A DNA stretch of 64,000 nt from Euryodendron excelsum (taxonomy: Eukaryota; Streptophyta; Magnoliopsida; Ericales; Pentaphylacaceae), in NCBI GenBank assembly GCA_033060915.1, contig CM065378.1, positions 4,783,501 through 4,847,500 on the forward strand, written 5' to 3'. The stretch's first letter is position 1, and each line of letters opens with the position of its first letter. Positions 1 through 64,000 of this stretch are shown one piece after another. A program made the position numbers and the translations under genes. A model generated the notes under the pieces. The model saw only the letters and a list, made by a program, of their open reading frames with translations, was not told where the DNA came from and made no database searches.

Positions 1-219
1 AACAGAACAGAGCTATCCATATACAATTAAAACACATAAGTGAAAATTGAATGGTTCGAATTTACCTATGCAAGTTGTGAGAAGGAACTAAATCATTTGA
101 GATTGAAAGCACAATTGAACACCCATATCCATGAACTACGTACACACACATGAAAATCAAATGATTCAAACTTAAAAACCTGCAAATTCATAGCTACTAT
201 GAGAGATGTGAAAAAATAC

Positions 220-508
220 CCAAGTGGCCGTGCTTGGCGGCAACGTGAAAGGTGTCCATATCGGACTTGGACCTGATCATGGCAGTCTGGCGATCGCAGA
301 ACTTGAGCAAGTAACTGAAGATCTCTTGCAAGTTGTTCTCTGCGGCGACGTAAAGGGCCGTCTCGCCCAAATCGTTCTGCAACGCCATGAGAGCTGGATG
401 ATCATACCCTTCATTCGCGATGAGGAGCTTCAGCGATTCGAGGTCGCCCGATCGGACGGCGGAGAAGAAAGATTGGTGGGTTATGAACCGCAGAGACTTA
501 GACTCCAT
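220..508 (-). CDS. Ankyrin-repeat protein, exon 1 (partial gene)
   Basis: The minus strand starts at the ATG at 506-508 and encodes about 96 residues up to a good splice donor (CTTGG then GTATTT at 219-214). The exon begins MESKSLRF, then FFSAVRSGDLESLKLLI, an ankyrin helix pair, and LGETALYVAAENNL, a typical ankyrin start (G-x-T-A-L-x-x-A-A). A third repeat begins FHVAAKHGHLGIF. This layout (short N-terminus, ankyrin repeats from about residue 12) is known from the plant ACD6/ITN1-type family, whose members usually carry a C-terminal PGG membrane domain; that part would lie left of the window and is not seen. The reading frame beyond the donor soon stops, which supports the intron. No damage is visible in the exon. 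Confidence 0.82.
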
Positions 509-915
509 TTTTCTCTGTCTAAAAAGGTCTCTGTGACTCTGTCTCTTCTACTTCAAAAGGAGAGAAGAAGAGGGCAAAGAAAATGGGTTCTTCTCTCTCT
601 CTCTCTCTCTCAATATATCTATGATACATCATGAATATACCTCACAAATTCAAGGGAGATGAGAAACCCAGTTGTAAAGGGGATTTGGGCTTAGGTGTCT
701 TGACTTTCAAATTCTTCATTTTGATGATTTGAGGACTGGACTTTAGGTTTTTCTTCTTTCTTTTTGTTTGTTTTTTTTGTTGTTGTTAAAGATAGGACTT
801 TACTGAGGTTGAGTTGACTCATGATCGTGACTGTGATTGTGAGATTCTTCTGAGAGTAAAGAAACAGTGGTATCGGTGTGAAGGAAGCTAGCTACCCTGT
901 GGTCAGCATTAGCTA
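509..915 (-). promoter_or_regulatory. 5' leader and upstream region of the ankyrin gene
   Basis: This is all that remains of the gene's own upstream sequence before the MULE target duplication (907-915). It contains a CT/GA dinucleotide run at about 592-611, common in plant 5' leaders, and an AT-rich TATATT-like stretch near 612-620 that could be a core promoter. The transcription start cannot be fixed from sequence. The sequence that was originally further upstream should now continue after 23616. Confidence 0.45.
907..915. repeat. 9-bp target-site duplication, left copy (MULE)
   Basis: CATTAGCTA occurs here and again at 23608-23616, directly outside the two inverted ends of the element at 916-23607. 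A 9-bp duplication is the hallmark of Mutator-like transposition. Confidence 0.88.
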
Positions 916-1020
916 GGGTTTTTTCTCAAAATAAGTGTTTTGTAAATATTTTTTTTTTTAAAATAATCAAATACGAAAGGTTATGCCTAAAATAAGGTAA
1001 AACATAATTTTAGATTGCAT
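916..1020 (+). repeat. MULE terminal inverted repeat, left
   Basis: About 80-105 bp match the reverse complement of 23500-23607, with AAGTGTTTTGTAAA and AAAGGTTAT as shared blocks and small indels in the T-runs. Similarity fades after about 100 bp, so the inner border is approximate. Confidence 0.8.
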
Positions 1021-2181
1021 TTTTAAAATTTAAAATTACATTTTTTAAAAAGGCCAAAAAGTGAGAAAAAAAAAGTGTTGCATTTTCTCCCTTCCATCCG
1101 TAAACAAAAATTTCCCCCCCTTCCGGGTCTATTTTTATAATGCTACTATTGTTGCCTCCCCGAGTCTATATTTATAGTGTTACTATTTTTTTATTTCTTT
1201 CTTTTGTAGGCACCCCACTTTATGTTGAAATTTTTATTATAAAATAAAATAATTATTTGATTTGTAATATTAGAAAAGACAATTGATATTCTAAAAGTTT
1301 GTCCTTTAGTGAATTTGGGTGAATAATGATTATATCCTAAACGTCATGTTAATTTAAAAATTAAATTCCTGTAAAAGATAAACATTAAAAATTCAGGAAT
1401 CACTACTATTTCACTTCTTGTTTTAATGTTTTGTTTACTCATTTTTTTTGGGATAAAATAAAATTCAAAGAAATATATTATAGCTCTATTCAAGAAAATT
1501 AAACCAAAAAATTGACAAAAAAAAAAACTTGTACTTTATACTTTAGTCACAAGATAAGATTGAAATAATGAAATATTTTTAATAGCAATTTTATCCTCTT
1601 TCTCTCTCTTTTTTTAAATTGATTTATTCTTCCTTAGTAATGAGAGTTTCTAAATTCATTCATGTGTAATTTTTGTGGTGCTCCATGCAAATTCTGTGAT
1701 ATTTCACATTCTATTCCATCAGAAAGGTTAGTGCTTCACGTTGATTGTCCAAAAATTAAAAAAAATTTAACCAAGTGAAGGATAAACAAGAGCATGCGAT
1801 CTGAAGTTCAACCTAACTCATTCTTTAATTAAATTGCATTTTCAGTTGCTGCTAAAAAATGAAAAAAATCCTTGCGTTTTATTTTTTTTCTTGCTTTTTA
1901 AAGTTCTATATAGACTCATTTTATTTAAAAAATTTTATTATTTAATAGCTAAAAAAACATAGAGAGTTTTTCACGAAATTATATTTTTCAAACTCCATTT
2001 TGTTTGTCCTTCTTTTGTAAGAATAGAGATAATTTTTTGTGATGTCAGAAAATTCATAAAATTCCTAAATGCTGTAATTGTCTTAAATGAAAATAACAAT
2101 TTGTAGCATATAATTTTATTCACTAAGAAATAACTATGCAAACCATAGCCTTAGCCCTAATCTTAAAAACATAAATAAGCT
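1021..2181. other. AT-rich subterminal region of the MULE
   Basis: Very AT-rich non-coding sequence without a convincing reading frame. A short imperfect direct repeat (GTCTATTTTTATAATG and GTCTATATTTATAGTG near 1127 and 1165) is present. Nothing else is recognised. Confidence 0.5.
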
Positions 2182-2842
2182 TTATAGATCATATTCGTAA
2201 CAACACATTGGTTTGCCGCTAATAGAAAGGCTATTAGGTAGATAGTTGACAAAGTCATCTTCGGCTTCTGCTTCTGAGAAGTTTGAAAGTTCTGGGTCCA
2301 AAACCAACAACGGATCTTCAATCATTTCTATTATTCGTTGTGTTGGATCAACATATTCTGTCTTCGCTTGCTCTGTGAAATGATACCTATCCAATCTTCG
2401 TTGCATTTGATCAATCTCGCATTCCAGTGCTGTAATGACCTTACTGATAGGTGATCTTCTATCCCACAGCTTAGCTGAACGAGCCTTTGGGACACGGAGG
2501 CCATGCCATTGGCAATACATCTTTTGCTCATATCATTTACCGAGTAAGTCTTTCCATGGGAATCTTATGCATTGGTTGTCCATCATATCGGGGGGTAGTC
2601 GTAAGGATGCATTGCCAATGAAGATATGGCTGACTGAACCCATCATATTAGGCATAAGGATAGGTTTGTTGAGAAAGATATGTTTTCGGCCATACCATTT
2701 GTTACCGACTGGGTCTGTGTATGTACCCACCATAAGCATGATCTTGACAGTTAGGTTTCATCATGTTGCCGGTAGGATTCGCATGACTGGACGATGCCCC
2801 AAACAAGCCTTTTCGCTTCAGCATGTCTGGAGGTATAGTTAA
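2182..2842 (-). pseudogene. Unrecognised decayed reading frame in the MULE
   Basis: Two minus-strand frames are open in series. 2739-2533 encodes a segment with KWYGRKHIFLNKP and LPPDMMDNQCIRFPW. 2520-2182 encodes MYCQWHGLRVPKARS, an acidic stretch around FSEAEAEDDFV, and ends in YEYDL before a stop. A third frame upstream (about 2842-2740) reads TIPPDMLKRKGLFG. The amino-acid use looks like real coding sequence broken by frameshifts. No family is recognised. Because it lies inside the MULE and shares the strand of its other genes, it is probably an old cargo or accessory gene, but this is inference. Confidence 0.4.
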
Positions 2843-2869
2843 GCACTCCTGCACATAATCAGATGAGGC

Positions 2870-3418
2870 TTCAATTATGGTTACTTAATACAGAAGTCTT
2901 TACTTGACATGAAAACTTTGTGGTGCTGACTTGTCCAGTCATAGGGGATGAAGTCTTCATGTGAAAAGGAGTTAATGGCTTTAATTGACATGACAACTCT
3001 TTGGTGCAAACTTATCCAATCATGTTTTAGTCAGGGGCATGGGGGATATAGTCTTCATGTAAAAAGGGGTTAATGGCTTTAATTGACATGACAACTCTTT
3101 GGTAAAGACTTGTCCAGTCATGTTTTAGTCATGGGCATGAGAGATGCAATACTCATGTAAAGAGGGGTTAATGGCTTCAATTGACATGACAACTCTCTGG
3201 TGCAGCCTTATCATGTCATTGGTATAGCCTTGCCCTGTGAACGAATTGTATTCACGGGCATGCGAGATGCAACCTCCACGTGAAGAGGGGTTAATGGCTT
3301 TAATTAACATGACAACTCTTTGGTGTAGCCTTATCATATCACTGGTGCAGCGTTACCCTATGAACGAATTGCATTCACGGGCATGGTAGATGTAGCCTTC
3401 ACGTGAAGAGGGGGTAAG
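2870..3418 (+). repeat. Tandem repeats of about 98-123 bp
   Basis: The block GTTAATGGCTTTAATTGACA recurs at 2971, 3069, 3167 and 3290, giving periods of 98, 98 and 123 bp, with partial units on both sides. Units contain GACATGACAACTCT and GGGCATG...GATG blocks. The last two units gained an insert with GAACGAATTG and a CACGTGAAGAG (G-box-like) element. The array ends directly before a TATA-like box at 3430, so it may be an upstream regulatory repeat. Confidence 0.75.
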
Positions 3419-3429
3419 GGATTACTCTT

Positions 3430-3674
3430 TATAAATACCTCATATACGGGGGAGGAGGTAACACTATAAAATTGTGGCAATACTCTTCGATCATAATGAA
3501 ATACAATGTTTATGACATTTTCAAGGCTATAGGTCGTTAATGGGTTGTATACAACGAAGAAGTTTTTGAATACCCTTTGGATCCAAATAACGATTCACAC
3601 GTAACACTGTTAATACAATATTACGTGAGTTGTCACACAGAACTACAAGAACTGAGATTTTGATTGCAGACTTG
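3430..3674 (+). promoter_or_regulatory. Candidate promoter and leader of a plus-strand gene in the MULE
   Basis: CTTTATAAATACC gives a TATA box at 3430-3437 following the tandem array. The leader runs to GATTTTGATTGCAG, which looks like a splice acceptor, directly before the ACTTG target duplication of the solo LTR. With the LTR removed, the leader joins the sequence at 8559 and reaches an ATG at 8601. A near copy of the TATA context (CTTTATAAATATCTCATA) occurs near 9610. Function is inferred only. Confidence 0.35.
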
Positions 3675-3881
3675 TGTAAGCACCCCATTTTTGACCGCTC
3701 GGCGATCTCCACTCCGTCCAGACCTGTGTTCAAGTCATTGTGGGCATATTCCAATTCAAATTAACTTTCTAAGTCTAATCCCGTCAATTCATCGCTTCGC
3801 GGGCCCCGCCGGGCCCAAATAAAGGCAAAAGGATCAAAATGCTCTTGGGGGCATTGTTTGGTCTAATTCTAAAATTAGGCA

Positions 3882-3987
3882 CGTCTTTCCGAAGACGGTA
3901 AGTCCCCTTTCCAATTCCAACAGGAGCGTCTTTTCGAAGACGGTAAGTCCCCTTTCCAATTCTAACAGGCGCGTCTTCCTGAAGACG
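3882..3987 (+). repeat. Three 45-bp repeats, each with a CGTCTT hairpin
   Basis: CGTCTTTCCGAAGACG (3882-3897), CGTCTTTTCGAAGACG (3927-3942) and CGTCTTCCTGAAGACG (3972-3987) each form a 6-bp stem with a 4-base loop, followed by GTAAGTCCC. The period is exactly 45 bp. Related hairpins occur in the other copies of this LTR family. Confidence 0.85.
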
Positions 3988-5223
3988 GTAAGTCCCATTT
4001 CCAAGTCTAATTTCAATTCCAATTCCAATTCCAATCCTTCTCTCGAGACAGTTGATTCCTCGAGACGGTTCAACACGTTTTTCGAAAAAAATCTCTTCAA
4101 AATAGTAAGTCCCTTTAAACCTGTCGACCGGGACGAGACCCCAAGTCCCCTAGATGGTAGAACGGTCCACCTTTGGCGCCTGCTAGCCTGCCAATATAAA
4201 AATGTCCATTTAGGCATGCCTTTTGAGAAAGTTGATTCTCAGGCGCTAAGTCTCTTTAGCAGCTTCTCGAGATCAGGCAATCTTGGGAATGATCACGAAC
4301 CATCAGAGTAGTAGAAATTCTCACAAACATCACAACCGTCAGAGTAGCAGAAATACTCACAAACAAGTCGATATAGGGAATTGCCAACAAACCCCTGTAT
4401 CACGCGACCACTGTCAAAGTGGCAGAAACAGTCAAAACCCAGGTCAATACCAGTGCCTGCTAGCCCACTTCAGTGAAAAATGACTAAACTGCCCATAGGG
4501 CCATTTTTTGGCACGTTTCTTAAGAACACATTTGAATCTTCAGAACGGTAAGTCCAACCTTCCAAGATTGTCTTAAAGGCAATCCGGCATGATTAGGTGC
4601 CTTCTAGTCAGTTTTGAGCTAATTCCGAGACTTTCCGGTCAAGATGACCGTTTTGCCCCTAGGCATTCGAATGCCTCGGGAACCACACCGGCTCTGGGTA
4701 TCAAACCGGTAGCCTCCCGAGAATGCTTCTTATAGTGTTCTCAACTTTTCTTTATCTTTCCGGATCATTCCAAGTCAATTTCGGCAAACCCGGTGCAAAA
4801 TGACCGTTTTGCCCCTGGAGGGCCGGTCGCCTTTTCTAACCACACCGGCTCTGAGTATCAAACCAGAAAGCCTTTAGGAACATTCTAAATAATGTTTTCA
4901 AATCTCAAGTCTTCTTCCGGGACATTCCGGGTCCGTTTCGGCAGCTTTCTGGCTTGATTGACCGTTTTGCCCCTAACAGCCTAGTCAATCCTTCCGACAC
5001 ATCCTATCCTCATTTTTCAAGTCAAATACCTCTAGGATGCTATTCTAAGTGTTCCTGCCCTTTTTCGGCTCTCTGGGTCATTCCTGGCCTCTTCAATTCA
5101 TCCCCCCACTTTCCGGAGTCACTCCTAGTGAAGCCGGGCTAAAAATTACATGGTAGTCACTAGTACAGACACCCAAATCTTCCAAAGATACGTTGCTTGC
5201 TGACTTACAAACTTTCCTAATTG

Positions 5224-5332
5224 GCTTACGCCACTAACAGTGGTGTTAAGCCAAGAAATGGCCTGGCGTCAAGAGGAATTTTGTCCTGGCGCCACTGTAA
5301 TAGGCGCCAAGTCTATCCCATCTCTATAAATA
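5224..5332 (+). promoter_or_regulatory. LTR copy 1 core promoter: palindrome zone and TATA box
   Basis: Decayed GGCGCC-type palindromes (such as GGCGCCACTGTAATAGGCGCC) lie directly upstream of TATAAATA at 5325-5332. The sequence after the TATA box (ACAGAGTCTCCTCC...) is shared by all copies and probably contains the transcription start. Confidence 0.65.
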
Positions 5333-5929
5333 CAGAGTCTCCTCCAGCGTGAAAGGGGTCTGCAAACTCAATCTAAAAACCCTAATTCTTGATATACAGA
5401 GCTCGTACACTCCCAAAACCCTAGCTTCTCTAGGTTTTTCAAACCCTAGCCATCATACACCACACCCTAGCCTCCTATACACTCTCATACACTTATGCAC
5501 TAGCCTCCAACCCTCCTTTGAAGACTTGAAGGGCTGCAATCTGAAAATTTGAAGGTTGAAGATGAACTCTTGAGGATTGAAGCAAGACAAGCAAAGCAAA
5601 GCGTGCAAAGCTAAGCAAAATAAAGAAGATACAAGGTAGACTTCTTATTGAAATTTCCGTACTTCCCCCCTCTCTCTTCTCTCTCCTAACTCACTTGGGT
5701 TTTCTCTATTTTAATCCCCCATCTCTTCCCCCCGTTCTTTGCATGCTTGAAATAAGGAAACTTCCGGTCCATGTGTAGGATTAGACTATTGGAGGGTCAC
5801 CGTGTCGGGGGCTTTCTTTTAGTCTAATCGGAGACCACATGGTTTTAGCCCCCTTGATTATGTGGTAAAGCCTTAACCTTGTATGTTTACGACCCCAAAT
5901 TTGCATTGTGCATATCATGATTCTTGCAT

Positions 5930-8030
5930 TCTTCCAAAAGTCGTTTTCAAAGTCGTTTTCAAAATCGTTTTCAAACTTGTTTTCAAAATTGCATCAAAAT
6001 CTCATTTTTCAAAACTTGTTTTCAAAATCACAATCCTAGGGTGATTCTAGCCTTTCCATGGCTAGTATTGCTTTAGGAAAGTATTACATTTAAAGTGACC
6101 AATATGATCTATATTTTCAACTCCTAGTTGTTTTCAAAACCACTTTCTTAAAGTGGTTCAACCTCCTTATGGTTAGACTCGCTTTAGGAAAGTGAAACGT
6201 TTTCATACTTCCAAAAAACTCTATTTTCAAAAATTTCTCTTTCAATATGCTTTCCAAAAACTCTTCCTCCTAAAATTGTTTTCAAAAACTCTCTTCAAAA
6301 ATCTATTTTTAAACTCCTTTCCAAAATACTTTCCTCAAAATTCCTTTCCTAAAAAACACTCCCTAGGCTTCCTTCCTAGAAAATGTCTTCCTCAAAATTC
6401 ACTTGCCTAAAAATTCTTTCCAAAAAGTTTCTTCCAAAATCTCTTTCCAAAAACTCTCTTTTTAAAACTCATCTTCTAGAAACTCCTCTCTAGGATTTCC
6501 TTTCAAAAACTTGTTTTCAAAAAACACACTTTTCAAAAATCCCTTTTCTTAGAGCCCAAGTCAAGTCCTAGAACCTACAATTAGGAAGCCCTAATTATCT
6601 TTCTCAAAACATGATTTTCGAACTTGTCTTAAAATCTAGGTTTTCAAAATCTCCTTTTTCACATCCAAACTATACATATTTTCAAAACCTATTTTCTACG
6701 TCAAAACTATAGTCTTCCAAATCTAGGATTTTCAAAACTCCATCTTTCCAAATTCATGCCAAATCTAATCTCCCCTTTAGGAAACCAAATCAAATCTCCC
6801 CTTTAGGAAGCCAAATCCAATCTCCCCGTTTAGATAAAAATCTTTTCCAAATCTTAAAATTCAATTTTCAAATCTTTCCTAATTCTACCTCTTTCCAAAT
6901 CTTAACTTTTCAAATCTTTTCTAAACTTAAACCTTTCCTAATCTCAAGATTTTCTAAAACTCAAACTTTAAAACTTCCTAAATCCTAAACTTTCTAAATT
7001 CAAAACTTTCAAATTCTAAAATTTTCTAAGTTCTAAACTTCAAATCTTTCAAATTCTAAACCTTTCCTCATTCCAACATTTCCAAAATTTAACTCCCAAA
7101 TCTAGATTTTTAAATCTTTCTAAAACTCAAACTTTGAATCTTCCAAAAATTCTAAAGCTTTCTATATTCAAATCTTTCCTAATTTAAAATCTTTCTAAAA
7201 TTCTAAACTTTCCAAATTCAAAACTTTCTTAAGTTGAAACTTTCCAAATTCTAAACCTTTCTTAAACTAAACTTTTCCTAATTCAAAACATTTCAAAATT
7301 CAACACTTTCCTATTTCAAAATCTTTCTTAAAATAAAACTTTCTTAATTCAAAACTTTCCTAAGTTGAAACTTTCCTAATTCCAAAACTTTCCTAAGTTG
7401 AAACTTTCCTAATGTGAAAAATTTCTTAAACCTAAAATTTTCTTAAGTTGAAATTTTTCTAAATCAACATCTTTCCTAATTCCAAGTTTCTTAATCTTCC
7501 AAGTCCAATATTCAAGTCAATTCTTTTCTAAAATCTTTCCAAGTCAAATTCAATCTTTCTTTTCTAAGTTCCTAAGGCTAGGTTTCCTAAAACCAAGTCT
7601 TTCAAAACCAATCTTTTCAAATCTTCTAATAAAAGTTCAAATTTCCCTACTCTTCCAATTCCAATCCAAATTCCAATTTCAACTCGTTTCTAAATCAACT
7701 CTTCTATTTTCAATCGAACTCTTGTTCGAACTACGACTGACCTGATTCTTTCAAAATGATACGTAGGCAACCCCACATTTTTTAAATTTCAAATTTCACA
7801 ATATTTTTCAAATTTTTATTTCCACTATCTTTTTCAAATCTCCAATTCTACAATCTTCTTCAAGTTTTCAATTCCATAATCTATTTTTCTAATTCCAAAT
7901 TTCGATTTTCAAAATCTCTATTTTCAATTTCTAAAACTTTCCAATTTCAAATCTCTCTTATCAAATCAAATCAATTTCCTTTCAAATCTATTTTTCAATT
8001 CTCTTTTCTTGCACTAGCATATCATGCATC
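5930..8030 (+). repeat. G-depleted low-complexity tract in LTR copy 1
   Basis: For about 2.1 kb the plus strand is built from variants of CTTTCCTAA, TTTTCAAAA and AAATCTTTC, with very few G residues; several 60-base lines contain none or one. It lies between conserved blocks and is present in the other family copies (for example 12620-14520, 41640-43560, 61740-63240). Confidence 0.8.
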
Positions 8031-8600
8031 ATGCCTTTTAAAAATTCTTTTATAAAGTGGATAAGATTGAACATTAGTTAGTTGAAGACTCTCATAGGTG
8101 AATCTAGGGTAAATAGACATGTAGATACTGAAAGGACGGGGTAGGGTGATGGCTTAGTGCGTCTTCCCTACACGTAATCAACCTCCGAACCTAGGATCAC
8201 TGATTTCAAAGACCAAACGGAGTTATTTTTCAAAAAATGGCTTACGTATTTTCTAAATGTTGCAAAACAACCTATTTTCTTAAAAACCCTCTCTTGAGGA
8301 AATATTTTCAAAATCATTTTCCAAAACCCTAAGTGTAGTTTTCGGATTACGCTTAGTTTTTAGGTGACCTAACTCACTTTAATCAAGTTAGGTGGCGACT
8401 CCAAATCTTTTCTAAAAGTCCTTTATTCAAATCTATTTTCAATTCAAACCTAGTCGCACTCATTCTTCTAGGAGGGTGAGTTCTAACGAGAGAGTACAAC
8501 ATTTTTCCCACTTGTGTGAGTATTTCTCGAGTGTAAAAAATCTGAGCGCGACAACTTGGAAGCAGCCAATCTTTGAATTCCTCGTCGATTGGCAAGGAAT

Positions 8601-8747
8601 ATGTCTACCGATACTCCTCAGTTGGTGCAAATGGCATTGCATCATTTTTGTAAAGAGGATAATCGAATGCAAATGCGGTTGTGGCGACACTCCTTCAACG
8701 TATGGGCGACTGAGCGTGCTGAAGAGGGGTTAATGGCTGAGGTATAA
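8601..8747 (+). CDS. Possible first exon of an unrecognised MULE gene
   Basis: ATG at 8601 opens 48 codons beginning MSTDTPQLVQMALHHF, including CKEDNRMQMRLWRHSF, and reaching GCTGAG followed by GTATAA at 8742, which could be a splice donor (otherwise the frame ends at TAA 8745-8747). The leader at 3430-3674 lies directly upstream once the solo LTR is removed. No family is recognised and no second exon was found. It may be a remnant. Confidence 0.3.
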   Translation: MSTDTPQLVQMALHHFCKEDNRMQMRLWRHSFNVWATERAEEGLMAEV

Positions 8748-9022
8748 TTTTATTTATGTGCTGCCAATAATGAAAAATATCAATTTGATATTGACATGTT
8801 CGATGAAGATAAAAATCTATCAGGTTTAATGTATGGGGTTTATTGTGTTGTGTATCATGGTTATGTCAATTTATTTAGTATGTTTAGCATCTTTTTGAAC
8901 TTCATAATAAAAGTTGTCATTAATATCTAATGCATATAGCAACGTTATATATTAAAGTCAAAATACAAACATAAACATAAACATAATCATAAACAGTCCT
9001 TCAAACTGACATAAGTTCCCAA

Positions 9023-9464
9023 CTCACTCCTCATCAAACGTATAATAGTCTGACATATACTAGTCATTACTTAATACATTGCTGTGTTCCATCGGCGTGA
9101 GTATTTTCCCGTTGGCTTCTGCCGTTTCAGTAGCGAGTTGGAGCATGAAGTAACGACATCAGTGCATCAATATTTGGTTATTCTCTCGCCTTATTCTTTC
9201 TATAGCTTCTTCATAATTAGCCTTGTTCCTCCTTGGTATGAACTGAGAGCGTCGATGCGGTATTCGAATACCAATACCGAGATTTTGCAGATCTCTTACC
9301 AATCCCTCCTTCTTTTTTACCCTGAATGGTCACTCTTGTCGTAAGCCAACATAATACTCCTTCGGATTAGAATATTTTTACCACCAATACTCGTCGTGGA
9401 ACAGAGGTAGGATCTACACTCGAGCATGTTGGCGAGTATTTGAACTACCTGGACCTCCAGTTGC
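9023..9464 (-). pseudogene. Decayed small reading frame in the MULE
   Basis: One minus-strand frame beginning MATGGPGSSNTRQHARV stays recognisable for about 145 codons, broken by about five in-frame stops. Readable parts include KKKEGLVRDLQNLGIGIRIP and a charged, probably helical stretch YEEAIERIRRENNQILM. It ends near YYTFDEE. Two stops sit where tryptophan would be plausible. No family is recognised. Strand and position suggest another MULE-encoded protein downstream of the PMD gene. Confidence 0.35.
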
Positions 9465-10041
9465 CATTGGTTTACAATTGAGAATGAGAGATGATAATTA
9501 GAGATAACACACTATTCGAAATAATGACAACCCTAAAACCAATGCTTAATCGTAACTATAACCCTAATCTTGGTTTAGGGTTAAGCCTTTATGTAAGATA
9601 AACGGATTTCTCTTTATAAATATCTCATAATCATAACCACATATATATCATATAGTATTCATTTTGATTTGACCCCTATAATTTTACTGGTAGGTGGCTA
9701 GTACATAACCATAGCCCTAACCCTAATAATGGTCATCCTAAATGCCAAATTCCATACCACGACCTTATATATGTGTTTAGCTCACTTGCTTACTTATTTA
9801 TAACATTAATCTTGTTATATGATTTTTTTGCTATTGTACATGTCTTAAAATTCAATGTATACCTATGTTTGGTGAGTTCCCTGTAAAATTATTAGAAAAA
9901 TTGAAAAACGATGCTATACTACTTACAATAGATAATACATGCAAATAAAAGTGATGCCACGTCTCTGGGGGTAAAACCCATACAATAAATAATACTAATA
10001 GATAATAATAGATAATACTAATAAAACCCCTTAAACAATGA
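9465..10041. other. Non-coding MULE interior
   Basis: AT-rich spacer between the PMD pseudogene and the small decayed frame. It contains scattered CCCTAA and TAGGGTT words (9533-9590) that do not form an array, and a TATA-like copy of the 3430 context near 9610. Nothing else is recognised. Confidence 0.4.
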
Positions 10042-10204
10042 TTACCCTAAACGCCTCCCTGTGAGACATGTTTGAGCTTGTCGGGTTCTCAGTCCTGTAC
10101 GAACTCCCAAATCCTGCTACTCGTCCTGACTATTCTGTCCTCTATCAACACCCACCTCCGCCTACTCATCCTCATCACTCACTGCTGCCAACTCTTCATC
10201 ATCT

Positions 10205-10343
10205 TGATGAACCTGTGACGGCCCTGGCACATAAGTTGATGAATGGTAGCCACTGTGAAAATCATGACTCACCTGTGATTACCCTGCCCTATAAGTCGAT
10301 GAAGAGTAACCACTATGAAAATCACGAGTCACCTATGACGGCC
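10205..10343 (-). repeat. 60-bp (20-residue) coding repeats of the PMD gene, interrupted by the LTR
   Basis: Units of about 60 bp encode variants of SHDFHSGYHSSTYVPGPS. Two lie here and another at 15343-15410 on the far side of the solo LTR, with the LTR target duplication (CGGCC) falling inside the repeat. The 60-bp period keeps the frame within this block. Confidence 0.65.
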
Positions 10344-10840
10344 TGTAAGCACCCCATTTTTGACTGCTCGGCAGTCTACACTCCGTCTAGACTTGTTTTC
10401 AAGTCATTATGGATATATTCCAATCGCAACCAATCCTCTAGTCCAAATTTCATCTTTCCATCGCTTCGCGGGCCTGTAGGCCCAAATAGAGGCAAAATGA
10501 CCAAAACGCCCTTAGGGGCATTGTCCTTTCTTATTCCAATTCTAATCCCTCTCTCGAGACAGTTTATTCCTCGAGACGGTCCGAGTAGCAAAACTACTCA
10601 CAAAACCGTCAGAGTGGCGGAAACACTCACACCGTTAGAGTGGCGGAAGCACTCAAAACCCAAGCACGTCTCTTCGGAGACGGTAAGACCCTTTTCCAAT
10701 CCCTCTCTCGAGACAATTTATTCCTCGAGACGGTTTCAATCCAGGCACGTCTCTTCGGAGTCAGTAAGACCCCTTTCCAATCCCTCTCTCGAGACAGTTT
10801 ATTCCTCGAGACGGTCCGAGTAGCAAAACTACTCACACAA

Positions 10841-11014
10841 CCGTTAGAGTAGCGGAAATACTCACAGAACCGTTAGAGTAGCGGAAATACTCACTCAACC
10901 GTTAGAGTAGCGGAAATACTCACAGAACCGTTAGAATAGCGGAAATACTCACAGAACCGTTAGAATAGCGGAAATACTCACAGAGCCGTTAGAGTAGCGG
11001 AAATACTCTCAAAT
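10841..11014 (+). repeat. 29-bp tandem hairpin array in LTR copy 2
   Basis: CCGTTAGAGTAGCGGAAATA starts at 10841, 10870, 10899, 10928, 10957 and 10986, a strict 29-bp period. Each unit contains GAGTA-GCGGAAA-TACTC, a 5-bp stem (two units have GAATA). Flanking diverged units use GAGTG-GCGGAAA-CACTC and GAGTAG-CAAAA-CTACTC, where both arms change together. Confidence 0.88.
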
Positions 11015-11903
11015 CATCAACCCTGTCCGAGTAGCAGAAGTACTCAACCCCGTCCGAGTGGCGGAAACACTCAAAACCTAGGTCAATACCCATGTTTGTT
11101 AGCTCACTTCGGTGAAAAATGACCAGACTACCCTTAGGACCTTTTTCGAGACTTTTCGGTTAAGATGACCATTTTGCCCCTAGGCATCCGGATGCCCCGG
11201 GAACCACACCGGCTCTGGGTATCAAATCGGTAATGTCCCGAGAATACTTTTTATAGTATTCTCAACCTCCCTTTACCTTTCCGGACCATTCCGAGTTAGT
11301 TCCGACCAACCCGGTGCAAAATGACCGTTTTGCCCCTGGAGGGCCGGTCTCCTTTTTCGACCACACCAGCTCTGGGTATCAAACCGGTAATGTCCCGAGA
11401 ATACTTTTTATAGTGTTCTCGACCTTCCTTTACCTTTCAGAATCATTCCGAGTCAATTCCGGCAAACTCGGTACAAAATGACCGTTTTGCCCCTGGTGGG
11501 CCGGTCTCCATTTCCGACCACGTCGGCCCTGGGAATCAAACCGGAAACCTCTGGGAACATTCTAAATAATGTTTCCAGATCCCAAGTCTTCTTCCGGGAC
11601 AGTTTGAGTCTGTCCCGGCAATTTTCCGGTCCAATTGATCGTTTTGCCCCTAAAGGCTTGGTCAACCTTTCCGACACATCCAATCCTCACTTTTCAAGTC
11701 AAATACCTCCAGGACACTATTTTAAGTGTTCCTGCTCCTTTTCGGCCTTCCGGGTCACTCCCGACTCCTTCAAATCATTCCCGAATTTTTTGGAGTCACT
11801 CCTAATGAAGCCAGGCTAAAGTTTACATGGTAGTCACTAGTACAGGCGCCCAAATCTAGTCAAAGATACGTTGCTTGCCGACCATAATTGTTTCCTAAAT
11901 GGC

Positions 11904-12025
11904 TGGCGCCACTGCTAGTGGCGCCAAGCCAAAAAATGGCCTGGCGCCACTCCTAGTGGCGCCAGTATAAATTTTGCCCTGGCGCCACTGCAACAGGCGC
12001 CAGGCTTGTCCTCCCTCTATAAATA
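11904..12025 (+). promoter_or_regulatory. Triple GGCGCC palindrome block and TATA box, LTR copy 2
   Basis: Three palindromes occur in a row: TGGCGCCACTGCTAGTGGCG (from 11904), CTGGCGCCACTCCTAGTGGC (from 11941) and CTGGCGCCACTGCAACAGGC (from 11979). Each has arms of about 10 bp around a short loop. The last ends about 15 bp before TATAAATA at 12018-12025. Position and repetition suggest protein-binding sites or a structural element of the promoter. Confidence 0.75.
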
Positions 12026-15000
12026 CAGAGCCTCGTTCAACGTGAAAGAGGTCTGAAAACTTAACCTAGAAATCACACAATTCGATACACAGAGCTCGAA
12101 CACCTCCAAAAACCCTAGCCTCCCTAGGTTTTCCAAACCCTAGCCACTATACACAAACCTTAACCTCCTATACACTCATACACACCCCTATACACTCATA
12201 CACTAGCCTTCAACCACTCTCTTAAGACTTGAAGAGCAGCCATTCAAAGCTTGAAGACAATCCTTGAAGACTGAGGGTGAAGATCAAGACCAAAGACCGA
12301 AGACCGAAGACTGCACGGCGCGCAAAATAAACAAGAAACAAGGTAGGCTTTCTATTTAAATTTCCGCACTTCCCCCCTTTCTCTTCTCTCTCCAACCCAC
12401 TTGGGTTTTCTCTATTTTAATCCCCCATCTCTTTCCCCCCCTTTCTTTGCATGCTTGAAACAAAGGGATTCCCGGTCCATGTGTAGGATTGGACTATGGG
12501 AGAGTCACCGTGTCGGGGGCTTTCTTCTAGTCTAACCAAAGACCACGTGGGTCCGGCCCCCTTGATTATGTGGTGAAGCCTTAACCTTGTATGTTCACGA
12601 CCCCAAATTGCATTGTGCATATCGTAGTCTTGCATCTTCCAAAATTTGTTTTCAAAACCGTTTTCAAACTTGTTTTTCAAAATTGCATCAAAATCTCTTT
12701 TTCAAAAACTTGTTTTCAAAACCACAATTCTAGGGTGATTCTAGCCTTTCCATGGCTAGGGTTGCTTTAGGAAAGTGTTATATTAAAAGCGGCCTTTTGG
12801 TCTATATTTTCAAACCTTGTTTTCAAAACCACTTTCTTAAAGTGGTTCTAGTCCTCTTATGGCTAGAATTGCTTTAGGAAAGTGAGATGTTTTTAATCCT
12901 TCTAAAAACTCTCTCTTCAAAAATCCCTTCCTAAAAATCTCTTTTTTCAACATACTTTCCTAAAACTCTCCTCTCCAAAATTGTTTTCAAAAACTCCCTT
13001 CCAAAATCTATTTTTCAAAATTCCCTTTTTCAACTCCTTTCCAAAACTCTTTCTCTTTAAAATCCCTTCCTAAAAACTCTCTTCAAAAACCTTTCTAAAA
13101 AAACTCTCTTTCCAAAATCTTCCTTCTAGAAATTTCCTCTCTAGGATTTCCTTCCAAAATCTATGTTTCCAAAAACACACTTTCCAAAAACTCCTCCCAA
13201 GGATTCCCTTCTAGAAAACCTTCGTTTCCAGAAATGCGTTTTCCAAAAACTCTTTCCTTAGAGCCCAAGTCAAGCCCTTGAAACCACAATTAGGAAACCC
13301 TAAATTTTCTGCCTAAAAACATGATTTTCAAACTTTGCCCCAAACCTAGGTTTCCAAAACCTCATGTTTTCACATAAAAAATATACATGTTTCCAAAACC
13401 TATTTTTTTACGCCGGAACTATAATTTTCCAAATCTAGGGTTTTTAGAATCTCCCTTTCCAAATCTATGCCAAATTCTATTTTCCCTTTAGGAAACCAAA
13501 TCAAATCTTCCCGTTTAGGAAACTAGATTCCGTCCTCCGTTTTTGGAAACAAAATCAAATCTTTTTTTTTGGAAACCAAATCCAAATCTTTCCTAATTCC
13601 AATCCTTCCTAATCCTCCACTTTCCTAAATCTTAAGTTTCCAAAACTTGAAAATAAAATCTTTCCTAAGTTTTAAAACACAAAATTCAAATCTTTCCTAA
13701 TTCAACCATTTCCTAATTCTACCCTTCTCTCAAATCTTAACTTTTCAAACCTAAGTTTTCAAACTCTTCCTAAACTCAAACCTTTCCTAATCTCAAGATT
13801 TTCTAAAATTCTAAAACTTTCTAAATTTCAAATCTTTCCAAATTCAAAACTTTCTAAGTTCAAAACTTTCTTAAGTTAAATCTTTCTAAACCTAAATCTT
13901 TCCAAATTCTAAACTTTCCAAAACTTCAAAATCTTTTCAAATCTAAGACTTTTCTAAACTCAAAACTTTCTTAATTTAAGACTTTCTTAAGTTGAAACTT
14001 TCTTAATTCAAACATTTCCTAAATTGAAAACTTTTTTTTCAAACCTTTCCTAAAACAAAACTTTCCAATTTTCTAAAACTTTCCTAAATTCAAAACTTTC
14101 CTAAACCTAAAACTTTCCTAAATTCAAAACTTTCTTAATTTGAAACTTTCCAAATTTTAAACCTTTCTCAAACTAAACTTTTCTTAATTCAAAACATTTC
14201 TAAATTCAATACTTTCCCATTTCAAAACTTTTCTAATTTCGAAACTTTCCAAAAACGAAACTTTTCTAAATCGGACCTTTCTTAATCCAAACATTTCCTA
14301 AATCTAATTTTTCTCTAAACCTTCCAAGTCGAGTTAAATCTTTCCTAAGTCTAGGTTTCCTAAAACCAAGTCTTTCCAAAATTAATCTTTCCAAAGCAAG
14401 TCCAATCTTCTCAATTTCAATTTCCAATCTCCTCTTCTAATCTCAAATCAAATCCAATTTTCAATTCAATCTCTTTCTTCCAATCCAATCTCTCTTTTCA
14501 AATCAATCTCTTTTCAATTGGACTCCGGTCCGAACTACGACTGACCTGATTCCCCCAAAGGGATACGTAGGCAACCTTCATAGGTGCGGTTACAACACTT
14601 TTCAAACTTTCAATTCCACCCTCATGGGTGTGGTTTTCAAAATCTTCTCACATCTCAAATTTCAATTTCAAATTTCTATTTTCAAATTTCTACTTTCAAT
14701 TTTCAAACTTTTCAATTTTAATTCTATTTCTTCAAATCTATTTTCAAATCAAATCAAACTCTTTTCAAATCTATTTTTCCAATTCTCTCATCTTGCACGT
14801 GCATATCATGCATCATATTAGTTTCGTTTTAAACATTCTTTTTCAAAGTGAATAGGGTTGAATTATAGTTAGTCGAAGGCTCTCATAAGAATCTAGGGTA
14901 GATTGACATGTAAGTACCGAAAGGGGGGGGTAGGGTGATAGCTTAGTGCGTCTTCCCTACACGTAACCAACCTCCAAACCTAGATCACTGTTTTCATAGA

Positions 15001-18000
15001 CCAAAAAGGAGTTATTTTTCAAAAAGGGCTAAATGTTTTCCAAAGGTTGCCAAACAACCCGTTTTCCTTAAAAACCCTCTTTTGAGGATGTTTTCAAAAA
15101 TCCTTTTCCAAAAACCCTAAGTATAGTCTTCGGATTATTCTTAGTTTTTAGGTGACCTAACTCACCTTAATCAAGTTAGGTGGCGACTCCGAATCTTTTT
15201 CAAAAGCCCTTTATTCAAACCTAATTTTCAATTCAAACCTAGTCGCACTCATTCTTCTAGGAGGGTGAGTTCTAACGAGAAAGTACAGTGTTTTTCCCGC
15301 TTGGGTGAGTATTCCTCGAGTGCGAAAAATCTGGGCGCGACACGGCCCTGCCTCATAAGTCGATGGTGGGTACCACTATAAAAATCATGACTCACCTGTA
15401 CAGAACTACCACCTATGAACGGATCGTAATTATACCCTAAGTCAGTCTGAAACATTACTGGAGAGACATAACGGGTTGGCCGACGATGTGATGTCATGGA
15501 AGTATCATGTGTGCCAAAGTATTCCTCGATAAGAAATGATGGTCTATATGATGTTGTCCCAGAACTTTGAGTGGCATAGCTGTATGGTGTAGGTGTGACG
15601 TACCCTGCACTATATCCACCATGAACGAAAGAAGGTATTAAAGAGGTGGATCAGCGTGCAAGGGTGGGATGAGATGGCATATCGTGTGGCACACCGGGTG
15701 TCAGAAAATTAGAATGCGTGGCATCACGGGTACGCCGTTGGTGCTGTGGGACACGGTTTGACTCCTGTAGTAGGAATAAAGAAGCCATGGCACATTGTTG
15801 TATGTGATAGATCTCCTGCATTGACTCTGTCTTAGGGAAGTCATATATAGCGCGTGTTCCCCTTTCATATACATCCGCCCATGCTTCTGCCTGAAAATAC
15901 AATTTAATGGCATTTATTATGATATCAAAATAAAATTTTGGTATTTAATATTTAACTGCACATACCATCAAATCTATGGTGCCTCCAAAACTTGAATAGC
16001 CTCTCTCTGTGCACCTGAGTGGATTCCCAATGTGGAGGTGAGTGATGCTTCTGTACCAAGCCATGTAAGGATCAACAGAGGACATAAGTCTATCATAAAT
16101 CTTGTTGTCAATTACACGGGCTATCTTGCGTGACCAGAGTTTTATGTACTCTACATGATAGTCACTTTAATCTACTTTGGTCCTCCCCCATCGATCCACT
16201 GCATGCAAGTCTCTCCTGGTGTTTGGATAGTCCGGTATGTCCTGTCTTATCCTAAACTGGCACATCACTCGGTCAGGTAGATGGAACTCTACAATTTCAA
16301 AGCACAAGAGAAGGACTACTGCCCTCCAAACCTCTATCCCAATGAAGCAATAACTGGATAAGGCATCTATATGGGCCTCATATGGGGTCCAACAAAACTG
16401 AAAAATACAAAACATACAATCAATTGTCATGTATTGTACAACCCAAATGTAATGAATGTAAAATGTACTATCAATGTATAACTTACATCATTGGGTCAGA
16501 GTCGGTCCAACTGATCCTTATACACAATAAGCACATGGGTGGAGACGTTTGTGAAGAGGAAATCGTCATGCCACCTGCCCCTTAATAGTCCACCAGGAAA
16601 CTTGTGTTCCCCAATAATAAGTGGCTCCTGTGCAGGTGTAATGGAAATCGACTTCCGTATAGGCGTGATAATAGGGAATCTCTCCCACATCCAAATCTAA
16701 ATAAATCTCAGTCTCAATATGAAAGGATATGACATCGAAAGGTAATAACAACATGAGTAAAAAAATATTTTGCATACCTGTAGCAGTGTAAGCGAGCCAA
16801 TGAGCTCATAACAGGTGGGATGAACGGCGCAACGTAACCCCCTGTACAATGATGCAAGGATTGCACTACCCCAGCTAAAATTGCCACAAGCATTAAGGTC
16901 CACTAGTAATGGTAAGTACATGGGCTTGAACAAGGCACCGAAGTAATCTGGCATCATGACCTCGCTAATCTAATGAGTCTCAGTATACATGCCCGGGCAT
17001 GGCTTTGTACTGTGATTTTATCAGCATCATCTGCAAGTGCCCCAAATATCTAACTTAGCCACTTAAGCCTGACCAAACCTTTTTTGAAATATTTAGCCCT
17101 GGGTGCAACCCCCAAATATTGCATAATAAAGGGGCCCAATCTTACAGTGTTGACAGGTTGGAGGGTCCTGCAAAATGTTAATAAAATGGAATTCAGTTAT
17201 TGTATACAATATAAAAACTTGTATAACGTAATAAAAGAATGCGTGTATTTAAATAATGTCATGAAATAATTTGTGCAATTTATTGTAATTCCGAACCATA
17301 ATTGTTAACCATAATTGGAAGACTGTATAGGATAGAGACATGCTGTAATGTAACTGTTGCCTCCCCGATAGACAAGTGGAAGGTGTGTGTCTTTTGTTGC
17401 CATCTCTTTACCATGGCTGTAAACAGAGCATGATCGTGTTGAATCCTACCTAGGCAGTATACACCGTAAAAATCAGCGCGGATCAAATATGGACTAATGC
17501 GGGGGTGTACACCATCATCGAATATACCTGAGTCTCCTCGACGACAATTAATAGGCTGATCACATTGTCAATCAAATAAAAAGAATGCATTAAAAAATGG
17601 TAGTAGTTATTCAAAAAAAAAAAAAGTAAATGTGAACTATATTTTATATTACATACTTGTTCTATAAAACTTATCCCATGGTCCCACACGACCTGTGAGT
17701 GATGAATCTCCTGTAAGGTAAGTACACTAGGATCAATGAGCCCACTAGGTCGTCGTTGTGATGCCATAGTGTATGATAGATCTAGAACGTCAGTAAAATG
17801 CAATGCACCGAACCAAAAAGCAACTAGCTGTTAATATAACATAGATGAGAGAAATTCAATATACTTACAATCATATTTATGGTACTTTTGCAATGTTACT
17901 AAGTGAGATTGTTATTTTTCACCTTAATGGCTTTTTTTGTTCTTATCAAAGGCGGTAAAAGACTGTGACCATTAGTTAATTTTGTTATTCAAACTCTGTT

Positions 18001-18270
18001 AGAGTAATGGAGTGGGTTGTGAAGTATGTGTACTCGAGTTGGTTATGTTTTACTTTATCTTTCTCCTTTATTGATTTCTTCTTTATTATAGAAGGAGACA
18101 GTCACACAGAAGGTCTTATGGACTACAATCCATTATTGGTTTGCACAGAGTGATCCCTAGTAATGTAACATACATGAAATAATTGGTCTACACCTTTAGT
18201 TAGAATGACAAGTTTGCGTATTTTGAATATGTGTATCAAATACAAATGGATTACGTACATGTACTATTCT

Positions 18271-21057
18271 CTAATGTTCTCGTCTCCTGTTTGGATATCG
18301 GCGTCTGTTATAACCAGGCTCGTTGCATAAACTACACTTGAACGTTTGTTTTTGCCTCGATTTGTCTATTTCGTTACGAATTCTACTATGTTTTAGACGG
18401 CCTTTTTGGGCTATACGTTTTCAAAGGGGGTTTGGGAGGATAGTAAGCACTTCATAAGAAGGCCAGTAGTCCTCCATTAACATTGGCGCAAACAGAATCC
18501 TGTACACACGGGCATATGCTTCTATAGTGTAGTACGGGTCAAATAAAAACCAAGGTTGCTTTCTGACAGCTGTAGTAGCAGCAAGCATGTGGGAGCAAGG
18601 GAGGTGATATATAACCCATTTTCTGCATGTACAGTTGAGCGGGAAAAGTTACACAGAATGTAGATGACCACCTTTAGTCCCCTTTCTGCTGGTCAGCATA
18701 TTGACAGACACTATGTCCCTGTATAACAAGTATCGAAATGTCATACATTTAGCTGAACGCCATTACAATAGCAATTTAATGATGATGACGGTATAAATAT
18801 ATATTACCTATTACAAACTATGATAGTATGACCGGCTACTTTTTCGCTCCACTTCTGAAATATTTCACGCACTTCTAATAGGCATGCATGGCCATTCTTC
18901 ACGTCACATTGTATCTCACCACATCGTGTAACAAAACTCTCAATAAGACAGTAATAAGTAACATGCACAGATGCAGTGATGGGCAAGTTACGAGCACCTA
19001 CTATCTCACTATTGTAGCTTTCAAAGTTATTAGTTGATGTGATCCCCCAACGAAAGCTGCCATCATGAGCAAATGTCCACTTAGTAATATCCTCCCCCAT
19101 TAGTTTATTATAACAAGGTTCACATCTCTTCTTAATTCTTTCCATTATAGTGTTAAACTTTCGCAATTGACAAGCTATGCTAGCAGCCCACACCAAGTCC
19201 TTAATCCTTATCATATTGAGGTTTTTATTCGTAGTTACTGTGAAAGTATCGAAGGCAATACCTATGAAAACCAGGGGGTTGATTATCGCTTGGATGTTCT
19301 CATATTCGATCAATGACATTTAGTAGGCCCCCGTGACAGTCCGATAGTATGGTGACACGTTCCCTACTAGGGACAATGACTTGTCTCACCAAGTTGATAA
19401 ACCATGACCAGTTATGTGTGTCCTCAACCTTGACAATGGAAAAGGCTAAGGGATAATTTCTACTCCTAGCAGTGACCCCCATAGCAATAAGCATGACACC
19501 CTTATATTTTTCATAAAGGTGGGTGCCATCAACTGATATAATTGGTAGACAGTGCTTGAAACCATTAATACATGGGCTGAATACCCAAAATACTAGATCA
19601 AACACGACCATGTCATGGACATCCTGATTGAAGAACTTTAACATTTGGATTGTTCCAGAGTTTCTTGAATGCAATGCCAACAAATATTTGGGAAGTTTTG
19701 CAAACAACTGCTTCCAATTGCCAAATACCATCTCTATGGTTTTTGTTCTTGCCATCCATGCTTTCTTGTATGACACGGAGTGGTGAAAATGTGTTTTTAC
19801 ATCTTCCATTATGGACGTGATCTTTCAATTAGGATCTTTCTGTACAAAAACAATGCAATTTAAGTACATTACATGAACTTCTTATATGACAAACTAATCA
19901 GTTATTGTGATAAAATCTGAATCAAAGTTAAACTCACTGTTACTTGTCCCACAATAACATTTGTAATGAAGTTCGCATCTAGGTTACGATGGCCCATATT
20001 TGGCATCCCATACAAACAACTATGAGGCCCATTATATTGCGTAACCTCCCATATCTCATATCTCATATCTTTTGGTGGACACACGAAGCATCCAAAGGTA
20101 ATCGTGTGCACACTTCGCTTTAAATAGTTTCATAGTTAATTTAACAACTGAATACTCCTTGTTGTTGTGCAAGTGATATGATGTGCATGCATTTTTCACA
20201 ACTACCTTATCATTGAACAATATCCTCTTTTGAAAATTAGGATTCTGCACATCCCATACAGGCCCACGGCAAAATTGATCCCTGCTAGGTACATGTGCAT
20301 CATATCCCTTCGGCAATGTGGTGAAATACAGAACCAGGATCTCTTGTTGTTGTTGAACATCGTCATCGGAATCGTTCATCCGAGCAACATCTATATGTTC
20401 ATCTAATGTTTCCGACTGTGTATCCAAAGATTTTACATTCAAATCAATTTGTATAGGAATAGATTGATGCCCTAATTGAACCATATGTTGCACTGGATTC
20501 CTCCCTTGATTATGTCTTATTGAAGGCCCTTTTGAAGGACCAACAATATTTATGGTAGGCCGATGTTGTGATATATTACTCGACCCAATGCCACAATCAA
20601 CAAATGAACCATGATAACCACTTTACTGCGTGCTTTGCAAATGAATCAGGTTACCATATTGGTCAAATTGTTGTGAATATGGCACACTATGGCCAAAAAT
20701 GTCCTGCCCCAATGTCAACGTCGTCGAAAAATTCTATTATGTTAACGTATCTCCCTCGTCCGATAGTACCCTTCCATACCCCTGAATGTCACTCCACATT
20801 CGATCTGTTGCAGGGTCCACATCTACTATTGCATTCTCCATTTCGATGTACAGCTCGATGCATTCCATCCATGGGTTTTTCTGTGGTAGCCGTAAGGCAA
20901 TTTGTAATGTCCGATCATCTTTGATCAGAACTTTTTTATATTTGATCGACCCGCTTTCATTACTATATGAAAATCTGTATATTATTTTCAGTCTTACATG
21001 TTGTCCATCCTTGCCAATCATAGGCATTATCATCACTTCTAGTTCAGACATTTTCAA
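18271..21057 (-). pseudogene. MULE transposase (MuDR family), decayed
   Basis: The N-terminal segment (21057-20737) starts MKMSELEVMIMPMIGK. 20493-20056 gives the MuDR-type DNA-binding domain (LFNDKVVVKNACTSYHLHNN, VVKLTMKLFKAKC), then YNGPHSCLYGMPNMGHRNLD. The DDE domain follows (19809-19300): ISVDGTHLYEKYKGVMLIA holds the first Asp and ILSDCHGGLLNVIDRI the second. A frameshift separates it from HRYCLRYFHSN and the conserved FAHDGSFRWGITSTNN and ARNLPITASVHVTYY (19319-18804). The SWIM zinc finger CTCRKWVIYHLPCSH and a knuckle-like CSLCNEPGYNRRRY end the protein before TAG at 18271-18273. Damage: several frameshifts, a stop before the SWIM motif, another after ILPNPL, and a knuckle that has lost its His and last Cys. 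An intron is likely near 18720-18810. Confidence 0.88.
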
Positions 21058-21099
21058 TTGTAACGGTATACTGCAACATGACTAGCATTTCATGTTATA

Positions 21100-22850
21100 C
21101 ATAATCCCTTCATCTTGATCTTTCATTATTTCCTCACCCCAATACATCTATCCATTATTACACCTATTTTGATATAATCACGCAAATACATCATACATTT
21201 ACTTGAAGGGAAAATATCCTATAATTTATTAAAATTTTATTACACTTTTTTAACATTGACTACAAATTATTTATAGTTCTATTACTTTAAACTAATCGGT
21301 TATTTATCCATTTTATACTTAAAATTATTTACTACAAATTACTTTATACAATATTGTCTTTTTATTTAACAATACTTAAACCAATTAATAATTATTTTTG
21401 CCATTTAATTACTAATTATTAAAAGATTTTGCATATTAATTATATCTATTTTATATTTTTTTTATAATTCTATTACTAAAATAATCTACATATTAATATA
21501 GAAAATTTGAATTATGACATCATAAATAGCATTAACAATACTTGTTTTACTAATAATTATTCTTCGCATTTTATAACATTTTATTACTAATTAGTAAAAC
21601 ATTTTAAATTTTTCTTAATTTATTATTCATTATTTTTACTTAACCGTTAGAACAATTTTAAATTTATATAGTTAAATAAAAATATTAATTATTTTTAGTT
21701 CTATTACTTTAAGGTAATCTATTTTTTTTTACATTTTATACTTAAAATTATTTATTGCAAATTACTTTATAAAATATTGTATATTAATTTAACAATAATT
21801 ATTAAATAGATTAAAAATTATTACATATTAAACAATAATTAGCCTGGCATTAAACAATAATTAAACATTCGATTGTCTAGTATTTACAGTTCTATTATTT
21901 CTAATTACTAACCTTGTTTTTCTTATTTTATCCTTAAATTTTTTCAGCTCAAATTCCTTTATGAAATTACTACATATTAAAAAATAATTAAAAAGATTAA
22001 AAATTATTTCACCCATCTCATTGGTAATTAGCATGGCATCCTAAACATTACTTATATCTATTTTCTAGTCTTTATAGTTCTATTATTTATAATTACTAAC
22101 CTGTTTTTTCTCATTTTATCCTTAAATTTATTCACTAAATATTACTTCATGAAATTACTACATATTAACAATAATTAAACAAATTACAAATTATTTCACC
22201 CATTTTATCCTTCAATTTATTTACTGAATATTACTTTATGAAATTATTACATATTTAACAATAATTAAATAAATTAAAAGTGATTTCTGCCATTTCATTA
22301 GTAATTAGCATGGCATCCTAAACATTACTTATATTTTTTTTTCTAGTATTTAAAGTTCTATTACTAACCTATTTTTTTCATTTTATTCTTAAATTTATTC
22401 ACTTCAAATCCCTTTATGAAATTACTACATATTAAACAATAATTAAACAGATTAAAAATTATTTCACCCATTTCATTGGTAATTAGCATGGCCTCCTAAA
22501 CATTACTTATATCTATTTTCTAGTATTTATAGTTCTACTATTCCTAACTACTAACTTGTTTTTTTTTCATTTTATCCTTAAATTTATTCACTAAATATTA
22601 TTTACTACAAATTATTTTTCTAATAAATATTGTTGCCATATTATAATATTTTATTACTAATTACTAGCACATTTTTAAATTTAATTATTTTACTCATTAT
22701 TATTTTTACTAAACTCTTACAACAATTTTGATTTTATACATTTAAATAAAACTATTACTTTAATAACTTCTAAATTATTAAAAATTATTAATAGATTTTG
22801 AAACAACATAATAATCATGGTGGGTGCGACACAAATAACAACTACCTTAC
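21100..22850. repeat. AT-rich region with ~180-bp degenerate repeats
   Basis: Over 85 percent A+T by eye. TTAGCNTGGCATCC-type blocks followed by ACATTACTTATAT and TTTATAGTTCTA recur at about 21839, 22027, 22305 and 22484 (spacings 188, 278, 179). CATTTTATCCTTAAATTTAT repeats with them. It lies upstream of the transposase inside the MULE. Nothing codes here. Confidence 0.65.
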
Positions 22851-23100
22851 CAACATAAATAAATAAAATATTTTACCAATAAAATTAACCAACTGAATCA
22901 ATACACAGAATAACGGAGTCCTTTCCGAAATAGCAAGTGCAACAAATATGGTTACAAATAAAACAATAGAGAGTTAGTAATCTGTGAATTGTATTATAAA
23001 ATGATTATATATTTAACATTACTATTTTTACTACTACAATATAAACTTTGTCTTTCTTAAATAACAACCTTATTGCCAAATACCTTAAAGTTGACTAAAA

Positions 23101-23395
23101 ATGGAGAAAAGTATGGGGGAGTGGGGGGAGAAGCTGCAATGCAAAGGAAAGAGGGAGGGGGAGGGAAGAGTTTACAATACAAAGAGAATAGGGACTGAAG
23201 AAGAAGACGGCGTGGGGAGGGGAGAGGGAAGAGCCTACAAAGGGAAGAGGGAGTGGGGGAGGAGAGTTGTCCCGGGAGGGGGAAGTCTGCAAAGAGAAAG
23301 TGGGGGAGGAAAGCTGGCATTAGGGGGGGGGGGGGGTTGTCTGCTGCAAAAGGGAAGTGAGGGGAGAAGATGAAGAAGACGGAGTGATATAGAGA
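23101..23395 (+). repeat. Purine-rich (GGA/GAA) subterminal block of the MULE
   Basis: The plus strand is almost only purines for nearly 300 bp, in GGGAGAGGGAAG-type words, with a G-run of about 14 near 23322-23336. Open frames on both strands are low-complexity artefacts. Confidence 0.7.
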
Positions 23396-23494
23396 GAGAA
23401 AACGCAAGTGGGACTTGCGTTTTCTCGCCCCCATGACTGTACTATCTTGGTACATCTTCAACTTTTGATAAAACGCAATCTTGGATTGCGTTTT
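23396..23494. repeat. Two near-identical hairpins near the right MULE end
   Basis: GAGAAAACGCAAGT (23396-23409), loop GGG, ACTTGCGTTTTCTC (23413-23426) is a perfect 14-bp inverted repeat. AAAACGCAATC (23470-23480), loop TTG, GATTGCGTTTT (23484-23494) is a perfect 11-bp one. They share AAAACGCAA but differ at the tip, with both arms changed together. Confidence 0.85.
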
Positions 23495-23499
23495 CTCTG

Positions 23500-23607
23500 A
23501 AAGCATAACCCACAATTGCATTTTATTTTATTATAGGAATAACCTTTTGCATTTAATTATTTTGAAAAAAAACTTTTACAAAACACTTATTTTGGAAAAA
23601 AAAACCC
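23500..23607 (-). repeat. MULE terminal inverted repeat, right
   Basis: Inverted counterpart of 916-1020; ends AAAAACCC directly before the 9-bp duplication. Confidence 0.8.
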
Positions 23608-23616
23608 CATTAGCTA
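23608..23616. repeat. 9-bp target-site duplication, right copy (MULE)
   Basis: CATTAGCTA, identical to 907-915. The sequence after it (CCTTTGTTGCC) should be the original continuation of the ankyrin gene's upstream region. Confidence 0.88.
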
Positions 23617-24805
23617 CCTTTGTTGCCAATAGTTTGTTTGGCACTGGGGTGGGTGGAAGGAAAGGAAAAAATTTTGTTTATACTATGTTAATGTTTTGTT
23701 TATTTATTTAACAAATATTTATTTTGAACGTAAATTATTGGAAACTTTTTTTTTTTTGTATATTCTTGTATTGGATAAAATATTTATGTTATACTAAAAT
23801 AATTTGATGTTAAAAACATTCATTATGCAATAGCATATTATGTACACTAAGATTATATATAAACAATAATAAACCGAAATAGTATACCAAAATATGCCAG
23901 CATCACATACAGTACCAATAATAAAAACAGTACAGTGTTCGGTATGAGATTGACAACTATGCAACTATGATACAAATAGTTAGAACTAATATGTTCATTA
24001 TTTTCAATATTGAAAATATAATTTTTAACATTTTGCATAGCATACTAAAATATACCTTAAGAAAAGGTGAGGGCCGAGAGAGTAATGGTGAAATATGCCG
24101 GAATTTGCCACCAAACTTGGAACTCTTCCCTTTACTTTTTCTTAATTTTTGTTCTTCTTTTAGAGAGGGTTTGGCCATAGTAAGTGATCTTTGTGCCATC
24201 TTTTAAATGTTGTTCGTCTTTCTAATTCTACATCAGGCGATTACATCATCTACTTCACCAAAACCCCAAGAAGGTCAACGGCTCCCAGCAAACATTACAA
24301 GAAGAGGCCCCTAGTTTCTCTTTTGCAATTTGATGATATTTCGATTTTATTTGCGAAAGCTGTTCCTAAAACGTTTTAGTCCAAGCCATCATGGACCCTC
24401 TTAATATGTTCTATCGAAGTGTTGACCCACGATTAGAAAGGTAAAGTGGCAGTGACCATACAAAAGTCCAAATTGTTTTTTTACTTCCCAAGTCCGAGTA
24501 ACTGACAGTTTCTTGACAAAGCTGAGGCATGATTGTAGCCATTAGATTAATTTTTATATACACGTAACACCTTTAGATGAGTTGTGTGGAGAATTAAGTC
24601 TGAGGAAGCTGAATTTCATCTTACTTTATCAAGCAACTTTTCATGATTTTGGCACCATTTTGTTCGAACATATTTTAAACCAAAATATGATTTTCTTAAT
24701 TTTCAATTAGAATAAGACAAGGAAAACAAATAACTTGATTGAGAAATAGCATTACAGGCTGGATAGTTTAATATATTTCATCATCTACCAATTAGTCTAA
24801 AAAAA
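23617..24805. other. Intergenic, original upstream flank of the ankyrin gene
   Basis: AT-rich. It holds one possible small minus-strand exon (24056-24199, listed separately). No other gene or repeat is recognised. Confidence 0.45.
24056..24199 (-). CDS. Possible small first exon, unrecognised
   Basis: ATG at 24197-24199 opens exactly 48 codons, starting MAQRSLTMAKPSLKEEQKLR and continuing basic (KSKGKSSKFGGKFRH) to PSPFLK, then a good donor AAG|GTATAT at 24055. The composition is more gene-like than the surroundings, but no family or further exon is seen. Confidence 0.22.
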
Positions 24806-25341
24806 GGGTAAATTGCAAATAAACACTTTGAACTATAACTCAGTATCACTGAGACCCCTTAAATTTTAAAACGTATCAAATTAACCCATTCAACTATCAA
24901 TTTATATCAATCAACTCTTCTGTTAGCAATTCATTAAAAAAATAGATGAAAACTTGTAATTTGACTTATAAATGTTTACAAAAGTATGATTTTATATTTA
25001 AATTAATCTTCTCTTACTATAATAATTGCTTAATAATTGGAATATTTCATGAAATGCTATATAAATATAGGGGCAATACAAGAAGTATTCTAGTCATTAG
25101 ACAATTATCACAACAAAAAAAAAAAAAATGTACTTTAGGTACAAAATAAATTTTTGTGAATATGTACAAGTTACATGATAATTTTTTATCTACTCTCCTA
25201 ATAAATTGCTAACGGATTACAAACAAAATGGCTTGATTGATATAAATTGATAGTTCAAGGGGTTAATTTGTTATGTATTAGGGTTTAAGAGATCTCGGTG
25301 AAACTGAGTCATAGTTCAGAATGTGTGTTTATAATTAATCC
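24806..25341. mobile_element. Fold-back MITE, about 536 bp
   Basis: The two ends are long imperfect inverted repeats of about 150 bp: GGGTAAATTGCAAATAAACA and AACTATAACTCAGT on the left, GGATTAATTATAAACACACA and AACTATGACTCAGT on the inverted right. Both arms include the shared block TATCAATTTATATCAATCAA. Flanks TAAAAAAA (24798-24805) and TAAAAAAT (25342-25349) look like an 8-9-bp duplication. The element at 27440-29164 is a relative. Confidence 0.72.
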
Positions 25342-25349
25342 TAAAAAAT

Positions 25350-26004
25350 AATTGATAATCTGTCAAAATATTATTATCTAAAAAATGTCTTTCAAAAATC
25401 ACTAATCCATAATTACTCAATGACTTTCTGCGTATCAAGCGAATGTATATATTTTATTACATTGAAATCAGCTTTGTACACAAACTAATGTCTCACATCA
25501 ATATTTCCCTAATGTCTCTCTCTTATTTACAGAGTTTCGATAACATACATGCATGGCCCGTGTGATAATCCGTAGCAGTAGTAGTAACAATAATAATAAA
25601 GAATAGTTAGTTCATGTCAATCAAAAAACATATTTTTCTACATGAAGTGTCAATGATTTTTATTAAAGTTGATATTGATGTTTTACCTATTATCATCTTT
25701 TAATCTTTATTCGTATTTCACTTCAATAGGTTTAATCATGCAACCGTATTCTAAGATTTTTTTTGTTTATGACACTGTAAAGACGGATCAAAGATTCATT
25801 TATTACAATAGTTTTTCTCCTCATATCCTCCACCCATTTAATGTTTGAAAAAGTAGTCGGTCAAAAACTTGAATATCATTTAATAATAAATAAATAAATA
25901 AAAGACTTTAGCTCGTGTTTACCAAGATTTAATTCCAGTACCAACTTGAGTCAATATTAGGTTTGGTTTGTGAGGGTTTGATTGGCATCTCAACCCTACC
26001 CAAT
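25350..26004. other. Intergenic, nothing recognised
   Basis: AT-rich sequence with a small CAGTAGTAGTAACAATAATAA low-complexity patch near 25575. No gene or repeat could be supported. Confidence 0.5.
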
Positions 26005-26571
26005 AGGAATGTGCATGGATCAAGTTGGGTTGAGTTCGTGCTAAATTTTAAATCGATCTGATCTTGATCGGTTCTAAAATTTTAAACATAGAATCAAATC
26101 GTTCCTCCTATAGAACCAAATCGAACCAATCCAAATCGGTTCCGTTTCAAGCCTTAGGTAAGTTAGTGTTAGTTTGGGTCTGGTCTATTTTTTTATATGA
26201 AATATAGTTTCTTTATTTAAAAACAAAAAAATAAGAATGATATTGTACCTTTAAATATTTTAAAATAATTAAATAACACTATGTAAACACATGTTAGCAC
26301 TAATGAAGTATAAATAATAATGATTTAAAGACATATATGTAATATATACAAACTTTGATTGCATAACTAGATCGGGTTCTAGTTGGGTTCTCGAGTTAGA
26401 ATAGGTCAAGTCGATTCTCGATTCGTTTCGGGTTCAGAAAATGAAATATCGATTTCATATTCTTTAAATTCAGAATTGAGCCGAACTTTTGACAGACCCG
26501 AATCAAATCAATTCATTGAAGCCAGACTGAATCAGTTATTGAGTTTTTTCAGTTTATTTGTGCACCTGTTC
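26005..26571. mobile_element. Possible hAT-like MITE
   Basis: The ends are weakly inverted (AGGAATGTGCATGG; right end inverted GAACAGGTGCAC), resembling the GTGCA-containing ends common in plant hAT MITEs. The flanks TACCCAAT and TATCCAAC agree at 6 of 8 bases. The interior is full of GGTTC/GAACC-type words (GATCGGTTC, AATCGAACC, GGGTTCTCG). Decayed and uncertain. Confidence 0.35.
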
Positions 26572-26579
26572 TATCCAAC

Positions 26580-27430
26580 ACGCTTAAATTGCTTGCATCC
26601 AAGGACCAATCTCATCTAGTACGTCAATAGCAGAATTTTATTTGGCTAATTTATTTATTATTTTTATTAGTAATTAAAAAGAATAAGGTTTGATTGCTGA
26701 AATGACCTTTAACCATTCAATTTGCGTTCCTTTAGTAAAATATTTTTATAGAAGTATTTAAATGTCAAAGAATTTCAATTTTATTGATCACGTATGCGGA
26801 CGGGAGGAGTGCAAGGCGGGACCTACAAAATCACACAAACTGACAATTGCGAGTCGGCAGGATACCCAAGGAGTCTTAAATTTCTCATGACAACAAAGCC
26901 ACCACACCGATGTGGGATGTGCACTTGGCCTGAATTGGTCACGAGTTCTTCGCTTGCCAAATAAGTAGGTAAATTTCCTAGTCACTTACAATCAAATTGT
27001 TGAGATATTTTCTCCATATACTTACAATTGATTGATATTCCTGATGACAAGGATTCTAACATGCTCATATACATATTTTAGCAAATTTCATTTATTAGTT
27101 GATAGACTTGCTAATTCTTTCACGTCAGATTGATTAAGCTTGGTTATTTAAATAAAGGAGCTCATAATATTTGTTTGAACTTAATTTCATAGAATTTATC
27201 AAGCCAAGTTTCAACAAGCTACAATCGAGTCAAACTTGCGTTGTTGATAAACAGTTTGGTTTATTTCACATCCTTACCTCCTTTGCTTTGCAAATTACCA
27301 ATCAATTAAACTTTAAATAACTCTTGACAATTTCTTTGTTTCTCTTTTTTTTATCACACTGGAATATTTTTCTCAAGTGAAAAAAAAAATCAAAAGTCAA
27401 ATTGAAACCAAATAAATAATATGGTCTTTA
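26580..27430. other. Intergenic, with one snRNA-USE-like word
   Basis: Mostly AT-rich. The minus strand carries ATCCCACATCGG near 26912-26923, which matches the plant snRNA upstream element, but no snRNA start follows. No gene is supported. Confidence 0.4.
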
Positions 27431-27693
27431 TATTTTTTGGAGTTAATTACAAAAGCACCCCTTAAATTATGACTTATTATTAGTAAATCCCCTTAAACTA
27501 AAATGTAATATATTGACATCCTAAACTATTAATTTGCACCAAGGGCATTTCAATCATTAAACAATTACTACAAAAATAGAAAGTCAATTTAAGTATGAAA
27601 TCATATTTTTGTAAACATATGCAAGTGCATGATAATTTTTCATCTATTTTCTAAACAGATTGCTAATATAATATATTAATTGATACAAATTAA

Positions 27694-28485
27694 GGTTATG
27701 TTTGGTACAAGATAATGGAAAGGAATGGAATGAGAATGAGAATTGAATGAGAATGAGAATGGAATAGTCATTCTCATTTCCTTATTTTGTAAGACTAATA
27801 AACAATGCTAGAATAGAATATATGAAATTTGTATATGATATGAAATTCAATATTATGTCTATACAAAATATTAATAATATATATTATTTAATTATTAAAT
27901 ATTATTAAGCATTTGTAATGGCAGGGGTGGCGGCGGTGGTGGTTAGTGACAGTGACGGCAGTGGTGGTGGGGCGGCGACGGTGGCTAATGGTGGGTGGCG
28001 GTGGTGGGATGATGACGGCGGTGGGACAATGACAGTGGTGGAAGTAGCAGTGTCGGTGGATGGCGGGTGATTGTAGTTAATGGTGGATGGTGGTGGTAGT
28101 GGTGGTGGTTAGTGGTGACGGTGATGGTGAAAATTTTTAACTTTTTAAAGTTTTTAAAATTTTAAATGTTAAATTTTTTTTAAATTTTTTTATTTTTTTA
28201 AAATTTTAAAATTAAAAAAATAATTACCAAACATATTTTATATTTTTTTAAAAAAAATTTAACAACAAAAATTTTATTAAGTTTTGCTTTATACTATTTT
28301 ATGTGAGAATGAAATAATCATTCTTACTCTTAAAATAGAGAATGATCATTCCAACAAAATGTAAGAATGATCATTCCATGGAAATAATCATTTTATCTTT
28401 AAATAGTAGTACCAAATAAGAGAATGAAAATAAAAGTAAGAATGACTATTTTATTCTATTATTTTCTCTTGCACCAAACATAGCA
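27694..28485. mobile_element. Tourist-like (PIF/Harbinger) MITE, copy 1
   Basis: Ends GGTTATGTTTGGTACAAG and, inverted, TGCTATGTTTGGTGCAAG, flanked by TAA (27691-27693, 28486-28488). The 3-bp TWA duplication and ATGTTTGG-type ends are typical of Tourist MITEs. It contains a G-rich minisatellite at 27919-28133. Confidence 0.82.
27919..28133 (+). repeat. GGT/GGC-rich minisatellite inside the MITE
   Basis: Over 200 bp of GGTGGTGG, GGCGGCGG and GTGACGG words with almost no C-runs on this strand. In the sister MITE only about 35 bp of the same motif exist near 28771-28800, so it expanded here. Confidence 0.8.
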
Positions 28486-28535
28486 TAATAGTTTAGGGGA
28501 TCATTACGTTTCATTTTAGAGTTTAAAGAGATTTA

Positions 28536-29111
28536 GGCTATGTTTGGTACAAGGGAATGGAAAGAAATAGAATGAGAATAGGAATGAAATGAGAATGAGA
28601 ATGGAATAGAATGAAATAGTCATTTTCATTATCTTGTTTGGTAAAACCAATGAACAATGCTAAAATAGAATAGAATGAAATTTGTGTATGATATGAAAAT
28701 TTAATATTATGTCTATATAAAATATTAGTAATATATATTATTTAATTATTAAATATTATTAAGCATTTGTAGTGGTGGTGGTGGTAGCGGCGCTGTGGTT
28801 TAATTATTAAATATTTTTATAAATTTTTAACTTTTTAAAATTTTTAAAATTTTAAAATCAAAAAAATAATTCTCAAACATGTTTTATATTTTTGAAAGAA
28901 ATTTGACAACAAAAATCTTACTAAGTTTTATATTATGTTGTTTCATGTGAGAATGTAATGACCATTCTTATTCTTGAGATAGGAAATGATCATTCTAATA
29001 AAATGTAAAAATAATCATTTTATAAGAATAATCATTCCATCTTTAAATAGTAATACTAAATAAAGATATAAGAATGAAAATGTATTCTATTTTCTTATAT
29101 CAAACATAGCA
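28536..29111. mobile_element. Tourist-like (PIF/Harbinger) MITE, copy 2
   Basis: Same ends as copy 1 (GGCTATGTTTGGTACAAG), flanked by TTA (28533-28535, 29112-29114). It matches copy 1 through both arms (GAATGGAAAG, AATGATCATTC words) but has a short G-rich core. It lies only about 50 bp from copy 1. Confidence 0.82.
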
Positions 29112-29164
29112 TTATTGTTATAGGGTCATAACTTAGCTAATTGAAGGGTTTCCGTAATTAACTC

Positions 29165-29455
29165 TATTTCCTATTGTCAATGTGGCGAGGTGTAATTGGT
29201 CCAAAAAAACCGAACTATACGGATAGGCCGTTCGTAATTCCTCCCCTATCGTGCCTTCACGCACAACCAACCTGTACACTGCCTAAACGTACCAGAAATA
29301 GGAAACCCAGAGAGAGCGAGAGAGAGAGAGAGAGAGCTGTTTTCAGTTACATCTCTCTCGAACTCCGTACACATTCCAAAAACTTCACATACGCGGATAT
29401 CTATCTCCTTCCTCAAAATCTGCCTAGCTCCTCTGTCTCTCTAGCCCATAATCAC

Positions 29456-29488
<33 letters not shown>

Positions 29489-29530
29489 GGTTGTTGCATT
29501 GTTGGATTCATTCCCAACCCATCAGAAAAC
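29165..29530 (+). promoter_or_regulatory. Upstream and 5' leader of the calmodulin-like gene
   Basis: Contains a GA run (about 29309-29335) and a CT run of about 29 bp (29459-29487), both typical of plant 5' leaders. The frame of the gene stays open through this region back to an ATG at 29174, but the translated sequence is low-complexity (runs of Arg-Glu and Ser-Leu) and is unlikely to be protein. No clear TATA box is seen. Confidence 0.5.
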
Positions 29531-30136
29531 ATGCCAAAACCAAACATGAGTTTGCGATCCTTGTTCAATAGGAAGAAGAAACGCGGCTCTGTCTCCATTA
29601 CAGACTCTCTGACCGCATCACCAGCAATCTCACGCACGTCGTCTCTCGCCTCTCGTGCCCAGATCGAGGAAGAGCTCAAGCAAGTTTTCAAGAAATTCGA
29701 CGTGAATGGCGACGGGAAGATCTCGACGTCGGAGCTGGGCTCGATCCTTGGTAGCCTCGGCCACACGGCCACGGAGGAGGAGCTAGAGACGATGATCAAG
29801 GAGGTCGACGGCGACGGCGACGGGTGCATCGACCTGGACGAGTTCATCGAGCTCAATACCAAGGACATAGATTCCGACGAGGTGTTGGAGAATCTGAAAG
29901 ACGCGTTCTCGGTTTTCGACATCGACAAGAACGGCTCGATCTCCGCCGACGAGTTGCAGAACGTGCTGAAGAGCCTCGGCGAGGACTGCTCGATCGCCGA
30001 GTGCAAGAAGATGATCAGTGGGGTCGATTGCGATGGTGATGGCACGATCAATTTCGAGGAATTCAAGGTCATGATGATCAAAGGCTCTCGTTTCGATGCA
30101 ATGGAGGCCCACAGAAACTCTGTCAAGATGGATTGA
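29531..30136 (+). CDS. CML: Calmodulin-like calcium sensor (CML25/26 type)
   Basis: 201 residues, intronless, intact. A basic N-terminus (MSLRSLFNRKKKRGS) and a Ser/Thr-rich stretch to about residue 42 precede four EF-hands. Loops: DVNGDGKISTSE (57-68), DGDGDGCIDLDE (93-104), DIDKNGSISADE (130-141), DCDGDGTINFEE (166-177). All four have Asp at position 1 and Glu at position 12, so all should bind calcium. The KDAFSVFDID and SIAECKKMI linkers match the Arabidopsis CML25/CML26 group, known as cytosolic/nuclear calcium sensors, in part of pollen and root hairs. The ATG at 29531 was chosen because the EF-hand protein length fits the family (about 160-200) and the upstream frame is repeat-derived. 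Codon use is far more GC-rich than the surroundings. Confidence 0.93.
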   Translation: MPKPNMSLRSLFNRKKKRGSVSITDSLTASPAISRTSSLASRAQIEEELKQVFKKFDVNGDGKISTSELGSILGSLGHTATEEELETMIKEVDGDGDGCIDLDEFIELNTKDIDSDEVLENLKDAFSVFDIDKNGSISADELQNVLKSLGEDCSIAECKKMISGVDCDGDGTINFEEFKVMMIKGSRFDAMEAHRNSVKMD

Positions 30137-31458
30137 GAGAACAACACACCCAATTTGCAGTATGCGTTTGACCTTTTTTTTTTTTTTTTTTCTTTTTTAT
30201 TTGATCTATGTATAATTTTTTAAAAGTTGGCCTCGTTTGATAACATTTGTTTTTGTTTCTCGTTTTTTATTTTTTTAAAAAAATTAAGAAAGCGTATGTT
30301 TAAATTTTTTTAGTTATTTATAAAATTAAAAAAAAAACTAAAAATACTAAAATAAGTGTGTTATTTTTTATCAAAATATTATTCTAATAATATTGGCAAA
30401 ACGATAATCTATAAATGCCCATCATCATATCACAAAAAACATACAGCTAAAATACAAAATAAAAACACAAAACAAAAAATAAAAATTAACAACGTTACTA
30501 AACAGATTTTCTTTCCTTTTTTGTTTCTTTTCTTGATGGGTTTCTTGGCATGCGAAGTGGGAATGCAGGGATTTGGAAAATTGTGAATACATGACTCTCT
30601 GTATTTTGATTCTTTCTAAAATCGAAAACTTTTATTTCTGGTAGTTCTATGGTATATTGGATTTTGAATTAAGTGAGAAGAAAATTTTTGATTAACCAAC
30701 AAAAAAAAAAGAATTGATTTGATAAATATTTATTTATTTATTTCTCATTTTCATGATCCAACTAAACAAGAGAAAAAGTTATAGTATATTTGACTTCATT
30801 ATTTTTTTTCTTGGCCTTTTTCTCTCTCCCTAAAAAATGCAGGATTCGATATAGCCTTAATTTCAAGATTTATTATAGTTTGGTTTGTTGATTACTATAT
30901 TCCGTTGATATTGGGTTTCATTGCTCTCAGAAATTAGATACAATATAGAATTCGCAGTTATTAGAGCATGATAGGGGTCTTTTATGCTTTTGTTTCTTTC
31001 TGATAATGAAATTTTGGAAATTGATTGCATTAAAAGTTTCTTAGTAGAAATTTACAAAAAATAAATTATAAATTATGCTTTTTCCCCCACTAAAAGAATC
31101 TCCACGAATCCAGTCAACTATGTCATTCAATTCCATGTTTAGCATAGTATAATGGAATGTCTGGCCACAAATAACAGAATATAACTAATTTTTAAATAAC
31201 TATTCTTTCAAAAAATTTGTACCAATAATCATACTAAATTGATATGCCAATAATATTTTGTAATTAAGAACTATGAAGATAGATTTTTGATATAAATAAT
31301 GTTTTGATAACAAGTGTCATGGGGAATACTACTTACAAGTGCCACGAGCCATATCGTTTCTAGCAATTTACAATGCTGCATGCATCGAATCCTCTTTAAA
31401 TTCTGCTACTTTAGAACTCCTGCCTCGTTCTCATAGTAACATGTTTACAAATATACAT
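30137..31458. other. 3' region of the calmodulin-like gene and intergenic DNA
   Basis: Begins with the 3' untranslated region and a T-run of about 20 (30173-30192). The rest is AT-rich with no supported gene. Confidence 0.5.
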
Positions 31459-32907
31459 AGAGCAATTATAAACAGCTCCGTAAACTTATCATGTTAGCTA
31501 TAATACAAAGCCAAGGCTCATTTGTTTGCTTTAACATGCTCGCTATTTTAGCAAACTCAATTTTCAGTCGCCAAATGTAGCGAGCAAACCCAACTCGCTT
31601 TTCACAACGATAAATCTTACATGGCATTTTCCCTCATTCGTTCAGCATCTCATTGGTAGAACTACGGCATTTTATCTTGCAAAACTAGGGCACAAATCTA
31701 ATCTGAAGTAAGCAACAAAGCATTTTGTTTTGTAAAATTAGGGCACATATCTCATCAAGGTATGGAGCTCTCACTCTTTTTTCAGTCACTGCCGAAAAGC
31801 TCCCTTTCTTCCCCTCCACTCCCCTCTTTCACACCCTCCTCCCACCCACTGTCAAAACCCTTTTTTTTCCCCCTCCTCTCACCTCCCGCTAAAACCACTT
31901 GTTGATGCCCTGTTTTTTTTTTGTGAATTGATTTATTGCATGCACATCTTTGTTTGTGAACTAATTTCTTGCCTGTGTACCTCTGTGTGTTTGTTTAGGT
32001 TTAATTTACTGCTTTTATTGCTTTGAAATGCTAAATGTGTCTTTGACAATCTAACTTTTAACTTTGATTGTTAATTTTTTATTGCTCTTATACTAGTTTT
32101 AGTGCTTTATTGATCATGAGAGGTATTGAAAAGTGTGAATAATTTGTTGATTTTGGTCTATTGGTTGGAGTGGTTTAAATTTTCCTGTGTGCTGCATATG
32201 CTACAACTTGAGATTAGTCTATTTGGGAAACATATAAATTATTACTTTGATGCTTAATGCCCAGTTTTTCTGGTGGATACAGTGACATGTAAAATAACTG
32301 CTTATTGAGTGTGGCACTGAGATTCTTAATGCTTAGTTTTTCTGGTGGATATAGGGACATGTAAAAGAACCGCTTCTTGAGTGTGGCTCTAAAATTGTTT
32401 AAAAACGAAAATTCATTTTGTTGTTATGCAGAAAGTATCCATGGATTTAGATTGGTTTACATTCAAATTCAATAAAGAGATGTGGGCAGCTTAGGCTTTA
32501 TTATATATACAATACATAGATGTTGATATGTGTACATAAATAGACTAATAAAATAAGTTACCAATTTTGTTTTTTTATTCATGACATAAAATATAAAAAA
32601 ATTGAAGAGATCTATAATACTTCTTTGAATATGAAACATCATAACTGAGCCTTTAGCTTGCATCACCATCTTCTGTGTATGTATCTCTCTCTCCTCTATA
32701 ATGATGAGAAGGTATTCTATTGGCACATGAAAATTCTAATGTATTGTTGTGATTAATTGCTATATTGCATAATATGTTTTGATAGATGGATCTAATGCAC
32801 CAATATTTTGTCTAAAGAAATAAACCTTGATTGTGACTTTCGCATTGAATCTTCAAATCATGGTGGTCATTTTTCTCTTATCTCTTCTCTACTAGAATCC
32901 ACCACCA

Positions 32908-33823
32908 AAAAACACTGAGGTGTTAACTTTACTAAATATGAAGACACTCTAATCATATCCGCGTGGCTTAATATTTTCTTGGATCTAGTGCGCACAGGAA
33001 TGAACAAATATCAAAGACATATTGACATAAGGTGTGGGAGTACTTCTACCAGTACTGAGAATTTCCTTCTAACTGTACCAAAATTTTCTTGATGAATCAT
33101 TGGTCGGTGATACAACGAGCCACAAATAAGTTATGTGTATGCTTTGCTTAAATTGTTCAGTTGAATTACAGTGGTCTAACAAAGACAGACAAGGTATTAA
33201 TAGCATTGAAATTTATACTTGTGTTGCAAATGAACTAGTTTACATGACATAATTATTGTTCTTGTATTTATTTTTTAGACTCGTGATGCGAAAAAATTAT
33301 ACAAAGAATTGAATAAATCTACGTTTCCATTTGAACATTGTTGGAATGATTTAAAGACCCACTCAAAATGGATGGAGGAATCTCAGATGAAGAAATAAAA
33401 AACTAGAAGCACCGCGACTCTCAACAATTCTATCCTTCTACCCTAGATTTGATAAATCTAGGGGATAACAATGCCTCATATAATAACTATGTAGACTTGG
33501 AGAGACCACCGGGTAGGAAGGTCAAAAAGGATCGATTGAAAAAACAAAAGAATAAAGACCGCGGAAATGAGAGTACAAATTTGCCTATTGTAAAGTTATT
33601 AGAAGATATGAAGGAAGAGAAAAAGGTTATCAATAAGAAAAGAATAAAAATGTTTGAAAGATTGTATCTTCAAGAGCAACAAAGAATTCAAATGGAACAA
33701 TTGAGAGAGGAAGAAATGATAATGTCAATGGATACGAGTGAGATGCCTCCATTGCTAGTAGAATATTATCTTCATTGCCAAATGAAAATCCTCGAAAAAA
33801 AATGTAACTATTATTATTGGTGA
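32908..33823 (+). pseudogene. Harbinger ORF1, SANT/Myb-like DNA-binding protein
   Basis: Exon 1 (32908-33193) gives GVNFTKYEDTLIISAWLNIF and WSVIQRATNKLCVCFA, the trihelix/SANT signature of plant Harbinger ORF1, ending GACAAG|GTATT. Exon 2 (33279-33823) gives DAKKLYKELNKSTFPFEHCW, LERPPGRKVKKDR and a Glu/Lys-rich coiled coil ending near MPPLLVEYYLHCQMKI. Breaks: a stop just before GVNF, frameshifts in mid exon 1, a stop after FA, and stops near 33396 and 33444. In active relatives ORF1 binds the element and recruits the transposase. Confidence 0.82.
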
Positions 33824-33976
33824 AAATGATGGAACTATTATATTAGTTTTAAGTTTGTTTTGTAATATGTTGTGGAACTATTATATACGTTTGTTTTTTT
33901 TAATATGATGGAATTATTATTTCTAAAATTAAACATATTATGCCAAAGACATACAAAGGTGAGTGAACTGAATTTG

Positions 33977-34007
33977 AACAAACAAACAAACAAACAAACA
34001 AACAAAC
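33977..34007 (+). repeat. (ACAA)n microsatellite
   Basis: About seven AACA/ACAA units, between the convergent ends of the two Harbinger pseudogenes. Confidence 0.9.
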
Positions 34008-34019
34008 TAATACAAATTA

Positions 34020-35308
34020 TTATTCTACATCATGTACATTTCGCAAGTGTTCGACTAGGTTCGCTTGAAGTTTGGAATGAGCCTCTCTATTTCTGATGTG
34101 ATAATGAGTTTGAATAAATTCAAGAAGTTCAGTAGTACATTCATTCAACACCGATGGAGGAGGACTTTCATCGATTACATCATAAAGAAAATCTATTCCT
34201 TTGACATCTTGCTCATCCTCAATAATCATATTACGCAATATTATACATGTCTTCATAATATCTTTAAGTATTTCATGTTTCAAAAAGCGTGCAAGTTCAC
34301 GAACAATTGTAAAACGTGTTTGGAGTACTCCAAATACTTGCTCTATATCATTTCTTGCTGACTCTTGAGTTTTCGCAAGATATGTTTGTTTATTGCCTCT
34401 TGGAGATGGAATTATTTTAACGAATATATACCACTTTGGATATACCATCGGCAAGATACTATCCCATTGTATAGTCATTTTCGTTAATTGAGTAATTAAT
34501 TGGAGGAGCACAACCTTCAACGAGGAGAGAGAAGACATAAGAGAGTTCTAACATGTTAATGTCACTATAAGATCCCGGTAACCTAAAAAAGGCATGTTAT
34601 ATCAATAGATCATATGAAGCCATAGCCTCCAAAATACTTATTGGCTCATGAATGTGACCACTACACATACATTTCTATACCATCGGATAATTCTTCCACT
34701 TCCAATATATACAATAAATGCTCCCCAACATTCTAGGAAACCCATGACTAGTACCCACCGTCAATAATCTAGCAATGTCATTATTGTTTGGTGACCTCAA
34801 ATACTCGTCTAAAAAAATTACAACCATTGCTTTCACAAACTTTTTTACATAGCCCATTGTGGTGCTTTTGTTGATCCTCACGTAATCGTTCATAAAATCA
34901 GTTGGTGCTCCATAAGCAAGCATCCTCATAACAGCTGTCATCTTCTGAAGGAAAGATAAGCCAATAACTCCAAGGGCATCTTTTTTTTTTTTGTGGACAA
35001 AATATGAATCGTAAGCTTTCACCATTGATAAAATACAAAGAAAAAAAGATCAATTCATTCAGAACCTCCTCCTTATTTAGGAGGATATATAGGTGTTTCA
35101 GCAAAATAGTCTAGATAAAGTCGTTCATGACCTTGAACTCAATTATAAAAAAAAAAACTGAATGACTTTCAATAGAATCACGACGTAATCTCAATTGTCT
35201 ATCACTATTGAGTTTCTCTTTTTCTATAGTTGCAATCATTAACATCTCTAATTCTTCATCGGAATAAGAGTCATTAACGCTCATATTGATTATACAATTA
35301 TGAGCCAT
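34020..35308 (-). pseudogene. Harbinger (HARBI1-like) transposase, inactive
   Basis: Frames in order: DEELEMLMIATIEKE near the start, DYFAETPIYPP, then DALGVIGLSFLQKMTAVMRM, MLAYGAPTDFMNDYVRI and SPNNNDIARLLTVG (35025-34675), then GSYSDIN and 34538-34020 with YPKWYIFVKIIPSPRG, ARNDIEQVFGVLQTRF and MKTCIILRNMIIEDEQ. The usual first catalytic Asp in GSIDCMHW-type sequence reads GSIYCIYW here, so it is lost. The Asp of SDIN and the Glu of DIEQVFGVLQ remain. Stops occur after YPMV and after DLLI, with frameshifts between segments. Confidence 0.87.
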
Positions 35309-35842
35309 AAAGAATAATAATAGAAGAATTATTGTGAGAATAAATAGAGGTTGAGAGTTGTGAAAAAAAGAGGGGAAAAAAACCTTATTTATAAATAAGT
35401 ATTGAGAATATGACGATTATAACTTTTGTTTGAAAATATGATTGTTGGGAGAATATGATTGTTATAACTTTTATTTGAAAATATGACCATTATGACTTTT
35501 GAAAATGTGATCGTTTAAATTTTTTAGGCTAAAGATGACCATTGAGAAAATTGAACCATTTTTATTTTTTTATGATGTGACACCTTTAATTAAAAATTAG
35601 ACTACTTTTACTTTTTTTGATGACGTGGCATGTCACATAATCATGCTAATCACTACTAAAATGATGACAAGGCATGCCATCTGACATTATTCTTTTAAAA
35701 ATATGAAAGTTGATTAGACTAACTAGCTAAAATAAAAAATAGGATTGGAGTTGTTCTAAAAAAAGTGGCTCGTTAAAATAGAAAGTGTAATATTTTATAA
35801 TATTTTAGCTAGCTAAAATATAGAGTTGTGTTAGAGTTGTTC

Positions 35843-36620
35843 TTGGAATACCATATAATTATTCTATAGGCTTGAAACACCACATTAGCATAATGACATA
35901 GTATACCGAAACTGTCAAATATATGATGATATCAAATATAGAAACAGTTTAATAAATAAATATTTAAAAATATTAGAGTACAAAAATTATATAATATAGA
36001 CACTTTAAGTTTTATGAATTTTGATTATTGAAGCTCTCCTGCTCTTGCTTTTGCACAACAAATTGATTATCTAGGTATCATAATAAGTAACGACTGGACC
36101 AGGACACTTCTGGAGTCGGCTAACGATAAGATACTAATAATAATAAGAAGAAGAATAAAAAATAAAAATAATAAATTACAACATTATACTAAAATACCTG
36201 CACACAAAAACAACAAACAAAAATAATGTTAGGCATGTTAGTAACAATGTTAGAGTAACCTTAGTGAGCAGCGCCGACATAAATAGGCGGTGAATAAGCT
36301 CGAAATAAGGTTATCCACGATAATATATATATATATAAAGCTATATGGTTACCACATTGAGTGACGCCAATCTAAATTGGCGGTGAATTAACTCGAAAGG
36401 TAAATCACAAAGAAAAAGAAAAAAAGTTGAAATAAAATGCAAAAAATAAAATGTTAGAATGGTAACCAATGTTGGTTATTCACTAAATAAAAGAAAATGT
36501 TAAATAATTAGTAAGTTAGGTGAGTTAGATGGATTAGATAAAAAATAAAAACAGAAAATATGGTAACCAACTTGACTGGCTTCGTTCAGCAATAGACGAG
36601 TATGCTGACCAAAGAGGTTA
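35843..36620 (-). mobile_element. Internal (leader) region of an Athila/Tat-like element, left part
   Basis: Sequence left of the Tekay-like LTR joins that at 57099-57189 once that LTR is removed, so it belongs to the element whose LTR is 57190-58458. It contains imperfect repeats of about 100 bp with GGCGGTGAATAAGCTCGAAA (36288) and GGCGGTGAATTAACTCGAAA (36379). No coding domain is present. The left border toward the Harbinger element is not defined. Confidence 0.45.
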
Positions 36621-39439
36621 TGTGAGATCCTAATCTTATAATTCCATAATTCATTATATTTATTGCATATTTAATTATGATATGTGCATGACACCCTGAG
36701 ATTTTGTGATGACTTTAGAATTATTTATCACGAGACTCATGATAATTTTACTAAAGGGAGTGTAGTGCGGTTAGGGAATTCCATGTGGAAGGAATGGTTT
36801 GTTAAGATATAATTAGTTCAAGCAAGGCAATAGGAATAGGAATAAGTGGTGCAGTTATTGGTCGGTTAAGGAAGCAATTGAATATATAAGTAAGAAAAAA
36901 ATAATATTAGAATACATAGTCATGATCTTCTCCATTAGAGTCATCTATTAAGATGCATATACGTGTGGGGAAGTAGATTTGCACCAACACGTGGTCATCC
37001 ATGCGTATAACACCACGTAGCATAAGGTGTCATCAAAAAATTGAACTCATTACTTGCATTACCAAGCCATCTTATTCGTAAAGAAAAAAAAGACAAAAAG
37101 AAGGAAGATTGGAAGGCCATTCGGCAAGGAAAAAGATAAGAGAGAAAGAGAGGCAAAGATCAAATTCTTCACCCAAGGTAATTGATATCTTTTCAATTGT
37201 CAAGCTCTTGGTCTTGCATATATGTAGATTTAAGCTGGAATAGGAGATTAGAAACTGTCTTGAAATAGTGGAGCTTCAACCATGGCTGCTGCCAAGAATC
37301 TGGGCAAGAGCAGCCACTGTGAATCTTGTTTTCAAAATCTTAACAATGTCTGATCTAAATTCTGAGACCATTTTTGGAAAGAGCACGAACATCCCTTCAC
37401 TTAAGGCTTAAAGTTTGTGTAGTTTGGTTAAGAATTGAGAGAGAAAACTCTATCCAAATTTGAAAGAGTTTCTGTTGCGAATATTTGTAGAAAACAGCCA
37501 CTTTAAAGGCTGTTTGGCCTATTTAAACATCTTATTCCGATTTGAATTTTTGTACATTTGAACTTTGCAATCGTAGAAAAATTTGGACTTTGATTTTAAC
37601 AAAAAATGTTTGATATTCGAATTATGGTGATTTTTCAAAGTTAAGTTGCCACTACAGAATTCTGATGCCCAGATTTGCAACCTCTAGTTTGACAGAGCAT
37701 TCGGCCAAGTTAGAGTAGCTCAAAAATTATAAAAGTTTTACTGTGTCTAGGAGAAAGGTTGATGATAATCTGTACCAAATTTCAGGTCATTTAGATGTCG
37801 TTTACCTATGCTACTAATTTATCAAAAATAAACCATCGGCTGTTGACTTCTTGTTTCTACAGCATCGCCTTGGTTTAAAAAATACCAAATAAATACTTAG
37901 GCATGTTCAAAAAATGTAAAATTTGCTTTAGATACTCTTTAAGATGTCTATTTTGTGTTCCTAAAGTTTTGAAATTTTTGGGTATAAACTCACGAAGTTA
38001 TGTCCAGATTATGAAGCCTGTGTCAGTTTTGACAGATCAGAGGATTTAGTGTATTTTGGTACATTCAGCTATTGCATTACATTGAGAGTTTAATTGAAGT
38101 TATCATAAGTATTTCTAATATGTCATTTCAGTTTTATAACTTGTTTGGGGTGTATATATTATATTGATTATTATTGTTGAATTATATATTGAAATTCCTA
38201 AACTAACATGATTGAGGTGATAGGAGCTCATAAAAGACAAGAGCCATCAACATCGACCAAGGACTAACCATACAGTGGTGTGAGTGTGGTGACAGGTGAG
38301 ATTTATGATAATCTTATTCATATTGAATTGCTTGTCTTTGATATGATTGGTGTTGGTGATTGTATATATGCGGTAATATTAATGATGGTATATTTGAGGT
38401 TATATATGAGGTGGAGGTGGCATTGCATACATTCATCTTGTGTGCCTTGCATTGTATTACATAGAGGAAGGTTTTGCTGATGTGGTGCTAACCCAAGGTT
38501 TAACTATAAGCACCTTATTTTTACCCGCTTGGCAATTTTCGGTTTGACCAAACTTACATTTAAATCGACACAGACACATTCAAGTCAAAACTAGCTTTCT
38601 AGACTCAATCTAATCAATCAATCGCTTTGTGGGCCCGTTTGGCCCAACAGAGGCAAAATTACCAAAATGCCCTTGTGACATTGTTTGGTCCTATTCTAGT
38701 TGGCATGTCTTCCTAGAGACGGTAAGTCTTCTTTTCAATCTCAAATCCAATTCTAATTCAAATCAAATCCAACATGCCTTTTGAGAAATTTGATCCCTTA
38801 AGCAGTAAGACCATCCAGTTTGGCACGTTTTTTGAGAAAACTCTTCAAAATGGTAAGTCCCTTCAAACCCATCGACCGAGACGGAACCCAAGTCTCCGAG
38901 ATGGTAGAACAGCCCACCTTTGGCGCCGCTAGCAAACGATAAGTCCGCATAGCAGCTTCTCGAGATCAGGCAGTCTTCGGAATGAATGTGCATCATCAGA
39001 GTGGCGGAAACACCCGCAAATAGGTCGACATTAAGAATTGCCAACAAACCCCCTATGTTACAGGACCGAATTTGCCTTTTAGCCGTGACACGTTTACCAA
39101 AGAACGAGATACCTTTGAAAACCAACTCGTTACAAATTGTTAGAGTGACGGAAACACTTAAAACCTGGGTCAACACCAGTGCTTGCTAGCCCACTCCGGT
39201 GAAAATGACCAAATTACCCCTTGGGCCTTTTCCAGCGTGTAAGCACCCCATTTTTGACCGCTCGGCAGTCTACATTCCGTCCAGACTTGTTTTCAAGTCA
39301 TTGTGGGCATATTCCAATCGAAACCAATTCTCTAGGTCCAAATCCTGTCTGTCCATCGCTTCGCGGGCCTGTCAGGCCCAAATAGAGGCAAATGACCAAA
39401 ATGCCCTTAGGGGCATTGTTTCTTTCCTTTCTGATTCCA

Positions 39440-39965
39440 ATCCCTCTCTCGAGACAGTTTTTTCCTCGAGACGGTTTCAATCCAGGTACATCTCTTCGGA
39501 GACGGTAAGACCCCTTTCCATCCCTCTCTCGAGACAGTTTATTCCTTGAGACAGTTCCAATCCAGGCGCGTCTCTTCGGAGACGGTAAGACCCCTTTCAA
39601 ATCCCACTCTCGAGACAGTTTATTCGTCGAGACGGTTCCAATCCAGGCACGTCTCTTCGGATACGGTAAGACCCCTTTCCATCCCACTCTCGAGACAGTT
39701 TATTCCTCGAGACGGTTCCAATTCAGGCACGTCTCTTCAGAGACGGTAAGACCCCTTTCTAATCCCACTCTCGAGACAGTTTACTCCTCTAGATGGTTTC
39801 AATCCAGGCACGTCTCTTCAGAGACGATAAGTCCCCTTTCCCACTCTCGAGACAGTTTATTCCTCGAGACGGTTCTAATTCAGGCATGTCTCCTCGGAGA
39901 CGGTAAGACCCCCTTCCAATCCCTCTCTCGAGACAGTTTATTCCTCGAGACGGTGCAAGTAGCGA
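39440..39965 (+). repeat. Array of ~80-bp units with UUCG-type hairpins
   Basis: About six units of 80-81 bp, each with TCTCGAGACAGTTTATTCCT, CTCGAGACGGTT, and CGTCTCTTCGGAGACGG (clean form at 39569-39584). The last forms a 6-bp stem closing a TTCG loop with a C-G pair. Some units have a stem mismatch (ATACGG near 39661, TTCAGAGACG near 39732). Confidence 0.87.
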
Positions 39966-40908
39966 AACTACTCATAAAACTGTTAGAGTAGCGGAAATAC
40001 TCACAAATAGGTCGATATAGGGAATTGCCAACAAACCCCTGTGTCACGATAACCGCCGTTAGAGTGGCGGAAACACTCAAAACCCAGGTTAACACCAGTG
40101 TCTGTTAACCCACTTTGGTGAAAAATGACAAAACTGCCCTTTGGACCTTTTCCGAGACTTTCCGGTCAAGATGACCATTTTGCCCCTAGGCATCCGAATG
40201 CCCCGGGAACCACACCGGCTCGGGGTATCAAACCGGTAGCCCTCTGAGATTGCTTTTTATAGTACTCTCAATCTTCCTTTATCTTTCCGGATCATTCCGA
40301 GTCAGTTCTGGCCAACCCGGTACAAAATGACCGTTTTGCCCCTAGTGGGCCGTTTTTCTTTTTCGACCACACCAGCTCTGGGTATCAAACCGGTAACCTC
40401 CTGAGATTACTTTTTATAGTGTTCTCAACCTCCTTGTACCTTTCCGGATCATTCCGAGTCAGTTCCGGCCAACCCGGTGCAAAATGATCGTTTTGCTCCT
40501 GGTGGGCCGGTCTCCTTTTCCGACCCCGCTGGCTCTGGAAATCAAACCGGCAACCTCTGGGAACATTCTGAATAATGTTTTCAGATCCCAAGTCTTCTTC
40601 CGGGACAGACCGAGTTTGTCTTGGCAGTTTCCCGGTCCGATTGACCGTTTTGCCCCTAAAGGCCCGGTCAACCCTTCTGACCCATCTTATCCTCATTTCT
40701 CAAGTCAAATACCTCCAGGACACTATTTTAAGTGTTCCTGCTCCTTTCCGGACTTCCGGGTCATTCCCGGCTCCTTCAAATCATTCCCGAACTTTCCGGA
40801 GTCACTCCTAGTGAAGCCAGGCTAAAAATTACATGGTAGTCACTAGTACAGGCGCCCAAATCTAGTCAAAGATACGTTACTTGTCGACCTTAATTGTTTT
40901 CTAAATGG

Positions 40909-41031
40909 CTGGTGCCACTAGTAGTGGCGCCAAGCCAAAAAATGGGTTGGCGCCACTTCTAGTGGCGTTAGTGTAGAATTTGGCCTGGCGCCACTGTAAC
41001 AGGCGCCAGTGTTGTCCAACCTCTATAAATA
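40909..41031 (+). promoter_or_regulatory. GGCGCC palindromes and TATA box, LTR copy 3
   Basis: Three palindromes (GGTGCCACTAGTAGTGGCGC, GGCGCCACTTCTAGTGGCGT, GGCGCCACTGTAACAGGCGC) precede TATAAATA at 41024-41031, in the same order and spacing as in copy 2. Confidence 0.72.
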
Positions 41032-44000
41032 CAGAGCCTCTTCCAACGTTTAAAGGGTCTGCAAACTTAACCTAAAAATCATATACTTCGATATATAGAG
41101 CTCGAACACCTCCAAAACCCTAGTTTCCTTAGGTTTCCCAAACCCTAGCCACCTTACACTAATCCCTAGCCTCATATACACTCCTATACATCCCCATACA
41201 CTCATACACTAGCCTTCAACCATCCTTTAAAGACTTGAAGAGCTGCCATCTAAAGCTTGAAGACAACTCTTGAAGACTGAAGGTGAAGATCAAGACGAAG
41301 ACCGAAGACCGAAGACCGAAGACAGCACGACGCACAAAATAAACAAGACATACGGTAGGCTCCCTATTTAAATTTCCGCACTTCCCCCCTCTCTCTTCTC
41401 TCTCCTAACCCACTTGGGTTTTCTCTATTTTAATTCCCCCATCTCTTTCCCCCCCTTTCTTTGCATGCTTGAAATAAGGGAATTCCCGGTCCATGTGTAG
41501 GATTGGGCTATTGGAGAGTCACCGTGTCGGGGGTTTTCTTCTAGTCTAACCAAAGACCACGTGGGTTCGGCCCCCTTAATTATGTGGTGAAGCCTTAGCC
41601 TTGTATGTTCACGACCCTAAAATTGCATTATGCATATCATGATCTTGCATCTTCCAAAAACCGTTTTCAAAGTCGTTTTCAAAATCGTTTTCAAACTTGT
41701 TTTCAAAATTGCATCAAAATCTTTTTTTCAAAAACTTGTTTTCAAAACCACAATTCTAGGGTGATTCTAGCCTTTCCATGGCTAGGGTTGCTTTAGGAAA
41801 GTGTTACATTAAAAGTGACCTTTTTGGTCTATATTTTCAAACCTTATTGTTTTCAAAACCACTTTCTTAAAGTGGTTCTAGCCCTCTTATGACTAGAATC
41901 GCTTTAGGAAAGTGAGACGTTTTCATACTTGCCAAAAAAAACTCTCTCTTCAAAAATCTTCTCCTAAAAATTCCTTTTTCAACATACTTTCCTAAAGCTC
42001 TCCTCTTCAAAGTTGTTTTCAAAAACTCCTTCTAAAATCTATTTTTCAAAATCTCCTTTTTCAACTCCTTTCCAAAATCCTCTTCCCAAAATCCACTTTC
42101 TAAAAACGCTCCCTAAAAATCTTTCTAAAAACCCTCTTCCAAAATCTCCATTCTACAAATTCCCCTCTACGATTTTCCTTCTAAAATCTTCGTTTCTAAA
42201 AACACACTTTCCAAAAACTCCTTCTCTTTAAACTCTTTTTTCAAAAACTCTATTTTCAAATTCACTTTCCAAAAACTCCTCCCTAGGATTTTCTTTCTAA
42301 AATCTTCATTTCCAAAAACGTGCTTTCCAAAAACTCTTTCCTTAGTGCCCAAGTCAAGCCCTAGAACCCACAACTAGGAAACCCAAACTTTCTTTCCAAA
42401 AATATGGTTTTCAAACTTTGCCCCAAACCTAAGTTTCCAAAACCTCTTGTTTTCTACATCAAAACTATACATGTTTCCAAAACCTGTCTTATACGTCGAA
42501 ACTATAGTTTTCCAAATCATGGGTTTCTAGAATCACCCTTTTCAAATCCTGGCCAAATCCTACCTTCCCTTTAGGAAACCAAATCCAATCTTCCCGTTTA
42601 GGAAACTAGATTCAATCCTCCGTTTTTGGAAACAAAATCAAACCTTTCCTTTTAGAAACTTCAAATCTTTCCTAAATTCAAATCCTTCCTAAACTTTCAC
42701 TTTCCTAAACCTTAAGTTTCCGAAACTTGAACATAAAAATCTTCCCTAAATTTTAAAACTCAACTTTCAAATATTTCCTAATTCAACCCTTTCTTAATTC
42801 TACCCTCTTTTCAAATCTTAACTTTTCAAACATTTCCTAAATTCAAACCTTTCCTAATTTCAAGATTTTCTAAAATTCAAACTCTAAAACTTTCTAAATC
42901 TTAAACTTTCCTTTTTCAAACCTTTCCAAATTTTAAACTTTCCACTTTTCAAAACTTCCCTTTTTCAAAACATTCCAAAATTCAAAACTTTCTTAACTTG
43001 AAACTTTCCAAATTCTAAACCTTTCTTAAACTAAACTTTCTTAATTTAAAATATTTCTAAACTCAACACTTTCTTATTTCAAAACCTTTCTTGAAGCGAA
43101 ACTTTCTTAATTTCAAAACTTTCCTAATTTGGGAACTTTCCTAATCTGAAAACCTTTCCTTTTTCGAAAACTTTCTAAACTCAAAACTTTCCAATTTCAA
43201 AACTTTCCTAAACCTAAAACTTTCCTAATTCAAAACTTTCTTAATTTCGAAACTTTCCAAAAATGACACTTTCCTAAATCGAACCTTTCCTAATTCAAAC
43301 ATTTCCTAAATCTAATCTTCTCTAATTTCCTAGACCTTCCAAGTCAAGTCAAATCTTTCCTAAGTCTCTTCTCTTTCCTAAGTTTAAGTTTCTTAAACCT
43401 TCATCTTTCTAAAGGAAGTCCAAATCTATCTCTTCAAATCAAGGTCCAATATTCTCAATTCCAATTTCCAATCTCCTCTTCTAATCTCAAATCAAATCCA
43501 ATTTTCAATTCAATCTCTTTCTTCCAATCCAATCTCTCTCATCAAATCAATCTCTTTTCAATCGAACGCCGGTCCGAACTACGACTGATATGATTCTCCC
43601 AAAGGGATACGTAAACAACCTTCATAGGTGCGGTCATAACACTTTTCAAACTTTCAATTCCACCCTCATGGGTGCGGTTTCCAAAATCTTTTTAAATCTC
43701 AAATTCCAATCTATTTTCAAACTTCCAATTTCAAAATTTCTATTTTCAATTTTCAAACTTTCCAATTTCAATTCCATCTCTTCAAATCTATTTTCAAATC
43801 AAATCAATCTCTTTCCAAATCTATTTTTCAATTATCTTCTATTACACTTGCATATCATGCATCATGTTAGTTTTCAAGTATTGTTTTTCTAAAATGGATA
43901 GGATTGAATTATAGTTAGTTAAAGACTCTCATAGGTGAATCTAGGGTAAATTGACATGTAGGTACCGAAAGGGCGGGGTGGGGTGATAGCTTAATGCGTC

Positions 44001-45107
44001 TTCCCTACACGTAACCAACCTCCGAACCTAGATCACTAATTCCGAAGACCAAAAGGAGTTATTTTTCAAAAAGGGCTAAATGTTTTCCAAAGGTTGCCAA
44101 ACAACCTGTTTTCCTAAAAACTCTCTCTTGAGGAGATATTTTCAAAATCGTTTTCCAAAAACCCTAAGCGTAGTCTTCGGATTATTCTTAGTTTTTTTTT
44201 TTTTAGGTGACCTAACTCACCTTAATCAAGTTAGGTGGCGACTTCAAATTTTTCTCAAAAGCCCTTTATTCAAATCAAATTTTCAATTTAAACCTAGTCA
44301 CACTCATTCTTTTAGAAGGGTGAGTTCTAACGAGAGAGTACAGCATTTTTCCTGCTTGTGTGAGTATTCCTCTGGTCGCAACACAGCGCACTTCTCGAGA
44401 AAGTACCTAAGTTTTCAGAGCAATAAGTCCACCTTTCTAAGATCATCCTAAAGACAATCCGTCATGTTTAAGTACCTTCCAGTCGGTTTAGGACCAATTT
44501 CGAGACCATTCGATCAAAATGACCATTTTACCCCTAGGCATCTAAACTCCTCTGGGAACCACATCGGCTCTAGGTATCAAATCGGTTACCCTTCAAGGAT
44601 GCTTTTAATAGTATTCTCAACCTTCTAGCACCTTTCTAGAACATTCTAAGTCCATTCCGGCAAACCTGGTACAAAATAATCGTTTTGCCCCTAGTGGGCT
44701 GGTTACCTTTTTCAACCACACCGGCTCTGGGTATCAAACTGACAATCCCTCGAAACACTTTAGATAGTGTTTCCAACCTTCAAGTCCTCTCATGAGTCAT
44801 TCCAAGTCTATTCTGGTGGTTTTTTTTATCTAGTTGACCGTTTTGCCCTTAATACCTCGGTCGACTATCCCGACACTGTTTTTCAAACCCGTTACCCTCG
44901 GGACACTATTTCATAGGTTTCTACCTATTTCCAGCCTTCTGGACCATTCTCGACCTTTCAAAACATTCTCGAACCTTCCGGAGTCACTCATAGTGAAGCC
45001 AAACCAAAAATTGCATAGTAGTCACTAATATAGGCTCCCAAATCTCTTGCCTTGCGTATCAAGTGTCGAAAGATACGTTTCTTGCCAACCTTAAAACTTT
45101 CCTAAGT

Positions 45108-45232
45108 CACTGGCACCCCCAACGGTGGCGCCAAGCCAAAGATTGGCCTGAAGCCACTCCTAGTGGTGCCAGAAGGAAATTTAACCTAGCGTCACTGCAA
45201 CAGGCGCCAGGTCAGTCTTATATCTATAAATA
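45108..45232 (+). promoter_or_regulatory. GGCGCC-type palindromes and TATA box, LTR copy 4
   Basis: Decayed palindromes (GAAGCCACTCCTAGTGGTGC; GCGTCACTGCAACAGGCGCC) are followed by TATAAATA at 45225-45232. Confidence 0.6.
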
Positions 45233-45421
45233 CAGAGCCTCTCATTGCGTGAAAAAGGTCCACAAACTTAGTCCAGAAACTCTGCTTTTCAAATTACAGA
45301 GCTTGAAGTCTTTCAAAACCTTAGCTCTTTTTAGGCTTTCCAAACCTTAGCCTCCATACACTTAACCCAACACTTGTACACACTCTATACACTCATATAC
45401 AAGCCTCCAAAGCCTCCATTG

Positions 45422-45700
45422 AATATTTAAGGTACTGCAACTTGGAAGCTCTCAAGGATAAAGCAAAGCAAAGCAAATAAAGCAAGCAAAACAAGAAGAA
45501 AACAAGGTAGGCTCTCGCTTTATGTTTATGTACTTTCCCCCTCTCTTCTTCCTCCTAACCCACTTGGATTTTCTTCTATTTTAATCCCCTATATTCTTTC
45601 CCCCTTTCTTGGATGCTTGAAACAAGGGTTTCCTTGATTCATGTGTAGGAAGGATAATTGAAAGTCACCGTGTCAAGAGCTTTCTTCTAATTCAACCTTA
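45422..45700 (+). repeat. 279-bp direct duplication, left copy
   Basis: Starts AATATTTAAGGTACTGCAAC and matches 46805-47083 with about two differences (GATAATTG/GATGATTG, CTAATTC/CTACTTC). The segment is the normal LTR region just after the promoter. It directly abuts the foreign insert at 45701. Confidence 0.9.
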
Positions 45701-46804
45701 ACCCAAGTAGGCAAACCCAAGAGGGGGGGTGAATTGGGTTTTATGATTTTTATAACAAACAATACAACTAAAAACAATTTAAGTTATGTAGCAATGAGCA
45801 ATCAAACTAATAACCCAAGCAAACAAATAATATAATACACTGCAAGCAAGTATTGTAAGCAATGAACAACACCAGATTTTTATAGAGGTTCGGCCAAAGT
45901 CCACTCCTCCTCATCCTCTGAAATTCCACTATGTAAACTTTTTAACCTAGCGTTTTTTCTCCAACTGCAACAAGCTCTTGAGATTTTGTCCAAGTCTTCT
46001 CTCAAACTTACGAGTGATTTTGTCCAAGCTTCACTCAAACTTTACAAGTGTTTTTTTCCCAAGCTACACCCAAACTCATAATGCAAGAACACTCAAACTC
46101 ACAAAGAAAGTGAAGGTCAGGAGCAAACACCCAAACTCACAAGTTTACAAACCAAACCTAATAGATGAAGGTTACAATGAATAACTCTCTCTCAAAGAGT
46201 GGATAAACAAATTTTCAGCTCACTCAAAGCTCATGTTCTTCTTGTTCTTCATCATCATATATGTGTTGGGGATCTTGTATATATAGCCTTGAGTTGATTA
46301 TAGCCGTTGGAGATGGATGGAAGACCATTTGATTAGCCGTTACCTTAAATGAGTCGACTCTTTTGCTGCAGGGGTCGACTCTTTTTGTGTTGCCAGCAGA
46401 TTTTTGAAGGTTCTGCCCAAATGAGTCGACTCTTCGCGACTCTTTTTCTAAAACTGCACAATCAACTCTCTGTTGGAATGAGTCGACTCTTTTATGCTAG
46501 GGGTCGACTCTTTTGATGTTCCACCAGAATTTTCAGCCTCTGTTCGAATGAGACTCTTTTGCTGAGGGGTGACTCTTTTTAGTAACTTTACTTCTTCAAT
46601 CTTCCAATATTCAAGCTCTCATCCAAATAAGGTTTCTAAGGCTTGAAAAGACTACTTCAAGGCTTTCCAAACCTTCAAGCCTCCATACATCTTCAACTCC
46701 AATAACACTTCTTCAATCAACACTCTAACTAACAAAATCATAGCTTACAAGATCCTCCAATTGAATGCTTATTGAACATCTTCAATCTCCTTGATCTTCA
46801 TCAA
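45701..46804 (-). mobile_element. Sirevirus/copia-LTR-like fragment (1.1 kb)
   Basis: Foreign to the giant LTR. Its left end, read on the minus strand, has TTCACCCCCCCTCTTGGGTT, the pattern seen near the 3' end of many Sirevirus (copia) LTRs, and CCGAACCTCTATAAAAATC. It carries GAGTCGACTC-type repeats (46353-46570). The minus strand would start TGATGAAG at 46803. No terminal CA or short target duplication was found, so it may be a partial LTR. Confidence 0.5.
46353..46575. repeat. GTCGACTCTTTT repeats
   Basis: GAGTCGACTCTTTT and GGGTCGACTCTTTT alternate about eight times, some decayed (GAGACTCTTTTGCTG), with spacer text such as TTGCTGCAGG. GAGTCGACTC is itself a palindrome. Confidence 0.8.
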
Positions 46805-47083
46805 AATATTTAAGGTACTGCAACTTGGAAGCTCTCAAGGATAAAGCAAAGCAAAGCAAATAAAGCAAGCAAAACAAGAAGAAAACAAGGTAGGCTCTCG
46901 CTTTATGTTTATGTACTTTCCCCCTCTCTTCTTCCTCCTAACCCACTTGGATTTTCTTCTATTTTAATCCCCTATATTCTTTCCCCCTTTCTTGGATGCT
47001 TGAAACAAGGGTTTCCTTGATTCATGTGTAGGAAGGATGATTGAAAGTCACCGTGTCAAGAGCTTTCTTCTACTTCAACCTTA
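46805..47083 (+). repeat. 279-bp direct duplication, right copy
   Basis: Counterpart of 45422-45700; the giant LTR continues from here. Confidence 0.9.
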
Positions 47084-50000
47084 GACCATGTGGATTTGAC
47101 CCTCTTGATTATGTGGTAAAGCCAACATTATATGTTCATGACCCTATTTGTATTATGTATATCAGATTCATTCATCCCTTCAAAGTTGTTTTCAAAAATT
47201 ATTTTCAAAATTTGCATCAAAATTTTCTTTCAAACTTGCATTCAAAATCTTGTTTTCAAAATCACACTCCTAGAGTGATTCTAGTCATTCCATGGTTAGG
47301 ATTGCTTTAAGAAAGTGTTATATTCATTGTGACCATCAATGTCCATATTTTGGGTGCAAACCTTAAATTGTTTTTATCAAAACCACAATCTTAAGATGAT
47401 TCTAGCCATTCCATGGTTAGTGTTATTTAAGGAAAGTTTGATATTCAATGAGATCATATTGGTCCATATTTTAACTCCATGTTGTTTTCAAAACCACCAA
47501 CTTAGAATGGTTCTAATCTCTTCATGGTTAGAATTGTTTTAGGAACGTGAGACATTCAAAAGATTTTAAAAGTCCATGTTCAAACTCTTTTCTAAATTGC
47601 TTTTTAAATTCCTTCCCAAAAACTCTCTTCAAGCCCCTTTTCAAATTCGCTTTTCGAAACATTTTCTAAAAACTCTCTTCAAATAGTTACTTTCTAAAAA
47701 CTCTTTTCAACTTCCTTCAAAAAATTCACCTTCTAAAAACTCTCTAAATTTCCTTTCCAGAAATTCTTTTCAAAAGATCTTCTTTCCAAAAACTCTTTTT
47801 CTTGGAGTCCAAGTCAAGTCCTAGATTTTATGGTTAGAAAACCCTAATTTTCTTTCCCAAAAGCATGACTTCCTATTTTGCTTCAAATCATAAGTTTCCT
47901 AAACCTCTTTTCTACACCAAAATCATAGTTTTTCAAATCCAAGATTTCTAAAATTCAACCTTTCTAATTCTATATTAAATCCAATCTTTTAAATTAGAAA
48001 ACTAGATCAAATCTTTCAACTTAGGTAATTAGATCAAGTCCTTCAATTTTAGAAACCAAATCAAATTGTCCTTTTTTCGAAATAAAATAAAATCATATCT
48101 TTTGGAAATAAAATCTAGATCATCTACTTTAGAAAGTAGAAATCAAATTTTTCCTAATTCGAACATTTCTTAAAACCAACTCTTTCCAAATTTTAAACTT
48201 TCCACATTCAAAACTTTCCAAAACTCAAAACTTTCCTAAGTTCAAACTTTCTAAATTCTATGACTTTCCTAAAATGAAACTTTTCTAAAATCAAAACTTT
48301 CCTAATTTGGTACTTTCTTAAAATGAAACTTTCTTATTTTGAAACTTTCCTAACTCGAAAATTTCCAAATCCAATCTTTCTAAAACCTTAAGTTTTCTAA
48401 ACTCCTTCAAATCAAATAATTAAGTATTTTCTAAATCAAATTAAATCTCTTTTCAAATCTTCCTTAAATCCAACTTTCTTAATTTGAACCTTTCCTAAAT
48501 CCAACTTTCTAAAATCGAACTTCTCAAATCTAAATCAAATCCTTTCTAACTCAACTACATGTTCCAAACTTAGGTTACTTAAACCCTAGGAGGTCTAAAC
48601 CCTAGTTCAACCCTAATCCTAAGGTAGGAAGCTTCGATTCTTTTCTAAAACTCCTTTCTAAACCAAGATGGTTTTCAAACTCCGATTCAAGTCCAAAATA
48701 TTTTCAAAACTTAAATCCATCTTTTCCAAATTAAGTCCAAATTTTCTTTCAAAGGTCAAACCCCTTTTTCAAGTCTAAGTTCAATTTCAAATCAAATCTC
48801 GATTTCATATCTTCTATTTTAAGTTAAAATCAATTTCTTTTCAAATCAAATTCTTTTCTAATAAAATCTTTTTAAATTAAACTTTCCAAAAACCTAAAAG
48901 TGTTTATTTTCAATCAAACTTTTGTTTGAATTACGATTAACCTGATTTCTAAAAAGGAATACGTAAGCAACAGTCATAGGTATGGTAATAACTGATCGCT
49001 CCTGTCGCGCCCCGATTTTTGGGTGTCCAAGGTCCTTTCGGCTCGGAGACCCAAAAGCACGGAACTCTGTCACTAGAACTCATCCTCCTAGAAAGACAAG
49101 TGCGACCAGGTTTGAATTGAAATTGGTTTGACTAAGGGCTTTTCAAAAAAATAGGAGTCGCCACCTAACTTGATTAAGGTGAGTTAGGGCACCTAAAACT
49201 AAGTGTTAATCCGAAGATTAAACTTAGGATTTTTTCGAAAAGGTTTTGAAAACTGCCTCAAGAGAGGGTTTTTTAAAAAATAGGTTGTTTGGCAACCTTT
49301 GAAAAGATTTAAGCTTTTTTGGAAAATAACTCCATTTTGGTCATTTGAAAACAGAAATCTATGGTTTGGGGGTTGGTTACGTGTAGGAAAAATATCCTAA
49401 GATCATCACCCTACCCTTTCGGTACCTACATGTCTAATCACCCTTTGTTCACTCACTAGAATAACCGGTTACCATTGTCCAGTTAATATCCACTTTAGAA
49501 TTTTGAAAACGGTGTTTGATCATTATTTTTCGGATGGATGATGCATGATGCAAGTTTTTGGAAGAAGTTTGAAAATAATGGGGGTTTTGAAAGAGTTATG
49601 AATAGAAACTTCGAATTGATTGGAATTTTTGAAAAATGGATTGGAGTTGAAATAAAAGTTATGACCGCACCATTTTAGGTTACCTACGTATCTTATTTGG
49701 CGAGAATCAGGTCGTTCGTAGTTCGGGCAAGAGCCCGATGGAAAATAGGCGCGTTAGGGCCTTTGGAAAGTTTAAAGACACTTTGAGGTCTTTGGAAAAG
49801 TTGAAGACGCTTTGTGGTCTTAAAAGGTTTGACTTGGAATGGGATAGCAGAGTGTTTTGAAAATGTTTTTGGATCAAATCAAGGGATTTTTGGTAAATGC
49901 TTTAGAGTAACTCAAGAGAGTTTGAGAGTGTTTTTGAAGTCTTGTTTTAAAAACCTTGTAGGTATGACTTTGGAATGTTTTGATAAATTAGATTTTGGAA

Positions 50001-50289
50001 GTGGTTTTCGAAAATGGCTAAAGGTTTGGAATCCCAATATGGACAACCTTGGAGGTTGTTCTTGATGTGTCACCTTCCTTTGGGGTCCCTAACCATAAGA
50101 GTGTTAGGTATACCTTAGGGTCATGAGTTCTTGAAAGCATTTCTAAATATAGAGTGTAGGAGTATTTGGAAAGGTTGTGGTGTTGGCTTTTTGAAATCTC
50201 AAGAGAGTGAGAGGTTTTAGAAAAATGTGTAATGGGTATAGTTTAAAATTGAAAGAACATTTAAAAAGGGTTCATGAGTTAAAACCTTG

Positions 50290-50625
50290 AAGCATACTAA
50301 CCTAAGTTGGATTGGTCTAAGGTTAGGGGTGACCTAAGGCTAACTAACTAGGGTTAAGTTAACCTAGGGTTAAGGTGACCTAGGCTTAACTAACTTGGAT
50401 TAGGTTAACCTAGGGTCAAGGTAACCTAGGGTTAACTAACTTGGTTTGGTTTAACCTAGGGTTGGTCCACTAGGGTCAAGTTAACCTAGGGTTGGGTAAC
50501 TAGGGTCAAGTTAACCTAGGGTTTAGTAAATTAGGGTCAAGTTAACCTAGAGTTTGGTAACTAGGGTCAAGTTAACCTAGGGTTTGGTCAACTAGGGTCA
50601 AGTTAACCTAGGGTTGGATTGGAAA
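50290..50625. repeat. 30-31-bp minisatellite in LTR copy 5
   Basis: TAGGGTCAAGTTAACCTAGG starts at 50471, 50501, 50532, 50562 and 50593, with older, diverged units to the left. Each unit joins the palindromes GTTAAC and CCTAGG. It is absent from the other copies. Confidence 0.87.
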
Positions 50626-51872
50626 AAGGTTTTGAAAGTTGGTTTGATGCACTTTTGGAAAGAGCTTTGAAAAACAAAACATTTTATGCAATGGACTTTA
50701 GTGGACAACCTTTTTAAAGATCATTTCCATGAAAATTTTGACTCTAGGCAAGAGTATGGTTTATATGGTTGGTGTTCGGAGACCATTTCAAGAAAAGGCT
50801 CTTTATGGTCATTATAACCATAATCTTGACAAGAGTATAAGGGGCCCAAAAATTAATATGGTGATGATAACCTTTTAAGGCACCATTTTTAATGCAAAGA
50901 TGGAGGGAATGAGTTTTTGATAACCATTTTTTGAAAAGAGTTTTGAGAACCATTTTTATGGGAGGCCATTCCATCAAGAGAGGGTTCCTATGGCCAAATA
51001 AAAGGGAAACCCCTCAAGAGAGGATTCATGGGGCCATTCCAATCACTAAACTTGAGAGAATGGAAGCCTTGAAAATGAGAGAGCTAGAAAACAATTCTTA
51101 TGCAAGTGAAAATGCAATGACGCTAAAATGAGAGTTAGGGGGTTAGTGGGGGACCTTCTAAGGCATGGTTTCTAAGGTCTCATCTTAAGCTTTAAGGAGC
51201 CAACTCTTGAAACAATTTTTGAAAGAAATATAGAGCTTGGAAATGACATAGAGTTTAAGAGTAATGTAAGCATTATAGAACATGACAATAAGCATAAAAA
51301 TGAAGCCAAGCACACAAAACATGATCAAAATAGTAATATGCAAGGGGTCATGATCACATACAAGGCTTTTAGGCTACACCACATAAACAAGGGGCTCCTA
51401 GGCCATACCATCTCAAAGTAGGCTAGTGAGAGGTCCCCCTACACGGTGGCTCTCACTTGCTTTCCTTTAGGCATGATCTAAGAGCCCTCTTGGCTTAAGC
51501 ATGCAAGAATAGGGGGTTGTAGATGGGGATTAAAATAGAGAATAGCCTAAGTAGGCTAGGAGGGAGAAGAGAAGAGTGGGAGAAAACACAAATGTAAAAG
51601 GGATACCACATTTTGCCTTCAACACACTTGTAGTCTTCAATGGATGTCTTGATTGGAGCTTGAATGACCTCAAGAAGGCTTAGAGGGCTAGTAGGGAGTG
51701 TTTAGTGGTGTATAAGGCTAAGTAAGCGAAGTGTATCGCCTTTAGGGTGGTGAAATCTAGCCTAAGTGTTGAAGGAGTGGAATATATGTAAAGATTTGAG
51801 TTTCTGGAGCAGTTTCAGCAGAGCTTCGCATCAATTTCGGAAATAAAATATGCAAGGGGGGGTGGGGTTTAG

Positions 51873-51970
51873 TATTTATAGGCAATCTGTAACAGACTTG
51901 GCACATGTGCTATATGCGCCTGGCCAAAATTTGACCTGGCGTATGTAGGACATGCGCAGGTACTGTTCCA
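51873..51970 (-). promoter_or_regulatory. Core promoter of LTR copy 5
   Basis: TATAAATA on the minus strand (51880-51873). Upstream (51900-51970) two palindromes occur with new sequence: CCTGCGCATGT / ACATACGCCAGG and GGCGCATAT / ACATGTGCC. They occupy the place of the GGCGCC palindromes of the other copies. Confidence 0.6.
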
Positions 51971-54547
51971 TTGTCAGAATAACACGTGGCACCCTGTGTA
52001 CTGGTTAAATCTAGATTGTTGATCAAAATTTGGTTGATCTGATCAAAATTTGAGCACATATAGCATAGGCTCCATCATCGAGAAGGTTCGTCCAAACTTT
52101 GCCTTGATAATTGAGCCAACCAGGAATGTTTCGGGGGAATTGGTTGCACCCACGGTGCTCTCTTAGGGTTTCTCGTGAATTTTCATGTTTTCAGAAAGTT
52201 TGAATTGTGTTCGGAAGCATGGGATATCGTCTCAGAAAGCGTGCATAAAAGGACACTTTTGCGGAGCATCTGTGATACGTTCCGAGGGTGTTCGAAAGTG
52301 ATTGTTTTCATGTTATGTGATCGAGGCCTTCGCGAAGCACTCTTTTCGATCGGGCTGTACCGATGGAAAGTACTCTGGAAATACTTTCGAAAATTTCCAG
52401 ATTTATGCATTTCTCAAGTCGTTTGACGGTGCATTCTGATCAGGGAATTGAGGAAAAAGTCAGCCTTGGTAGAGCATCTGCGAGACGCTCCAGGGGTTGC
52501 TAAAAGTTGTAGTTTTCGCACCGTACGATGGAGGGCTTCAGGAAGCGATCTATCCGGTCGAGCTGTATCGATGGAAAAATCTATGAACAAGCTTTCGAGA
52601 ATTCCCTGTTTTACACATTTCTCAAGTCAGTTGACAATGTGTTATAACCAGGGAATCGAGAGAAAAGACAATTTAGGCAGAGCGTCTGCGAGACGCTCCA
52701 GGAAACTTTTATCGAGTTGTGAGCGTTTAATGTCATAGGGTCCTCTTCGGGTTAAACAAGGGTGTATGGTGGAACCCTGTGTTTGAAATCCCAAGACCGA
52801 TGCTGTTTCGAGGCATGTTTGGATTGTTAGGGGCAAAATGGTCATTTTGGCCAAGATTGGCCGGAAATGATTAGGAATGGTTTGGTGTGTTGTGTTAAGC
52901 ATGTAGGGTTATTCAGGGATGGTTTTGGGAGAGTCTTTTACCGTTCGATGGGGTTTGTGCAGTGCTGAGATGTTTAGAGGCAAAACGGTCATTTTGACTG
53001 GATTGAGCCGGAATAGGGCCGGAATTGGACCGAATGGTGTGCGGGGGACGCCTAATGGTTTAACAACATTTTGGAGTGATGGAATTATTGTTTTGATAGA
53101 TTTTAAACTTTTTCAAAACGTGCCTGGAGGTCTAAGGGCCGGTCGGGTCATTTTTCACTAAGTTAGGCTAGCAGGCGCCGGTGTTGACTTAGGTGTTTGC
53201 TCCTGTGACCGCTCAGTCTCGGAAAACTACCTGTGCGGTGTTGCTCTCTAAAAACGCCCGATTTTAGAGAGCTACCTGTAGGGGTGATGTTGGTCTCTAA
53301 AAACACCTAATCTCGGAGAACTACCAAATGACGGACATTCTACATTGGCGGGCTAGCGGGCACCAGAAGTGAACCGTCTGAAATTTGATGAAGTGTTGGT
53401 CCCCGAGATTGCCCGATCCCGATAAGTTACCTAGATGGCGTTGGTTTCTAGGACCGCCTAGTCCGGAAAGCTGCCTGGAATAATGGTGCTTATGGCTCCA
53501 ACGGGTCCTTGTGGGCCCGAGAAGCGACCAATTGATTGGATTGGAGATCGAATGGCTTATCTTGAGCTTGCATGTGCTAAGGTGTTTGAAAGCTAGACCC
53601 GGTCGAGCAGAGAGTGCCGAGCGGGCAAAAATAGAGTGCTTACAGTTCCCTAAGAGGGTGAAACTTAACTGCAAGTGCACGGTCGCGATGTAGTAATAAT
53701 TTCTCATAAGTACGAGGTCGATCCCATAGGAATGATGGTTTACGTAAATAGGAAAACTTACCGTGGATCAAAAATATTAGGAAAAACACTCCAATAAACA
53801 AAAATCTGATTTTAGGTTGAGAAAATATTTGTTATCTAATTTAACGAAGAAATAAAAAGTCCCGAAATCAATCGTTCCAACCAATTGCGTCTCTTGGAGT
53901 TCCGTAGGAGATAATTTAATAACTTAAATCTTTCGACTACGTCGTGAGTCTCGAATTTGGAAGATTTAGCGATAACAACAAGTGTTCTTCAAAACTTCAA
54001 CTTCTAAAATAAATCGGGTTGTTAGAATCAAGGACGAGTACCATCGATTCGTGCATCGCATATACTGAATATAGACTCATGCATAAATGTTACCGAACAT
54101 CGATTCGCACAGTGCATATACTAAATATAGATTCACACATAAACGTTATCGAACATAATCAAACGTCCAGGTTTTCGAAAATTTCTAAAACGAAGAAGAA
54201 GAAAGAAGAAAGAAAAATTTAACTTTGAAACCCAAAATCTTACCTCATTTGTTCATCCATGATTTTCAATTAATCTTCACAATTGATCCCAAGATGAAAT
54301 CTAGCTACTCATCATAATCATAGATATGCAAAGTTATATGTAAATTTATTGAAAGATTGAGTAATCTGATTACAGGAATTGAAAACTAAAAGAAAATTAT
54401 GAATAAACTACTCCAATCTACTCCTAAAACCTTAGAAAAACGTCAACCCTAGCAATCCCCCAACAATAACAATAATCCCAACTTATATAGGCAGCAGAAA
54501 TAATAGGAAACCCCGCCGCACCATTCGAACAGCCTTCGCCAAAAACT

Positions 54548-55722
54548 TGATCGCTCCCTAAAAGGGTGAAACTTAACTGCAAGTGCACGGCCGCAATGTA
54601 GTAATAATTTCTCGAAAATACGAAGTTAATTTTTCAGGGAAGATGGTTTGCGCAAATAGGAAAACTTACCGTGGATAAAAAATATTGTGAAAAACACTCC
54701 AATAAACAAAAATCTGATTTTAGGTTGAGAAAAGATTTGTTATCTAATTTAACTAATAAATAAAAAGTCCCAGAATCAATCGTTCCAACCAATTGCGTCT
54801 TTTAGAGTTCCGAAGGAGAAAATTTAATAACTTAAATTCTTCGACTACGTCGCGAGTCTCAGATTTGGAAGATTTAGCGATAACAAAAAATGTTCTTCAA
54901 AACTTCAACTACTAGAATAAATCGGGTTGTTAGAATCAAGGTCGAGTACCATCGATTCGTGCAGCGCATATACTGAATATAAACTCACGCATAAACGTTA
55001 CCGAACATCGATTCACACAGCGCATATACTGAATATAGATTCACGCATAAACGTTACCGAACATAATCAAACGTCCAAGTTTTCGAAGTTTTAGAACGAA
55101 GAAGAAGAAAGAAGAGAGAAAAATTTAACTTTGAAACCCAAAATCTTACCTCCTTTGTTCATCCATGATCTTCAATTAATCTTCACAAGTGATCTCAAGA
55201 TAAAATCTAGCTACTCATCATAATCATAGATATGCAAAGTTGTATGTAAATTTATTGAAAGACTGAGTAATTTGATTACAGGAATTGAAAACTGAATGAA
55301 AACTATGAATAAACTACTCTAATCTACTCCTAAAACCTTAGAAAAACGTCAACCCTAGTAATCTCCCAATAATAACAACAATCCCAGCTTATATAGGTAG
55401 CAGAAATAACAGGAAAACTCGCCGCACCGTTCGAACGGCCTTCGAACGGACTCCAAACACCAAATTAACTGTTCGAACTCACTTCAGACACTACTATTCA
55501 CCATTCGAACTGTACTATTCACCGTTTGAACTCACTTTAGACGCACTTCAGACGCCTTTTCCAATTTAGCGCGAATTTCTCTTTTTTAAGCCCAGATTCC
55601 TGAAAACAAACATAAAACTAAGTTAGTAATGAATTAAGACTAAAACAACATAATTAAACATATTCTAGAGCTAACAAATAACTAATTAAAGCCTGTAGGT
55701 GGTACTTTTAGAGTTCAATCCA
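54548..55722 (-). repeat. Complete LTR (1175 bp) of the collapsed Athila-like element
   Basis: TG...CA ends; about 900 bp are repeated at 53645-54536 (same GAATTGAAAACTAAA, CATCGATTCG and GCAAGTGCACGG blocks). It contains two short repeats with CGATTCNNNCAGCGCATATAC. Confidence 0.75.
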
Positions 55723-56601
55723 TAACATTTTTCAATTTTCTACTTCCACAACCCTTTTCAAACTTTCAATTCCATGATCTATTTCAAGTTTTTAATTCTA
55801 AAATCTATTTTCAAATTTCCAATTCCAATTTCTAAAACCTTCTTTCCACTTTCAAAATCAAATCTTCCTTTCAAATCTATTTTCAAAATCAAATATTTCT
55901 TTTTAAATCTATTGCAAAGTCAAATCTTTCTTTTCAAATCTATTTTTAAAATTAAATTCTTTTCTTGCACTTACATGTCATGCATCATATAATTCTTTTC
56001 TAAAGTGGATAGTTTTAGACATTTATTAATCAAAAATTCCGAATGAGTGAATCTAAGGTGAATAGACATGTAGATACTGCAAGGGCGGGGTAGGGTGATG
56101 GCCTAGTGCGTCTTTCCTATATGTTTCCAACCTCCAAACTGAGAATCACTGTTTTCAAAGACCAAATTAAGTTATTTTAAAAAAGGGTTTAAATATTTTC
56201 AGAGGTTGCCAAACAATCTATTTTCTTAAAAACTCTCTTGAGAAAGTTTTCAAAACCTTTTCAAAAACCTTAAGTGTAATCTTCGAATTGTGCTTAGTTT
56301 TAGGTGACCTAACTCACCTTAATCAAGTTAGGTGGTGACTCCAATATTTTTCCAAAAGCCCTTAATCAAATTAATTTTTAATTCAAACCTAGTCGTACTC
56401 GTCCTTCTAGGATGATGGGTTCTAACGAGAGAGTATTGTGTTTTTTCTACTTGTGTGTATTTTTCTAGAGTGCGAAAAATCGGGGCACGACATTAACCGA
56501 TGTGGGGCATCCTTGATAACGAGCCGTCACTCATTGGGCTAACGTTATCTAAATTTGCGCGCACATGTGGGTAAAACTTTCATTGCATTAAGGCATTCAT
56601 G

Positions 56602-56622
56602 ATATATATATATATATATATA
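56602..56622. repeat. (AT)n microsatellite
   Basis: About ten AT units in the right part of the Tekay-like LTR. Confidence 0.9.
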
Positions 56623-57166
56623 TTGATCATTTATACCTAGGTGTGCATTGTGGTGCCTCTTTATCATTCTTTATAAATTTGATTATCTACCGTAAGCACG
56701 TTGACTTTTAGCTCACCCCTACACAGACCTTGTTGACAGGTGAGCTAAAGATGGAGTTCGATTCACTGTAGTCCTAGTCATCGCCGCGATGGCGTCCATG
56801 TTGGTGTCAGGAGTGTCGAGTCTTGGGAGCGAGTTTTGACTGCTTTTCTTCTATTTCTTGCCCATTGTTGTATGAGACATTGGGTCTTGATTTTATATAA
56901 TGCTTTATGTCATTTGTAATATTTTTCCTGTATCGTACGGTATGGATGCTTAGTTCATGTATATATATATCTGTTTAGTCAATTTGTAGTTTACCTTTTG
57001 GTGTATGGTAATGTGTTGTTTGCAGGCACAGTGGCATGTGCGATCATGCCTTACCTAATGTGACATTAATGATGTCTAATTGGGTTGCGGGTGTGACATG
57101 TTAACCATAGGAAAACATAAAAATAATCTTTTTTTTAATTTTTTGCATATTTTTTTAAAGCCCGTT

Positions 57167-57182
57167 CCAGATAACGGCGCCA
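57167..57182 (-). promoter_or_regulatory. Primer binding site, tRNA-Asp type
   Basis: The minus strand reads TGGCGCCGTTATCTGG a few bases after the LTR end at 57190. Athila/Tat elements use TGGCGCCGTTGCCGGGG, so the first ten bases match. This marks the orientation of the element. Confidence 0.72.
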
Positions 57183-57189
57183 AAATACT

Positions 57190-58458
57190 TGACTACACCT
57201 AAAATATAGCAATCTATTAACACCCAAGTGTAGGTACGACGAAGTAGTAAATAAAATCTGATAAGACCGGAGTCAATCCACAGGGAACGGATAACAAAAT
57301 ATGCAAAATTAAGTGCTAAAATTCACCCACAAAAGATTAGATACCCACTAAGTCAAGCTAAACACCATAGTGTTGTAATGGTTTCAGTTGGAGCCTAAGC
57401 TAACCGGCTTGAATTTCACCTTCAATAGTACCGATGAAAATTGGACAATTGCGCAGAAAATGGTAACCAAAGAAAAATAGTTTGTTTTTGGGACATTGAT
57501 GATTGTTGACTTGACTTTAAAGTAAACTGAATAAAATGGTCTTGGACCCAATTGATCCGATCACCTGATTCACCCGAAATTTCAACGAAAGTTTTGTAAC
57601 TCAAACATTTAATTAAATTTAGAATAATAAAATTAAAGTCATAGATTTATACCATCGATTTGTGCAATAACTATACCAAATTAAAATTCGTCAATAGAAA
57701 TTACTAAACATAGTAAAAAATCTATATTTTCAAAAATATCTAGAATTTAATTACTAAGAATTAGAATATTCAAAAGATATATAATAAAAACTCAATGACC
57801 TTCGTTAAAATCCCAAGATACTTGAATGATCTTCACAATTGGTTCTAAGAATAAAATTAGTTACTCATATTATTAAAAAGGCTTGACTTGAAAAATATTT
57901 TCTAATAATATAAATTGTAACAAAATACAAAACTGGAAATGAAAACAAACTAATCACTAAAAAAATTTCCTATGCTAAATTCTCTCACTCAAACTTCTGC
58001 TCCCTACCGTAACTTCCTCTTTCAACCCTAGCTCCCTTTCTGCTTTCCAAAACTTCTTCTTTTTTAGACAAACTGAAAGAGTCTTTATTCCATTTTTTTT
58101 CTTCCTTTATGTCCCGATCTCACCTGCCTTCTTCTTTCCTTCTTTTTTCTTTCTTCATTTTCTTCTCTCTCTTTCATCCTTTTCTTCCTTTTTTTGGCTC
58201 TCTTTCGTCATTGGCTATCACCTATGTGACAACCACTTCTCCACTTTCATATATATATAATATACCATATTCATAACTTTCACACACATTCTGTATGTAT
58301 GCCATTTTTATTTTGCTCAGTTTTAGCTTTAAATTTGCACACAACACAAAAACGTAAAAAAAAACTAATTTTATATTCAAATAATAAATAATACATGCAT
58401 AATTACTAATAATAGCTTACAATTAGAGACTCTAATTGTACGTTTTAGAGTACAATCA
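57190..58458 (-). mobile_element. 5' LTR of an Athila/Tat-like element (1269 bp)
   Basis: On the minus strand it begins TGATTGTACTCTAAAACGT at 58458 and ends AGGTGTAGTCA at 57190, then the primer site. The beginning parallels TGGATTGAACTCTAAAAGT of the LTR at 54548-55722, so the two are related families. Its interior continues at 57189-57099 and 36620 leftward. It interrupts the second Harbinger copy, which resumes at 58459. The matching 3' LTR was not found. Confidence 0.7.
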
Positions 58459-59383
58459 TTTATTGATCATGTAAGGCCTTGAAAAATGTGAATAACATGT
58501 TGATTTTGGTCTATTGGTTTTTGGAGTGGTCTAAATTTTTCTATGTGCTACATATGCTACAACTTGAGATTAGTCTATTTGGGAAACAGATAAGTTGTTG
58601 CTTTGATGCTTAATGCCCAGTTTTTCTGGTGGATATAGGGACATGTAAAATAATTGCTTCTTGAGTGTGCTTTTGAGTGTGGCTCTGAAATTCTTTGAAA
58701 ACATTACGCAGAAAGTATCCATGGATTTAGATTGGTTTACATTCAAATCCAATGAAGAGATGTGGGCAGCTTAGGCTTTATCATTATAAAATAGGGTTCG
58801 TACTCAAGTTGATAGACTGGAGGAGGATATATATATACAATACATAGATGTTGATATATGTATACATATATAGACTAATAAAATAAGTTACCAATTCTGT
58901 TTTTTAATTCGTGACATAAAATATTAAAAAAATTTAAAGAGATCTATAATACTTCTTTGAATATGAAACATTATAACTTAGCCTTTAGCCTGCATCACCA
59001 TCTTCTGTGTATGTGTCTCTCTTTCCTCTGTAATGATGATAAGGTATTCTCTTGATGCATGAAAATTCTAATGAATTGTTGTAATTAATTACTATATTGC
59101 ATAATATGTTTTAATAGATAGATTCAATATAAGATGGGTATTATACCAATCTTTTGTTTGAAGAAACAAACCTTGACTATGACTTTAGTGTTGAATTTCG
59201 AATCAGGGTGGTCAATTTTCTCCTACCTCCCTTCAACTAGAATCCACCATAAAAAAACAATGAGGTGTTAACTTTACTAAATATAAAGACACTTTGATCA
59301 TATCCGCGTGGCTTAATATTTTCTTAGATTTAGTGCACAAGAATGAACAAATATAAAAGGCATATTGGCGTAGGGTGTGCAAG
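58459..59383 (+). pseudogene. Second Harbinger copy, 5' part with ORF1 exon 1
   Basis: Collinear with about 32103-33040 of the first Harbinger element: shared CAACTTGAGATTAGTCTATT, AAGTATCCATGGATTTAGAT, TGGGCAGCTTAGGCTTTAT blocks. It reaches GVNFTKY and the ISAWLNIFLDL codons of ORF1 exon 1, then is cut by LTR copy 6. Its left side is cut by the Athila-like LTR. An indel (AATGAACAAATATAAAAGG) distinguishes it from copy 1. Confidence 0.75.
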
Positions 59384-60875
59384 TGTAAGCACCTCATTTT
59401 TTTTCACTCGGTAGTCTCCAATCCGTCTAGATTTGTATTCAAGTCAATATGGACATATCCCAGTTCAAATCAGTTTTTCAGACATAATCCAGTCAATCAA
59501 TCGTTTTGCGGGCCCACCGGGCCTAAATAGAGGCAAAATGACTAAAATGCCCTTGAGGTATTGTCTGGTCCAAATTCATTGGGCACGTCTTCTCGAAGAC
59601 AGTAAGTCTCTATTTAAATCTCAATTCCAAGATCAAAATCCAATTTCAGTCCAATTCCAGTTCAAATCAAATCTGGCATGCCTTTCGAGAAAGTTGATCC
59701 CTTAGGCAATAAGACCATCCAATCCAGCACGTTTTTTGAGAAAATTCTTCAAATTGGTGAGTCCCTTCAAACTCATTGACCGAGATGAGATGCCAAGATC
59801 TCAAGATGGTAGAACGGTCTACCTTTGGCGCCTATTAGCCTGCCAATAAAGAACGTTCGTTATTCGATACGCTTTTCGAGAAAGTTGATTCCTCAAGTGA
59901 TAAATTCACGTAGCAGCTTCCCGAGATCAGGCAGTCTCTAGAATGATCGCGAATCGTTAAAATAACGAAAGTAATCATAAATATCGCAACCGTCAGCGTG
60001 GCGAAAACACTCGTAAACAGGTCGACATTGAAAATTGCCAACAAACCCCTATGTCACAGGACCACTATCAGAGTGACAGAAACACTCAAAACCCAGGTCA
60101 ATACCAGTGTCTGCTAGCCCATTTCAATAAAAAATGACCAAACTGTCCCTAGGGCCATTTCCGGCACATTTTTCGAGAAAGTACCTAAGTCCTCGGAATG
60201 GTAAGTCCACCCGTCCAGGGTCGTCCCAAAGACGATCCGGCATGTTTAAGTGTCTTCCAGTCGATTTCGAGCCAATTCTGAGACCCTCCGAACGAAATGA
60301 CCATTTTGCCCCTAGGCATCTGAGCGCCCCAAGAACCACACTGGCCCTAGGTATCAAACCGATAACCTCCCAGGGATGATTTTGATAATATCCCCAGCCT
60401 TTTGATGCATTTTTGGATCATTCCGAGTTAGTTCCAGTAAACCTGATGCAAAATAAACGTTTTGCCCCTGGTGGGCCGGTCACCTTTTTTAACCACATCG
60501 GCTCTGGGTATCAAACCGATAGCCTTCTGAAACATTCTAACTGATGTTTTCAGGCCTTTAGTCTTTTTTCGGGACATTCTAAGTCCATCCTGGCAGCTTT
60601 TTGGCCCGATTGACCGTTTTGCCCCTAATGGCCCGATCAACCCTTTTAACAAATCTTGACATCATTGTTCAAGTCTACCACCCCTGAGACACTATTCTAA
60701 GGGTTCCTGTCCCTTTCCGGCCCTTTGGGCCTTTCCCAACCCTTTAAATCATTCCTAGACCTTCCGAAGTCACTCCTCGTGAAGTTAGGCTAAAAATTGC
60801 ATAGTAGTAATTAGTACAGGCGCCCAAATCTTCTGAAGATACTGTGTTTGCCGACCTTAAAAGTTTTCTAAGTAG

Positions 60876-60972
60876 CTGGTGCCAAGCCAAAAAATAGCAA
60901 GAGTGGCGCCAGTAGGATTTTTGGCCTGGCGCCACTGCATCAAACGCCAGTTCAGTCTTCTGTCTATAAATA
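60876..60972 (+). promoter_or_regulatory. Palindromes and first TATA box, LTR copy 6
   Basis: Decayed palindromes (GTGGCGCCAG; GGCGCCACTGCATCAAACGC) precede TATAAATA at 60965-60972. Confidence 0.6.
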
Positions 60973-61279
60973 AAGAGCCTCCTCTAGTGTGAAAAGGGTC
61001 CACAAACTCAGTTCAAAAACCCTGCTCTTCGATATACAGAGCTTGAAGTCCTTCCAAACCTTAGTTCCCTTTAGGTTCTTCAAACCCTAGCCTGTATACG
61101 CTTAACCCTAACTCAGTTCAGTCTTCTGTCTATAAATACAGAGCCTCCACCAATGTGAAAAGGGTTCGCAAACTCAGTTCAAAAACCTTGCTCTTCGATA
61201 TACAGAGCTTGAAGTCCTTCCAAACCCTAGTTCCCTTTAGGTTTTCCAAACCCTAGCCTCTATACGCTTAACCCTAGCA
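60948..61279 (+). repeat. 166-bp tandem duplication of the LTR promoter
   Basis: CAGTTCAGTCTTCTGTC starts at 60948 and again at 61114. Each unit has TATAAATA (60965; 61131), the TCTTCGATATACAGAGCTTG block and a CTTAACCCTA end. Only copy 6 has the doubled promoter; the second lacks the palindromes directly upstream. Confidence 0.9.
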
Positions 61280-64000
61280 TACATACACTTATATACACTC
61301 ATATACTATCCTCCAAAACCTCCATTGAAGACTTGAAGTGTTGCAACTTGGAAGCTCTCGAAGACCTAGCCAAAGCAAGCTCTCGTAGATCGAAATAAAA
61401 CAAAACAAAGCAAGCAAGCAAAACAAAGAAGATACAAGGTCGGCTTTCTATTTACGTTTACGCAATTCCCTCATCTCTCTTCTCTCTCCTAACCCACTTG
61501 GGTTTTCTTCTATTTCAATCCCCATCTTCTACCCCCTTTCTTGCATGCTTGAAACAAGAGACTCCCCGGTTCATGTGTAGGATTAGGCTATTGATAGTCA
61601 CCATGTCGGGGGCTTTCTCTTAGTCTAACTAGAGACCATGAAGGTTCGGCCCCCTTGATTATGTGGTGAAGCCTTTAACCTTGTATGTTCACGACCCCAA
61701 CTTGCATTGTGCATATTATGATCATGTATCTCTCCAAAACTTGTTTTGAAAATTTGTATTGAAATCATTTTTAAAACTTAAATTAAATCTTCTTTTTCCA
61801 AACTTATTTTCAAAGTCACAATCCTAAGGTGATTCTAGCCTTTCCATGATTAGGGTTGCTTTAGGAAAGTGTTACATTTAAAATGATTTTCATGGTCCAT
61901 CTTTTCAAATCCTTGTTGTTTTCAAAACCACAATCCTAGAATAGTTCTAATCTTCTTATGGTTAGAACCATTTTAGGAAAGTGAGATATTTTTAGAGGCT
62001 TGTAAAAGTCCACATTCAAATCCTTTTCCAACTTGCTTTTCAAACTTACCTTCCGAAACCTCTTTTTAAATCCTCTCCAAAATTTCTTTTCACATCTACT
62101 TTCTAAAATCTCTTCTCCAATATACTTTCTAAAAACTCTCTCCAATCTCCTTTCCAAAATTACTTTCCAAAAATTTCCTTCAAAAAACTTACTTTCCTAA
62201 AAGCTCTTTTCAAATTCCTTTCCGAAAGCTCTCTTGAAAAATTCATTTTCTAAAAATATTTTTCAAATTTCCTTCCTAGAAATTCTTTTGAAAATAATCT
62301 ATTTTCCAAAATCTCTTTTCCTTGAAGCCCAAGTCAAGCCCTAGAGCTATGGTTAGAAAACCCTAGTTTTCTCTCCTAAAACATGATTTCCAATCTTGCC
62401 TCAAAACATAGATTTTCAAAATCTCTATTTTCTACATCAAATCATAGACTTCCAAATCTAGGATTTCTAAAACTTCCCATTCTAATTCCATTTAGGAAAC
62501 TAGATCCAATCTTCCATTTTTTGAAACAAAATCAAATCAGCTCTTTTTGAAAATAAAAATTCAATATTTTATTTTAGGAAATAGAAATCAAATCTTTCCT
62601 AATTCCATACCTTTTCAAATCTTAACTTTCTAAAGTCTAAATTTTCTAATATTTCTTAAACTCAAATCTTTTCCAAACTTCAAGTGTTTTTAAAACTCAA
62701 ACTTTCAAACCATTATCAATTTCGAACTTTCCATTCCAAATCTTTCCAAAATTCTAAACTTTCTAAATTTCAAATTTTTCTTAAATCAAACTTTTCCTAA
62801 TTCAAATCTTTCTAAAAATCAACTCTTTCTTAAAAAAGAAACTTTTCAATTTCAAAACTTTCCTATTTCAAAATATTCCAATTTCAAAACTTTTTAATTT
62901 TAATTCTTTCCTAATTTGGAACTTTCCTAAAATGAGAGCTTTCCTATTTTGAAACTTCAGTAATTCGAAGATTTCCTAAATCCAATCTTTCTTAAATTTC
63001 AACTTCCCTAATCTTCGAAGTCCAACATTCGAGTCAAATCTTTTCTAAATCCTTTCCAAGTCAAGTTAAATCTTTCTTAAATCTCAAGTCTTTTCTAAAT
63101 TCCATCTTTCCTAAGTCTAGGTTTCCTAAAACCAAGCTTTCCAAAACCAATCCTTTCAAATCTTCCAAGTCAATTTTAAATCAAAGTTCAATTTTCTAAT
63201 TTTCCAATCCAAATTCCGACTCACCTCTTTTCTAAGTCAAACCTTCTATTTTCTATCGGACTTTTTTCCGAATTACGACTGACCTGATTCCCAAAAAGGG
63301 ATACGTAGGCAACCTTCATGAGTGCAGTCATAACCTTTTTTTCAAATCTCTATTTTCACAATCTTTTTTCAAATTTCCAATTTCATAACTTTTCTTAAAC
63401 TTCTAAATCCAAAAATCTATTTTCAAATTTCTATTTCCAAATCTTTCTTTCAAAATCAGATCAAGTTCTTTTCAAATCTATTTTCAAAAATCAAAGTCTT
63501 TTCTTGCACTTGCATATCATGCATCATGTCAAATTTTTTTTCCAAGTTCTTTTCTAAAGTGGATAATTTTGAACATTTATTAATCAAAGATTACAAGTGA
63601 GTGAACCTAGGGTGAATAGACATGTAGGTATCACAAATGCGGGATAGGGTGATGGCTTAGTGCGTCTTCTCTACATGTAACCAAACCTCCGAACTTAGGA
63701 TCACTGTTTTTGAAATACCAAAAATAGAGTTATTTTCAAAAAAAGGCTTACACTTTTTCAAAGGTTGCCAAACAACCTATTTTCTTGAAAACCCTATCTT
63801 GAGAAAGTCTTCAAAATTGTTTTCAAAAACCCTAAGTGTAATCTTCAGATTGTGCTTAGTTTTTAGGTGACTTAACTCACCTTAATCAAGTTAGGTGGTG
63901 ACTCCAAATGTTTTTCAAAAGTGCTTTATTCAAATCAAATTTTCAATTCAAACCTAGTCGCACTCATTCTTCTAGAATGATGAGTTTTAACGAGAGAGCA

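Follow-up and report, generated by a model that had tools for sequence, protein, structure and literature searches.

A MULE family of Euryodendron excelsum with a recurrent transposase-PMD gene pair, and a predicted VANC21 fold among PMD relatives

Bases 916-23607 of the window, by which we mean the whole 64-kb stretch of Euryodendron excelsum DNA analysed here, are one copy of a MULE with ends about 22.7 kb apart. The copy belongs to a MULE family with a fixed order of transposase and PMD gene, and the PMD of this family, with relatives predicted to have a VANC21 fold, likely binds the DNA of the family and likely prevents its silencing, a reading to which we assign a probability of about 0.5. 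The copy has the following features, with the strand where one applies:

907..915: left 9-bp target site duplication CATTAGCTA
916..1030, plus: left terminal inverted repeat, matching the right end at 88% over its outer 87 bases
2215..2884, minus: 3' part of a weakly supported candidate third gene, without Pfam match
2940..3417: 98- and 123-bp tandem repeats
3670..3674: left-hand 5-bp duplication of solo LTR 1, ACTTG
3675..8553: solo LTR 1, 4,879 bases, TG...CA
8554..8558: right-hand 5-bp duplication of solo LTR 1, ACTTG
9165..9413, minus: possible third gene, 5' part, weak support
10043..10338, minus: PMD tail with tandem peptide units and stops, severed by solo LTR 2 (by eye)
10339..10343: left-hand 5-bp duplication of solo LTR 2, CGGCC
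10344..15342: solo LTR 2, 4,999 bases, TG...CA
15343..15347: right-hand 5-bp duplication of solo LTR 2, CGGCC
15348..17767, minus: PMD gene (PF10536), several exons, stops and frame shifts (first ATG at 17767 by eye)
18271..21051, minus: MULE transposase gene, broken, PF10551 near 19542-19246 and SWIM near 18642-18567 (start and stop by eye)
21300..22760: tandem repeats upstream of the transposase, unit number differing between copies
23521..23607, minus: right terminal inverted repeat
23608..23616: right 9-bp target site duplication CATTAGCTA

The preliminary description had proposed a 22.7-kb MULE whose ends are proven by a duplication, and both parts of this proposal hold: the inverted ends match, and they are flanked by an exact pair of CATTAGCTA, which has no third plus-strand occurrence in the 64 kb. 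Aligned in inverted orientation, the outer 87 bases of both ends are identical in 75 of 89 columns (88% without gaps), and the alignment score of 103 lies far above 4,000 random trials (maximum 47 for 2,000 random segments of the window, 35 for 2,000 shuffles). With its 9-bp duplication, long terminal inverted repeats and a DDE transposase with zinc finger, the window copy has traits of the MULE superfamily, for which a target site duplication of 8-11 bp is given (PMC6446971). Each of the two solo LTRs has its own perfect 5-base duplication, so they represent two separate insertions, and after removal of both the net element comprises 12,804 bases, in agreement with the earlier estimate of about 12.8 kb. 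A search of the plant's own genome for an empty site of the 916-23607 insertion returned none; two of the four matches were the window itself and two covered the right flank only.

Several further features were seen elsewhere in the window. The start of an ankyrin-repeat gene lies at 215-508 on the minus strand, with its ATG about 400 bases from the left end of the element, and the gene runs away from the element. An inverted repeat of 110 bases (24805-24914 and 25233-25342, 81% complementary) has its arms 318 bases apart, and an open frame with four EF hands at 29162-30136 on the plus strand is a calmodulin-like gene. The region 33407-35049 contains remnants of a transposon of the PIF/Harbinger type, with Plant_tran pieces on the minus and a NAM-associated frame on the plus strand. 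Frames at 39190-39991 and 53321-53767 contain peptides resembling those of both solo LTRs (e.g. CKHPIFDRSA), and more LTR copies are therefore likely in the window.

Read from the right end inward on the minus strand, the copy contains tandem repeats, a broken MULE transposase with SWIM, a broken PMD gene and a possible third gene. The transposase frame is broken and has Pfam matches to PF10551 (E 4e-10) and PF04434 (E 1.4e-05); by eye it ends at a stop, and the PMD starts about 500 bases later. The PMD scores 111.7 and 50.5 bits against PF10536 (cut-off 34.9), and a composite PMD of the copy on C9 reaches 283.3 bits. The PMD reading extends, by eye, into the piece between both LTRs, where the tail contains units such as DFHSGYSSSTY. 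With stops and frame shifts in both genes and a solo LTR separating off the PMD tail, the window copy can hardly act now. At least two unrecognised frames had also been announced for the element, which is confirmed in part. No Pfam match beyond MULE, SWIM and PMD was found in the element stretches scanned, including the possible third gene (9413-9165 and 2884-2215), and this gene is a weakly supported candidate: pieces of it are conserved in up to 13 of 14 stretches, but at about 85% DNA identity all frames look conserved, and stop depletion is weak.

Further copies with these ends, sought as the preliminary description had proposed, were found, so that the refuting outcome named there, a lack of other copies, did not occur. 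The left end has at least 74 matches in the 1.06-Gb genome (40 of 148 candidates scored). Among 17 other end pairs, nine have perfect duplications of 8-9 bp, three have one mismatch and five have none. The search tolerated end shifts of as much as about 15 bases; in two perfect cases the ends are shifted by 6-9 bases, and one pair without duplication has its left end outside the stretch read. These duplications are not all independent, since AACAAAACA is common to two end pairs and CCACCAATG to two others. The two copies flanked by AACAAAACA lie 90 kb apart on C2 (56.67 and 56.76 Mb, L036-L040) and, their flanks being identical, probably go back to one insertion that was duplicated with its surroundings. 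A 13.6-kb copy on C16, flanked by GAATAAGGA/GAACAAGGA, is colinear with the net element nearly end to end at about 85-87% identity and lacks either LTR. Both ends are also present in a copy on C7 (13.0 kb) and in two on C2 (17.9 and 20.2 kb); a copy on C4 at 41 Mb has no right end in the stretch read. A 6.2-kb copy (L043:339-6561), flanked by GGTTAGTC, has PMD and third-gene sequence and no transposase. Short elements of about 1-1.4 kb, several in a row, have the inverted ends of the family in two loci (L026 and L027).

The long copies read contain stops in both transposase and PMD. In the copy on C9, the 488 PMD codons compared contain a single stop and the 484 transposase codons compared are free of stops; outside these pieces the PMD tail has a stop and the transposase both a stop and a frame shift, so that this copy is not intact either. 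Its left end is 77% like that of the window copy, and the stretch read does not extend to its right end; by eye, the left end is located just downstream of a cytochrome P450-like gene (L044:3-1053). The 2.8-kb PMD region of this copy has at least 46 matches in the genome (40 of 537 candidates scored), of which at least 18 others are 91-97% identical over 2,600 bases or more, and the window copy is 86% identical.

Protein searches of the genome returned at least 244 PMD matches and at least 150 MULE-domain matches, and many of the PMD exon matches are free of stops. Taking as PMD places the 131 listed matches that span the main PMD exon, at least 74 have a MULE transposase match within 6 kb, and in all 74 the transposase is located upstream on the same strand, at a median distance of 3.2 kb; random placement gave a mean of 0.2 close pairs and a maximum of two in 200 trials. 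Within 20 kb there are at least 81 pairs, one of them in reverse order. The 57 unpaired places among the matches listed are no proof of a missing transposase. The pairs were counted from the positions and strands of the matches; among the copies with checked ends, transposase and PMD were found repeatedly between the same two ends. The earlier view of a MULE with PMD cargo was thus right in placing a PMD gene inside a MULE with proven ends, and the word cargo undersells a fixed pair that recurs at many sites in the genome.

The relatives of both proteins were considered as well. The three best transposase matches are Actinidia rufa proteins that also have a PMD (40-42% identical), and the fourth is from Liquidambar, without PMD in the gene model. 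In each of nine PMD-bearing relatives (from Actinidia, Asparagus, Heliosperma, Vitis and Aristolochia) the MULE domain precedes the PMD, whereas the order looks reversed in the sequence of a Cuscuta relative. A quick transposase tree joins the window family to seven Actinidia rows (SH-aLRT 99) and then to Liquidambar; the PMD tree joins it to six Actinidia MULE PMDs (95/92) and then to four Camellia PMDs (97/90), with long branches flagged at the Camellia join. The Actinidia rufa proteins concerned (P0035-P0037, P0039, P0040, P0044 and P0053) thus include the nearest transposases, at 33-42% identity, and the nearest MULE PMDs in the tree; five of five scanned have the MULE domain before the PMD as in the window, four with SWIM in between. 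They are annotated as single proteins, whereas in the window a stop separates the transposase from the PMD. The agreement of the two trees, which are made up of sequences not named MAIN or MAIL, suggests that the pair predates the split of the window-family and Actinidia elements. Together with the fixed pairing, it suggests that the PMD gene has long been resident in this MULE lineage. With regard to whether MULEs captured PMD once or repeatedly, the PMD label needs six changes on the transposase tree, but the label "no PMD" is unreliable, since near-identical pairs (Vitis P0143/P0134 and Asparagus P0109/P0144) differ only in their gene models. A search for host PMD genes with an Aristolochia PMD query returned 33 proteins, 32 from Aristolochia (including the query) and one from Kingdonia.

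Evidence for a possible function comes from structure prediction. PMD relatives are predicted to share the VANC21 fold, based on two AlphaFold models of such relatives, and the predicted fold matches DNA-bound VANC21 (PDB 9lnj). Foldseek alone returned nothing useful for the PMD fold, and sequence searches of the PDB gave no match; DUF1985 gave weak matches below the cut-off in five of ten scanned proteins and, in another scan, in six of 28. Because the predicted shape is shared with the anti-silencing VANC21, the PMD likely helps the element to escape silencing. In this reading the PMD protein of the family would bind element DNA, with the tandem repeats ahead of the transposase gene as its target, and would thereby remove silencing, the effect that VANC proteins have on VANDAL elements. 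Such repeats are present there and vary between copies; for VANC-type proteins the targets lie in tandem repeats of non-coding DNA that vary in copy number. Like VANDAL21 with its VANC21 (PMC5735166; PDB 9lnj), the window family is a MULE with variable tandem repeats ahead of its transposase gene and with tandem peptide units in a variable protein part (here the PMD tail). Unlike it, the family is annotated with PMD rather than DUF1985, and the anti-silencing role is a proposal by analogy. The motif YAGTATTAY occurs on neither strand upstream of the window transposase and zero times or once in seven other copies, and in the absence of an array of it the element is not classed as VANC21 or VANDAL21. 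A further motif, TAGTAAT[TA], is arrayed mostly one way upstream of the transposase in the eight copies considered; it was dropped, since its choice followed inspection of the window and the same would hold for any repeat unit. A broader proposal, which we rate somewhat below even odds, is that PMD and VANC form one structural family, in which the members long carried by MULEs would be sequence-specific DNA-binding anti-silencing factors and MAIN and MAIL1 host members with the same fold acting in the opposite direction.

Other explanations for the PMD have to be weighed. The MULE PMD might be a decoy that joins or poisons the host MAIN/MAIL1-PP7L complex by protein contact, without DNA binding. 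MAIN and MAIL1 bind PP7L and are required for TE silencing (PMC7156037), and a counter-silencing role of PMD has been proposed before (PMC5418596; PMC8616336). However, neither the match to DNA-bound VANC21 nor the variable tandem repeats ahead of the transposase gene would be explained by a decoy, which we consider unlikely. Somewhat less probable again is a captured passenger that spread with the element and is useless to it, comparable to Pack-MULEs. Capture of host PMD genes by MULEs has been proposed (PMC5418596), the window copy is broken, and selection on the PMD could not be demonstrated: the codon-position rhythm of shared substitutions revealed no clear three-base pattern (3 of 64 windows with p<0.05), though one of the separate codon-position windows stood out. 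Median dN/dS between copies was 0.49 for PMD (45 pairs) and 0.485 for the transposase (28 pairs), which we rejected as a sign of selection because wrong frames and non-coding stretches gave overlapping control values of 0.39-1.11. The constant order in the 74 close pairs among the matches listed, the agreement of both trees with the Actinidia elements and the many stop-free PMD exons nevertheless speak against a mere passenger. That a silencing-type PMD restrains its own element as a copy-number brake is improbable: host PMD proteins silence TEs (PMC5418596, PMC7156037) and tea PMD genes yield phased siRNAs targeting PMD genes (PMC10673657), but near-identical copies suggest recent spread rather than restraint. 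Finally, that the two ends derive from different elements with a chance duplication, as conceivable for AT-rich ends and a CATTAGCTA of only nine bases, deserves practically no weight, as the end alignment far exceeds the random trials and the colinear copy with both ends refutes it, next to three more long copies with both ends and one without the right end.

The preferred reading, a MULE-borne PMD that likely binds the family's DNA and counteracts silencing, also has to be seen against known systems. PMD-bearing MULEs are already known from rice, grasses and Amborella, for which capture has twice been proposed (Ikeda 2017, PMC5418596), and as groups 42 and 45-50 (Dupeyron 2019, PMC6446971 Table 1). 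These groups share with the window family a MULE transposase with SWIM, the 9-bp duplication, inverted ends and an internal PMD, and group 42 also lists an unknown ORF; the PMD is antisense in several groups of that table, whereas in the window family it is on the transposase strand in all 74 listed close pairs. The host proteins MAIN, MAIL1, MAIL2 and MAIL3 (PMD-C) have the PMD domain in common with the window family (PMC5418596, PMC7156037); they are encoded by host genes, and MAIN and MAIL1 silence TEs, whereas the window PMD is MULE-borne. An anti-silencing use of TE-borne PMDs has been suggested earlier (PMC5418596, PMC8616336), in Ikeda 2017 only as speculation, where the ancestry of Gypsy-borne versus host PMDs is called "fully open" (PMC5418596). 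In the literature searched we found no statement of a fold link between PMD and VANC and no paper naming both DUF1985 and plant mobile domain. VANC and plant mobile domain are both mentioned in PMC6419827 and PMC8616336; the relevant passage of the latter presents VANC21 and PMD as two strategies in adjoining sentences and draws no structural link.

The element bears on the question of what the PMD domain does and how it is related to transposons. The large number of PMD-MULE pairs in one plant genome is relevant to gene annotation: proteins labelled "serine/threonine-protein phosphatase 7 long form homolog" may partly be transposon genes, and some tea PMD genes with phased siRNAs (PMC10673657) may be MULE genes like those of the window family. 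If MULE PMDs have the VANC fold, their possible anti-silencing role would be open to simple binding and methylation tests, and the host proteins MAIN and MAIL may be asked for direct DNA binding, for example to the "DOWN" promoter motif (PMC7156037).
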